From the NCBI GenBank assembly GCA_017979445.1, contig CM030707.1, positions 25,426,586 to 25,490,585 of the forward strand: a DNA stretch of 64,000 nt, written 5' to 3'. The DNA comes from Akebia trifoliata (taxonomy: Eukaryota > Streptophyta > Magnoliopsida > Ranunculales > Lardizabalaceae). A model generated the notes under the pieces. It did not search any database and was not told where the DNA came from. It saw nothing but the letters and a program-made list of their open reading frames with translations. Positions 1-64,000 of the stretch are shown piece after piece. The position numbers and the translations under genes are program-made. Within the stretch, counting starts at the first letter, position 1. Each line of letters begins with the position of its first letter.

Positions 1-143
1 GGATCCGCGCACCCCGCGGATCGAGGGCGCTTTCAGCGACGACTAACGACGGCCTCCCTGGCCGTCGCTACATGTTTTTACAACGGTATTTTTCCCTATA
101 GCGACGGTCACGGCCGTCGCTATAGCCCTATTTTACTGTAGTG
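1..143. mobile_element. CACTA (En/Spm) transposon, one terminus
   Basis: The stretch ends at 143 in CTGTAGTG, which read inward from the end is CACTACAG, the hallmark terminus of CACTA transposons. Just inside are repeated, mutually complementary GCGACGG / CCGTCGC motifs (about 43-68 and 100-123), the usual dense subterminal repeats to which the CACTA transposase binds. GTA at 144-146 would be one half of the 3-bp target duplication. The other half and the body lie beyond the window edge, so coding content is unknown. It is a different family from the CACTA element at 54914-62164, whose terminus reads CACTATGTG. Confidence 0.75.
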
Positions 144-355
144 GTAAGAGATGAAACCCGAAAGGGGTATGAGATATATACGAGAGACAGAGAGAAATTG
201 TAACCTAGTTCTTCTTTGGTTAATACAGTGAAATCATCGTTTTTCGCCCGTGGACGTAGGTCAATGCTTTGACGGAACCACGTATATCTTATGTCGTGTG
301 AGATTCTTGTGTTCTTGTTTGATTTATACTTTGGGTCATAGGGTTTAGTCTAACA
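144..355 (+). mobile_element. Ty1/copia LTR fragment (R-U5 side)
   Basis: The run from AAATTGTAACC through CCGTGGACGTAGG and GAACCACGTATATC to GTGTTCTTGTTTG is the arrangement I know from the transcribed part of many plant copia LTRs (start of R, then U5). A likely LTR end is TAACA near 351-355. The CACTA terminus abuts its left side, so the CACTA element probably inserted into this LTR. The internal copia domains that should flank it are not in the plus orientation here. Confidence 0.5.
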
Positions 356-904
356 GTACATAAATGTGGCTCTCACTTAAGAAGCATCAACACTTGCAAG
401 GCCATCTTGATGCCCAATAACCTTGGTCAATCTATCCAATGTGCCACATCAAGACAACATGGCCGACGGGTTCAGATCCATTGTACAAATATACCCCACT
501 GCAGTTATATATATAGTTGATTGGGTAACAATGTAAACCCTTTTGCAAATCCAATGACTTTATATCTTGCTTTACTTATATCCATGACTTTGATCAACTT
601 GGAAGGGATGAGTTTATCACCATTTTGTACATGGAGAAAAAAGGCTTGTTACATTGCATAAAACTGTGATCGATGATATCTAAGAAGTCTAAACCGGCGT
701 TCTCAGACCAATGAATTATGGTGGGGCCACCCAATTGACACTAAAAGATACATTGGGTCCCAAAACGGTGGCGTATATTGTAATGTCCCCATGATACTCA
801 ACCATTATTTTTGGACAATTTGAAGGCGGGGGAGAGGGAATTGGAAAGTGGTTTTGGCTCGCATATTGAAGAAGGTTGATTATAAGATTTTGTTTGTGTT
901 AGAA
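356..904. other. No assignable feature
   Basis: Nothing recognised: AT-rich sequence without a long open frame, splice-bounded exon or terminal repeat that I can support. It may be decayed retroelement flank. Confidence 0.4.
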
Positions 905-1390
905 AAAGGTCATCGGTGGCCGGGACGACTTCAATGCCAAAGAAGTGGAATACTGATCAATTAGTAGGCGAATAGTTATAGATCAGTTGGCAGAGGTAAG
1001 AATATCATCGAAGTAGATGAGAACTTGGGTTTGTTGATTAGGTGATAATTTGATGAAATCTAGGAGGTGAGAAAGCCAGAAAAGTATTTAAATATTTAAA
1101 CGAGTCCCTTTGTGACTGGCTTACGGTCATAGATGGATTTTGGTAGATTGCAAACATTGTTGGAGAATCAACGAACGCTAAAAACAGATTTATAAGGTTG
1201 AGCCATGTAAACTTCCTCTAACAAATGACCATCGAAAAATGCATTGGCGAATTGGCCAGTCACATCCTAGATACTGCAGAATCAAGATAATTCCCATGGT
1301 TGTGGGTTTGACCACATGAGTAAAGGTCTTAGTTAGTATAGTCAATTCCATGTTGTTGATTAAACTAAAACCCCATATCGACTTGGGTTG
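905..1390 (-). pseudogene. Ty1/copia reverse transcriptase remnant
   Basis: Read on the minus strand, this shows an ordered series of copia reverse-transcriptase motifs: DYTKTFTHVVKPTT (family pattern DYxETFSPVVKPTT), DWPIRQ, then after a frameshift the stretch around EEVYMAQP, then NNVCNLPKSIY (family NHVCKLHKSLY), and the catalytic-loop motif YFDDIL at 998-1015 (family YVDDIL). Several stops and frameshifts separate these blocks, so it cannot encode enzyme. Gag, protease, integrase and RNase H are not seen nearby. Its orientation is opposite to the LTR fragment at 144-355, so the two are not parts of one simple element. Confidence 0.75.
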
Positions 1391-1781
1391 AGAAAAGGAA
1401 TATTAGAATTTTACTCGAGGAGAGAGGAGGCTATCTATCCGGGCACCATATGAAGAAAGGCTTTTAATGGGTGGGTTTGGACCGAGCTTGGATTGGCCCT
1501 AAAGAGATGGGCTGTATCTTACACCAATTGTAAACCTTCATAGGCCCTGAGTTGGGTAAACCCAAGCCTAGGTCTGACGGGCTTGGTGGGGTTGATTTTT
1601 TCAGATTTTAGAAAAATTATTAAATTCATGCATATTTTGAACTGGTTTGAGTTTTTTGATGTTTGCTTTTCATCAAAATAAGGGCTCAATGTCCATCTTA
1701 GTTGATAAAACGGCTATATATAAAATTAAACTTGCAATTTTATGATATGTTTTAATAATTTTTTTGTAACAAATATATATA
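1391..1781. other. No assignable feature
   Basis: AT-rich stretch with short GGGCTTGG-like runs around 1490-1600 that could be subterminal sequence of an old transposon. No terminus or coding sequence can be supported. Confidence 0.3.
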
Positions 1782-2133
1782 GGGAAATGTTATGCACCCA
1801 ACCATTTACCCAACAATTTGCCCAACATGTTTTGTCCTACATGGGTTAGAAGTTTTGGAATATGTTAATTTTTGGTGAAGATGATCTCTACGGTTAGAAG
1901 ATTATCCTCACCAAAAATCAGCCCATTCCAAAACTTCTAACCCCATGTTTACAATTTGAAAAATCGTGAACCATCTATTTTTTGTAAACCATTTGTGATG
2001 GGGTTAGAAGTTTTGGAAAGAGCTCACCAAAAATCAGCCTTAGAGATCATCCTCACCAAAAATCAACCTATTCTAAAACTTCTAACCCATGTAGGGCAAA
2101 CAATGTTGGGCAAATGGTTGGGTGCTGAACAGG

Positions 2134-2137
<4 letters not shown>
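1782..2137. mobile_element. Mutator-like fold-back MITE, family A
   Basis: Starts GGGAAATGTTATGCACCC and ends in the complement, GGGTGCTGAACAGGACCC. Inside are nested inverted repeats of the shared core GGGTTAGAAGTTTTGG..CTGATTTTTGGTGAGGATGATC. It lies in (TA)n, like its neighbours. No coding capacity. Assignment to the Mutator superfamily follows from the 9-bp target duplications of relatives at 6839-7718 and 26859-27220. Confidence 0.75.
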
Positions 2138-2165
<28 letters not shown>

Positions 2166-2530
2166 GGAAATGTTCAGCAACAAACATTTTGGCAAAACAT
2201 TTTTCAAAACATGGGTTAGAGGTTTTGGAATGGGCTGATTTTTTGTGAGGATGATCTCTACAGCGAGGAGATCATCATCACCAAAAATCAGCCCATTCTA
2301 AAACTTCTAACCCCATCAAAAATGATTTACAAAAAATGGATGGTGCACAATTTTTTAACTTGTAAACTTGGGTTAGAAGTTTTGGAATGGGCTGATTTTT
2401 GGTGAGGATGATCTCCTCACCGTAGAGATCATCCTCACCAAAAATCAGCCCATTCCAAAACCTCTAACCCATGTTTTGAAAACTGTTTTGCCAAAATGTT
2501 TGTCAAAATGTTTGTTGCTGAACGGGACCC
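2166..2530. mobile_element. Mutator-like fold-back MITE, family B
   Basis: Termini GGAAATGTTCAGCAAC at the left and GTTGCTGAACGGGACCC at the right are inverted repeats. One G of the usual GGG start is missing on the left. It shares the internal palindromic core with family A. It is separated from the next element by only an 11-bp TA tract (2531-2541), which suggests successive insertions into the same type of target. Near-identical copy at 4225-4589 and a relative at 26859-27220. Confidence 0.75.
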
Positions 2531-2774
2531 TATATATATATGGGAGGCGTTCGGCGCAAAACATTTTGACAAACATTTTTAAACCGTCAGATTTAAGCAG
2601 ATGAACGGATCAGATTCAATTTGATTGTTTTATAAAATGTTTAAGTTAATTACAGCGTCGTCCCTCATTTTCAGCGAAATTAGTGCGACGTCCCTCTCCT
2701 CTTTCAAACCGATCGAACGAAATAAGGTTATGTTAGACAGAACTGAACCCTTTCTCCTCTGTCGAACCCTCTCT

Positions 2775-3145
2775 CATTTTCCATATACCTCCATTGATCA
2801 TCTCCAACATTTTCATGATCCTCTTCAGTTTCCTCACTATCTTCTTCTCCAGACACAATTTTACTTGACCAATGCTTTTTCATTATATCCATATTAGGGG
2901 CGTCTTCAAAGCCGGCTTGGGTCTGCTTCATTTAGGATTCTTAATATGGCCACTTTTTCTGGCATAAGCATCTTGATCACTATCTTCATCAATGTCGTTA
3001 TCAATTTCAAGAACATGTTTGCCATTCTCTTCTGGATTATGACCGAGATGCTTTCGTTTCAAATGGATGTTCAACTTTTATGCATGAATGTAGGCTTTCT
3101 TGCACCCTTCGTAAGGATAGGAGAAAGGAAATTAAGAGGAAGCTG
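2775..3145 (-). pseudogene. Captured fragment of a YY1-like C2H2 zinc-finger gene, copy 1
   Basis: On the minus strand this reads YPYEGCKKAYIH, one stop, then KLNIHLKRKH (the last zinc finger), followed by EIDNDIDEDSDQDAY, SRPKPALKTP and, after a frame change, the acidic EEDSEETEEDHENV and QWRYMEN. I remember this order (finger with YEGC and HEYKLNLHLKREH, then acidic SDQDAY, SRPKP and EEDSEETEED segments) from plant YY1-type transcription factors. Damage: the first zinc-binding Cys is Tyr, an in-frame stop lies in the finger linker, and there is another stop plus a frameshift before the acidic tail. The fragment runs without a visible intron. It sits inside the inverted arms of the 2542-3432 element and ends near them, as expected of captured host sequence. 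Confidence 0.6.
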
Positions 3146-3160
3146 ACCCATTAGCCACTG

Positions 3161-3241
3161 TCGAAGGTTTTGGAGCAATGGCTAACATCGAAGGTTTTGG
3201 AGCAGTGGCTAATGTCGAAGGTTTTGGAGCAGTAGCTAACT
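3161..3241. repeat. Three 27-bp tandem repeats
   Basis: TCGAAGGTTTTGGAGCA begins at 3161, 3188 and 3215, giving three near-identical 27-bp units next to the right arm of the Pack-MULE. In phase with the neighbouring zinc-finger fragment they would encode repeated Ala-Thr/Ser/Pro-like residues on the minus strand, but no protein family is recognised. Duplicated at 5221-5301. Confidence 0.85.
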
Positions 3242-3429
3242 AACTTAAACATTTTGAAAGAGGAGAGGGACGTCGCACTAATTACGTTGAAAATGAGGGA
3301 CGGCGCTGTAATTAATTTAAACATTTTATAAAACAATCAAATTGAATCTGATCCGTTCATCTGCGTTAAATCTGACGGTTTAAAAATGTTTGCCAAAATG
3401 TTTGTCAAAATGTTTTGCGCCGAACGCCT

Positions 3430-3462
<33 letters not shown>

Positions 3463-3465
<3 letters not shown>

Positions 3466-3842
3466 AAATGTTCAGCACCCTAAGTTTTACCACACACTTT
3501 AACAAACGTTTTTTGTCTTACATGGGTTAGAAGTTTTGGAATGAGCTGATTTTTGGGGAGAATGATCTCTATGATTAGAATATCATCCTCCAAAAAATCA
3601 GCCCATTCCGAAATGTTTAGCCCCATGTTTACAGGTTGAAAAATCGTGGACCGTCCATTTTTTGTAAATCATTTTTGATGGGGTTAGAAGTTTTGGAATG
3701 AGCTGATTTTTGGTGAGGATGATCTCCTCACAATAGAGATCATCCTCACCAAAAATCAGCCGATTCCAAAACTTCTAACCCATGTAGGACAAAACGCGTT
3801 TGTTAAAGTGTGTGGTAAAACTTAGGGTGCCGAACGGGACCC
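3463..3842. mobile_element. Mutator-like fold-back MITE, family A variant
   Basis: Left end GGGAAATGTTCAGCACCC, right end GGGTGCCGAACGGGACCC, with subterminal AAGTTTTACCACACAC mirrored as GTGTGTGGTAAAACTT. The core is the shared palindrome. Flanked by a 30-bp TA tract on the left and ATATATATAT on the right. Copy at 5523-5903. Confidence 0.75.
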
Positions 3843-3852
3843 ATATATATAT

Positions 3853-4190
3853 GGGTCCCTATCCGTGGCCAACATTTTGGCAAACACTTTTTCAAAACAT
3901 GGGTTAGAGGTCTTGGAATGGGCTGATTTTTGGTGAGGATGATCTCTACGGTGAGGAGATCATCCTCACCAAAAATCAGCTCATTCCAAAACTTCTAGCC
4001 CCATTTTACAAGTTGAAAAATCGTGAACCGTCCATTTTTTGTAAACCATTTGTGATGGGGTTAGAAGTTTTGGAAAGAGCTCACCAAAAATCAGCCTTAG
4101 AGATCATCCTCACCAAAAATCAACCTATTCTAAAACTTCTAACCCATGTAGGGCAAACAATGTTGGGCAAATGGTTGGGTGCTGAACAGG

Positions 4191-4194
<4 letters not shown>
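3853..4194. mobile_element. Chimeric fold-back MITE at the duplication junction
   Basis: The left half (GGGTCCCTATCCGTGGCC..) matches the left half of the element at 6449-6815. The right half, from about 4037, matches the right half of the element at 1782-2137, ending GGTGCTGAACAGGACCC. The switch occurs inside a stretch shared by both (around TTTTTTGTAAACC). This is the expected product of unequal exchange between two related elements and marks the join of the 2.06-kb tandem duplication. Confidence 0.75.
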
Positions 4195-4224
<30 letters not shown>

Positions 4225-4226
<2 letters not shown>

Positions 4227-4589
4227 AAATGTTCAGCAACAAACATTTTGGCAAAACATTTTTCAAAACATGGGTTAGAGGTTTTGGAATGGGCTGATTT
4301 TTTGTGAGGATGATCTCTACAGCGAGGAGATCATCATCACCAAAAATCAGCCCATTCTAAAACTTCTAACCCCATCAAAAATGATTTACAAAAAATGGAT
4401 GGTGCACAATTTTTTAACTTGTAAACTTGGGTTAGAAGTTTTGGAATGGGCTGATTTTTGGTGAGGATGATCTCCTCACCGTAGAGATCATCCTCACCAA
4501 AAATCAGCCCATTCCAAAACCTCTAACCCATGTTTTGAAAACTGTTTTGCCAAAATGTTTGTCAAAATGTTTGTTGCTGAACGGGACCC
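4225..4589. mobile_element. Mutator-like fold-back MITE, family B (duplicate)
   Basis: Near-identical to 2166-2530, displaced by about 2.06 kb as part of the tandem duplication, including the same missing G at the left terminus. Confidence 0.8.
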
Positions 4590-4834
4590 TATATATATAT
4601 GGGAGGCGTTCGGCGCAAAACATTTTGACAAACATTTTTTAAACCGTCAGATTTAAGCAGATGAACGGATCAGATTCAATTTGATTGTTTTATAAAATGT
4701 TTAAGTTAATTACAGCGTCGTCCCTCATTTTCAGCGAAATTAGTGCGACGTCCCTCTCCTCTTTCAAACCGATCGAACGAAATAAGGTTATGTTAGACAG
4801 AACTGAACCCTTTCTCCTCTGTCGAACCCTCTCT

Positions 4835-5205
4835 CATTTTCCATATACCTCCATTGATCATCTCCAACATTTTCATGATCCTCTTCAGTTTCCTCACTAT
4901 CTTCTTCTCCAGACACAATTTTACTTGACCAATGCTTTTTCATTATATCCATATTAGGGGCGTCTTCAAAGCCGGCTTGGGTCTGCTTCATTTAGGATTC
5001 TTAATATGGCCACTTTTTCTGGCATAAGCATCTTGATCACTATCTTCATCAATGTCGTTATCAATTTCAAGAACATGTTTGCCATTCTCTTCTGGATTAT
5101 GACCGAGATGCTTTCGTTTCAAATGGATGTTCAACTTTTATGCATGAATGTAGGCTTTCTTGCACCCTTCGTAAGGATAGGAGAAAGGAAATTAAGAGGA
5201 AGCTG
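4835..5205 (-). pseudogene. Captured fragment of a YY1-like C2H2 zinc-finger gene, copy 2
   Basis: Same fragment as 2775-3145, with the same Cys-to-Tyr change, stops and frame change, so the damage predates the tandem duplication. The 67-codon frame at 4788-4991, containing the acidic EEDSEETEED part, is identical to that of copy 1. Confidence 0.6.
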
Positions 5206-5220
5206 ACCCATTAGCCACTG

Positions 5221-5301
5221 TCGAAGGTTTTGGAGCAATGGCTAACATCGAAGGTTTTGGAGCAGTGGCTAATGTCGAAGGTTTTGGAGCAGTAGCTAAC
5301 T
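5221..5301. repeat. Three 27-bp tandem repeats (duplicate)
   Basis: Duplicate of the 3161-3241 array within the second Pack-MULE copy, with the same unit length and copy number. Confidence 0.85.
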
Positions 5302-5489
5302 AACTTAAACATTTTGAAAGAGGAGAGGGACGTCGCACTAATTACGTTGAAAATGAGGGACGGCGCTGTAATTAATTTAAACATTTTATAAAACAATCAA
5401 ATTGAATCTGATCCGTTCATCTGCGTTAAATCTGACGGTTTAAAAATGTTTGCCAAAATGTTTGTCAAAATGTTTTGCGCCGAACGCCT

Positions 5490-5522
<33 letters not shown>

Positions 5523-5525
<3 letters not shown>

Positions 5526-5903
5526 AAATGTTCAGCACCCTAAGTTTTACCACACACTTTAACAAACGTTTTTTGTCTTACATGGGTTAGAAGTTTTGGA
5601 ATGAGCTGATTTTTGGGGAGAATGATCTCTATGATTAGAATATCATCCTCCCAAAAAATCAGCCCATTCCGAAATGTTTAGCCCCATGTTTACAGGTTGA
5701 AAAATCGTGGACCGTCCATTTTTTGTAAATCATTTTTGATGGGGTTAGAAGTTTTGGAATGAGCTGATTTTTGGTGAGGATGATCTCCTCACAATAGAGA
5801 TCATCCTCACCAAAAATCAGCCGATTCCAAAACTTCTAACCCATGTAGGACAAAACGCGTTTGTTAAAGTGTGTGGTAAAACTTAGGGTGCCGAACGGGA
5901 CCC
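5523..5903. mobile_element. Mutator-like fold-back MITE, family A variant (duplicate)
   Basis: Duplicate of 3463-3842. It differs by an extra C at about 5651 and by length of the neighbouring TA tract. Confidence 0.8.
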
Positions 5904-6715
5904 ATATATATATGGGTCCCTATCCGTGGCCAACATTTTGGCAAACACTTTTTCAAAACATGGGTTAGAGGTCTTGGAATGGGCTGATTTTTGGTGAGGA
6001 TGATCTCTACGGTGAGGAGATCATCCTCACCAAAAATCAGCTCATTCCAAAACTTCTAGCCCCATTTTACAAGTTGAAAAATCGTGAACCGTCCATTTTT
6101 TGTAAACCATTTTTGATGAGGTTAGAAGTTTTGGAATGGGCTGATTTTTGGTGATGATGATCTCCTCACCATAGAGATCATCCTCCCAAAAAATCAGCCC
6201 ATTCCGAAATGTTTAGCCCCATGTTTACAGGTTGAAAAATCGTGGACCGTCCATTTTTTGTAAATCATTTTTGATGGGGTTAGAAGTTTTGGAATGAGCT
6301 GATTTTTGGTGAGGATGATCTCCTCACAATAGAGATCATCCTCACCAAAAATCAGCCGATTCCAAAACTTCTAACCCATGTAGGACAAAACGCGTTTGTT
6401 AAAGTGTGTGGTAAAACTTAGGGTGCCGAACGGGACCCATATATATATGGGTCCCTATCCGTGGCCAACATTTTGGCAAACACTTTTTCAAAACATGGGT
6501 TAGAGGTCTTGGAATGGGCTGATTTTTGGTGAGGATGATCTCTACGGTGAGGAGATCATCCTCACCAAAAATCAGCTCATTCCAAAACTTCTAGCCCCAT
6601 TTTACAAGTTGAAAAATCGTGAACCGTCCATTTTTTGTAAACCATTTTTGATGAGGTTAGAAGTTTTGGAATGGGCTGATTTTTGGTGATGATGATCTCC
6701 TCACCATAGAGATCA
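5646..6715. repeat. Direct tandem duplication, unit 535 bp
   Basis: 5646-6180 and 6181-6715 are near-identical in direct orientation, each starting TCCTCCCAAAAAATC. The unit runs from the middle of one fold-back element to the middle of the next, so it is also explained by exchange between neighbouring members. It is present only after the second 2.06-kb unit, so it is younger than or independent of that event. Confidence 0.85.
5914..6438. mobile_element. Chimeric fold-back element from a 535-bp duplication
   Basis: Begins like the element at 6449-6815 (GGGTCCCTATCCGTGGCC) but after 6180 switches into the middle of the family A variant (TCCTCCCAAAAAATC) and ends with that family's terminus, GGGTGCCGAACGGGACCC. 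It is longer than a normal member (525 rather than about 370 bp) because it spans the junction of the 535-bp tandem duplication. Confidence 0.75.
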
Positions 6716-6815
6716 TCCTCACCAAAAATCAGCCCATTCCAAGACCTCTAACCCATGTTTTGAAAAATGTGTTTGCCAAAATGTTTGCCAAACTGTTGGC
6801 CATTGAACGCTACTC
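6449..6815. mobile_element. Mutator-like fold-back MITE, family D (full length)
   Basis: Left end GGGTCCCTATCCGTGGCCAAC-like, right end GGCCATTGAACGCTACTC; the termini are partial inverted repeats sharing GGCCAAC..TTTGGCAAAC. It has the same core palindrome as the other families. This is the intact reference for the left halves found at 3853 and 5914. Confidence 0.7.
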
Positions 6816-7256
6816 TATATATATATATATATATAATGGGGGGCGTTCGCTGGCTAACGATTTGGCAAACGGATTGGCAAACTTTTTTCAATCGTTGGAT
6901 ATAGGATAATCGAACGGACCAGATTCAAAATAACAGTTGATCGGTTAAGTTATAAAACTATAACTTATTTACCGCGCCATCCCTCTCTTTCATAATAATT
7001 AGTGTTTCCTCCCTCCTCTTTTAAAACCCGATCGAACATAACAGGGAGTTCTCTCTCTCTCCATCGTCAAGAACTCTCTCTCCATCGTCTCTCTTCGAAC
7101 ATAACAGGGAGTTCTTTTCGAACTCTCTCTCTCCATCGTCTCTCTTCGAACTTAATTGCAGCCGAAACCCTAGAGAAGAGTTTTGCAGCTAAATGAGATC
7201 GTGTAAGGGTGAGGTAGTTGCAGCGTTCGTGTTCATGTGAGAGAGAGGGTTTCAAC

Positions 7257-7358
7257 ATTCATGTTTCGTCGATGGAGTTGCAGCGAGGTCAGCCGTTCAT
7301 GTTTCGTCGATGGAGTTGCAGCAAGGTCAGCCATTCATGTTTCGTCAATGGGTTTCAG
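7257..7358. repeat. 38-bp tandem repeats
   Basis: Units starting TTCATGTTTCGTCGATGG recur at 7257, 7295 and 7333 (about 2.7 copies of 38 bp) in the interior of the 6839-7718 element. Confidence 0.85.
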
Positions 7359-7379
7359 TGCGAGGGTTTCAGCGTGAGT

Positions 7380-7495
7380 AAGTGAGAGAGAGATAGAGAG
7401 AAAGAGAGAGGCAGCGAGAGTGAGAGAGAGAGAGAGAGAGAGAGGCAGCGAGAGTGAGAGAGAGGGTGAGAGAGAGTGAGAAGAGAAAACAGAGA
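7380..7495. repeat. GA-rich low-complexity tract
   Basis: Runs of GAGAGA broken by GGCAGCGAGAGT, inside the same Mutator-like element. The mirrored CT-rich run at 7045-7145 could pair with it, extending the element's fold-back character. Confidence 0.8.
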
Positions 7496-7727
7496 GTTCT
7501 CTTCGAAGAGAAACAGAACTCTGTTCTGTTCTCTCGGTTTTAAAGAGGAGAGGGAGGTCGCACGAAATATAGTAAAAGTGTAGGGACGGCGTTGTAAAAT
7601 TGTAAATTTTATAACGTTAGTGTGATATTTGATCTCGTCCGTCAGATTACGTTTTATCTAACAGTTAACAAATGTTTGCCAAACCGTTTGCCAAAAAGTT
7701 TGCCCGCAAACGCCACCCTATATAATG

Positions 7728-8130
7728 TAGTAGTGAGCACGATCAGATCGGATTGAGCTTTTGTTAAACACTATAGCTCAGTCTGGATTTAATGGATTGA
7801 ATTTTTTTTACTGACCCCAGCCCTAACCACAAGAGACAAGTGATGACATCTAGTGAGGTAACAAAATACCTGGAATCATAGTCATTCACAATCACAGGTT
7901 ATTTAAGTATAGGCTTATGGCAACCATTCCTATTTACTCAGTGCATGAACAGGAAGATAGGATCGATCATGTACATACATAGTGCAGCTGTACATTCGGG
8001 TAAACTTGAACCAGACCAAACTGAATTTTTGGGTTCAGTCTGGATATGGCTGAAATTGAGACCAACCCATATTCTTTTGGTCCGGGTTCTAAGTCCAAAG
8101 TTGGGGTGCTAATAGCCATTCTAACAAATT
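7728..8130. other. Noncoding, hAT-like subterminal character
   Basis: No gene seen. 7985-8100 has the GGTTCAGTC / GGTCCGGGTTC type of repeats common just inside hAT ends, but no convincing terminus or 8-bp duplication. Confidence 0.3.
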
Positions 8131-8149
8131 TCCTCAAACAGAAGCTCGA

Positions 8150-8352
8150 CTTCCGTCATTGTTGAACTATTTTCTTTCACTCTCACTCTCTACTCATTTC
8201 TGTCTCTCCTCTCACTCGACTGCTCTTCTCTTTTGCTCTCTCTCAAATCCTTCGCTCTTCTCAAATCTCTCTTCTCTCTCTTGGATTTCTCTTCTCAAAT
8301 CTCTCTCTCTTGGATCTCTCTTCTTGAATCAACTCTCTAAGTTTTGATCTAG

Positions 8353-8389
<37 letters not shown>

Positions 8390-8390
8390 A
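8150..8390. repeat. CT-rich tract with (CT)n microsatellite
   Basis: Pyrimidine-rich DNA ending in an uninterrupted (CT)n run at about 8356-8386. It resembles the CT-rich 5' leaders of plant genes, but no downstream exon can be tied to it. The 62-codon frame across it is only low-complexity translation. Confidence 0.6.
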
Positions 8391-10100
8391 TCGATCAGTT
8401 TTTTTCATTTTGGAAAATAAATCAATCGTATTTTTTTTGGAAAGAAATTGATCGGAGTTTGATCGAAAGATCTTCGCTCGATGTCTCACTCACAGAATTT
8501 GTGATTTTGAAGACAATCAGATTTTGATTTGTAAATTTTAGGACATAATTGATCGGCGTTTGATCGAAAGTTTTAGGACTTTGTTCGATCTCTCTCCATT
8601 TGCTTGGTTTGTGATCGAATCTTCAAGTATGTTAAAAGTTTTTGATTGAATCTAAGATTTTCTTTAATTAATTTAGGATTTCAAATGTTTTGAAGTTTGC
8701 ATTCAACATTTTAGATTATTCTTGTCTGATTTTGAAATTTTTCCTTCATATTATCTTTCCTTTAGATTAATATGCACCAACTATTTGTAAAAATTCCTAA
8801 GAGAATCAAATCCACTACAACTAATGCATATTCATTTAATCTAACCTTTTTTTTTCCTGAATTGGTCACACTTGTGGTTTTGTTTTAACTTTGAATCATA
8901 TTTAAGTGATTTGGGATGAAATAAAATGGAAAAAAAAAATTATCCTTATTGATAAATAACTAACCAGTTTTTTCTGTTGAACCCAATAAACAGTCTAAGA
9001 TGGTCCCAACCTACTTGCATCAAATCAACTCCATCATTGAATCTTTTAGTTCTGACTTGGATGAGTGCTAAAGACCTGATTGGGTCATTGTAGGACCAAT
9101 TGATAAGGATTGGATAAGACTGATCTGATAAAGATCAGATAGGACCCTCGTCGAATAGGATTTTTATAGGATTAAATATTAGGATTCGAATCAAATACAT
9201 TTACAATTGGATTGGGTCTTATGGGATTAGGACATGGTCGATCTAGAATTGATTCGATAGGTCATTTAAGTTAAGGAATTCATGATTTGTGTTGAGTTTA
9301 TTCTTGAAGTGAAGTTTGAGGTGCAAGATTTTTTTTTTTTTTTTTTTTTAGCGTGGGTGCTAAGTTAAGGTTAAACATGGTAGGAATGTGTGATGATGGG
9401 TCATCTTGAGTAATCAGGATAAGAATAAATAAGGTAAAGGCTTATAGGATTATATATTGGATCATCCCCATGAGAGTAACATTTCTTTAATTATCTTCTT
9501 TCATTTTCATTAAAAATGATAGCTTCAATTCTTGGTATAATTTTGTGTGACCGAAGATTAATGATAATTGGAGTCATTCACGTGCAAAAGAAAGATCATT
9601 TGCATTCAACATTTTAGATTATTCTTGTCAAATATTTAGAATGATTTGAATTGCTAGCGTATGAGGATTTACCTAGTTTAAAATTATATAGAGTTAGTTA
9701 TTGTGATTGGTTTAGGTTCATTTCCATCGGGTTTGATTTTATGCAACAGTTCTCGCTCAATATGATTACGACTATTTTCATAAGATATGAATTTTGTTTG
9801 AATTTATTTGAAATAACATGATGTGCAAAATATTTATTTGTCATCAATAGTTGTGAAGTTGGTTTGTTGGTGGCATTGACTTAAGAATACTAATAATCCA
9901 TTTCACTCATGCCCATAACAGGAAAACAGAAGAATAACTAAAACAATAACTCTTCAGTTTGGGCATGATTACAATTCTTACAGTAGATTTTGAAACTTAA
10001 TTTAGTTATTTCTCAGGTTTTACTTCTATAATTGAGTGCTCGTCTCAAAATAGTATATTGTATTTGGTTCATGGTACTAATTATTTGCGGATGTAAGGGT
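8391..10100. other. AT-rich noncoding stretch
   Basis: No supportable exon or element border. A T19 homopolymer sits near 9331-9349. A group of short GATTGG/GATCAGATAGGA repeats at about 9060-9260 may be old transposon subterminal sequence. Confidence 0.4.
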
Positions 10101-10124
10101 TTATGTGCGTAAGTTGCTTTAGCA

Positions 10125-10290
10125 AGCCTCCACTATGGGATATCATTTTGTCTGCACCTCGGCACAACAATGGCAATAAATTTGTTGACAATGTCAGAGC
10201 TAGTGCTGTAGCAAATGCATATGTTGAAGCTCATAACAGTAGGCCAAATTCTGGGACATCGAGTATGCAAATATTAATACTTATGTATTG
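10125..10290 (+). pseudogene. Exon-like fragment, family not recognised
   Basis: After a plausible acceptor (TTGCTTTAG at 10116-10124) an open frame reads SKPPLWDIILSAP, NKFVDNVRASAVANAY and HNSRPNSGTSSMQ. Its composition is unlike the AT-rich surroundings and looks like real protein, probably a disordered region. I do not recognise the family, and no donor site is obvious. It lies on the same strand as the gene fragments further right. Confidence 0.35.
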
Positions 10291-10343
10291 TTTAATTAAT
10301 TACGATCCACCTATGTAGTCGTACATTCTTGAGGTGTAATTAT

Positions 10344-13336
10344 TGTGGCGCCCCGCCGAACGCTAACACAAATCCCCATGTCAGATCTCGAGGTACTAAG
10401 TGGCACCTCGAAATTTCGGCATGGTCTCCTCTGTTTATGTTAGCATTCCAAGGCGTTCAACCTGCACCTGATAAACGACATACAATCCTGCATACATATA
10501 CAAAATATAATACTAGCGGAAGCTTATATACGTCTAATAACGTACGAAAGATCAGAGTGCGGAAGAATAACCAGAATACAGGATTATACAAAATTTCTCA
10601 CTCTAACAGAATTCCTAACACTCAAAACAGAATCCATAAAACTACCTGGGGGAATTGACACCACTAGGGGGTATAGCCCTAGTACTTACCCGGTGACGAA
10701 CTCTGGTTGTCTATCTGACCAACCAGATGATCCTCATTTGTACTCTATACTTGCCTCGCCAAACTCTGAATCTGAAACTAAAAAATAGAGAAGGAAAGGG
10801 TGAGTAACAATGGTTACCCAGTAGGGAAACAAACAATTTCTACCAATAACCCCTCCTAGCATGAACGAATAGCATACTGAATCATTTTAAAATAATCAAA
10901 GTTTTACATAATAAACTACGATTAACTGGTACATATAGCCAGGGATGAGCAACTAAACATTTTAAAACTGACATTACATCAATCAACAGTACTCACTATA
11001 CCATTTTCTTTATGTACAAATCTAATTGATCAAATGGAAACATTAAACATGTATTTCATTTTATATATCAAAGTAAAGCAGCAGATACATAATACACAAT
11101 GGTGGAGTATTGGAATTAGAGTGTTGGGATTCACGACTGGATCGCTCCCAGTCGGGACATGATGTTACAATTTCTCTCTGGCTTTTAGTTCCTGATTTTG
11201 TGGCCGGTCGCTGCCCTTACCACGTTTGGTTGACCATTTATCCGGCTCAGGCTGGCCGTTTGACGTAACTGTAAGCAATGGGTCTCTTTTCGATGTGTCA
11301 GAACGTTCGACTACTATAGATTGTTAGTGATCACTGACTAATCATCTTCGTCTATGCCTATCAGGCGTGCATGTGATTCCCAAATATACAAACCATTCGT
11401 ATACGACCACCCTTACATTACAAGTTCACTGGTAAAGATAGAGAGGAATATCCCGGATTCTAGTTGTGACTCCATTCTCATACGCGTCCCATACCACGTA
11501 TGAGCTTGGTGGTCCCTACCGTACATCCCAGGATAGTACACCACTCCGGATGATATGACGCACTATCCCTTCAAGCATTCACAAACTCTTTAATAGCTCA
11601 CAAAATAGTTACATATATATATTATTTTCATTTGAAAAACAAAAGAGAAATTAACAATACAAGGTTGAGAATAGATATCCAGTTTCCTACCATGCAAGTG
11701 TGGCCACCCGGCCTAAAATAAATAACATAACGGAAACATAAACAGCGCCACGCGCTAACAGAAAGGAAATAAACATGCAACCAATAATATATCCCTGGAT
11801 ATCTGTTCACCAACCTACACACAACACAACAACGGAAATGCAAACATCACCCTCGGGGGTGGACTCTGACATTTTATCGTTTCATACCTTTTTCCCTTTT
11901 TTCGATTTTTACAATTTTCAATCTCTTCAATAAAACATCAATTTTCTGATATTCATCAACTCAATATGAGTTCATTGAATATTAAATCACATTTTTCAAC
12001 TAACGAATTTATTTTTATCAATAATATTGAAAAAATACAAATTTCATATCAAAACGGGATCCGAGCAGTGCACAAAATCCAATTTATGGAAATAACCCAT
12101 TCAAATACCTTACCCACATATAATTTATTAAAAATACAATTAAACATATCAAACATGCAATTTCTGACGTGAATTTTTGAAATAACAAAGAATTCTACAT
12201 TTCAGAAATGCATCCAAAATTTTTTTTCAATAAAATCCTAAATGCAATTTTCACAATCTACGATTATCAATAGAAATTGAGAGTTCCTTACAATCTCTAC
12301 GCGAGATGATTGAAGCGTGTGCGCGAAAATCGAGACGATTGGCGTGGAAAGCGAGACGGACCGAACTTCGAAGCGGCTAATTTTCGAAACTGGCCTGATG
12401 ATTTCGAAGATCTCGATGTGCTCCTCTCTTCTCCCTTCTACGACGAAAGACGGTTGACCCCGAAATCGATGAAAACCGAGGTCAAAGTTACGAAATCTCC
12501 GTATCCAAATACGGTTAATTTTTGACGATATCGGGTGAAATAGAAAGTGAAACAAAGAAAGGTTGGGTGGGTTTTGTAGAGAACGTAGCTGCGGACATTT
12601 CTCCCTTCTGCGTCGATCGTCGACGGCGAACCGTTTGTGAGATATCTGAGGTGGAAGGTCGAAGAGAAAAAAATTTTGTTTCGTATAAGTCTCGGCTGTT
12701 TAGACGCGTTGGGGAAGATGAGAGAAAAAAAAAATTCAAAATATTATTTAAATAAAATGTGGGACGAATTCGATATTTTGTCAATTGTTTCGATCGATGA
12801 TAACTTGATCATCCGGACTCCAAAACTGACAAATGAATACTTTATTTCACCTAATTTTTCGTTCCGGATCTAATGGTATAGTAAATTTCTACAAATTATG
12901 TCTCCATAAAAAATTTACATTTTTGGCCTGTTGTGACCCTTAAACTTGATGTCGTTTTCGTTTTTGGCGATAATTCGACTTCCTGATCTCCAAAAATGAC
13001 AAATAAATAGTCTATGTTGAATAATTTTTCGTTATGAACCCAATGGTATGATCAAATTTTAAAAATTATTATTCTAACAAAAAGTCACTGTTTTAGCCTA
13101 GTCCGACCCGATAATCGAGGATTTTGCAACTTTTATATTCGGATTCGCATTTGAGCGTGCTTACAGGCTAAAGTATATTTTTCGATCATTTTGAATCCAA
13201 TGATGAGGTCAAATTCCATTAAAAATGATCAGAACAAAGTCCTACAGTTTTACCCTAAGTCCCACTTTCAAGATTTTCTTAAAATTCCACTATTTATTTT
13301 TCCTCGAGATACAAATTAAAAACTCGGGGTGTTACA
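10344..13336 (-). mobile_element. Solo long LTR (copy 1), exact 5-bp target duplication
   Basis: On the minus strand the element starts TGTAACACCCCGAG (complement of 13323-13336) and ends GGCGGGGCGCCACA (complement of 10344-10357), with TG..CA ends as in LTRs. ATTAT flanks both sides (10339-10343 and 13337-13341). It is 2993 bp with no gag or pol, and the same sequence recurs at 29880, 37629 and 38853. That fits a solo LTR of a long-LTR retrotransposon, most likely Ty3/gypsy (the TGTAACACCCCG start is common there). The group is inferred, since no internal domains are present. Open frames in it are not conserved enough to call genes. Confidence 0.8.
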
Positions 13337-13374
13337 ATTATGGTCTTTCTTGTTATGTTTCTCAATGTTTTTAG

Positions 13375-13475
13375 ATCTCCATTGATGTTGTTGGACTGGT
13401 AGATGAATGGGCTGCCCGTTTTTTTTGAGGAACTTGATTATGTTAACGAGGGTGAGAATGGGATACTCTTTGAAA
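13375..13475 (+). pseudogene. ABC1K (ABC1/ADCK-like kinase) exon fragment
   Basis: After an acceptor (GTTTTTAG, ending 13374) the sequence reads IDVVGLVDEWAARFF and then, one base out of frame, EELDYVNEGENG. This is a highly characteristic stretch of plant plastid ABC1 kinases (DVVGLVDEWAARFFEELDYVNEGENGT in my memory of the family). The frame breaks in a run of eight T at 13419-13426 where seven would keep it open, so it is either a real frameshift or a homopolymer error. Sequence after GILFE no longer matches well, and the catalytic region is absent. It begins 34 bp after the solo LTR's target duplication. Confidence 0.75.
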
Positions 13476-13895
13476 AAAAACATTTGGTTGTGTACTGCTC
13501 GACCTGCTGGATCTGAACTGGGAGGTATGCTACTGTAGAGATATCTCAAAGATCTCATGTAAGTTAGGAAAGTTATCTCTTACTTAGCTTATGCATGACC
13601 TGTTCCAGGGCTAAGGCATTCGTGGCAAGACGTTTGTTGTGGTTTTAAATCTGAGATGGGATCATATGGTAAAATAATGGGTGTCACATGTTGTTCCAAG
13701 TCAGATGCATTAGCTCTCTTGTTAATAAATTACACTATGGATTTAACTTTTTTGAACTATGGCTGGTTTATCTCAATTACAAGTATACGTGAATTGCTTA
13801 ATATGTTCACCTTAGTGAGACGATAAAGTCCTTTCTCTGGATGGTTTGCCTCCTCATGAAGGAAAAATGGTTAACCATTTTTCCTTTTATCGCAG

Positions 13896-13951
13896 GGGAT
13901 GTGGAGAGACTGCTCAGTGGCCTGTTGTTAACCGAAGGAAGAAAAATACAA
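13896..13951 (+). other. Exon-like segment with good splice borders, unidentified
   Basis: Bounded by TTATCGCAG (acceptor) and CAA|GTGAGT (donor). In one phase it reads DVERLLSGLLLTEGRKIQ, in another CGETAQWPVVNRRKK. Neither is recognised. It may be a further host-gene fragment in the 13-19 kb cluster. Confidence 0.3.
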
Positions 13952-15540
13952 GTGAGTTTATTTCTTTTCTCTTTATGTCAATTGTTTTATTTGATGTTCT
14001 ATCGGTAGTAATAAAGCATATATATATACCTGAAATCTAAATATGAAATTATACCCCTAAAAACATAACAAAAATGGGTTGAAATTTTAAATTAATTGGC
14101 GGATTCCTATTTTTATTCCGTTGTATTTATTAAGGTTAGCATTTTTTGCTTTATTTGAATGCAAGCATGTATGGCTGTGTAACTGTGTTTTTTCCTTCGA
14201 GTGTTTCATAATGCCTTATCCCAACTATTGAGGTTAGCAACATAAACAAATTTCCCTTTTCAGAAGTAAACTGTTACTCTTTGTGTATAATTTTATATTT
14301 TGAATAAATACCAATTGTAGTCTCTTTCTCTTAGATTAATTGTTCATAAGTTTTCTCCTTCAGTAAATAATGGAAATGAAATTTCACTTCTTGTTGATCA
14401 TGGAGATCTCCTATAAACCTGTTGGAAAAATTTATCCACTTCCAAATTTCAACACCATAGGATTAGACAATATTCCCTATAACTGATCGATTGATTCAAT
14501 GTTTGTGGATAATATACATTTTATAGATATTTTTAACAGTGGATTGTAGCCACAGATTGTATCACAATTTGGAGTGACGGGTGCTAAATTGTTAAATTAA
14601 TAAGATGCAAAAACGTGATTGTTTTAAGACATAGATAAATAGTGATATATGTGTTCCAATTCGATATAATTTTTTAATTATCAAGTTTATTAGATCTTAT
14701 AAGGAATTTGACTGACAAGATAACAAAAAATTTCTGAATTAATCATGCCCATCTCATATCAACATATGAGAATTTATGAATAATATTTCAGAAATTGTGT
14801 AATATATTTGTAATTTTTCTTATCAAATGGAAGGAATATGATTTTCTAATTTATTTAAATGTGCATACACAAAGGGGAATCCCACTTGTTAACATTTTGT
14901 GGGGTTATCAACTTAGTCAGTCCAAGTCAAACAATAGTATCTTGTGATGTGATTAGCATTTTCACTTGGAGAAATATCACACATTAATATTAAAACACTC
15001 AATAAAGTACAAGTCCTCCCCCACCCTTAAATTTCACTAAAATGATCTTAAATGTGTACCAGACCCAATCAACAATGGGTTATACCCTTCCCTTGTAACT
15101 TTCTAAACTGCCATAACTCATCAATGTTCCAAATATTTTATGCCATGTCATCATTGACCCAATTACTTTCTGCCACATGGCAATCAGAGATTAGTGCCAT
15201 GTTGAAGGAATCCATGTCATAGCTATCACTATCCATTATATTTTACGCTACCTAGCTTGTTTCTGCACTCTTGTTCTCTAATAATTCTTTATTTCATTGT
15301 CAGTTATGATACAAATTACTCTTGCCTCCTTGTATTAAACAAATATTATTGCCTCCTTCAATGGTGTATCTTTTCTTACTATGGATTCGTTTCTTGCCTC
15401 CAAACATAAAGGCTGGTATCTAACTCCTATACTTACTTTGAGCTTTCTTTATCTTAGTTCTATTTTCTATTTTTGATTATTGAGTATCTTTATTTTAGTT
15501 TTTTTTTTTTTTTTTGAACTTTTTTTCATCAATTTTTTAT
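13952..15540. other. AT-rich noncoding stretch
   Basis: No gene or element border recognised. It has intron-like base composition and poly-T runs near 15498-15514, consistent with intronic sequence before the MAPKKK exons. Confidence 0.4.
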
Positions 15541-15544
15541 TATT

Positions 15545-16207
15545 GAGTATCTTAATCGGAAGAGCTATGGATATGGGCTTGCAGCAGACATATGGAGCCT
15601 TGGTTGCACTGTCTTAGAGATGTTAACTCGTCGGCTTCCTTACACTTCTTTGAAATGTGTACGCAATTAGTCTTTTCTAAGTTTATTTTTTTTAACTTGT
15701 TTTATCTCTACTCTTGCACTGTTTGGCAATCTGATGATTCAGAACTTCAACTGTCAAGAGTGCCATATTCTTCAAGTGCCACATATCTGATAATATTTTA
15801 GGAAAATATTTCATCCTTTCAATCTTCCATACAAATTTTGCATGCACTCACTTTGGATATTGTTTCCAACCCACTTTTTATTTTTATTTTTTATTTTTTA
15901 TAGTTTTAAATGTGAAGGGGTTTTTATCCCAAATATGTGGTATTGGTTTCAAACTTTAACAGTTTTTTCTCTTACGATTTCTCTTGTATGACAGATGCCA
16001 ACATTATTTAGGATTGGCAAGGGTATCCCACCACCAGATCCTAATACCCTTTCAAGTGATGCACGGGACTTCATCCACCAATGCTTACAAGTTAACCCAA
16101 ACGATCAACCCTCTGTTTCTGAGCTCTTGGACCATCCATTTGTGAAGAGGCATCTTTCAATTTCCTCGGTATCTCGTTCCCCCACTTTGCATAGTGACGG
16201 GAGATGA
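15545..16207 (+). pseudogene. MEKK1-type MAPKKK, last two kinase-domain exons
   Basis: Exon one (about 15545-15658, donor TGT|GTACGC) reads SYGYGLAADIWSLGCTVLEM and then LTRRLPYTSLKC: kinase subdomain IX and the following helix. Exon two (15995-16207, acceptor TATGACAG) reads MPTLFRIGKGIPPP, then DARDFIHQCLQVNP and SELLDHPFVKR, ending in a stop. These match the C-terminal third of plant MEKK1-like MAPKKKs, which phosphorylate MAPKKs in stress signalling, with the family's intron position after the LEC/LKC motif. The conserved Arg of subdomain XI (family DxRP) is Gln here (DQP). Everything before subdomain IX, including the ATP site and catalytic loop, is missing. No frameshift is seen within the two exons, so this is a fragment with an open frame. 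Confidence 0.8.
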
Positions 16208-18240
16208 TCTTAGATTCACCTTCCATCAACATTTGATGTTCGAAGATAATTAAGGTAAAGATCATTTTAGATATCAAGTGTTCTATTCACAATGGAAACT
16301 AACTTGACCCAAACATACAATTCGTTTTTGATGGTCTGAATACAATTCATTTTTATTTTTCTTAGAACCTAAATACTATAATCTAAAAAGTAAAAAAAAA
16401 ATCCTACAATTTTAATTCATACAATTCACTAAAGTGGAGCAATTTTTTTTTTTTGTGTTCTATTCATACAATTTTAATAGAAAATGAACTGGCAGCAGTA
16501 TTATGCCAGGTTCACTAATAATGTGTATATTTTCTAAATATATGTTCATGCATCTCTAGCTGAAGTCTTTGTCCATTTGAAACTTTTTTTTTGTGTGTGT
16601 GTGCATTTAGAGAGCTTGCTTATACGTTTGGTGGTCTGAATTTGTTAGCTTGGAGGAAAGCAACCAGAAAAATAGTTGAACTACATATTTATGTTGTGAC
16701 GAGTTACATATTGTGTGGAGAAAAGGGGAAGATTACTGCAGTAATTCAATGGAAGCCAACACTAGACAATTGGAGGCCTAACTCTCTCAACAAAATGGTG
16801 AGTAGATGAGATTCTCAACTAGTTAGACATGATTGGGAGTTCAATTTTTATATGAATTTACGTGTCATAAGTTTGATACTTGCATCCCTTAATGCCATGG
16901 CAAACACTCTTTTGTGCCCAACTTAATAGATGGATATTGGGCTTACCCTTTGGTGACCTTAGACAACAAACAATAGTCTGAATGGTGATTTCTAGCCCTT
17001 GAATTTTATCATTCTCGTAGGTGGTCTTCAGTCATTTGATTTGACCATGCGTTTTGGGTATTCGAATCAACATCCTGAAATCACAGGCTGATTTTGTGTA
17101 GGCCCACTGAGAGTTGAGGCATTTATCCATGGTACCGGTTGGCCTGAATATGCCATATGGTATTTTGGCATGAGCACCCATACCAGGTTCTCCCATTGAG
17201 CTTTAAATCATGTACCAAACCAGTAGTGCAGCTTCCCACAGCAACTAAGTTCAATGATGTGAAATCTTAAAAAGGGACTGCACTCTAGATGGTCCTTGAG
17301 GTGTTCATTTTCCCTTTCAAAATGTTGTATTCTTCTGCATTTTGTTGTGGTTATTGTGTAAATTTATTTTATTTTTCTTTAACACCTTCACCACTTATCT
17401 GATGATACATTAATCTTATTTTTCCATTCAACTCTTATCTAAAGTCATATCATCATGGAAAATGTATTGCATTATGTATTTGTGTGAAAGGGGAGCTAAC
17501 TGTTTATCCAGTTTTTCCTTTTGATTTATTTTTCCTTGTAATAGCTACATGGAGTCGGTCAATGTGGTTAATGGTCTATTGTTGGTTTTGTTATGATTGA
17601 GGCATGATGTGGTTGGGTTTTCCCAACTTTTTATTGGACTGCCCTGTCAATCTGTAGTGCTTATCCAAAGCTTATTTATTGGTGTACAAGTTTTGTATTA
17701 ACTGATATTCTAAATTGGCAGGGCTATGTTGTTTAATTTGTGTACTTTCTATTGTACTTTTATATAGTAATAAACTTGAAAATGAACTTGGCAACAATAT
17801 TATGTCCGTACAGTCTTTTTCTCAAGTTGTAGTTCTTGTTTATTTTCTGTTTCTATTGCTAAAAGATAAAACAAGAAAAGAAAATTTCGTAAAACTTGTA
17901 ATTGCAAAGTTAGCACTTAGTTTTCATTTACTTTTTATTATTTAGCTTAATAGGTACTGTGTAGTCTATATGTCCTTGTTCATGTTATATAATGTAAATA
18001 TTTGGCCGTATCATCAACAAACAGTTTCATAACCATTAGAAAATTGTAATACTCATCAATTATTATTTTATTTTTGTAATAATACTTTTCACAAATCTCA
18101 GACAATGTCACATAATTTACTAGTACACTTATTGCTAGATAAAAGAAGAGTTTTCAGTTGGTAATATTTATATGGTTAAAAAAATTTGTTTGCTGAGTTC
18201 TACTAATCAATGTGTTACTAACTTGATTCTTCATTGACAG
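16208..18240. other. Noncoding stretch with no identified exon
   Basis: AT-rich. A 72-codon frame at 16591-16809 starting after GCATTTAG is not recognised. No element termini found. Confidence 0.35.
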
Positions 18241-18339
18241 TCATTGAGGTTACTAGGACATGCATCTGTTTCATTCCAAAAGAATTGTGTAAGGGGAATT
18301 CAAGCCAATCGTGATAGGATTTCAAAATTACTGCATGAG
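18241..18339 (+). pseudogene. Fumarase (class II fumarate hydratase) single exon
   Basis: Acceptor TTCATTGACAG and donor GAG|GTGAGT bound exactly 33 codons: [33 protein letters not shown]. This is the C-terminal-domain segment of class II fumarases (family SLRMLGDASASFEKNCVRGI..). Fumarase hydrates fumarate to malate in the mitochondrial citrate cycle. Substitutions such as D-to-H in LLGDAS suggest relaxed constraint. Neither the preceding exon (with the SS signature loop) nor the following one was found, so this is an isolated exon with its splice sites. Confidence 0.85.
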
Positions 18340-18562
18340 GTGAGTACGAATTCAGTATAGTCATTTATTCTAGTGACCTCTATTTGAAAGTTCAAAATAA
18401 TTGACCAGCTTATGTTGTGTTAGATGGTATGTTAGGGGAAGAGAGCTTTTACATCATGACCCACTTTTTGTTTTCAATTGGTGCAGGTAGTGATGCCAAG
18501 ATAATCTTCTGTTCTGTTCAAGGCTTCTTGCATTTCTTAGTAATAATTATTGTTGACTTCAC

Positions 18563-18713
18563 ATTGGTAGACCCACAGCTACAATGCAGGTATGCAGAGA
18601 ATAAGGCCAAGGAAGCTATTGGTTTGGGATTAATGTGTGCTCAAGACGATGTTGCCAAGCATCCCGACATTCAAGCAATTGTGAACACTATGTTCAAACT
18701 TGAATCATTGTGA
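18563..18713 (+). pseudogene. Receptor-like protein kinase, C-terminal fragment
   Basis: Reads LVDPQLQCRYAENKAKEAIG, then LGLMCAQDDVAKHPD and a short tail ending KLESL and a stop. The pattern (VDPxLxGxY..EAxxAIxLGLxCxQxxxxxRPxxxxIV) is that of the last subdomain of plant receptor-like kinases. The invariant Arg of the RP motif is His here (KHPD). The upstream kinase domain is absent. The open frame can be followed upstream to 18417, but that part is not kinase sequence. Confidence 0.6.
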
Positions 18714-19020
18714 GAAGTAATAAGAGAGGTGGAAAGATCAGGATGGACAAGGACTCATAAACAACAAGTCTGCCATTTATTTTTTTTCAATTGTATCGAA
18801 TATCAGAGATGAGAGAAAATAAGCAACAATACCTTTTTTTGTTTGAGTACATTATACTGAATGTTAGAGATGTTAGTGAATACGAATGGTAGTAGAAAGA
18901 AGTTTTTTGAGAATACATACATCTCTATATTGGTGGCAGTGGTTTTTGTATTTCAGAAAAATATTTTTTTTAATGATCCATTTTTTCAATTTATAAATTC
19001 AGGTTTATTTTATTTTATTA
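18714..19020. other. Noncoding, 3'-flank-like
   Basis: AT-rich sequence after the kinase fragment's stop. No further exon or terminus recognised. Confidence 0.3.
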
Positions 19021-19029
19021 TTATAGATC

Positions 19030-19200
19030 AAGAAAAACGACTATCTAAGACCGTCATTTTTTTCGACTGCTAAAAACAGTCGTTTTTTCCGATTGTCAAG
19101 GACAGTCTTTTTTTCCAACTGTTTTAGGCTGTCACAATTAAAAAATCACTCATTTTAAAACAACTCCTTTTACGACTGTAGGGGTAGTCGTTTTTGGCGC
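19030..19200. repeat. Subterminal-type inverted motif cluster (possible CACTA end)
   Basis: Short complementary motifs recur: CGACTGC..CAGTCG, CGATTG..GACAGTC, CAACTG..GGCTGTC, CGACTGTAGGGGTAGTCG, each followed or preceded by a T or A run. This is the style of repeats within about 150 bp of CACTA termini, as in 1-143 and near 62164. No CACTA terminus or target duplication is found beside it, so ownership is uncertain. Confidence 0.45.
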
Positions 19201-19590
19201 ATTATGACGTAATGTATAACTTAGATATATTTATATAAAAAATTTAATTTTGTAATTATATAACATATAAACTATATAACTTATAAATATACACCTACAT
19301 AACTTATAATCTATAAATAACTATATAACTTATATATATTTATATAACTTAGATATATTTATATAAAAAATTTATTTTTGTAATTATATAAAATATAAAC
19401 TATATAACTTATATATATACTTTATTTTTTTAATTATATTACTTAAAAATAACTATATAACTTACACTGATAAATATATCACAAAATAAATAAATAAATA
19501 ATGAACAATGACTCTTTTATTAATGAAATTATAAATTACATTGAGTATAAAAGTAAATTGTAAATATTAAACTACTTACAATTACATAAA
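19201..19590. repeat. AT-rich degenerate tandem sequence
   Basis: Repeated TATATAACTTATA / TTATATAAAAAATTTA motifs with irregular spacing. No coding potential. Confidence 0.6.
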
Positions 19591-22472
19591 TAGGGAGGTA
19601 CTACATCACAATAGTTTAAATACATCCTAAATATATAAACACCCATTCATTTTATCTATCATATGCACAATTTAACCCAAATAAATAATGAAAAATAAAA
19701 TAAAATATGTAATTTTTCTAATGATCTTTCTAATCATACTTCTTATTATTATTATCCTCTTTCCCCTAACCACTAATCTTTCAAAAAAATTAAAATTTCT
19801 AATGTATCTGTAACTAAATAATTTCTATATTGAAATAGAACCCTTGCACTTGTACTAAATGTTAATTCTAAAGTCATAGTAGGCACATGAATTGTTAGTA
19901 TATCACGTGACATTATACATAACATGCGATAATGTATATTATAACTTTTTCACCATTCCAAAATATTATAATAACTTTCATCTTCAATCTCTATGAGATC
20001 AGAATCCAAATAACGTTGTAATTTGGATGTTGAATTATTATTGTTATAAGTTATAGATGCTCCTGATAAAAGGTTAAGAAGATTAATTTTCGAACTAGAT
20101 GATGATGCTATATTTTGAGACCTACTTGTAGTATTATTATTTAAATCATACTTAATTTACTAAATGTTAAAAAGTTTTAATAATTCTTTTATAATATTTT
20201 GCATTTTAATTTCAACATTAAGATCATTACTTAAACTAAAAATAAGTTATAAAACCTTAGTTTTAAATTTATGATTTATAATTGAAGAAAATGCTAAGTT
20301 ATGTGAAATAATTATTCAATATTTATTAAATTTGTTATTCATTTGTGTAACATTATTATTATTCAAATTCAAATTTAAAAGTTCTTTAATTTGAGCTAAT
20401 TGCACATAAAAATCGGCGGATGTAACATATTTTTATCTTGAATTTTTTTTGTAATTTCGACAAAACTTGAAAATAATTATAAATATTAGATGTATTATCC
20501 AATCATTTTCTTCTACTTGTGTTTTACTACGTGTGTCTTCTAAAAATCTTTTTTATTAAATTTTTATAACTAATCGCGTGTTGTAACATATAATAAGTGA
20601 AATTCCACTGATGTGATGTGTATAAAGATAATCTAGTAGGTGATAAGTTAAATAATACATAATATTCCTCAAATCATTTTTATTTAATATGTGATACTCT
20701 TATAATACTAATAATTTCTCTAATATTTTCAAAAATATTATGAATACATTAAATACTATCTTGTATTATTAAATTTAAAATATGTACCGCATAACAAACA
20801 TGTAATTATTTTTTTAAAATTGATTTTGCCAAATAAAGCATCTTTAAGATAAATTAGAGTATTAGTATTGTTACTATTAGTATTATCTAATGTAATTGTA
20901 AATATTTTATTAATAATTTCATAATCTAATAAAATATTTTGCAAAACTTTAAAAATTATTAAATTGATATGTTTTTCATTTAATAAAGAAAAATATATAA
21001 TTTTTTTTTGGTAAATTCTAATTTTAATCTATAAAATGTGTTGTAACATACATATATGGTGTACCTTGAATTGAAGTCCATAAATTAGAAGTCAAGCATA
21101 TTTTGCTAAGTGTATTTTGTAATAAATTTTTTCTTTCCATATTTTATTTTTAAATATTTTCATTAAACTCATTTTTAATATAATTCTAGAAATACTTTCA
21201 AAATTAGGAAAATATATATTTTTCAATAAATTCTTTATAATGCATTTTTTCAATTACTAGAAAGACATTTCTTCCATAATAAAAAAAATTTAACGGTTTT
21301 CCCTCGCGTTCTTTCGACATCATATGATCATGTGCTTATTTCACCGGTGGTTGATCGACTAAGTAGATTTTGAATAACATCGGGTTGTTCTCTTCATGGA
21401 CACGTATTTTTATGTGTTTATTCATTGTATTTGTTTCAATAGATGTAGTAGAATAAATTAAAATTTTACCAATAATTATATTTTACTTTTTTCATTTTAC
21501 TTCCGTCCGGGTTTACAACATCTATTAATGTAAAATGTTGTCATGCCTTGAATTGAAATATTTTCGATTTTTTAGAAGATTAGAATTAGAGGGTTTCGGC
21601 TCATTACAAGCCCCCTAGTAAGTAAATGAATTAAAATTAATATTAAAATTTTGAGGATCATCAATATTAATATTTTGAGGATCCGTTATATAAAAATTAA
21701 CACTAAAATTAAAATTAATAGAGTTTGACTAGACTTCAATTAAAAGTAGAGAAAAAATAAAAAAGAAGAGAAACTATTACTAACAATATTAAAAAAATAA
21801 ATAGAACCACTACACCTTAATGTTAAAAAATTAGATTTTGATTGGTTGAGTGTGGCACTTGCCGATTTGATCGATTGATCTTGTCACGTAGAAAAAATTC
21901 TTGATTACTTGATGATGACTTTGATCTTGATCACTTTGATGATAACTTGATCTTAATCTTGCCACGTAGAAGAATATTGATCACTTGATGATCAAATTAA
22001 TTCAGAATAAATCTCAATTTAATAGAGACCTTGGAGAATTTACTATAAAATTACGAAAATAAAGTAAAAAGATTGAGATAATTTGGAGTAGTAAATTATA
22101 AAAATGATTTTGGGGTATTTATAAATAAATAAACCTCAATATTTTGTCTTACCCCCCTCCCAACAGTTTAAAAACGGTAATAATTTCGTTAGGGGATGGG
22201 TAAAAAAATTTCAAAATTTTTAGCGTTTTCTTCAAATTTCGGGTTTTTGGTTGGGTTGGCCATTGAGGGGGGTGGGGGGACTGCAAAAAAATTCTGGCTT
22301 TTGGTCCTGGTTTAGTTCGGGTTCGATCTAGGGTACCGATCCAAAAACCAGGCTTGGTTCAAGTTCGGTCCGGTCTGAGGGTAAAACCGAACTCGAATTG
22401 ATTTTTATTGGGTTTGGTTCGATCCTTATTTTTTGTCCAGATTTTAGGTCACAAGTAAAATGTGCATCCCTA
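19591..22472 (-). mobile_element. Decayed hAT (Ac-like) transposon
   Basis: The right end, read inward from 22472, is TAGGGATGCACATTTTAC, followed by GGTTCGG-type subterminal motifs (22240-22440) typical of Ac-like hAT elements. A candidate left end is TAGGGAGGTAC at 19591 (9 of 11 matching). Flanks ACATAAA and ACAAAAA are similar but not an exact 8-bp duplication, so the left border is tentative. It contains a broken transposase on the minus strand. Confidence 0.65.
19800..21560 (-). pseudogene. hAT transposase pseudogene
   Basis: Minus-strand blocks in the expected order: a BED-finger-like stretch (TTSIETNTMNKHIKI, about 21420-21460), the catalytic-domain motif INKIFTITLDNTNSNN (20756-20944; family KIxTITLDNASxND), and the C-terminal hAT dimerisation region with SYYNILEW, SRDILTIHVPTM and LTFSTSARVLFQYRNYL (family DILEWWK..ARDILAIPVSTVASESAFSTSGRVLDPYRSSL). 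Stops and frameshifts are numerous and the sequence has drifted to very high AT. Active enzyme would cut and paste elements with TAGGG/CAGGG-type ends; this copy cannot. Confidence 0.8.
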
Positions 22473-22523
22473 ACAAAAAATAAACAACAATAAAATGGTA
22501 ACACCGAACAATATAAATTCTTG

Positions 22524-22524
<1 letters not shown>

Positions 22525-22565
<41 letters not shown>

Positions 22566-22577
22566 TATATATATAAA
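22525..22577. repeat. (TA)n microsatellite
   Basis: Nearly pure TA repeat abutting the Mutator-like MITE at 22578, the usual target context of this family in the window. Confidence 0.9.
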
Positions 22578-22946
22578 GGGAAATGTTGAGCACCCAACAA
22601 TTTGCCCAACATATTTTGTCCTACATGGGTTAGAAGTTTTTGAATGGGCTGATTTTTTGTGATGATGATCTCTATGGTAAGGAGATCATCCTCACCAAAA
22701 ATCAGCTCATTCTTAAACTTCTAACCTCATGTTTACAAGTTGAAAAATCATGGACCAACCATTTTTTATAAATCATTTGTGATGGGGTTAGAAGTTTTGG
22801 AATGGGCTGATTTTTGGTGAGGATGATCTACTCACCATAGAAATCATTCTCACCAAAAATCAGCTTATGCCAAAACTTCTAACCCATGCAGGACAAAACA
22901 TGTTGGCAAATTGTTGGGCAAAATTTTGGGTGCCGAACAAGACCCA
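22578..22946. mobile_element. Mutator-like fold-back MITE, family A
   Basis: Starts GGGAAATGTTGAGCACCC and ends GGGTGCCGAACAAGACCC, with the family core palindrome. Flanks ATATATAAA (22569-22577) and ATATACAAA (22947-22955) match at 8 of 9 positions, a slightly decayed 9-bp target duplication. An open frame running across the left terminus and TA tract is an artefact. Confidence 0.8.
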
Positions 22947-23249
22947 TATACAAAAAGACGTTATTTTGGTAATGCTGAAAATTTTAGATTCTTGGTAGAA
23001 AGGATCCTGTGATGTTAAAAGCCCTCGCATCATGACTTCTAAGGGCCTTTATGTAAAGGTTGTATACATAGTGTCCTGTACATGTAATGAACACGACCAC
23101 GAGTCCATGACTATTAACCTTAAGGAAGGAAGCCTGATATCTTTTTTCATTAATCTGATTTTTTTCTCATCATGGTGGCAACATTAAAACTCATCTCTCC
23201 AAATTGTGCTAAAAATTTTCTCCATTTGCATTTGAAAATTGTCTGGGTA

Positions 23250-23512
23250 ACATGGCTGAAGCATGAGCCCTTACTGTAGATACTCAGAGAGATGATTACA
23301 AGACACTGATTATTGAGACAGATTCAGGGCTTCCTTCTTGATTGCGAATCATAGTTAAAATTTATGGAAAATATTTTTTGAGAAATTAAAATCCTTTCGC
23401 AATGCAGGTGGTAGTAATATCCTTAGGTGGCTTAACAATCGTAACTTTACTTTTATTGCATTAATAATAAAATCCCTTAAATTTATCCCAAAAAAAAAAG
23501 AAGAAGAAGGAG
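23250..23512 (+). pseudogene. Possible LINE RNase H remnant with A-rich tail
   Basis: AEA, a stop, ALTVDTQRDD and TLIIETDSGL resemble the RNase H-like domain found near the 3' end of plant LINE polyproteins (AEAWAL..VExDS). An A-rich tail follows at about 23491-23512. Only two short motifs support this, so it is a weak call. Confidence 0.3.
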
Positions 23513-23687
23513 AAGAACATCTGTTGGTGAGACAAAATTGAGTATAGGGTGGACTCGGGAAGGGTTGGTGATTCTTATTCCAAAATGGGATATATGGTTA
23601 CTATATTAAGAAAAATATAAAATGAAAGAAAAAAAATGTTTTTTATTTTTTTAACTTTATCAGTGTCAATTTTAATTTGGTTAATAC

Positions 23688-23892
23688 TTTTTTTTTTTGA
23701 TAAGAAAGGTATCTGGGCCAACTTACACGCACCAACTATTCCCTCCTCCCCGAACAAGACTTGCGAAATAGGATTTTAATCCTACGATCCGTAGCCACTG
23801 ATATTAGTAGTTGGTTTGAATCGAACTTGAGAACACAGGGGGAGCACACCCCTTGACCCCGAAGTGCTACCACTCGGGCACCCATCTGGTGG
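23688..23892 (-). mobile_element. tRNA-derived SINE with 16-bp target duplication
   Basis: On the minus strand the element starts with a tRNA-like head: an A-box-like GGTGCCCGAGTGGTAG, then a B-box-like AGTTCGATTC about 45 bp on. It continues with an unrelated body and ends TTCTTATCAAAAAAAAAAA. TTAATTTGGTTAATAC occurs on both sides (23672-23687 and 23893-23908), an exact 16-bp target duplication expected of LINE-assisted insertion. The RNA polymerase III promoter boxes look intact. It is not a functional tRNA gene, because no acceptor stem closes. Confidence 0.85.
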
Positions 23893-24025
23893 TTAATTTG
23901 GTTAATACTCAAAATAAACATTTATTACTATCTTCAAATGGTTCTAATTCCTAATGGTTTGAGTTCCACACTCGAAATTAGAATAATCAATTTCATTTTC
24001 ACTGACACTCTTAGTGTTTGTATTA

Positions 24026-25015
24026 TGAAAAATTACTTAATAGACCTTGTGAAAGTGGATAGTTTCTAAATAGTCCGTAACCGTCTATTTAGTAAATTTT
24101 TTATATCAAAATGGTTCCTCAACCTCATCTCTCATAATATCTTTGAAGTATTTTCAAACTACCATTTTTTCATCTTCTTTACATACTTAGGTTTTTCAAT
24201 AGGGAGTGCAATCATTTCTGACGATTTTTTACCATGAATGATGAATGAAAAATGATATACTCCTAATTTTGAATATTTAAATGTAATTTTTTTTTTTTGA
24301 TAATATATAATAAAAAATGACGAATGAAGTTGGGATTTCAATTTTTTTGAAGATTTCACCATAACTTTTTATTTTTGTGTTTGTTTTGCAATTACAATAT
24401 AACATTTTCAGTTTTTCAAGAAAATCTATCATGTATCAAAGTCGAAAAAAACAAAAAAAAAAAAAAATTCTGAATCACATTTACAGTGTCGAATGCACCA
24501 CTTTTTCTTGTCTAGTTCAATAAATCATTGAGATTGAGATAAACATTTTTTATTGCTGAGATTCAATAGTTAAAGTGGAGAAATCGATAAAAAAAATGGT
24601 GAAGTTCACATTAATGTTGTTGATCTCGATACTAAAAGTGTTGAACTCGAAAATAAAACATTGTGAACTTGACAATATAAGTGTGATTCAGATTTTTCTT
24701 TCCATTTTTTTGAACCTTAACATTAGACTGATCTTCTCGAAATACTCAAAATGCATATATTATAACTACAAACAAGACACTTGAATCAAAAGTTATAATG
24801 AAGTTCATAAAAATTTAAAAATCCCTATTTTGTTTATCATTTTTATTTTTAATTACAAATCACTGAAATAAATCGAAAAATACAATTAAATGTTTAAAAT
24901 TAGAAGTTTATCATTCTCCATTCACGATAAAAAAATTCTTAGGAAAATATACCTAATTATGTAAAGAAGATGAGAAAATGATAGTTTGTATACTTCAAAA
25001 ATATTACAAAGACAG
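24026..25015. mobile_element. Long-arm fold-back element
   Basis: The left arm (from GAAAAATTACTTAATAG at 24026) and the right arm (to about 25015) are inverted copies. For example CATCTTCTTTACATACTTAGG at 24172 pairs with the complement of 24951-24980, and CATAACTTTT at 24359 with AAAAGTTATAATG at 24788. Arms are about 350 bp and AT-rich. The middle (24540-24680) repeats a GTTGAACTCGAAAATAAA-type motif shared with the array at 32720-33215, so both belong to one family. No target duplication found, and the right end seems shortened compared with the copy ending at 33697. Confidence 0.65.
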
Positions 25016-26858
25016 ATCGCCCAAAAGTTAGGATCTACTGGTACGTTCGGAAGTGTTGACTCTTTTCAATAGGTTCCCTCTAAATGTTATTATGACAGCT
25101 TGAAATAAACCATAGATCCCCAAATAGTTAGTCACATAGCATTACTATGTTAGCATTTCACCCATAGTAAGTGTCCATGGCTCACCTCTTGGCATTCAAA
25201 AATATGATCCGATGCTTAGGGTTGCAGAGGATGAAATTTTATAAATTTTGATATATTTTTTTTTTTCAAAAAGTAGTTATTCTTCACCGGTTTATTTTTA
25301 ATTTTGAGAGTTTTGTGAAAATTTGATACCAATCCATTTTCAAAATCTTGGATAAAGTTAAAAGGAAACTACTTTTCTTAATTTTGGATCTGAGATTTTT
25401 TATGAAACATAGAAGGGTGTGATGTTGGCTTTCTGATGTGGTAATCCACTTGAGAAAAAAAAACCTTAGCAAGGCTCAAAATCTTATTATGCTAGTGACT
25501 CGAGGGTTTCAAAATCTTGAATGAGTAACGTTTTCATTATTATATATAACCGGACTCAAGAAAACGTACTCGATCTGTACGCAATTGACAAGGCACTTTG
25601 AACCATGGATCATTCCTCTGGGATAAAGAAAGAAAAAAATCTACAGTACACAGCACTTGCTACATCAACCGCGCATGTTTTAGTGAGTTATGTTATCACT
25701 AGTCTATATTTGAAAAAAAAAAAAATGATCTTTTATTTGAGGTTCAAAAGGATGCTTAAAAAGCAAAATCATCAAAACTCAGTTGACTATCTTACAGTAA
25801 TCATTCATCGATCTATGGGCCAAAAGGGTTGACTCGTGAGGCAACCTTCTTCCCCCACTAAAAGTTGGTGAATCCTACTAGACATGTGGTGTGGCATTTT
25901 AAATTTATTTGAAAACCCTAAATATGAAAAACCTCCTTGGATATACCACGTGTAATTCAATGGAGGGGTTTCTTGAAAGTTTTTAAAAAAATTAGTTTCA
26001 AAGAACCTTGCTTATTGAAACACATCAATCTAAATGTTGTTCATTGATCAAGGATACTTATCATATTCAAATGGATGGAAACTTAAGACCATTTTAATAT
26101 GTAGGAAATTCGTTTCCATATGGGTGAAAAAGTATATAATAAAATACATAGGGAATATTATTTTAGATACAGGCCCAAAATCGGCCTCCTTCCCCCTTCT
26201 CACATCTCTGTCTGTCTCTGTCTCTCTCTCTCTCTAACAATAAAATAATAGAACACACTTTTGGTGAGAGCATTACTACAAGATTTGTGACAAAGAAGGT
26301 CACACTTATATATCATACTTTAATCATATTTTTAATATTATATAAATGAATTTGACTACCTATCATTTTAATATGATAAACAATTACATAATACAAAAAA
26401 AAAAAAAAAAAAAACCTATTTGATGGTCAAAATCATCTCATTCAATTGTTTATTTATCAAATTATGATCTATCATATTATAGTTTGGTAACGATATGAAA
26501 ATATATATATATATATTATATTTTGGTAAACCCATACCATATATCCCCATTTTTGAATTTTTTTTTTTTTTTTAAGATATAATAACTGAAAGAAATGTTG
26601 CAACTTCCATGGGGTTCAGTAAACAAAAGAATTTAAATATCAATTAGAATGATGGATTAAATTCAATCATGTGGTTTTTCACCAACAATTTGTTTTCTAC
26701 CATGAATGCTTTATGAAACTCTTTGATCTCTGAATTTAAAGTATCCTACTTTCAAAATTTTCTAAAGCTCAACAAGTGATAGATTCAAGATCAATAAGAT
26801 CAAAATTGCTAAAATAAAATAAAATTCTCTATTTTAGATGACTCCTTATATCAATAAA
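25016..26858. other. AT-rich noncoding stretch
   Basis: No gene supported. Contains a short TCTCTGTCTGTCTCTGTC microsatellite (about 26203-26235), an A21 run near 26394-26414, a short TA repeat near 26505 and a T17 run near 26558. Confidence 0.4.
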
Positions 26859-27220
26859 GGGAAATGTTCAACAACAAACATTTTGGCAAAACATTTTTCA
26901 AAACATGGGTTAGAGGTTTTGGAATGGGCTGATTTTTGGTGAGGATGATCTCTACGGTGAGGAGATCATCCTCACCAAAAATCAGCCCATTCCAAAACTT
27001 CTAACCCCATCAAAAATGATTTACAAAAAATGGACGGTCCACGATTTTTCAACTTGTAAACTAGGGTTAGAAGTTTTGGAATGGACTGATTTTTGGTGAG
27101 GATGATCTCCTTAGTTTTGGAACCGAGGAGATCATCTCACCAAAAACCAGCCCATTCCAAAACCTCTAACCCATGTTTTGAAAAATGTTTTGCCAAAATG
27201 TTTGTTGCTGAACGGGACCC
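26859..27220. mobile_element. Mutator-like fold-back MITE, family B, exact 9-bp target duplication
   Basis: Starts GGGAAATGTTCAACAAC and ends GTTGCTGAACGGGACCC. ATCAATAAA stands on both sides (26850-26858 and 27221-27229), an exact 9-bp target duplication. It is the cleanest member in the window because its target is not a TA tract, and it fixes both the element ends and the superfamily for the whole group. It is 362 bp, noncoding and highly palindromic. Confidence 0.9.
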
Positions 27221-27229
27221 ATCAATAAA

Positions 27230-27808
27230 ACTCTAGTTGAGAGATAAATGAGACAGTCTTCTTTGATTTATTTCTCTTTTCTTCTTTATATATTCTTCAA
27301 AACAAAAAATAAAACTGAAAAAACTTTCTACTTTTCACCATCTTCTATGATACTTTATGCGAATTAGAACTTTCACCAACGAAACAGTTCCTTAGGTTTA
27401 TTCTCTCTTAGCTCTGATTCTCTCCATCTATATCATACGTCCCGATCAAGAAAGTAAAAATACAGAAGATTTTGAAATCGAAGTAACATGAAGTACACCT
27501 TTTCTAAGGATTTCGCGACTCAGATCTAGATTAGGAATATATGTATATTAAAATCGAATTTACAGTCAGAATAAATCTTCTGTTATTCACCAACAACAAT
27601 TACCTAAAAAACAGAGAAAAACAATACGAAGAGTTTTCTTCAACCGAAACGGTTCAATACCCTAGAGATTCACATCTTTCGGCTAGAAACATAAATCAGG
27701 CCTAGACGCAACATCATCCACGCTGGAAAACACAGATTCGGATATAAAACAGAGGATTGGATATATTTTAGCTATAGAGATCGAGAAACAGAACCTTGAA
27801 GGAGAAAA
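27230..27808. other. 3' flank of the small gene, nothing else seen
   Basis: No coding sequence or element recognised. As the downstream region of the minus-strand gene it may hold the 3' untranslated region. Its AT content is moderate. Confidence 0.35.
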
Positions 27809-28009
27809 TCAAGAAATAGTTCTCTTTCCAGGACGATCAGCTACTTTCAAGGTCTTATCGATGAGTTTTTTTGCCTGTCTGCTTCTGATCTCGACTTTTA
27901 CGCTCTTGCTTTTGTCCATCTTTACATAGGGTTTCTTCGATTTCTTCAGAGATCGAACCTTAGATTTGATCGATTCGACTAAGTTTTCCAACTGGTTCGC
28001 CATCGCCAT
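27809..28009 (-). CDS. Small basic protein, 66 residues, function unknown
   Basis: An uninterrupted frame encodes a strongly basic 66-residue protein with many Lys and Arg. It begins MAMANQLENLVESIKSKVR, has KKPYVKMDKSKSVKVEIRSR in the middle and a C-terminus rich in K/R ending GKRTIS. The first ATG (28007-28009) follows GAGAGAGAA, a reasonable plant initiation context; a second in-frame ATG is two codons on. The N-terminal part is predicted helical and the middle looks like a short strand segment. There is no signal peptide, membrane segment or known catalytic motif. Codon and base composition stand out from the AT-rich surroundings, and a CT/GA-rich leader and TATA-like sequence precede it. 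It looks like a conserved small plant protein, but I cannot name the family with certainty. Single exon as seen. Confidence 0.6.
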   Translation of the reverse strand: MAMANQLENLVESIKSKVRSLKKSKKPYVKMDKSKSVKVEIRSRQAKKLIDKTLKVADRPGKRTIS

Positions 28010-28117
28010 TTCTCTCTCGCCCGCCTCAGTAACTTATGATTAGTTTTCTCAGACGCCCCTCCACCTCACCTCTATCTTTACTGCGACTCTCTCGCTTCTT
28101 TCACGTATTTGTTGAAG

Positions 28118-28130
28118 TATAAAATAAATA
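28118..28130 (-). promoter_or_regulatory. TATA-like element of the small gene
   Basis: Minus-strand TATTTATTTTATA lies about 110 bp upstream of the ATG at 28009. An ACGTG core (about 28102) and a CACGTG G-box (28229-28234, in GCCACGTGTC) are on its upstream side. This is inference from sequence and position only. Confidence 0.4.
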
Positions 28131-28244
28131 AATACCCAATTATTTTCATCTTATTACGGGATTACCACTTGCGTTTCTCTCTAACCGCCTTCTTACGGAA
28201 AAAGCCTATGAAGAATCCCCTTATATGACACGTGGCATCTAACA

Positions 28245-28525
28245 TTTTGATGAATATTTGATTGAGGCGTGATAATCTTACTACCCCTTGCGACATTCTC
28301 AATGGACTCTCCTGACGTGAGGTGACAAGTTTAGGAATCGTAGATCTTTATGTCTCGAGATACACAATTTTTTTGAGATACACATTTTTATGAAAAAGTA
28401 CAAGTATATATCCCGAAATATACAGATCTATGATTCCCGTACTTGTTATGTCAAAAGAGTCGATTGAGTGTGCCACGTGAAGTAGTCAGATTATCACAAT
28501 TCTATTTGATATACATTTATATTTT
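28245..28525. mobile_element. Fold-back MITE-like stem-loop upstream of the small gene
   Basis: The left arm GTGATAATCTTACTAC..AATGGACTCTCCTGACG..GTGACAAG..GGAATCGTAGATCT pairs with the right arm read in complement (GTGATAATCTGACTAC..AATCGACTCTTTTGAC..AACAAG..GGGAATCATAGATCT). Arms are about 120 bp with a short loop near 28375-28400. A CACGTG lies in the right arm (28474-28479). The exact ends and target duplication are not determined, so its superfamily is open. Confidence 0.6.
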
Positions 28526-29879
28526 CAAAATGAGTCGTGATTTTCTAACCCCCCCCTTTAACATACATCTTTGGCATAGCATGTGTTACAACCATAGATT
28601 TCCTTGGGATACACAACCATAGAATTTAAATCCAATGATTAAAAATCATTCTTAAGACAATGCTATTATTAATAGATGCACATCACCAATCAAACTAATC
28701 TTTTGTGTGTAGATTTACGAAGGGATTGACCACATATCCATATGGTTAGTGGGTCACCAAAAATACAATGTGCATTAAATGGGGTGCTACCAAACCTTGG
28801 TTAGGAACGGGATACCGTTTTAGATCCTTGCTCATAATAAAACACAATGGTGGTCTCCACTCCCTTATCCTCGTATAAAGAGGGGTCGGTTTAATTTCTC
28901 TATAAATACTTAGGACAACTTTTAATTCTATTGTTTTTCCTTATATATTACCTTCCATGAATATCTTTACAACTTTATTGTCTTTTTTCTTTTACTTTAT
29001 TGTGAAGGGGTAAATTCTCCGACCTATAAGGGAATGCCACGTGTCACCTTAAAATAATATAGCTCATTGTTCATTCTCTTTCGACAATACCTGAGTAATG
29101 GGTCGGGATTTCAGCTATAATGTGGGCATCGTGAGTTCAAAAGTTCGCGAATAAAAATGATCCAATCCTTAAAATTGTGAGATTTGGGCATTATAGTCAA
29201 AGAAACTCCTAGAAGAAAAAAAGATTAGGTACGATTCGAGTCCCTTGGCAAAGTGAGATATGGTTAAAAACTTTTTTTTTTCTATAAATGGACTGAGTTT
29301 CCATAATAAAAAAAAGGTACGCAATTTTCCTATGGAAAACACTACTTTTCTAAAGAGTTACACTAAATCTAACTTAGGCATCAGAGGCTATGTGTAACAA
29401 GGAACAAGGGAATTTTCTAAGAACATCTAGCATCATATGAAGGAGCAGCAATCTTGAAGAAATTACAAAAAATGCCTTTACAATTTGACGTCGTCTATGG
29501 GAACGAAAACAACAAGTATGACTTACACATGGCAAACACAAGAAATAATAAGAGGATGTGGATAACAAGGTAAGAGCAAAAACAATGGGAGCTGTAACGA
29601 CAAATTTAAGCCTGGAGAATCAAACACCTATAGTCCATAAGGCCTAGGGAAATCAGAATCAAGCATCTACAATCCATCAAGCAACTACAGTCATTGTGAT
29701 TACTCCTTCTATCCTCTCTTTTTGTTCCTTGCTCTATGAATGTATAAATGTATAGCCAAGAAAAGTTTGATGGTTGAAATGGGATCAGATGAGAGATCAA
29801 GATAGGTTGAGGGAAGGCTCACTTAATGCTAAATTCTTATGGAGGTTGCTGGAGTTGAGGGTACATTCAACTAAGGCAT
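28526..29879. other. Noncoding stretch
   Basis: No exon, RNA gene or element border that I can support. Short open frames on the minus strand at 29374-29800 show no recognisable motif. Confidence 0.35.
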
Positions 29880-32714
29880 TGTGATGGCTCGCCAAATGCT
29901 AATACAAATCCCAAGGTCGCCTCGAGGCACTAGGTGGCGCCTCAAAATTTCGGCATGATCTCCTCTGTTTATGTTGTTATCGTTCCACGAAACTCAAACC
30001 TGATAAAACAATAACCAAACAAATCATGAATATAACATGAGACAAAAACATGCAAGGTATGGAAGAGAATGAGTGACGAATGGCTTATGGTGAAATCAGA
30101 GTGGCGCAAAATGGTAAAATATACCGAATTACAAAAAATTTCCTTACTCTAACATAGACCTAGCACTCAGTCCCAAAAACATAGACCTCTCCTAGGACAA
30201 ACAGACTCCTAGTAGAAATAGTCATGATGCTCACCTGGTAACGGTCTCTGGTCGTCGATCTAACCGACCAAGTGTTCCTCGGCTAATAGCTCAGCACCCG
30301 TTGCGCCAACTGTAGGCTCTGCAACTAAAAAAAATGGAAGGAAAGAGTGAGTAACAATGGTTACCTAGTAGGTCCACAAACAATTCTCACTAATAACCTA
30401 ACCTAACTTGATCAAATAATCATACTACCTCATTTCAAAATATGCAAGTTTTACGATTGAAGTTACGATTAACTGGTATATATAACCAGGGATGAGCAAC
30501 TAAACAGTTTAAAAATTACACATAGCATTAATCATCCATACTCATTATATATTTTCCATTTATGCAAATATAGTTGACAACACTGAAATAGTAGACATGC
30601 TTTTCAGTTTATAATCTGAAATATAACACAGATACATAATACAAGTGGTGGAGTAATGGAATTTGAGCGTTGGGATTCACAACTGGATCGCTCCCAGTCG
30701 GGACATGAGGTTACAACATAAATCTGGCTTTTAGTTCCTGATTTTGTGGTCGGTCGCTGCACTTACCACACTGGTGACCATTTATCCGGCTCAGGCAGGC
30801 CGTTTGACGTGACCGTAAGCAATGGGTCTCTTTTCGATGTGTCAGAACGTTCGACTACTACTAGATTGTTAGTGATCATTGACCAATCATCTTCGTCTAT
30901 GCCTATCAGGCGTGCATGTGATTCCCAAATGACACTTCACTCGTATACGACCACCTTTACAATACACGTTCACTGGTAAAGATAAGAAAGGAATGGATCT
31001 AGATTCCAGTTGTGACTCCACTCTCATACGCGTCCCATACCACGTATGATCTTGGTGGTCCCTACCGTACATCCCAGGATAGTGCACCCCTCTGGATGAT
31101 GTGACGCACTATCCCTTCAAGCATTCACAAACCCTTTAACAGCTCACAAAATAGCTACGTATATATTATGTTTTTCATTTAAAAGCAAAGAGAAATTAAC
31201 AGAACAAGGTTGAGAATGGATATCCAGTTCCTACCATGCAACTGTGGCCACCCGGCCTAAAAATAAATAACAGTACTCAGCGCACGCGCTAACATAATCG
31301 TAAATAAACATGCAACCCTTTCATTAATAACCTGGATATCCTTTCACCAACCTACACACAACATACAATGTAAAATGCAGATATCACCCCTCGGATGTGA
31401 TTCTGATATTTTACCGTTCATTCCATTTTCCCATTCTCTCGACCTTCTCACTTTTCATCTTTTCAAATCAACCATCCATTTCCAATCTTTCAAAGTCATT
31501 CTTTTGGTCTTTCCATTGAAAACCATCAAAGTTTATTCAAAAATAAGGTCCCGGCGATGTACGGAACCAAAGCTGTTAAAAACAAGGAAAGTTGGTAAAA
31601 ATTTGGCTAAGTGTCGGAAACTCAATTTTTCAAAGTTCTCGAAATTGAAAACGGATTTTTTGAAATGAAAGTCTCGGTCACGAGATTCGACACCATATAA
31701 TTTTTGTAATCTAATTCAAAGTAATGCGAAAATTATTACATTTTGAAAACTTGCCGAAAACATCGAAAACTACGTTTTGTTCTTGAAACCAAAATTTGGA
31801 TTTTGATCATTTGAGATTCGGATCTTGAAATCATTTCCATTATTTCGAAATGGGGGGTAAAACTTTAATTTTATTAAAGAACTTAAAGTAAATGGAAAGT
31901 AAAAATTAAAGAGAACATTTACTTTAATGTTTTTAATGAAATGAAGGGTGGGAAATCAAGTGTAGGTAGTGAGGAGGTCAAGGCAAAAATCAGAACACAG
32001 TTCTGAAGAGAATTATTTCTGTCGGTGGCTGTCGGCGACAGAATCAAGATGCTGTCTGTGGAACTGACAGAATACTCATCGGCAGGTGTCGGTGGGACCG
32101 ACGGCATCTGCCGATAGAACAAAATTTCTCGCAGTTCTTGATTTCGTCGGTGGCATAAGCCTCATTCTGTCAGTGGGATCGACAGAATACCTTTGGTAGG
32201 TGCCGGTGGCACCGACCCTTCCCGCCTACGGCCTGAACCTCACTCAAACCTTTGAGTTTTCGATCCCCTTTTCGATTTCTTCTTCCATTCTTCGAACCAT
32301 TCGACCACCCACGAGTTTGTAGTTAAAACTTGATAAAACATCATCAAAACATCTACTTCTACCATGAATTTGAAATCAAACAACAACTTTCTACTATTTA
32401 AATGCAAATAATAAGTTTTGTTTCAAAACCTAAATGCACATTTCGAAATCTAAAGTTACCAATAGGAATTGAAAGTCCCCTACTTGGTTTGTGGACGCCG
32501 AAAGTGATGAACTCGCACAAAGATCAAGGTTGGTGGTGAAAGAGTTGATGTTGAGCTAAGTTTGATGCAAAGTGAGCAAGGGTTTGCAATCCCTTTGACG
32601 ACGACACTCTCCTTTGCTTCCACAATGAAGGGTGGACCTAACTCTCACTCGATGGAACCCTCGGTGAAAATGTGTTAAGATTCACTCGAACCACACGGCT
32701 GGGTTTTTAACTTA
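29880..32714 (-). mobile_element. Long LTR (copy 2), truncated
   Basis: The left edge TGTGATGGCTCGCC is a mutated form of the family end TGTGGCGCCCCGCC, and the sequence follows copies 1, 3 and 4 through the GGATCGCTCCCAGTCGGGAC block, the CGTATGATCTTGGTGG block and the CTGTCGGTGG cluster. Homology stops near 32714, about 650 bp before the family's TGTAACACC end, where fold-back sequence takes over. No matching 5-bp duplication can therefore be seen. Same orientation as copies 1 and 3. Confidence 0.75.
32016..32222. repeat. Palindromic CTGTCGGTGG / CCGACAG cluster inside the LTR
   Basis: GC-rich motifs of the type TTCTGTCGGTGG and their complements (ACCGACAGAA) recur with irregular spacing in an otherwise AT-rich LTR. 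Equivalent clusters are at 39976-40140 in copy 4 (inverted, as that copy is) and, shortened, at 43276-43350 in copy 3. Copy number and spacing vary between LTR copies. Confidence 0.75.
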
Positions 32715-33697
32715 GTGTCGAGCTCAATGGTAAAAAGTGGTGAACTCGATACTAAGTTTAAAATTGGTGAACTCATCACTTAGTGTTGAGTTCACTATTT
32801 TTTTAACTTAGTGAACTTTCCATTTAGTGTTGAATTCACCACTTTTTATTTAATTACGTTCGAATTCGATGGCAATTAAATAAAAAGTGGTGAACTCGGC
32901 TCTAAGTTAAAAAGTGTTGAACTCACCACTTAGTGTCTTGTTCATCACTTTTTTATTTAATTACCGTCAAACTCGATGGCAATTAAATAAAAAGTGGTGA
33001 ACTCGGCTCTAAGTTAAAAAGTGTTGAACTCACCACTTAGTGTCTTGTTCATCACTTTTTTATTTAATTACCGTCAAACTCGATGGCAATTAAATAAAAA
33101 GTGGTGAACTCGATACTAATTTAGAAAGTGTTGAACTCACCATTTAGTGTCTCGTTCACCACTTTTTATTTTATTTCTATCAAATCCGATAGTAATTAAA
33201 TAAAAAGTGGTGAACCCGATGCAGTAATGCAAATAAGATTTTTCAAAAAAAAAATTTTCCATTTTTCCAATTTCGATTCTTGGTTAATCTCCCCGAAATA
33301 TCAAAAAAATGCATCAATTAAGATTGCGAATCAAAAGTTATGATGTAATCATTAAAAAAATTCGAATATCAACTTTGTTCTTCAATTTTCTCTTTTTATA
33401 AATCACCAAAAAAAAAAAAACATCTACATGTTCAAAATTAAGAGAATGCCATTCTTTATTCACCATTCATAATCAAAGATCATTGAAAAAGATTGCAATC
33501 ATCGTTGGAAAACCTAACTATGTGAAGAAGATGAGAAAATGATAGTTTAGGTATTTCACAAGTCAAAATGGTGTAAATAGTTCTCAAAACAATTTAAAAA
33601 GAAAATGTTTACTAAATATCCTATTCAACTAAGTTGAAAAACTTAGGGACTATTTAGAAAGAAATCTCTCCATGAAGGTTTTTTAAGTAATTTTCCC
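32715..33697. mobile_element. Fold-back element with amplified interior, right half
   Basis: The right arm (33300-33697) matches the inverted right arm of the 24026-25015 element (CTATGTGAAGAAGATGAGAAAATGATAG shared in kind) and ends TTAAGTAATTTTCCC, i.e. GGGAAAATTACTTAA read inward, a Mutator-like style of terminus. The left arm is missing, and instead the interior repeat array directly abuts the truncated LTR. The array and arm belong to one family, so a deletion probably removed the left arm together with the end of the LTR. Confidence 0.6.
32720..33215. repeat. Tandem palindromic repeats, unit about 107 bp
   Basis: Units built from AAAAAGTGGTGAACTCG and its complement around GTTAAAAAGTGTTGAACTC recur. 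Two adjacent units are near-identical with a 107-bp period (TTACCGTCAA at 32961 and 33068), flanked by more diverged ones. Each unit can itself fold into a hairpin (GTGGTGAAC..GTTCACCAC). Confidence 0.8.
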
Positions 33698-33984
33698 AAC
33701 TTTTAATTCATATAAGATAAAACTTTGACTTTGAGGAGAGGTGTCCTAGGTAATAATTGGAGTGTCTTTAATGCGCCCCTTCCCCCTTTTATGTTTCACC
33801 TATTACTTGTCCATTTGTGATATTCCTTAAAATGACATTGTTTACTCATTTTCTACCCCCCACCCCCATTATCTGGTGATACGTGGTTCACTTTGATGGA
33901 TGTGATTTTTATATATCATAATTTTTATTATTTTAAATTAAATGATACAATTAATTTTTCTCTCAATAACAACATATATATATA
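33698..33984. other. Noncoding spacer
   Basis: No feature recognised between the fold-back terminus and the next Mutator-like cluster. Confidence 0.4.
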
Positions 33985-34363
33985 GGTCGGGTTCCTGCAA
34001 CACACATTGCGACACACATATAGACAACGTGTTTGTCTTATATGGGTAAAAATGTTTGGAATGCGCTGATTTTTTGTGAGGATGATCTCTGTGATGAGGG
34101 GATCATCCTGGCAAAAAATCATCCCATTCCAAAACTTGTAACCCCATCAAAATTGATTTGCAAAAATTGGACGGTCTATAATTTTTCAACAAAAATTGGA
34201 CGGTCTAGAAGTTTCATAATGAGCTGATTTTTGGCAAGGGTGATCTCCTCACCACAGAGATCATCCTCACAAAAAATCAGCCTATTCCAAACATTTTTGT
34301 CCATATAAGACAAAACACGTTGTCTATATGTGTGTTGAAATGGTTGTCGTTTAAACCTAACCC
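33985..34363 (+). mobile_element. Mutator-like fold-back MITE, left arm of a giant palindrome
   Basis: About 379 bp with core CTGATTTTTTGTGAGGATGATC and ends related to GGGTTAGGTTTAAACG. It is the inverse complement, with a few indels, of 34369-34748. Together they form a palindrome of about 760 bp with a 5-bp centre. Confidence 0.8.
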
Positions 34364-34368
34364 AATAT

Positions 34369-34748
34369 GGGTTAGGTTTAAACGACAACCATTTCAACAC
34401 ACATATAGACAACGTGTTTGTCTTATATGGACAAAAATGTTTGGAATAGGCTGATTTTTTGTGAGGATGATCTCTGTGGTGAGGAGATCACCCTTGCCAA
34501 AAATCAGCTCATTATGAAACTTCTAGACCGTCCAATTTTTGTTGAAAAATTATAGACCGTCCAATTTTTGCAAATCAATTTTGATGGGGTTACAAGTTTT
34601 GGAATGGGATGATTTTTTGCCAGGATGATCCCCTCATCACAGAGATCATCCTCACAAAAAATCAGTCCATTCCAAAATTTTTTGCCCATATAAGACAAAA
34701 CACGTTGTCTATATGTGTGTAGAAATGGTTGTCCTTTGAACCTGACCC
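34369..34748 (-). mobile_element. Mutator-like fold-back MITE, right arm of a giant palindrome
   Basis: Inverse copy of 33985-34363. The inner ends meet at CCC-AATAT-GGG (34361-34371), so two whole elements face each other rather than one element folding back. The outer right end is CCTGACCC next to a TA tract. Confidence 0.8.
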
Positions 34749-34762
34749 TCTATATATATATA

Positions 34763-35149
34763 GGGACGATTCAGTAGCCCTAAAATTTGTCAAGTTTGGT
34801 ACCAAACATTTTTCAAAATATGGGTTAGAAGCTTTGGAATGAGCTGATTTTTTGTGAGGATGATCTCTATGATGAGGAGATCATTCTCACCAAAAATCAG
34901 CATATTCCAAAACTTCTAACCCCATCAAAAGTGATTTACAAACATTGGATGGTCCGCGATTCTTCAACTTGTAAACTAGGGTTAAAAGTTTCAAAATGAG
35001 CTGATTTTTTGTGAGGATGATCTCTTCACCGTAGAGATCATTCTCACAAAAAATCAGCCTATTCCAAAACTTCTAACCTCATCAAAAGTGATTTACAAAA
35101 AATGTTTGACAAGATGTTTGACAAACTTTAGGACTGTCGAACCGCTCCC
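34763..35149. mobile_element. Mutator-like fold-back MITE
   Basis: Ends GGGACGATTCAGTAGCCC and the complement of CTGTCGAACCGCTCCC; the subterminal CCTAAAATTTGTCAA is mirrored by TTGACAAACTTTAGG. Core palindrome as in the other members, TA tracts on both sides. Confidence 0.7.
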
Positions 35150-35158
35150 TATATATAT

Positions 35159-35368
35159 GGGTCCCGTTCAGCACCAAACATTTTGGCCAACATTTTAACC
35201 AATCATTTTTGCCCTACATGGGTTAAAAGTTTTGGAATGGGCTGATTTTTGGTGCTGATGATCTCCTCACCGTAGAGATCATCCTCACAAAAAATCAGTA
35301 AATTCCAAAACTTCTAACTCATGTTTTGAAAAATGTTTTGCCAAAATGTTTGATGCCTAACATTTCCC
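35159..35368. mobile_element. Short Mutator-like fold-back MITE
   Basis: Only 210 bp: ends GGGTCCCGTTCAGCACC and GATGCCTAACATTTCCC. It has one half of the usual double core, so an internal deletion has occurred. Confidence 0.65.
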
Positions 35369-35374
35369 TATATA

Positions 35375-35729
35375 GGGTAGCGTTCAATGGCTAACTTTTT
35401 GGCAAAACATTTTTCAAAACATGAGTTAGAAGTTTTGGAATGGGCTGATTTTTGGTGAGGATGATCTCTACGGTGAGGAGATCATCCTCACCAAAAATCA
35501 GCCCATTCCAGAACTTCTAACCCCATGTTTACAAGTTGAAAAATCGTGAACCGTCCATTTTTTGTAAACTATTTTTTATGGGGTTAGAAGTTTTGGAATG
35601 GGCTGATTTTTGGTGATGATGATCTCCTTACCGTAGAGATCATCCTCACAAAACATCAGCCCATTCCAAAACTTCTAACTCATGTTTTGAAAAATGTTTT
35701 ATAAAAAAGTTAGCCATTGAACATTTCCC
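35375..35729. mobile_element. Mutator-like fold-back MITE, family D-like
   Basis: Ends GGGTAGCGTTCAATGGCTAAC and, in complement, GGGAAATGTTCAATGGCTAAC. It is close to the right end of the 6449-6815 element. The spacer to the previous element is only TATATA. Confidence 0.7.
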
Positions 35730-35743
35730 TATATATATATATA

Positions 35744-36221
35744 GGGAAATGTTCAGCACCCAACCATTTACCCAATAATTTACCGAACATGTTTTGTCCT
35801 ACATGGGTTAGAAGTTTTGGAATGGGTTGATTTTTGGTGAGGATGATCGCTACGGTTAAAGATCATCCTCACCAAAAATCAGCCCATTCCAAAATTTCTA
35901 ACCCCATGTTTACAAGTAGGAAAATTGTGGACCGTCCATTTTTTGTAAATCATTTGTGATGGGGTTAGAAGTTTTAGAATGTGCTGATTTTTGGTGAGGA
36001 TGATCTTCTAACCGTAAAGATCATCCTCACCAAAAATCAGACCATTCCAAAACTTCTAACCCATGTAGGACAAAACATTTTGGGCAAATTGTTGGGTAAA
36101 TGGTTGGGTGCTAGAAGATCATCTTCATCAAAAATCAGCCCATTCCAAAACTTTTAACTCATGTAGGAAAAAACATGTTGGGCAAATTGTCGGGTAAATG
36201 ATTGGGTGTCGAGCAGGACCC
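35744..36221. mobile_element. Mutator-like fold-back MITE, family A, with repeated right end
   Basis: Starts GGGAAATGTTCAGCACCC and ends GTCGAGCAGGACCC. The right end is present twice: GGTAAATGGTTGGGTGCT near 36092-36112 is followed by a second pass through the core's end and GGTAAATGATTGGGTGTC near 36193, so about 100 bp was duplicated in tandem. Confidence 0.7.
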
Positions 36222-36898
36222 ATATATATATATATATACATAAATTTGTCAAATTTTTTATTCAACTTGGGGAATTTTTTAGCTAACTTGACCAAATTGT
36301 TGAGTTATCTCAAAGAAACTGAGTTGACTTGGTGATTTAAATCTATCATGCTTGTGACCAAATTACTTTTACTGAGTTGATTTGACCAGTTAAGAAATTA
36401 TGCGATGTAACATGAAAGAAAAGATGGAGTTGAGTAGCTAAGTTACTCACCGAAGTACATGATCTATTGAATTATACAGTTACGCATCTTTCCCCATCAA
36501 TGTGTCTTTCACTTGCTCACGTTGTTAGTTAAGGCCATCGAAATGGACTTTGCGACGATGTATTGACTATCAAGGACGACCAGCCAGAGCGGTGCTACTA
36601 AGGTCAAACCATGTTAGGACAGAAATGGAATAACATTTTTTCAAGCTCAAATGTTCAAGAATTTGGTCTAAATTAAGGCTGCGCTTACGTATAGCATGCA
36701 AGAATTAATGAATTTTCCAGTAAATTGATTTTAAAGAAAATTAGTTTTCTATATTATAAAGTAGCTTTTTAAGAAATCCGTTTCTTGTTCTATATGGTTC
36801 AATAATGAATCAAGGCATTTTTATATTCCCTTGGTAATCCCTCCTTGTAACATTCTCGAGTTTAACACATGAAAGATGGACGAAAGGTAAAGAGTCTT
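36222..36898. other. Noncoding, with a repeat shared with about 48.1 kb
   Basis: 36430-36560 (ACTCACCGAAGTACATGATC, TGCTCACGTTGTTAG, CATCGAAATGGACTTT) is a diverged copy of 48130-48215 in the same orientation. The surrounding AACTTGACCAAATTGTTGAG sequence also resembles 47900-48000. Family unknown. Confidence 0.5.
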
Positions 36899-37046
36899 GA
36901 TAAATTAACGTGCTAAAACATACATGGTTAATATGGAAAGTGCACATAACCATAGATATTTTTCTTGGAAAAAAATATCTACGATTTTGTGCACTTTTCA
37001 TGTTAACCTTGTTGTCACCACATAAGTTTTAGCACGTCAATTTATC
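36899..37046. mobile_element. 148-bp stem-loop MITE
   Basis: GATAAATTAACGTGCTAAAAC at the left and its near-perfect complement at the right (37026-37046), with GGTTAA, AAAGTGCACA and ATAGATATTTTT segments also paired around a loop near 36970. The whole unit can fold as one hairpin. The superfamily is not determined because target duplications are unclear. Confidence 0.75.
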
Positions 37047-37628
37047 ATTAGTCAAATAAAGAAAGCTTGGATGGGTTAGAGATAAAGACAAATAAAATAT
37101 GGAGTCAATGATGGAAGAGTAATGCCCACGTGATAGACAAAGAAAACATGCACAAGGAGGAAATAAAATTGCCACTTGTGCCTTAGCTTTTGATGTACAA
37201 ACACTAATTAATTTATCATTGATGGTCAAAATCATCATCATAATATATTATTTGAAAGCTAATTATGAGACGTTTTAATACGGAAGTAGGTCCTTTGGAA
37301 TGCAACAATCTTGTAGTACTCTCTCCACAGATGAGAGAGAGCCATGTTTTTAAAAAAATAATATCGCAGTCATTTATCGTACATCTTTTAGATCTGATTA
37401 AAAAAAAAAAAACCTCAAAAATTTGTTGTAAAGACCCTATTTTTGCCTAGGCCGAATTTGAGAATATTAACAACCGTCCGAGAAGGGGCTTAATCCAATG
37501 TAATTTTCAAAAAGGTTTAAAAACCCAACTTTGATCCAAGGTAATTTTCAAGAGGGTTCAAAAACCCAACTTTCAAACATTCACAAGGCCTAAAGGTCAT
37601 TTTTTAAGATTTTGGATTAAGCCTGACC
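37047..37628. other. Noncoding, with a 41-bp tandem duplicate
   Basis: No gene seen. TAATTTTCAAAAAGG.. (37501) and TAATTTTCAAGAGGG.. (37542) are two diverged 41-bp tandem copies. Confidence 0.5.
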
Positions 37629-38014
37629 TGTGGCGCCCCGCCAAATGCTAACACAAAACCCAATGCTAAGTCTCAAGGTACTAGGTGGCACCTCGAAATT
37701 TGAACATGGCCCCCTTTGTTTATGTTAGCATTCTACAGAACACTAAAACCTAATAATCCAATATATAACAAAACATGTATATAAAGATGCAAATACATGA
37801 ATTAACAGCGGAAGACTAATTATATCTAACATGTAAGTAGATTAGAGTGCGGAAGATTTAACAATATACAGGCTTACCAAAATACTCTCACTCTAACATA
37901 GGCCTAAACTCTCAATCCAAAGACTACATACATCCTGGATGAAACTGACAATACTAAAGGATGTAGCCCTAGTGCTCACCAAGCAATAGACTCTAATCGT
38001 CGATCTTACTGACC

Positions 38015-38284
38015 AGATACTCCTTACTTACTGACTCTGCGCCTACCTCGGTAACTATAAGTGTTGAAACTAAAAAAAATAGGAAAAAAATGGTGAGTAA
38101 CGAGAGTTACCCAGTAAGTCCACAACCAATTCCTACTAGTAACCCTCCCAGATACTCCTTACTTACTGACTCTGCGCCTACCTCGGTAACTATAAGTGTT
38201 GAAACTAAAAAAAATAGGAAAGAAATGGTGAGTAACGAGAGTTATCCAGTAAGTCCACAACCAATTCCTACTAGTAACCCTCCC
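38015..38284. repeat. 135-bp tandem duplication inside LTR copy 3
   Basis: AGATACTCCTTACTTACTG starts at 38015 and again at 38150, and the two 135-bp units are almost identical. The other LTR copies have a single unit, so the duplication arose after insertion of this copy. Confidence 0.85.
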
Positions 38285-38852
38285 TAAACATGATCAAGTA
38301 AAGCATACTGAACATTTTAATACATGCAGGGTTTTTCAGAATAAAATACGATTAACTGGTACATATAGTCAGGGATGAGCAACTAAACAGATTAAAAGTT
38401 ACACAAAGCATCAATCATCCATACTCATTATACATTTTCCATTTTATGCAAATACAATTGACAACATTAAAATAATAGACATGCTTTGCAGTTTATAATT
38501 TAAAATATAACTACAAATATATAGTACAAGTGGTGGAGTAATGGAATTTGAGCGTTGGGATTCACAATTGAATCGCTCCCAGTCGGGACATTATATTCCT
38601 CAATAACATCGTAGTTCCTGATTTTATGGCTGGTTGCTGTTTACCACGCTTACGGGACCATTTATCCGGCTCAGGTCGACCATTTGACGTGACCGTAAAC
38701 AATGGGTCTCTTTTTGATGCGTCAGAACGTTTGACTACTACTAGATTGTTAGTGATCACTGACTAATTATCTTCGTCTATGCCTATCAGGCGTGCATGTG
38801 ATTCCCAAAATAACACTCCACTCGTATATGACCACCTTTACAATACAAGTTC

Positions 38853-41800
38853 TGTAACACCCCGGATTTTCAACTCATGTCTCGAGGAAATTAAATGGTG
38901 AGATTTAGAGGAAAATGTCGAAGGAGAGATTTAGAGTAAAATACTCGAATATTGCTATGATTAATTTTGAGGAAAACCGACTTCGCCATTAGATTCAAAA
39001 GGATCGAAATATATACATTAGCTTGTAAGCAAGTTCGAATTCGAGTTCGGAGGAAAAAGTTAACAAATCCTCGAATTTCGTGTTAAGTGGGATCCAAAAC
39101 AGTGGAATTTCGTTAGAGCGAGAATCGAAAAGATTTGATGATACCATTAGATCCATAGTGAAAAATTATTCGAAATGGTATATTCGTTTGTCGTTTTCCG
39201 AGTCCGAATAGTTAAGTTACGATCGAAACTAGAAATGATGGGGAAATTACAAGTATACCCTCAGCTTTATTATAAAAGAATTCTTATTTCTTTTATTTCA
39301 TTTCATTTCTCTTCTTCTCCAAGGAAACCAAACGGCAGCCACTTCTCAACCCAAGGGTTTAACCCATTCCCTTCAAGTTCTAGCTACGAAACGAAGCCAA
39401 GTTGAATTTTGACGAAGAAGACAAAGTTGTCGGCCACGTCGAGAGCTACAACTTCACCATCTTTACTTACCCATTCTTGTTCATTTTCCCCATCCTCCAT
39501 CAAAAACCAGCCGGGTAGCTCGAGTAAACCTCCACATCTTCCGTCCGAGGGCTTCATCAAGTTAGGAGCTGGTCTATACTATCATTTTAGAGGAGAAGGA
39601 AAACGTCATTGTCGGATACCTTGCAAACCCTCGCTCGTTTCGCATCCAAGTCAAGCCCAACCTCGACTCGTGAGCCATCCAACCTTGAGTTGTAGTGCTA
39701 GTTTGTACCCTTGGCATTCACAACCAAGTAAGGGACTTCCAATTCTTATTGGTAGCTTTAGATTTCTGAAACTTGCATTTAGGGATTTTGTTAAAAATGT
39801 GTTGTTTGTTTTAAATCATAGAGATTTTGTTTGAATGGAAATTCATGCTAGAAATAAAGATTTGAGGTGTTTAATCTATGTTTTAAATGTTGAATTCATG
39901 GGTGGATTGAGGGATTTGAAGAATGGAACAAAGATCCAAAGAAGGGATCGAAAAACCCAAAAATCGCGAGTGAGGTTCAGGCTGTCGGCGGGAAGGGTCG
40001 GTGCCACCAGCACCTGCCGAAGGCATTCTGTCGGTTCCACCGACAGAATGAAGCTTCTGCCACCGAAAATTTTCTTCCGTCGGCAGGAACCATCGGTTCC
40101 ACCGACAGAACAAGGTTCTGCTGCCGACAGCACTGTTCTGAGTCAAAAACAAACTCTGACTCTTGGCTTGACCTCCTCACACCTTATACACTATTTCTCA
40201 CCCTTTATTTCATTAAAAACATTTAAGTAAATGTCCTCTTTAATTTTTACTTTCCATTTACTTTAAGTTCTTTAATGAAATTAGGGTTTTACCCCCCATT
40301 TCGGAACAATGAGAATGGTTTTAAGATCCAATCTCAAAGGATCAAAATCCGAATTTTGGTTTAAAGAACAAAACGTAATTTTCGACGTTTTCGGCAAGTT
40401 TTTCAAAATGAAATAACTTTCTCGTTTCTTTGAATAGATTACAAAAATTATTGGTGTCGAATCTCATGATCGAGACTTCATTTTGAAAAAACCGTTTTTA
40501 ATTTCGAGAACTTTGAAAAATTGAGTTTCCGACACTTAGCCAAATTTTCACCAGCTTGCTTTCTCTATTTTAACAGCTTTGGTCCCGAGCATTGCTGGGA
40601 CCTTGTTTTTGAAAAACTTTGGTGGTTTTCAATGGAAAGACCAAAAGAATGACTTTGGAGATTGAAAATGAATGGTTGATTTGAAAGGATGAAAAATGAG
40701 AATGTTGAGAGAATGGGAAAAGGGAATGAACGGTAAAATGTCAGAATCACACCCGAGGGGTGATGTCTACATTTTACATTGTATGTTGTATGTAGGTTGG
40801 TGAAAGGATATCCAGGTGTAATGAAAGAGTTGCATGTTTATTTCCGATTATGTTAGCGCGTGCGCTGAGTACTGTTATTTATTTTAGGCCGGGTGGCCAC
40901 GGTTGCATGGTAGGAACTGGATATCCGTTCTCAACCCTGTTATGTTAATTTCTCTTTTGTTTTAAATGAAAAATCTATATGTACGTAGCTATTTTGTGAG
41001 CTGTTAAAGGGTTTGTGAATGTCTGAAGGGATAGTGTGTCATATCATCCGGAGGGGTGCACTATCCTGGGATGTACGGTAGGGACCACCAAACTCATACG
41101 TGGTATGGGACGCGTATGAGAGAGTGGAGTCACAACTGGAATCCGGGTCCATTCCTTTCTTATCTTTACCAGTGAACGTGTATTGTAAAGGTGGTCGTAT
41201 ACGAGTGGAGTGTCATTTGGGAATCACATGCACGCCTGATAGGCATAGACGAAGATGATTAGTCAGTGATCACTAACAATCTAGTAGTAGTCAAACGTTC
41301 TAACACATCGAAAAGAGACCCATTGCTTACGGTCACGTCAAACGGCCAGCCTGAGCCGGATAAATGGTTCCGCAAGCGTGGTAGACACGACCAGCCACAA
41401 AATCAGGAATTACGATGTTATTGGGAATATCATGTCCTGACTGGGAGCGACCAGTCGTGAATCCCAACTCTTTAATTCCAATACTCCACCACTCTTGTAT
41501 TATGTATCTGTTGTTATATTTCGAATTACAACTGAGAAGCATGTCTATTATTTTAATGTTGTCAACATTATTTGCATAAAATGGAAATGTATAATGAGTA
41601 TGGATGATTGATGTTATGTGTATTTTTAAACTGTTTAGTTGTTCATCCCTGACTATATGTACCAGTTGATCGTATTTTATCTTGTAAGACCTTGCATGTA
41701 TTAAAATGTTCAGTATGCTTTATTCGATCATGCTTAGGAAGGGTTATTAGTAGGAATTGGCTGTGGACTTGCTGGGTAACTTTCGTTACTCACCATTTCC

Positions 41801-42260
41801 TTCATATTTTTTTAGTTTCAGCACTTGCAGCTGTCGAGGCAGGCGTAGAGGCAGAAATTGAGGAGTATCTGGTCGATCAGATCGACGATCAGATTTTATT
41901 GCCTGGTGAGCACTAGGGCCACATCCCTTAGTGTTGTCAGTTTCATCCAGGAATGTATGTAGTTTTTGGATTTGAGAGTTTAGGCCTCTGTTAGAGTGAG
42001 AGTGTTTTGGTAAGCCTGTATATTGATAAATCTTCCGCACTCTGATCTACTTACATGTTAGATGTAATAGTCTTTTCCGCTGTTATTTTCCTGTATCGCT
42101 GCATCTTTATATACAGGTTTTGTTATAGATTGGTTTATCAGGTTTGAGTTCCGTGAAACGTTAACATAAACAGAGGAGACCATGCCGAAATTTCGAGGTG
42201 CCACCTAGTACCTTGAGGTTTGGCATTGGGATTTGTGTTAGCGTTTGGCGGGGCGCCACA
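38853..42260 (+). mobile_element. Solo long LTR (copy 4), nested in copy 3, exact 5-bp target duplication
   Basis: Starts TGTAACACCCCGG and ends GGCGGGGCGCCACA (3408 bp), with AGTTC on each side (38848-38852 and 42261-42265). It is inserted in opposite orientation into copy 3. Its edges are unmutated compared with copies 2 and 3, so it is probably the youngest of the four. Open frames such as 39409-39834 and 39835-40230 show no protein motif, and I do not call them genes. Confidence 0.9.
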
Positions 42261-44464
42261 AGTTCACTGGTAAAAATAAGAGAGGAATGGATCCGGATTC
42301 TAGTTGTGACTCCACTCTCATACGCATCCCATACCATGTATGAGCTTAGTGGTCCCTACCGTACATCCCAGGATAGTACACCTCTTCGGATGATATGACG
42401 CACTATCCCTTCATAGCATTTACAAACCCTTTAACAGCTCATCAAATAACTATATATATATATATATATTGTTTTTCATTTAAAACAAAAGAGAAATTAA
42501 CAGAACATGATTGATAATGGATATCCAGTTCCTACCATGCAATTGTGGCCCTCTCGGCCTAAAAATAAATAACAGTATTCAGTGCATGCGCTAACATAAT
42601 CTTAAATAAATATGCAACCCTTTCATTAATAACCTGGATATCCCTTCACCAACCTACACACAACATACAATGTAAAAGGCAGACATCACCCCTTGGGTGT
42701 GATTCTGACACTTTACCGTTCATCCCATTTTTTTCATTCTCTCAACATTATCACTTTTCGTCTTTTCAAATCAAACCATTCATTTTCAATATTTCAAATT
42801 CACTCTTGGTCTTTCCATTGAAAACCATTAAGGTTTATTCAAAACGAGGTCCTGGTGATGCACGAGACCAAAGCTGTTAAAAACAAGGAAAGCTGATGAA
42901 AATTTAGCTAAGTGTCGGAAACTTAATTTTTCAAAGTTTTCGAAATTGAAAACGGATTTTTGAAAATGAAAGCCTCAAGCATGAGATTTGACACCATATA
43001 AATTTCATAGTCTAATTCAAGGTAACGCAAAAGTTATTACATTTTGAAAATTTGTCGAAAACGTCGAAATCTACGTTTTGTTCTTAAAACCAAAATTTAG
43101 ATTTTGATAATTTGAGATTCAGATATCAAAACCATTCCCATTGTTCCGAAATGGGGGGTAAAACCATAATTTCATTAAAGACATTTACTTAAATGTTTTT
43201 AATGAAATGAAGGGTGGGAAATCATGTACAAGTCATAAGAAGCATAGCCCAAAGTCAGAAGCTTTTTTGGAGACAATTCTGTCGGTGGCTGTCGGTGACA
43301 GAAGCATCATTCTGTCGGTGGAACTGACACCTCCTGCCGACAACACTGAACCACACGAAATTTTTGGTTCTTCGATCCATTTTTCGGATTTTTCTTCCGT
43401 TCTTCAAATCATTCAACCCACCCACGAGTTTATGTTAAAAACTTGATAAAACATAATCTAGACATCTACTTCTACCATGAATTTTAAATCAAACACCAAA
43501 TTTCTACGATTTAAATACAAACAATAAGTTTTATTTCAAAACCTAAATGCCATTTCAGAAATCTAAAGTTATTAACAATAATTGAAAGTCCCTCACCGTT
43601 GTGGATGCCAAGGGTATAAGCTAGCACTACAAATCAAGGTTGGATGGCTCGAGAGTCGAGGTTGGGCTGGCTTGGATGCAAAATGAGCGAGGGTTTGCAA
43701 GGTATCTGACAACGATGTTCTCCTTCTCCTTTATAATGAAAGATAGACCTAAATCCTAACTCGATGAAGCCCTCGGATGGAGTGTGTTGAGGTTCACTCA
43801 AGTTACCTAGCTGGTTTTTGATGGAGGATGGGGAAAACGAACGAGAATGGACAACAAAAGAGGTGAAGTTGCAGCTCTCTTCGTGGTCGACAACTTTGCC
43901 TTCTTCGTCAAGGTTCAACTCGGCCTCGTTCGCGCTAGAACTTGATGGGAATGGGTTGAAACCCTTGGGTTGGGTAGTGGTTGTTGTTTGGTTCTTTGGA
44001 GAAGAAGAGAAATGAATAAAAAGAACCCAACTTTCTTTTAAATAAGAGGCTTGAGGGTAAACTCGTAATTTCTTTTCATGGTTTCTAGTTTATGCGATAA
44101 CTCGACTATTCAGACTCGAAAACTGATGAATGAATATTCCATTTCGAATAATTTTTCGTTGCGGATCTAACGATATCATCAAAATTTTCTGATTCTCGTT
44201 CTAACGAAATTTCACTATTTTGGGTCCCACTTAACGCGAAATTCGATGATTTTATAACTTTTTCCACCGAACTCGAATTCGAACTTGCTTATAGGCTAAT
44301 ATATATATTCCGATCATTTTGAATCTAATGGCGAAGTCAGTTTTCCTTGAAATTTATCATAACAATATTCAAGTATTTTACTCTAAGTCCCTCCTTTGGT
44401 ATTTTCCTCCAAATCTCACCATTCAACTTCCTCGAGATATGAGTTGAAAATCTAGGGTATTACA

Positions 44465-45288
44465 TGATCGTACCTTACTCTTGGCCAAGCTTTAGTTTAA
44501 GCTTCTGGTTATATCTTAACCTTGGCCAAGCTTATTTTTAGCTTGACCAGGACTAATTTTTGCTTGGTCCAAAGGTCACTCACAGTCAGGCTTATTTTTG
44601 TTCAGACCTTGGTGTCTGTTGGACAGTTACAAGCTCATGTGAGTTCGAATTTTTTTAAGAATAATTACCTTTTAACCCATTCCTTAATAATTTTTCCCCC
44701 AAGAAAATCCATCTCTTTTAATCTTTTAACCTTATTTCAATTCTTTAATAATCCCATAACTTTGGCCTTTTTGTAAATTTTCCTATTCTTCCAACAAAGA
44801 CCTTTGGTTAAATTGGTCTCCCACATGAGTGTAATTATCACTCTAACCCAATATTGCTAAAATCAAAGTTAAGTAGTTTACCTTTATGCCCCCCCAAGTC
44901 TATCCTCAATCTTAGAATGATCAATGTAGTTAGACCAAGTTCCATGGTTTGTAATAATTTTGCCCAACTTATAAATTTCTCTAGAACTTGTGAGTAAAGA
45001 CTAAATTAACTCGAGGTTGTTAAAGAACTATTTATGTTAGATGACCTTAATATTCAATATTCCAATTCTTATTTACATGTCATCTAGTTTAATTTCTTTT
45101 TGATTGACTCAAAACCAATGACCTAGGACCTTTCAACCATCTTCAAAGAATTTTTTAAAAACTATGACATTTTAAAATCCTATCTTCTTGATCATCATGA
45201 TTGGTGAGACCTATATGTGAGTGAAAGAACATCAAGTCCAAGGAGAGAAGAGGTAATTTGGATTTTCTTAAAAATATTGGGAATCTTA
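44465..45288. other. Noncoding stretch with CTTGGCCAAGCTT repeats
   Basis: 44474-44600 has several copies of TTGGCCAAGCTTA / GCTTGACC. Otherwise AT-rich, with no gene or border. Confidence 0.45.
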
Positions 45289-45518
45289 GGGCCTGTGTGG
45301 ATACACCTCTCCGTGCAAGAGGAAAAGCTCAATCACTCCCTGCAAGAGCAAAAAATCTCTCCGCGGAAGAGCAGGTCTTTGAAGCTTTTCCACAAAGAGC
45401 AAAAAACCTCTCCCCGCAAGAGCAAAAACCTCTCCAGGCCAAAGTAAAAATCTATCCAAACGTTTGCTAGCTCCCCGCAAGAGTAGAAGTCGTCAAGAAG
45501 CTCTATCCAAACGCAGTG
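45289..45518. mobile_element. Tourist-like (PIF/Harbinger) MITE with internal repeats
   Basis: Left end GGGCCTGTGTGGATAC and right end (complement) CACTGCGTTTGGATAG are imperfect inverted repeats of the GGCCTGTTTGGA type, flanked by TTA on both sides (45286-45288 and 45519-45521). The interior repeats CTCCCCGCAAGAGCAAAAA-like units of about 20-25 bp some six times, which is unusual for a Tourist element. Short open frames here are by-products of that repeat. Confidence 0.6.
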
Positions 45519-45521
45519 TTA

Positions 45522-48500
45522 GACTTTAGGACAAGTTTATCCTCAAGGATTTCTCAAAATTCTATAAATAAGACCTTTATCTAAGGTAAAATGAGGGAGA
45601 AGTTCATTTGGTGATTTAAAATTTTGTTCAAATCTCTCTAAGTCTTCCCATTTTCTCAAAATCTCTTTAAAAATTCCTAGAAGCTCAACTTAAGAACAAA
45701 AATAAGAAGAATGACAAAAGGAAGAAGAATAAGGTGGGGTTAAACCCCTTATTCTCCCCCTCTAATATCCCATTTCTTATTATCCCCCATTTTATTTTAA
45801 ACATTTTTCATATTTGCAAATTTAATTTCATACTTCTTAATGTAGTCTTTTAGATCTTTAGTCTAGAGGCTTGGAGAGAGAAAGTAATCCCCCTTTGAGG
45901 TAATCTTCTCCAATAAATTCTTAATAAGTTTTTTGAGAGCATTATATTAGATTACTTTGCATTCATTTACTCTTACACAATTTAATTTTTATAACATAAA
46001 TGTTTTTAATTTCTTGTAATTTCAATTTTAGAATAACTGTCTTTTATCTTGCTTCCTTTGATGATAATAAAGTTAAAGAGTAAACCCTCATTAAAGGTAA
46101 CCTTCTCTTGATAAGTCAATCACATGTATCCACTTTGCACATAGTCACTTCTAAAATAGTTACAATAAAGAGTGTAGGTCCTTATGGACCTATTTTCAAC
46201 CTTTAAAATCAACAAAAACAATAAAAAAATGAACAAAATCTTATGCATAGTCTTGATTCCTATATAGTGTGGTTCAAACCATGAACCTCATTAAAAGATC
46301 AAACTAAGAAATAAAGTTTCCCTAAGGAGCACATAAAATTATTTTGAAGCTTTGAGACTTCAAATGATGAGATCCATGTGAATTTTCATTAAAATTCCAA
46401 ACTCACAAAAAATTCCAACAATCAATATTTCTATTTTAGCTTACTTATTAGTTTAAATCTTCCATTTAATAAAATTAGACTATAATTCTTTTAATTTTCT
46501 CTATACTTTTTTTTATTTTCAAAATCCAAAAAGAGTTTTCCAATCTTCACCCCTATAATTATATAGTAGTAATCATTTTAGGATAGGAGGGACAAGATGC
46601 CGAACACCTTCTTTATCCCTCAATCGAACCTTCTTGCCTTAGATTATTTAGATAGATAATTTTTCCTTATCTTTTGAATGTATGAGTCATTACAAATTCA
46701 AAAATAAATTAAAAAAATATATTTTTATAATATCCATTCACACTTTAGTTGAATGGTAGCGACTCTTAAACTCGTGTAGATGATGTCAAATCTCTCTGAA
46801 GATTTCGAAGTCCACCTATCTACACTTATTTTTAATTGATCTAAGTCAATGACAATGGACGGTCACTGAACTACCAAAATTTGAATGGTGAAATTTAATT
46901 ATAGTGTTGACATGACGCTCTTTGCATCGTTTAAACCATGCTACAAGGTGCTATAAGATAATTGTACTACATGAGATATGCTTCTTTTTGATACTTGTGC
47001 AAAGCTAATTTTTCAACCAATCATAGTGAGACATAAGACACATCAAAATCTATGTTACCATGGAAGCTAAAATGTTCCAAAAGATGTTTGGTAACTAATC
47101 TAAGCCCAAGAGTTAGTCCAAATTGTCGGGAGGCTCGAGTTCAAAGACCGCGTAGCATAGCCAAAGCTCCGAATCAAATATGTTCATGGAACATCCTGAC
47201 CTCCAAGCTCAGGGGTAATCTCAAGTTTGTTGGAACAATTATTTTTTGTGTGTAATCAGGATGCCCAACGACTTCAGGGAAACATTATTTAACGATAATT
47301 TTATAAACTAAGAGAAAAACAATGGAAAAAAGTAGGTGAATTTCATTCAATTAAATCCTAGTTGATAAATTTTTTGACTTAGACGTGATGCAATTTGCAT
47401 ACAATTCGAGGTCACCGTCAATGGATTTCAAAATTATGAAGGATCGTAGATTTTTTACTTCCACAATTTGGCATCTTTCATAAAAAAAACAAAAAATACA
47501 TCTATGCCAAGGACCAGAAATGATGAATCGACTTTGACCAATCTGTTGCAAGAGATGCACCAACTACAAACACAAGGTGAGCACAGCGTAGTAGGAAGGG
47601 ATAGCCAAACAACATTACAAAATAAGAACTAGTCGAAGAGAAAATGAGGACATCCATCAAAGGCGTGTAAGAAGATCAAATCTAAGGGGAGGACCCCTAG
47701 ACCAGTCCAAAAAGTGCTTATGGGATTCAAGGTGAGAGAGTAGAGCAGTAGTTGCAAATTGTCGACTCTGGGGGCCTGGCTCGGGCACGAGAACCTATGA
47801 AACTTATAAACACTGAAAAATAAATTTTTTTTTTATTTTAAATTAAAAATTAATATTTATTTTTTATTCTTTATAAAAATATTAAATATAGCTCTATAAC
47901 TCGGTCAAATTTCTGAGTCGATAGGGTTAATTACCAAGCAAAGTTGGCTAAGTCGATGACTTCACTCAATGATTTGCCAAATTGACCCAACAAGTTATTT
48001 CCATTGAGTTCGGTATGGAGTCACCTCGAAATACACTCTTGGCTAGTTTTAAAACCATGCCATAACCCATAAACCCAAAAGAGGGCTCCACATGGTACAC
48101 AATGAAACCCATGCAGTTGAGTGGTTATGTTAGTGACTGAAGTACACGATCTATTAAGTTATCACTTACTCACGTTGTCGGAGCCGGCCATTGAAATGGA
48201 CTATTGTGATCATGCATGGTAGGTATATATACGAACAGAGAGATGTTAAGTTCAAACACGTTGGGGTTAGAAATCAAAGTTCTTTGCATAATCCAATTCA
48301 AAATGTTGGACAATTTTTTCAAACCCAAATCCCTCCAGGAGTAGAAATTAGACAACATGCACAAGAATTTGGGTTTAAAGGCTGCACATGCAGGGAAATT
48401 GAGTTTTCTATATAAAATAATTTAAGAATTTCATACTTAATTTTAACTCCTTTAAAAGACTTCAACACAGATGAAAGATCAAAGATTGAAGGGTAACGTA

Positions 48501-49509
48501 GGACAAGTCAGAGATGAATGGGATATTTACGAAAAAGTGATCAACTTTTGACGAATTTACGATTTCAGTTCACTGTTCATTTTAATTACTTAAATATGAA
48601 CGAAAACGACTTCAGAAGTTTTTTAATAATTTCGTACGTTTAAAGGGACTAATTGGAAATACTCACTTTAAACTTGCGAAATTGTCACTTTAAAATCACT
48701 GAATTTGTTACTGTTCTAAATTATTTATTTATTAATGAAAACATAATCATTCATGTTTTGATAATTAAAATGAATAATTAGCCAGAATTGTAAATAACTC
48801 ATTTTCAGGTCATGTAAGGTAATTCACCTCAGATTAATTCCTGGATAAGAGGGAAAATATATGATTGGAATAAGTTGAAAAATACAGATTTCCTAGGGAT
48901 ACATTTTGCTAGACATGACATTGACTAGGCCACTTTCAAATTGCGCTGAAGATTATTTCTACAAATTTTATGATTAAAGGCCAGTTTAATAAAGTTCTAC
49001 AAACCAAAAACCCACATACGGCCACTATATCTACACATGTTTGTTAGACATTTTATTTTAAAATAGTATATATATATATATATATATATAATTTTTTTTT
49101 TTAACTAAAAACAACATGATTTTTTTTAAATTTTTTCTAAGATCTAATTGCACTAATCACACAAGTATACTTCACCGCATAAATTCTCTTACTTCATTGC
49201 GTTTTCCACTAATATTTCTTTAAAACAAAAATTCTAAGGAGAGTAGAACAGGAATGTGACAAAGAAAAATGAAAGAAGCTGACCTGTTGGTGGATAAACT
49301 TGGATATAGATGATGAATGATGAGTGATGATTGGAAATTATCGAATAATAAAATTGTTTAGTGTGAATCTTAAAAATTAGGACTCAAATATTTTTATCCC
49401 TATTTACATAATTTATTTTTATTTATTATTTATTTTTAGCTTTGTTTAATTTGAGAATTGAATAAATCATGAATTAAAAAAAAAAAAAAAAAACAGTTTA
49501 TATATATAA
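45522..49509. other. AT-rich noncoding stretch
   Basis: No supportable gene. A frame near 47515-47600 (RNDESTLTNLLQEMHQLQTQ) might be a retroelement Gag remnant, but there is no second motif. A (TA)n tract lies at about 49067-49090. 48130-48215 repeats sequence found at 36430-36560. Confidence 0.4.
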
Positions 49510-49749
49510 GGACAGATCATGAGACGTAAGTAAAAATATATGTAAAAACAATGTAGTAATAATCATTTTTTAAAATATGGATTAGAAATTTCAGATTGAA
49601 CTGATTTGTTGTGAGGATGATCTCTATGATAAGAAGAACATCCAAAAAACAAAAAAAAAAAATTTTTTTATTCAATCCAAAACTTTTAATTTATATTTTG
49701 AAAAATCTGACTTTTACATATGTTTTTACTTATGTCCCATGAACCATCC
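49510..49749. mobile_element. Old, diverged fold-back MITE
   Basis: Left GGACAGATCATGAGACGTAAG and right complement GGATGGTTCATGGGACATAAG, with the AAATATGGATTAGAAATTT..GAACTGATTTGTTGTGAGGATGATC core recognisable as a decayed version of the Mutator-like family core. Flanked by TA-rich DNA. It is clearly older than the copies at 2-7 and 34-36 kb. Confidence 0.6.
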
Positions 49750-51089
49750 AAATATATATTATATATATAATAAATAAGATTTTGAGAAGAGGATAATTTA
49801 TAATTATTTGCTGCTTCAAATTTTAATTAGATAATGCCTCTCCTGTAACATCATCACTCTCTCATATATTAATTTATGAGTACCTTCCCTAGTTGAATCA
49901 TCTCATTCCTTCTCAGTCCTTTTTGTCAATAAAAATAAATAAATGATTCTCGTTGACTACGACCAAGACATGGATTGATGACCGCCCATACATGGACCAA
50001 TCTAATAAATTCAAACCATTTAGTCAATGATTCCACAAAATCGATTCCCACACCAATCTTAATTAGATGCTAACTTCATCAACCTCTTTGTCTCTGTGAA
50101 ATGAAATGATAGGGATAACCCTTCATTTAACAGGACATGTGGAGCAGAAATATTATACTCAGTGTCATAAGTTATTAGTTCTATAGGATAAAATTTTGAC
50201 TAAATTTTGGCTCTACACGTGGCAGAATTTCAGGGGGACCGGAAGGATATGAGGGATTGTATTCCAACATAGTTCAACCCCAAGGTACGTACGTGCCGTG
50301 CAGACAGCTCAACTTTACTGAGTTGAGCTGATGGGTGGGACAAGCCCAATAATTTCTATGGTCGGATTGGGAAAGTATCCCAAGGATCTAGGAATAGTTA
50401 ATTGTGTATGTAGATGCGCGTGTGAGTTTAGTGGTTTGAATCTTTTCTACTTGGATTTGGGAGTCGTTACCATTCAAAGAGTTTAAGGTGTTAATGGACA
50501 CCATAAAAAAAATATATTTTAAGATTTTTTTTGGGATGAATTTAGTGACTAAAAAGCAATCCAATCAAGAGATTGGAAAATGTGTTAGGTATCCCATCTT
50601 ACCTATCAAGTTGACTGTTACCAAGGTATTGGCCAAAATTGAAGATTAAGACTATTAAATTTTTTTGTTGTTGAGATAATTAATATGATGATGATGATAA
50701 TGATAATGTATGGATGAATATATATGCATGGTAAAATGGGTGCAAGTGTGTATGTGTTATGAGATATCCCCACTAGTTGGGCTGTGTTTGTTTGTTTTGA
50801 GTTGGGAGTGTTTATCTATAATGAGAACACTCTTTTGATTATAGCATTTTTGAATGAAAATGTACTCAAAATGAGTTTGTTTTTTTGTTAGTGAGGTCCT
50901 AAGAGGCTTTCCATTAGTTGGAGAGTGTCTTTGGAATCTTCACCTCATATGAATGCATGAGTAGGTGTAAGTGCAAATGTGAAATGTTTGTAAATGTTCT
51001 CTAATGAATTTATTATAGACTTAGAGAGGGAGATTATCTCACATGAAAGATTACTCTCTAACTACCCTTGCCATTCAAGAATGCTTATA
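49750..51089. other. AT-rich noncoding stretch
   Basis: No gene, RNA or element border recognised. Confidence 0.4.
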
Positions 51090-51450
51090 CACTACATGAT
51101 GCATGTAAAGCTAGAAAGAAACTTAAAACGGTCTTAATGATGGTAAGGGTCCTCCCATAAGGGGATGAACTCTTAACCAATTTTTGCCAAAAAAAAATTA
51201 TTCTTCATGATATGAGAGGATGAAAATGAAAAGACTTTCAAGTAGCTTTTCCCAGACTTATAGATGGTAAAAATCCTCTTACAAAGGGATTAACTCATAA
51301 CCCATACTTGCTAATGAAAATTATACTACATGATTGCAAAACTGGAAAGAAACTTAAAAATGGACTTATAGATTGTAATTATCTTTCCTTAAAGGGCTTA
51401 ACTTTCAATCCAAACTTGCCCATGGAAATTATGCTATATGATTGCAATAG
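51090..51450. repeat. Diverged tandem repeats, about 110-125 bp
   Basis: GATGGTAAGGGTCCTCCC..GGGGATGAACTC (51138), GATGGTAAAAATCCTC..GGGATTAACTC (about 51264) and GATTGTAATTATCTTTCC..GGGCTTAACTT (about 51371) are three copies with matching context (CATGATTGCAAA, GAAAGAAACTTAAAA). Confidence 0.7.
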
Positions 51451-51759
51451 AGTAAATCTTAAAGAAATAAAGTGAGAGGGGTAGAAGAGGGATTTTGGGG
51501 GGTATGTAATTATAGCAAAAACATAAAATTAATGTAATCCTACATTGGTCTTCTTCCTTCTTCTTAAAGCTTCAAAGCACTTGAAGTGGTATATTTATAG
51601 CTTTAGAAGGTCTCTCCTTTGCATTAGAGAGGTCCTCTATTTATTATCCTTTGAGAAACCCTCGGGGGATATAAAGGTCAAAAAGCCACAAATTCAACTT
51701 AATTACAATAACATCACAAAGACCTTGATTACCCTCAATCAAAAAGTCATGGATAGTCA
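51451..51759. other. Left flank of the copia element
   Basis: No LTR or gene motif before 51760. A frame entering from 51545 joins artificially to the Gag region. Confidence 0.4.
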
Positions 51760-51802
51760 TAAAGAAGCACATGATGTTGGAGATAAGGAAGAGTCCAATG
51801 TG
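51760..51802 (+). mobile_element. Stub of the copia 5' LTR
   Basis: TAAAGAAGCACATGATG and the following GATAAGGAAGAGTCCAATGTG match the start of the 3' LTR (62791 onward). Only about 43 bp remain before Gag sequence begins, so most of the 5' LTR, the primer-binding site and early gag were deleted. Confidence 0.6.
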
Positions 51803-52360
51803 CCTATACAGGCCAAAGGGAAAAACAAATCTAACAAGGGAAGCAAAAATTGGAAAGAACAAGGGGGTTCATTATTTAACTCTCAAGGGTGTGGATTCAC
51901 TCAAGCAAGTCAAAGGAAACAAAATATTCAATCTGAGAAAAACAAAAAGGGTGCTCATACCTTAAACAAATAGGCACAAGGGAATTCATCCCCACACACC
52001 GATCTTCCTCTATGCCAAATCTGCAAGAAGCCTAGGCATGATGCCCTTCGGTGTTGGAATAGCTTCAATCATGCATGCCAGGCTGAAGAAATACCCCAAG
52101 CTCTGATTGCTATGTCAATCACTGATCCATACGATCCAGAATGGATCCCAGATACATGTGCCACATCCCAGATGATGAACAATGCAGGTATACTCCACTC
52201 TTTATCTCCTTATATTGGGTCAGATAAAATTCTTACTGGGAATGGTAATGCTCTGCCTATAATTCACATTGGTAGTACTACAATTGCAACTTCGCATGGA
52301 AAACTAAAATTGGAGAATGTTCTTGTTGTACCTAGTATTACCAAAACTTGCTCTTAGTTA
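51803..52360 (+). pseudogene. Copia Gag nucleocapsid and protease, broken
   Basis: A Lys-rich Gag stretch (KGKNKSNKGSKNWKEQ) is followed after a stop by the zinc knuckle CQICKKPRHDALRC (CX2CX4HX4C; the usual Gly before His is Arg). Then EEIPQALIAMSITDPYDPEW and the protease active-site motif DTCATSQM follow (family DTGATSHM, the catalytic-loop Gly is Cys), with a GNALPIIHIGS..LKLENVLVVPSI segment. The domains are in the normal copia order, but Gag's N-terminal part is missing and the protease loop is mutated, so it is inactive. Confidence 0.85.
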
Positions 52361-52429
52361 GTCAAATGAGTGATGATTATTCATGTCCTTTTGAATTCAC
52401 TTCTGATGGATTTGTGAGCAAGGACAAAT

Positions 52430-53450
52430 AGGCGGGCAGAATTTTGGCAAAGGGACCTAGAGATGGTGGACTGTATACTTTAGAAAGGAACACAACAAAT
52501 AAGGCACTTTATTCGTCAAGCCAAAGGAAAACTTCTGAAGATATTTGGCATCAATGGTTAGGTCATCCACAGTCCAAAGTGGTATCTTTTCTAAACTCTA
52601 AGAATTTTATTTCAGTTACTGAATGGAATAATGGAATAAGAGTGGTTCAATTTGTTCTAGCTGTCAGTTTGGAAAAAGTATTAAACTTCCTTTTGTTATT
52701 ATTCTTGTTCGCTCAGACAAGTTATTTTATAAAATACATTGTGATCTTTGGGGTAATGCACCTATTCCTTCTGTTCAAGGTTTTCATTGCCGTGTATCTT
52801 TTGTGGATGACTGTTCACGATACACTTGGATGTTTCCTTTGAAGCTGAAGTCTGATTTCCTTGAGTTCTTCATAAATTTTAAGAATATGATTGAAAATCA
52901 ATTTCATGCAAAGATAAAAATATTTCAATGTGATGGGGGTGGTGAGTTTGAGAAATTGAATTTCTTCAGCTGCTACTTGATAATGGCATTGTGAGACAAC
53001 TTTCTTGTCCTAAAACACCTGAGCAGAGTGATGTTGTTAACGCAAACATAGAAATATTGTTGAGCTAGGACTATCAATGCTCTTTCCCAGTGGTATTTCT
53101 AAGAAATATTGGGTAGAGGCTCTTCATACAGCTTTTCTCATCAATCGATTGCCATCTCGAAAGTTGAACATGGATTCACCATTTAATATTATATTTGGAA
53201 AGCACCCAGATTACACATCTCTCTGTGTAAATGTCGTTATCCATATTTGTGAGAATACGGAAAAAATAAAATTTTCCCAAAATCTCTTCCATGTGTTTTC
53301 ATCAGGTATAGTATTCTTCACAAAGGATTCAGATGTCTCTTTCCTGAGACAAGGAAAGTATATTTCAAGGCATGTCATAATTGATGAAACTACTCTCCCT
53401 TTCTCTAATAATTCTATGAATACTAGTGGTGATTCTTTATAGGGGAACAT
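52430..53450 (+). pseudogene. Copia integrase, frameshifted
   Basis: The pre-integrase block reads GPRDGGLYTLERNT and IWHQWLGHPQSKV. In shifted frames follow the core motifs: IHCDLWGNAPIPS with the first catalytic Asp, VDDCSRYTWMFPLKLKSDF, FQCDGGGEFEKLNF with the second Asp, and KYWVEALHTAFLINRLPS. At least three frame changes are needed to follow it. The C-terminal GKYISRHVIIDETTLPFS is the known end of the integrase region. Normal enzyme joins the cDNA to host DNA; this copy cannot. Confidence 0.85.
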
Positions 53451-54910
53451 GTTATTTTCTCTACCTTCTCTGAATGGGCAAATGATTTCTACACTAGAGC
53501 CACACCTTTTTATGATTATGCACGACTTATTGTTATCCCATGTGTACTTTCTCCTCTGGAATAAGATAACTACTCCAACAATGAATGTACTTATGATCTC
53601 ATTAATCATGCCTCATCAGGAGCATCAAATCCATCAATAGTTGCTTTTACAAACTTGCCTGCCAAAGCCATCTCTTCAAGTACATCATCTTCTTCTATGG
53701 AAGACACTACAACCACAACACTATCACCCCCTTCTACCTCTAGTCCATGTGATGAAAATCGACTTGCTATTGATCCTCGACCTATAATGGACTCTGCACC
53801 ACAAGATTTTATTGCAATCACTCCTAAGAATTGTAGGCTTTTACTCCAAAAATGTCCAACCATCCTTCAACCCAAGGATAATCCTGGTCGTCATTTGAGG
53901 GTTAACACCCATTGTATGAAGACTCGAGGAAAGGCTCGTGTTGGCCTTCTTCCTTCCCCTTCATCCTCAATTCTAGTTGAGCCAACCACTATTGGGTCTG
54001 CAATTACTCTTTCAGGATGGCTCTCTACCATACATGAGGAAATACAAACTTTGCTTGGTAACTCGACATGGGACTTGGTACCACGACTCCCTGATATGAA
54101 TGTTGTAGGTTGTCGTTGGGTTTTAAAAACCAAGTTGAAATCTGATGGTATTGGAAAGAATCAAGGCTCGTCTTGTTTCTAAGGGTTTTAATCAAGTACC
54201 CAATGTTGATTTTGATGAAACTCCAGTTATTAAACCACATACTATTCATCTTGTCCTCTTCCATCACCCTTACCATGCAATGGAACATCAGGCAATTAGA
54301 TGTCAAAAATGCATTCCATCATGTTTTTTCTGAAAGGGCCTGTGTTTATGGAACAATCATCTGGTCTCATTGATCCCGTCAATCCACATTATGTTTGAAA
54401 ACTTTGACGTGCTCTTTATGGCCTCAAACAGGCTCCGAGAGCTTGGTTCGACTGCTTTAGCTAATATCTACTTCATTTCGGGTTTCACTGTAGAATACAT
54501 GATCCATCATTATTCACACGTAATTCTCAAGGTGTTATTATCTTGCTACTTTATGTCGATGATATCATCCTTACGGGTAGCAACTCTTCTCTCTTAGATT
54601 CTTTCATTCAAAGCATTGGACAAGAATTTGCTATGAGGGATTTGGGAAATTTACATTTGTTTTTAGGAATTGAAGTTCAACCCACATCTACTCGTTTACT
54701 TATTTCTCGAGGGAAGTCTGCTCGTACTATTCTCACACGTGCTGAAATGCTTGGTTGCAAACCAATCTCTACTCCTCTTGCCACTAGGTTTGATTGTGAT
54801 CAACAAAGTGCTCCTTTTTCAGATAAGTTTTATTGTAGTTTGGTTGGTGCTTTGCAATATCTAAGCATTGCTCGCCCAAACATATCCTATGCAGTGAACC
54901 TTGTTAGTTA
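53451..54910 (+). pseudogene. Copia reverse transcriptase, frameshifted and split
   Basis: After a linker (53650-53950, Ser/Thr-rich) come TRGKAR, STWDLVPRLPDMNVVGCRWV, KARLVSKGFNQVPNVDFDET, the RQLDVKNAFHHVF block in another frame, then YVDDIILTGSNSSL at 54549, AMRDLGNLHLFLGIEV and PISTPLATR, ending ARPNISYAVNLVS followed by a TAG. The catalytic YVDD is intact in the last frame, but several frameshifts precede it. The CACTA element at 54914 interrupts the domain, and the pol sequence continues at 62168. Confidence 0.85.
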
Positions 54911-54913
54911 GTA
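54911..54913. repeat. CACTA target-site duplication, left
   Basis: GTA, repeated at 62165-62167. Removing the element and one GTA gives AGTTAGTATATGCATGCC, which is the expected copia pol sequence (S-stop-Y-M-H-A, where family members have SQYMHA). Confidence 0.85.
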
Positions 54914-55020
54914 CACCACGTGAAAACCACAAAATTTGATAAAATTTTTTTTTAGACAAGGCCTGACGAATTTTACGACTCAAATTCCGCGGTCATTGGA
55001 CCACGAATTTCATGGTTTTT

Positions 55021-55116
55021 CTCCCATTAAACCCATTCTGCTGCGATTCCAACTCACTCACTCCATCTCTCTCTCTCTCTCCCCCATTAAACCCATTCTG
55101 CTGCGATTCCAACTCT
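55021..55116. repeat. 60-bp tandem duplication near the CACTA left end
   Basis: CCCATTAAACCCATTCTGCTG occurs at about 55023 and 55083 (60-bp period). The sequence resembles a plant 5' leader. Confidence 0.8.
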
Positions 55117-55118
55117 CC

Positions 55119-55128
<10 letters not shown>

Positions 55129-55174
<46 letters not shown>
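55129..55174. repeat. (CA)23 microsatellite
   Basis: Uninterrupted CA dinucleotide run, preceded and followed by CT-rich DNA (55065-55300). The open frames over it are low-complexity artefacts. Confidence 0.95.
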
Positions 55175-55177
<3 letters not shown>

Positions 55178-57155
55178 TGTGTTTCGCTCTCGATCGATCT
55201 TTCTCGATCTCATCTCTCCGTCTCCCTTTATCTCATCTCACCCTCGATCTCTCTTTGTATTTGATTACTCACTCTCTCTCTCTCTCTCTCTGATTAGTAG
55301 AAGTTATCTCTCGATCTCTCAACATTGGAACGATGGAGTGAAGAAGAAGCCATTAACCTCTTGAAATTTCTCTGTTGATTTTTAAGGTGAGTCTATCTCT
55401 CTTCTCTCTCTCTCTTGTTGGTAGATCCATAACCCCGTTCAAATTGTTGAAGATGAAATCTAGGGTTCCCAATTTCACAAAATATATTAGTTTTGATTTT
55501 TTATTTTCCAAATGTGTTTATTTTGCTTCATGAAGAAAAATCTAAGAACAGATAAACATTTGATTATACATCCCAAAGATTTTATAGATCTGAGTGTTTT
55601 GATATTGTTAGGACTTTTGTTCTTCCATTAATCCACTAAAGATTGAAGTAGTTTGAGTTAAACTCATTTGATTTGAGTTTCAACCATTTAAATTAAAATT
55701 TCCTTCTGTAAAATCTGTGATCGCAACCTTATGATTAGAATGGTCTGCTGCTAGCTACTAATATAATGAAGTAACAGGTGAAAAAATCACTTGAATGTTT
55801 GGTCTCATTAAGGATGAGGGCCGAAAGCCTATAAAATATAAATAGGTATGTTTAAGCATGTTTTAGGTACTTAATTATTTGTTCAATTTCCAAATTAGAA
55901 ATCATAATTCCACTTCTTGACTTGAGCATTAGTATTGGAGTTTCTTTGCCAGCTACTCTTTTGAAGTGTATTTTGAGGTGGAAAAGAAGATTCAAGATCG
56001 GAGCCTTTCATGATGACAAATCTGAGGTATGTGGATCGAAATAATCAGTGGCTTAAATAGTTTTATTTAAAAAACTTCTTGAATATATTTATGTTAATTT
56101 ACTACCAGAATAATGATGAAATTTGTGAACCTTATGTGTAGGAAATATATTAACTAAGCCTAGAAGATTGGAGATTGACAAGCTGTGTAATTCAGGTTGA
56201 ATGCAATTTTTTTATTTTTTATTGGGCTGTTTGTGTTCTTATTGTTATTTGTTGTGAGCAAAATATCCATAGATCCACATTCCTTCTTCAAGGGATAATA
56301 GACGAGAATCAACTCTTAAGAAGAGTTGGGTATGTCTAGTTGTCTGGTTGGACCCCTCTTCGTAGTTTCAAACATATTGTTTTATGTTCTCAGTTGACTC
56401 TCTCAAGTCAGCCTATGCTATTTGTTTGATACTGCTACACATATTCCCCATTGTCTATTCTCATCTAGAACTCAATCTCAATAAGCTAGCCTGGTTGTCT
56501 TAGTTACTTTATTATTGATATGCTGAGATTGTAACTGAATCTTGGTTCTACTACTTCCTTTCAATGTTTGACACATATTTGGGTCATATTTATTTCAAAT
56601 TCCAATAGGCATTTGGGTCATATTTATCTTGAATTCCATCATGTCAGCCCTATGAGAAGTATTAATAGGCATATCATCTTAGGATTACACTATACTGATC
56701 AAAATATCATGAAGAGGAGGAGAACCAGTTCATGACCTGTGTGTTTTTACATTATTTGCTAATGGAGCATTTGTCTCTTTGCATTGTTGGGATGTTTCTT
56801 TGAAATCTATTTGTCCTGATATGTTCATTGCTTCATCCTTTTGTATTTAGCCCACACTAGATGTTGGAACAAACTTCATACTACTAACAACAACTTACAC
56901 CCCATTCTCTTGTTTGATAACCAATCTAAAAAAAGTACATACATATCATGAATTCACTTATTATTTTATTATAGGATTGAGATCCAAGATTTAATATCAT
57001 ACATGCTGTATTACATATTAATTCATTGCAATAAAAGATGGGCAATTGTAATAGATAGTAAATTAATTAGTTTTTTTAAATAACAAATTTCTTTAATTTT
57101 GATGAGTTGCATTTAGGTCCTTCAAAGTTCTTTGACTCAAATGTTTTATCTATAG
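55175..57155. other. Interior of the CACTA element without identified exon
   Basis: CT-rich leader-like DNA to about 55430, then intron-like AT-rich sequence. An exon-like segment bounded by TTGCCAG and GAG|GTATGT at 55954-56030 was not identified. No transposase motifs found. Confidence 0.4.
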
Positions 57156-57251
57156 GTTCCCTGGAAAAGTCTAGGCAAAGAACCTGTTATTGTTCTTCTT
57201 GACCGCATCTTTGTTCTTGCGCATCCTGCTCCTGATGGACGAGCGCTCAAG
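57156..57251 (+). pseudogene. VPS13-like (chorein) exon fragment 1
   Basis: Acceptor TTATCTATAG and donor AAG|GTATGG bound 32 codons: VPWKSLGKEPVIVLLDRIFV, then LAHPAPDGRALK. This matches the N-terminal chorein region of plant VPS13 proteins (KVPWKSLGKEPVIVLIDRVFVLAHPAPDGR), which transfer lipid between membranes. The reading phase continues directly into the next two exons. Earlier exons with the MFE start were not found. Confidence 0.85.
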
Positions 57252-57368
57252 GTATGGAATATTAATTTTGTTAATTCGTTGGGGAAGGAATTTTTTTTTT
57301 TTTTTTTCTAGTTATTACATACTTTGCGTTGAATTAGAGTTTACTTCTCTTTTCATAATTTCGTGTAG

Positions 57369-57416
57369 GAAGAAGACAAGGAAAAACGTTTTGAAGCCAA
57401 ACTTCAATAGATTGAT
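57369..57416 (+). pseudogene. VPS13-like exon fragment 2, with a nonsense mutation
   Basis: Acceptor CGTGTAG, donor GAT|GTGCAT. Reads EEDKEKRFEAKLQ, stop, I-D, matching the family's EEDREKLFEAKLQQIE. The stop is TAG at 57408-57410 where the family has Gln (CAG), a single-base change. This alone shows that the copy no longer encodes VPS13. Confidence 0.8.
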
Positions 57417-57910
57417 GTGCATATATTTCATTAATATGGCTCATATTTTGTTGCATTTTGAAGTCCATTGTACATGATATTGTTTCTCTACTATTTTCGT
57501 CTCAATTAGGAGAATTGGTGTTTGCTTTTGGATTTTGTGATTTAATTATGCTTTTATTTAGTAAGTAAATCAGTTTCTATGAAAGCATGTTCTAGTACTT
57601 ATGCATTGAGATGTTTTTATTGGTTATCCTTCTATGTGATGTGGTCTGAATGAATAAAATATCTGTCACGTGTCCTACTTAACTTTGTTACCTTTCATGA
57701 GGAGTTGTCAACTTAACCCTTTGAAAGCCTCTTTTTATTTGAGATTAAGTTGTCACATCAACATGGATTACTTGTTCGAACGTTGCTAATGTTCTTCTGT
57801 CCTACTGTTGCGTTGTATGAAGCTCTGAGGATAATAATTAAGTAGCGCTTGGTTCTAATGCTATTTAGCTCATTCCTCTTTCAAATTTCTTGATTTCTTT
57901 GTGCACATAG

Positions 57911-57961
57911 GAGGTAGAATCAGCAACCCTTGAAGCAAAGGCTAGATCTAAGATGGGAAAT
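57911..57961 (+). pseudogene. VPS13-like exon fragment 3
   Basis: Acceptor GCACATAG, donor AAT|GTAAGC. 17 codons EVESATLEAKARSKMGN match family EEAESATLEAKARSKLGN, in phase with the previous exon. The next family exon (PPPGNSWLGSL..) is not found; LINE-derived sequence follows instead. Confidence 0.85.
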
Positions 57962-58039
57962 GTAAGCCTTTTTTTCCCCTATCTATCTTCCCTTTTGTTG
58001 GAAATACAATTGTCTATCTTATAAAATAGTCACTCGTAT

Positions 58040-58850
58040 TATTCAACTTTATGTTATTGTTGATTTGATCACCCAATACACTTCAAACAAATTGAAGACA
58101 TAGTTCCATGTCTTACTCACACAACTAGATTGAAGAAGATGGTTCACAGTCTCCCTGTTTGTTGTACACATTAATCACATGCTTGGGATGATAATCTTCT
58201 TGCATATAAAATGATCCGCTGTGAAAATTTTGTTGTGGAATGCTGTCCATACAGCTGAAGATGGGAAAGGAGATTTCCATCATCAACCTAGGCTCTTTCT
58301 ATGCTGCTGAGAATCCCGATCATTGATGTTTCTTCTAAGGCTCAAGTGCCATGATATTGATTTTTGCAACCTTTGGATACAGCCTTTGATGAGCTCTTTC
58401 GACAGAACATAAAAATGTTGGGTAGTCAGTAAATAGAGAGGAGTCTGCACACCATGTCTTCCCAAAATAAGATTTTGTCTCCCAAACCAATCTCATAGCA
58501 GATTCGTTCTTGAGTTCACTTGTTTATTTATTTTTAAATTTGAGGATGCTTTCCAAATGGCTGACCCAGAGGAGGAAGGTACAAGATTTCTATCCCAACA
58601 AATTCCTGCTCCCATACTTGCTGTTTATAATTCTTCTCCATGTACTATTTGGTACCCCCCTAAACCTCATAATCCATTTGCCCAATAAAGCTTCCTGAAT
58701 TTCCCTCAAGTGGTTGAAGCCAAGGACACTTAATTTACCTATGGTGTAGCCTGTCTTTTGTTTAGTTTCTTGTATTTGGGCTGGTTTCCTCAATCTTCCT
58801 TTCCATTTTAATACAAATTTTATTTATCAAGAAAAAAATACCATTCAACA
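58040..58850 (-). pseudogene. L1-type LINE reverse-transcriptase 3' fragment
   Basis: On the minus strand: LGFNHLREIQEALLGKWIMR and WRRIINSKYGS (family LGxxxLxxMNxALLGKWLWRF..WRxVIxxKYG), then GDKILFWEDMVC, SLRRNINDRD, and the zinc-binding-region pattern ending ETVNHLLQ..WNYVFNLFEVYWV (family GESVNHLLLHC..WxxxFxLFGVSWV). This is the C-terminal part of a plant LINE ORF2, broken by stops and frameshifts and truncated at its 5' side. It lies between the VPS13-like and NMNAT fragments, inside the CACTA element, on the opposite strand. Confidence 0.75.
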
Positions 58851-58874
58851 TTTCATATCTGTTTATTTCGGCAG

Positions 58875-59140
58875 AGTAACATCAAAGTTGTAAATGAACT
58901 TGTACCTAACCGGATCAGCTCGACAAGAGTAAGGTAAATGATTTTTTGATTTATTCACAAAATACTGGAGATAACATGAACATGTTGATTAGTATAATAA
59001 CATTGAAAGGGGAGCCTCTTTTTGTTAATCTTTTCAGGGAATGCATTTCAAGAGGGTTATTAGTCAAATATCTTACTGCAGATGAAGTTATTGATTATAT
59101 CAAGGAACAACACTTGTACTTCAATACAAATGAAAAATGA
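58875..59140 (+). pseudogene. Nicotinamide mononucleotide adenylyltransferase, C-terminal two exons
   Basis: Exon one (58875-58933, acceptor TTCGGCAG, donor AAG|GTAAAT) reads SNIKVVNELVPNRISSTRV. Exon two (59038-59140, acceptor CTTTTCAG) continues in phase with RECISRGLLVKYLTADEVID and YIKEQHLYFNTNEK to a stop. The ISSTRxRxCISRG..IKYL..VIDYIxxxxLY pattern is the C-terminus of eukaryotic NMNAT, which makes NAD from nicotinamide (or nicotinate) mononucleotide and ATP. The substrate-binding ISSTR loop is kept, but the N-terminal nucleotide-binding fold is absent. No stop or frameshift within the fragment. Confidence 0.8.
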
Positions 59141-59222
59141 TCACTTGAGTATTAAATTTGCATACCGACCTCCCCGAAATTAATTTGTAACACTAATTGC
59201 ATATCTTCGTATTTGATTTCAG

Positions 59223-59284
59223 TTTATCTCATGCAGTTTATAGTAGCAGCAAATCTTATTGGACTCCCCGCCATTTCAGTCCTT
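59223..59284 (+). pseudogene. Amidase / fatty-acid amide hydrolase exon fragment
   Basis: Acceptor TTGATTTCAG, donor CTT|GTGAGT. It reads YLMQFIVAANLIGLPAISVL, matching the amidase-signature family segment just before the substrate pocket (IMRFVMAANLLGLPAISVPV in plant FAAH as I recall it). Only this exon is recognised; the catalytic Ser-Ser-Lys region is absent. It lies 80 bp after the NMNAT stop, on the same strand. Confidence 0.7.
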
Positions 59285-60586
59285 GTGAGTAGAATGTGTC
59301 TTTGTGCTGGAATTTGTTCTTTGAAGCACCATGTAGCTTCTTCTTTTTTTCCCCTCTGGAATATTGATATGCAACCAAATGAAAAATCCTTTCATGTTAA
59401 GTTTGGTGGAAAAAAAATCTCACACCTTTTAGAGACCATATTAATGGAGTCAAAATGGACCCCTCTTGCATCTCACGTTTTTAATATTTTGTCTATGGGT
59501 GTTGTCAAATTATTGTGCATTTGAATGTTGCTTGGACCTTTGTCACTCTTCTGCTGATGGTTTCAAACTAAAATCCATATAACGAATTTCATATTGATTC
59601 AACAAATTGTGCCTAAAATGGAAGGATTTCCAGCATGATTAGGACAGAGGCAGGATTTGAAGTTCCACAAATCATGGGAGGGGCGAGGACGAACATTTTC
59701 CCCTGCCCCCCTATGCACTCCCCTCCTGTAGGGAAAATTGAAAAAATGCTCTTGGGACCCTTTAGTAAAAAAAATGCGCTTTTATGGTCCTTTGTGGGTG
59801 GGTGTGAATTTTGAAGCACAAAAGAGGCTACTTCCAAATGCACCATCTCCTAAGACACATGTGCAGTGTCCAACACTGATACAAAGCGTTAGGCTGATTG
59901 AGCTTGTAAACATGATACACTGTCATGTCATATGGTTTATTCCTTGTGATAAGAATATATGGTTTTAAAAAAAATTAGTTCACGTTAAGTCATATCTAGT
60001 GTGTTTAAATAGGCTTATATACATTGAAAATCGTACCAAAAAAAAAAAAAAAAATACATAGATACAAGTTGAAAACAAAATATTTGGGTGAGCTAAGATT
60101 GTTTCTTGAAGAAAATGTGTCTCCATGTGTCTAATATTCTGACATGTATGATAGGGTTTTAGACATGGAAAGTTATAAGAAAATGGAGTGACCTTGTTAC
60201 ATAAGTCTCTGCCCAAACGGGAATAAATAACCTTAGGATAATTTTCTGGATTGTCCATAATTCAACGTTTGATACTTCTGGTGGAGTCCATAATTCCACG
60301 TTTGATACTTCTTGTTATCTCTTCTCTATGATTTACCTAAATAGTACTAGTTTGAACCATCATGGTCAGTTGGTTTTATTTGGATGTGCATAACGTCTCA
60401 ATGAATCTGAAGCTTCAGTCATTTGGGTCTTTGAGACTTGGCTTGTTGTTATGTCTGGACACCATTCGGTGTCTATCACTATTGACTGGGATAGGGTCAT
60501 ACAATTTGTTGATTCTATTTTTGTGCAAATATTTATGGCTAGTAAAAATGCTGATTTTACTTCTGTTTTCTTGTTTACTTCCCCAG
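59285..60586. other. Intron-like DNA within the CACTA element
   Basis: No further exon recognised. The 103-codon frame at 59213-59524 only extends the amidase exon through its donor. Includes an A18 run near 60036-60053 and a tandem pair TTTGATACTTCTGGTGG / TTTGATACTTCTTGTTA at 60268-60316 (34-bp spacing). Confidence 0.4.
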
Positions 60587-61164
60587 ATGCGGTTTAATTT
60601 GTGCAAATCTTTTCCACTTCTTACAACTAAGGTATCAATTCTCTTTTAAGATTTTTCTTATCCACTTGCTACATGTTACAATCTCTATAACTAGTTTTTA
60701 GATGGGGTCTAATAAAACTCCAAGATTTAGAAAAGGAATGAAAATAGGTCAAATTTATAGTTTTTAGTTCCACTCTTAGCAATAATATTTCCTATTGGTT
60801 CTTTAGCCCATTTGTATTGAACCCATAAGATTTATCTTGACATGAGCTTATTTTTCATTTATTTTACTTTTGCGATGAAAATTATTCGACTTCCTCTTTA
60901 CACTATTTTTGTTTTTACGATCATAAAAGGGATTTTCATACAATTATATTCTCTTGGGATTGCAATGCCTCCAGAGACTACCTTGACAGGCAACTACTTG
61001 AGCTATCCCACACTGATTAACAATTTTAAGGCACTAGTTTGGTATTACAAATCTGGCACCTTTTTTTTTTTTCTCACACTCTCTCTCAGTATTGATTTGG
61101 TAGACAGGGAAGAGGGTGATCTAGGACCCATATATGGGTTCCAGTGGAGACACTTTAGTGCCAG
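60587..61164 (+). pseudogene. DHFR-thymidylate synthase, exon fragments from the TS domain
   Basis: Exon one (60587-60631; CCCCAG, AAG|GTATCA) reads MRFNLCKSFPLLTTK. A second, about 60920-60989, has KGIFI, then after an insertion [11 protein letters not shown], ending at AG|GC, a GC donor in place of GT. The third (61090-61164; CTCTCAG, CCAG|GTTAGC) continues in phase with [20 protein letters not shown] and HFSAR. These are successive parts of thymidylate synthase (family [51 protein letters not shown]), which in plants is fused to DHFR. The exon between the first two (ending in SGSTNAK) and the catalytic-Cys region are missing, so no enzyme can be made. Confidence 0.85.
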
Positions 61165-62164
61165 GTTAGCTGAAGGAATGTATTAGATATCTCAGTCCAT
61201 TCAGGTTCAAAATTTTAGCAATTATTTTTCTTGAATTCGTGAAGAATTTTTATGTGCCAATATTAATTAATTTGAACATTTATTGATTTGGCGAAGATCC
61301 TGTTTCTTAGATTTCTTGAAATTGGATTTGGGCTGTTTGTTATTCTCAAATAACTTGTTCTTGCAGTCTGACTTAAGACTTTCCTTCAAAAAGGTTAGTA
61401 TAGTTCAATTTCTACATTTTGATTATTCTCACACTCCCAACATAGATCCATTGTAGTACTTTAGGCCACTCTTAACATAGAATCATATTCTAGCACTTTT
61501 GGTAACATATTTCTTATTTTTTAACATTTGTGAATAAAATCTAACAATGTTATTCTATTACTTTGGGTTGATATCTCGATATACCAAACATTTTTCGTGT
61601 AGGTACGAGAGCGCTTATAGGATTTCTTTCAGAACAGTAGTAATGTGGGGGAAATCCAAACCTTGAGGAAAATAAGAAGACACAATAGAACGGAGAGAGC
61701 TAGAAGAGATCAAGGGCATCATGACCATTTGCTTTTAATTATGTTTTATTTCTAAACAATTATGTGATGCAATTTCATTTTTAATTGCCCAATTGCTTCA
61801 ATTAAAGCTTGTTTAGTAATGAAATTTGAATATATAATATGAATTTTGAGTTGTTTAGTTTAATTTGGAGCATGTTTTATGATATTTATTTTGTTTGTTA
61901 TTTTTTTGATTTTTTTTATATTATTATTTCATTTATTGTGATTGGTGAATTAGAGGACCGTCCTAATGTTTGTTAAACCTCCATATTCGACGGCCATATT
62001 CTATGGATTTGTCTTTGAAGCCCATTCTCCAATAATTTGATAGTCCAGGGCTGTCAAAAAAAAAAAAAAAATTTCTACAAGAGAATATTTGATGGGAGGG
62101 TCCGTCAAATTTCTCAAAATTTGACGGGCTAAGACTGTCAAATATGAGTTTTTTTCACATAGTG
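61165..62164. other. Right part of the CACTA element with subterminal repeats
   Basis: One short exon-like segment (TTGCAG, then AAAAAG|GTTAGT, 61368-61391) is not identified. From 61950, TTTGACGG / CCGTCAAA / GACTGTCAAAT motifs repeat in both orientations up to the terminus at 62164. Confidence 0.55.
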
Positions 62165-62914
62165 GTATATGCATGCCCCACTATGTTATATCTGTGGTAC
62201 CTTGGATCTTGGGATTTATATTCATCGTCATAACTCTTTTGACTTATATGCTTTCTCCGACATGGAGTGGGCTGGTTGTCCTACTACTGGGCGTTCAACG
62301 ATAGGATTTTGTGTGTTTCTTGTATCTACACTAATATCTTAGATGGTTAAGAAGCAACATACCGTGGATTTTGTGTGTTTCTTGTATCTACACTAATATC
62401 TTAGATGGTTAAGAAGCAACATACCGTGGCTCGTTCTAGTGCCGAGGCTGAATACCGATCTATGAATGCTGCTGCTGCAGATCTCACATGGCTGTCATTT
62501 TTACCTAAGGATATTGGCATTCTTCTTTTTCAGCCACCTAACTTATTCTGTGATAATGTCGGTGCATTGTACATGTTGATCAATCCCGTGTTTCATGCTC
62601 GCACGAGACATATTGAGCTTGATAACTACTTTGTTCAAGAAAAGGTGGCACTTGGTTCACTCACTACTCGTTTTGTTCACTCCCGACATCAACTTGTTGA
62701 TATTCTAACCAAACCATTTCCGCGAGATGTTTTTTGTGATCTTCAATTCAAACTGGGTGTTCATCCTTCTCATCTCAGCTTGAGGGCGAGTAAAGAAGCA
62801 CGAGATGCTGGTGGTAAGGAAGAGTCCAATGTGCAACAGACTATAGATAAGGAAGAGTCTAATATGCAACATACTCTTAACCAATCCGCAACATACTCTA
62901 AATTGACCCATTAA
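62165..62914 (+). pseudogene. Copia RNase H and pol C-terminus
   Basis: Continues the pol interrupted at 54910: YMHAP, GTLDLGIYIHRHNSFDLYAF, SDMEWAGCPTTGRSTIGFCV (RNase H first acidic site), then KKQHTVARSSAEAEYRSMNA (second acidic site), NLFCDNVGALYML (third), HARTRHIELDNYFVQEKV and HQLVDILTKPFPRD. The SDxEWAG, EAEY and CDN acidic residues are intact, but a TAG and a 62-bp tandem duplication break the frame before KKQH. The last codons beyond about 62780 read into the polypurine tract and LTR, so the 169-codon frame overstates the protein. Confidence 0.85.
62304..62427. repeat. 62-bp tandem duplication in the RNase H region
   Basis: GGATTTTGTGTGTTTCTTG starts at 62304 and 62366, and the two 62-bp units appear identical. 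It adds a frameshift-causing length to the copia pol and must be recent. Confidence 0.9.
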
Positions 62915-63060
62915 CAGAATCTGATCTATTTTTTATATTCGTGTAATATTTGGTAGTTATAGTAGATTAGGATACTCATCTTACCTTTTCTATACAACAG
63001 GTTGTAACCTATAAATATATGTACAAACTGCAACACCTGTCACGAATGTGAGAGATAACA
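62791..63060 (+). mobile_element. Copia 3' LTR (putative)
   Basis: A polypurine tract (TTGAGGGCGAG, to 62790) precedes TAAAGAAGCACGAGATG, which is repeated as the 5' stub at 51760. A promoter-like CCTATAAATATATG lies at about 63008-63021, as in U3/R of copia LTRs. The right end is not clear; 63060 (AGAGATAACA) is a guess. The normal TGT start appears mutated. Confidence 0.5.
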
Positions 63061-64000
63061 AATCTCTATTTTTAAAGTTTTTAAAGTCATTTTCATCATT
63101 TCGAGTCTTTCCAATCATGATAATCAAAGGATATGAGTGTAAACGCTCTAAGGATTCTAGAGAGTTGTTTTGAGGTGAAAGTAAGACTTTGCCCTTCATA
63201 GGCAATAAGTTGGATAAAAAATGGACACAATGACATATAAATACCATCCAAGAGAGGTTCTTAAGGGCCGATTTCTTTGAATCAAGTCTCAACAAGTTGG
63301 GGGTAGGAGGGTATTTGCTCCTAAGTTTTATAGAATTCTTTTTTAAGAAACTTGGTGAAAGTACAAAGTATCCTTGAAGGGTGGCCTTGAATCATGTACA
63401 AGTAGTGGCTTCAATGGTCAATTACCTTGGATTGAGTCTCCACAAACTACAAAGAGAAAAGAAATTGTCTTTTGGGAGGGCCATGTTAGACTTTTAATTA
63501 AAACTATTTGTTTATTTTGGGTTTTCTTTGAATTAAAATATCATTTTGTAGTCCAATTAAATAGTGATTTTTTAAAGAGACTGAATTGCTATTGGCTAAG
63601 GATATTGGGGACCAAGTTGGAAATAATTTCTTGCAATCGAAGAATTTCCATTGATTGGGGATCTTGTGGTTTCCTAAATAAATCAGAGTTCTTATCTTCT
63701 TAGAGTTTCTTCCAATTTGGTGATGGGGTAGAATTGGAAAGGGCCAACTGGTATAATTGGTTCAAATTAATCGGTACATTTCACCGATTGGGTTGGACCG
63801 ATATAGTGGATTTAGTTTGAACAGTCTGGATCAGTTCACCCAGTTACCTGTTGGTTGGATTAAATTGAACAACTCGGGAACACCCATAGTTAGTTCAGGT
63901 CGTGACCTATAGGAAGGCTTCTAGACTCTAGGTTTACTACATGCAATGCAATTTATCTGGCCACTCTTACCCAAGTGCACCTATATACCTCTCGAGCGTA
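63061..64000. other. Noncoding right edge
   Basis: No gene supported. 63760-63900 has repeated TTGGTT / GGACCGAT / CAGTTCACCCAGTTACC motifs and the complement of TATGGGTGTTCCCGAG, which may be hAT subterminal sequence, without a second end in the window. Confidence 0.35.

Follow-up and report, generated by a model that had tools for sequence, protein, structure and literature searches.

A probable non-autonomous Pack-CACTA element with fragments of four or more unrelated genes in Akebia trifoliata

Within a 64-kb stretch of Akebia trifoliata DNA (the whole stretch analysed, 64,000 nucleotides, here called the window), several fragments of unrelated host genes lie between two ends that resemble those of a CACTA transposon. 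The question raised by this locus is whether the fragments travelled together as the cargo of one mobile element, or whether they lie side by side for some other reason. The evidence set out below indicates that the interval 54914-62164 is very probably a non-autonomous Pack-CACTA element that holds fragments of no fewer than four unrelated genes and moved in as one unit. The element, its ends and the associated repeats are as follows.

54914-62164, plus strand: whole element, 7,251 bp, of probable non-autonomous CACTA type with host gene fragments (from the ends, the target site duplication and the host frame across the joint)
54911-54913: target site duplication (TSD) GTA, left copy (from the sequence)
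54914-54926, plus strand: 5' terminal inverted repeat (TIR) CACCACGTGAAAA (from comparison of the ends)
62036-62142, motifs in both orientations: subterminal repeats, six exact TTTGAYRG motifs
62152-62164, minus strand: 3' TIR CACTATGTGAAAA, in minus-strand reading (from comparison of the ends)
62165-62167: TSD GTA, right copy (from the sequence)

The two ends are identical at 11 of their first 13 bases and at 13 of their first 17. The 3' end, CACTATGTG, begins with CACTA; the 5' end, CACCACGTG, begins with CACCA and so differs from it by a single base among the first five. Past about 13-17 bp, a local alignment of the two ends consists mainly of gapped A/T runs. The original prediction described matching CACTA-type termini of 30 bp and a 3-bp GTA duplication. 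The duplication is present on both sides and the inverted match of the first 13 bases stands, but the 5' end is CACCA and no 30-bp shared repeat is present, the similarity spanning only the short stretch given above. A TIR of this length is nevertheless normal, because those of grapevine CACTA families measure 5-23 bp, with 3-bp duplications where these are given (PMC2528002, available excerpt). The CACTA TSD is likewise put at 3 bp in the available part of PMC8978399, whereas in that of PMC8903248 a duplication of 5 nt is stated for rice and maize CACTA elements.

The probability of finding such ends by chance was estimated in two ways. At no more than one mismatch, CACYAYGTGAAAA was found twice in the window, at the two element ends (chance expectation 0.46), and two matches were also present in 9 of 100 shuffles; the 64-kb window holds no other pair with the same ends. 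A first-order Markov null for end pairs with a 3-bp duplication (60 runs) yielded 0.27 such pairs per window, and at least one in 14 of the 60 runs. In the actual sequence of the window, 184 end pairs reach 11/13 or better, against a null mean of 10.4, and two of the 184 carry a TSD, namely 54914-62164 and 43494-63357. The ends and the TSD alone are therefore insufficient for the claim, as chance would produce such a pair in roughly one window out of four.

The flanking DNA was accordingly of importance. When 54914-62164 and one copy of GTA are removed, a copia-like reading frame runs on in phase (...SYAVNLVS-TAG-YMHAP...GTLDLGIYIHRHNSFDLYAFSDMEWAGCPTTGRSTIGF), its right-hand continuation after YMHAP being DLYAFSDMEWAGCPTTGRSTIGF; the joint itself contains a TAG stop codon that overlaps the GTA duplication. 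The left-flank open reading frame (ORF) 54465-54908, which ends at the joint, contains a match to RVT_2 (Pfam, E 6.5e-16), and farther upstream lie matches to Pol_BBD, gag_pre-integrase and, weakly, rve (Pfam; four of the eight flank ORFs tested were matched). The right flank after the joint is presumably, judging by its motifs, the copia RNase-H region. The 57-residue piece there has no Pfam match and no meaningful PDB match, the next right-flank ORF (62405-62911) has no Pfam match, and a literature search for copia RNase-H motifs found no papers. Phase agreement across the joint is expected by chance in one case out of three. The target of the insertion was a Ty1/copia-like element, which is now broken.

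The subterminal repeats add to this. Six exact TTTGAYRG motifs, out of 27 in the 64-kb window, lie within the last 129 bp of the element, a count for a motif that was picked after inspection of the 3' end, and no exact copy is present in the first 250 bp. The layout at the 3' end is that of the subterminal repeats of CACTA elements (PMC8978399, available excerpt). The element is likely real because the copia-like frame resumes at its exact ends and because the repeats crowd its last 129 bp.

The same observations bear on two other readings of the locus. If the end pair were a chance one, the region would be a patchwork of pseudogene pieces that arrived through the repair of double-strand breaks or with other transposons, and no single mobile unit would exist. 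Such a patchwork is made conceivable by the expectation of 0.27 end pairs with a TSD per window, by the second such pair in this very window and by a right flank whose copia nature has no Pfam or PDB confirmation; it is very unlikely in view of the copia-like frame, which resumes in phase at exactly both points, and of the repeats directly inside the 3' end. As for the type of carrier, Helitrons are rolling-circle elements without TIRs or TSDs, and MULE duplications are about 9 bp. The CAC..GTG ends and the 3-bp GTA duplication make it exceedingly improbable that a Helitron or a member of another superfamily (PIF/Harbinger or MULE) carried the fragments, the TIR and the 3-bp TSD speaking against a Helitron in particular. 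Several gene fragments per element are also found in Helitrons and MULEs (PMC3288121 and PMC8903248, available excerpts), and to that extent the cargo would suit these carriers; the duplications of rice and maize PIF elements, on the other hand, are mostly TTA or TAA in the available part of PMC8903248, and the duplication here is GTA.

A Pack-CACTA element should carry pieces of host genes, and the following were found in the interior.

57156-57251, plus strand: VPS13-like exon, VPWKSLGKEPVIVLLDRIFVLAHPAPDGRALK, with ag..gt edges (Pfam VPS13_N on the joined exons)
57369-57416, plus strand: VPS13-like exon 2, with an in-frame TAG (Pfam and PDB on the joined exons)
57911-57961, plus strand: VPS13-like exon 3, EVESATLEAKARSKMGN, with ag..gt edges (PDB)
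58875-58933, plus strand: NMNAT exon, probably the last but one, with ag..gt edges (PDB, jointly with the next exon)
59038-59140, plus strand: last NMNAT exon, with stop codon (PDB, jointly with the preceding exon)
59223-59284, plus strand: FAAH internal exon, YLMQFIVAANLIGLPAISVL (the best PDB matches are two FAAH sequences)
60587-60631, plus strand: DHFR-TS exon, MRFNLCKSFPLLTTK (PDB thymidylate synthase, E 0.017; Pfam, E 0.014)
60926-60989, plus strand: DHFR-TS exon remnant, frame broken by ~14 bp, with GC in place of GT after it, 5' edge undefined (PDB)
61090-61164, plus strand: DHFR-TS exon with ag..gt edges (Pfam Thymidylat_synt, E 3.2e-4 alone)
61367-61393, plus strand: exon-like SDLRLSFKK with ag..gt edges, a possible further TS exon (SDLRL), seen in the sequence only and too short to claim

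VPS13 is a very large gene, of which only part of the N-terminal region was captured: the joined exons match Pfam VPS13_N with an E value of 2.2e-6 (26 bits, below the cut-off of 80) and residues 68-125 of VPS13 in the PDB with an E value of 7.5e-4. From NMNAT it is the 3' end of the gene that is present, the two exons together matching residues 213-260 of a 263-residue NMNAT (PDB, E 3.8e-15), with no Pfam match. The FAAH exon encodes 20 amino acids and also has no Pfam match; in the PDB it aligns with residues 538-555 of 636 (E 0.013), and 13 of the 18 aligned residues are identical. The two best FAAH sequences are, we assume, those of Arabidopsis, and the next match, at E 1.5, is GatA, which we take to belong to the same amidase superfamily as FAAH.

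The second and third DHFR-TS pieces match thymidylate synthases with an E value of 2.2e-11 at best, and bifunctional DHFR-TS 1, presumably from Arabidopsis, with an E value of 2.5e-11 (PDB). In the piece that ends at 60989, KGIFI lies in one frame and the rest in another, about 14 bp apart. The TS residues expected to follow the first exon and precede this piece (about 300-328 in DHFR-TS 1, judging by the matches) were not found. The FAAH assignment and that of the first TS exon each concern 15-20 residues. The four fragments originally named (VPS13-like, NMNAT, FAAH and DHFR-TS) were thus all matched in the PDB, VPS13 and TS in Pfam as well, but the list was incomplete, the TS pieces at 60926-60989 and 61090-61164 being absent from it.

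The interior was also searched for a transposase. None of the 125 ORFs of at least 30 amino acids inside the element has a transposase domain (Pfam, E up to 0.05). As regards the Pack-TYPE criteria, a transposase match is therefore absent (all 125 ORFs are clear) and matches to host coding genes are present. This agrees with the earlier observation that no transposase is seen, and the structure of the element supports the Pack-CACTA reading, with at least four unrelated genes on the plus strand, that was proposed with it. Besides VPS13 and TS, the same scan returned seven weak families on the plus strand (the best being La, E 0.013) and two on the minus strand (Pmp3, E 0.0018; F-box, E 0.019). 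These were rejected as additional captured genes: each occurs in one ORF, near chance over 125 ORFs. A repeat scan of 11 of the 67 minus-strand ORFs, one at a time, did not come upon the Pmp3 ORF. The exon-like stretch 55953-56026 has no PDB and no Pfam match, ten larger ORFs elsewhere in the window have no Pfam match, and no Rfam family was found in the window at gathering scores.

The state of the fragments is informative about their origin. Of the 16 exon edges examined, 15 show AG or GT and the remaining one shows GC, in a set that was selected with an eye to splice sites and from which the 5' edge of 60926-60989 was excluded. Because introns and splice sites are kept in the VPS13, NMNAT and TS pieces, capture took place from genomic DNA and not from cDNA. 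All four sets of pieces fit into some 4 kb, with a gap of just 82 bp between the NMNAT stop codon and the FAAH exon. This gap, and the presence of only part of VPS13, mean that the four pieces can hardly represent one collinear ancestral locus. That several loci were captured, as originally predicted, follows from the N-terminal part of VPS13, the 3' end of NMNAT, an interior FAAH exon and interior DHFR-TS pieces in so short an interval. The single orientation noted at the same time is also found, all gene pieces being on the plus strand; for four fragments this has a chance of 1 in 8, and so it is no evidence of design.

Under the published model for Pack-CACTA elements, tandem insertions fuse and their inner ends are lost (PMC8903248 and PMC13317346, available excerpts). 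Inner relics of CACTA ends were sought between the fragments, and none was above chance (the best had 6 and 5 mismatches in 17; 20 shuffles of each gave 4-6). The lack of such relics, which fusion may leave, neither proves nor excludes this model.

It remained to consider whether the fragments could be expressed. Two further features are relevant here.

55050-55386, plus strand: CT/CA-rich leader-like stretch with a donor-like AAG/gtgagt at its end, a possible non-coding first exon (5' limit arbitrary)
61603-61830, plus strand: possible terminal exon and 3' untranslated stretch, with ag before 61603 (3' limit arbitrary)

With the donor-like site at 55386 and the acceptor-like site before 61603, a transcript could be formed in which the gene pieces serve as cassette exons. 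Three features, namely the TAG in VPS13 exon 2, the interrupted TS exon and the absent TS stretch, are suggestive of decay and not of a coding role. After idealised splicing, VPS13 exon 3 runs on in frame into both NMNAT exons, and the product has a frame of 56 codons that starts with ATG. On this frame, and on the CT-rich leader-like stretch with its donor-like site upstream, a functional chimeric gene could be postulated that starts from a leader inside the element and encodes a fused VPS13-NMNAT peptide. Such a gene is most unlikely: exon 2 of VPS13 contains the in-frame TAG, no in-frame ATG precedes VPS13 exon 1 on the single leader path examined, the phase agreement has a chance of 1 in 3, the peptide would cover only the C-terminal end of NMNAT, and the TS exon is broken. 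A broader proposal, that the element is a transcription unit of its own with leader and terminal exons and the captured exons as cassettes, producing chimeric RNAs that include the 56-codon peptide, or else small RNAs against four housekeeping genes, is unlikely.

The preferred reading, a Pack-CACTA element that moved as a unit, can be put as follows. Gene pieces were taken up from genomic DNA as exons with their introns, the likely route being several captures, or else neighbouring elements that fused and then lost their inner ends, as in the published model. For its mobility the element would depend on a CACTA transposase from another locus, which would bind and cut its ends and subterminal repeats. 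It entered the Ty1/copia-like element as a unit, generating the 3-bp duplication. The fragments are now probably mainly passengers. If they are transcribed, the kept splice sites should allow them to serve as cassette exons of chimeric RNAs, most of these non-coding, much as happens with the soybean element Tgm-Express1.

A literature search found this combination of genes in no paper among the matches listed, which does not imply its absence elsewhere. Three 13-base terminal strings were absent from the papers among the matches listed, none of which was a transposon paper by title, and when the names of the captured genes were combined with "CACTA transposon", that term was in none of the papers among the matches listed. 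The element is a clear multi-gene Pack-CACTA case in which the insertion points can be read from the host retrotransposon. Taken alone it leaves general views unchanged; if copies of an earlier stage exist in the same genome, the order of capture could be read from them and the published fusion model tested.

Multi-gene CACTA elements are already known from soybean, maize, rice and wheat, and the present element adds one more. Among other carriers of gene pieces, maize Helitrons are unlike it in being rolling-circle elements without TIRs or TSDs. They resemble it in holding several gene pieces per element, which in their case were gained step by step (PMC3288121, available excerpt). Capture by CACTA elements, as proposed here, is described on wheat chromosome 3B, with 140 CACTA-mediated captures and 17 genes potentially derived from exon shuffling (available part of PMC4290129), and also in grapevine and Chenopodium (excerpts of PMC2528002 and PMC8978399).

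The Pack-CACTA elements of maize, rice and Arabidopsis, which belong to the Pack-TYPE elements, share with the present one the TIRs and TSD, the pieces of coding genes and the absence of a transposase; in the available part of the source, Pack-TYPE elements are grouped in clusters of copies and the TSD of the rice and maize CACTA type is 5 nt, whereas here the TSD is 3 bp and the view is that of one 64-kb window (PMC8903248). Tgm-Express1, a CACTA element of the soybean wp allele, carries five gene fragments in 5.7 kb and, like the element described here, combines unrelated gene fragments consisting of exons and introns with inverted-repeat ends and canonical splice sites (PMC1947982, available excerpt). 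According to the same excerpt, it is situated within an intron of a gene that is expressed and gives rise to proven chimeric transcripts, whereas the present element lies in a broken copia-like element and is known from DNA alone; the captured genes, and the plant, are others.

The window carries a tandem array built on a 107-bp unit at 32835-33215 (3.6 copies, 91% matches), within which lie three of its 27 copies of TTTGAYRG, the subterminal motif of the CACTA-type element. The array is perhaps part of another element. Nearer the start of the window, at 2487-5522, one set of small repeats (units of 12, 27, 12 and 2 bp) is present twice; the two occurrences are approximately 2,060 bp apart and suggest that a larger stretch was duplicated.

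At 55020-55139, in the 5' part of the element itself, a 60-bp unit (CCCATTAAACCCATTCTGCTGCGATTCCAACTC) is repeated imperfectly in tandem, and a stretch of approximately 23 CA units comes after it. In the right flank, approximately 137 bp 3' of the insertion, two identical 62-bp copies stand in tandem (62304-62427), and this exact duplication is either a recent event or an assembly artefact.

Minus-strand open reading frames are also found inside the element, at 58338-58823, between its VPS13-like and NMNAT exons. Those that were tested had no match in Pfam or PDB. Their translation (LLGKWIMRF..WRRIINSKYG, GDKILFWEDMVCR) looks like the tail of the reverse transcriptase of a plant LINE.
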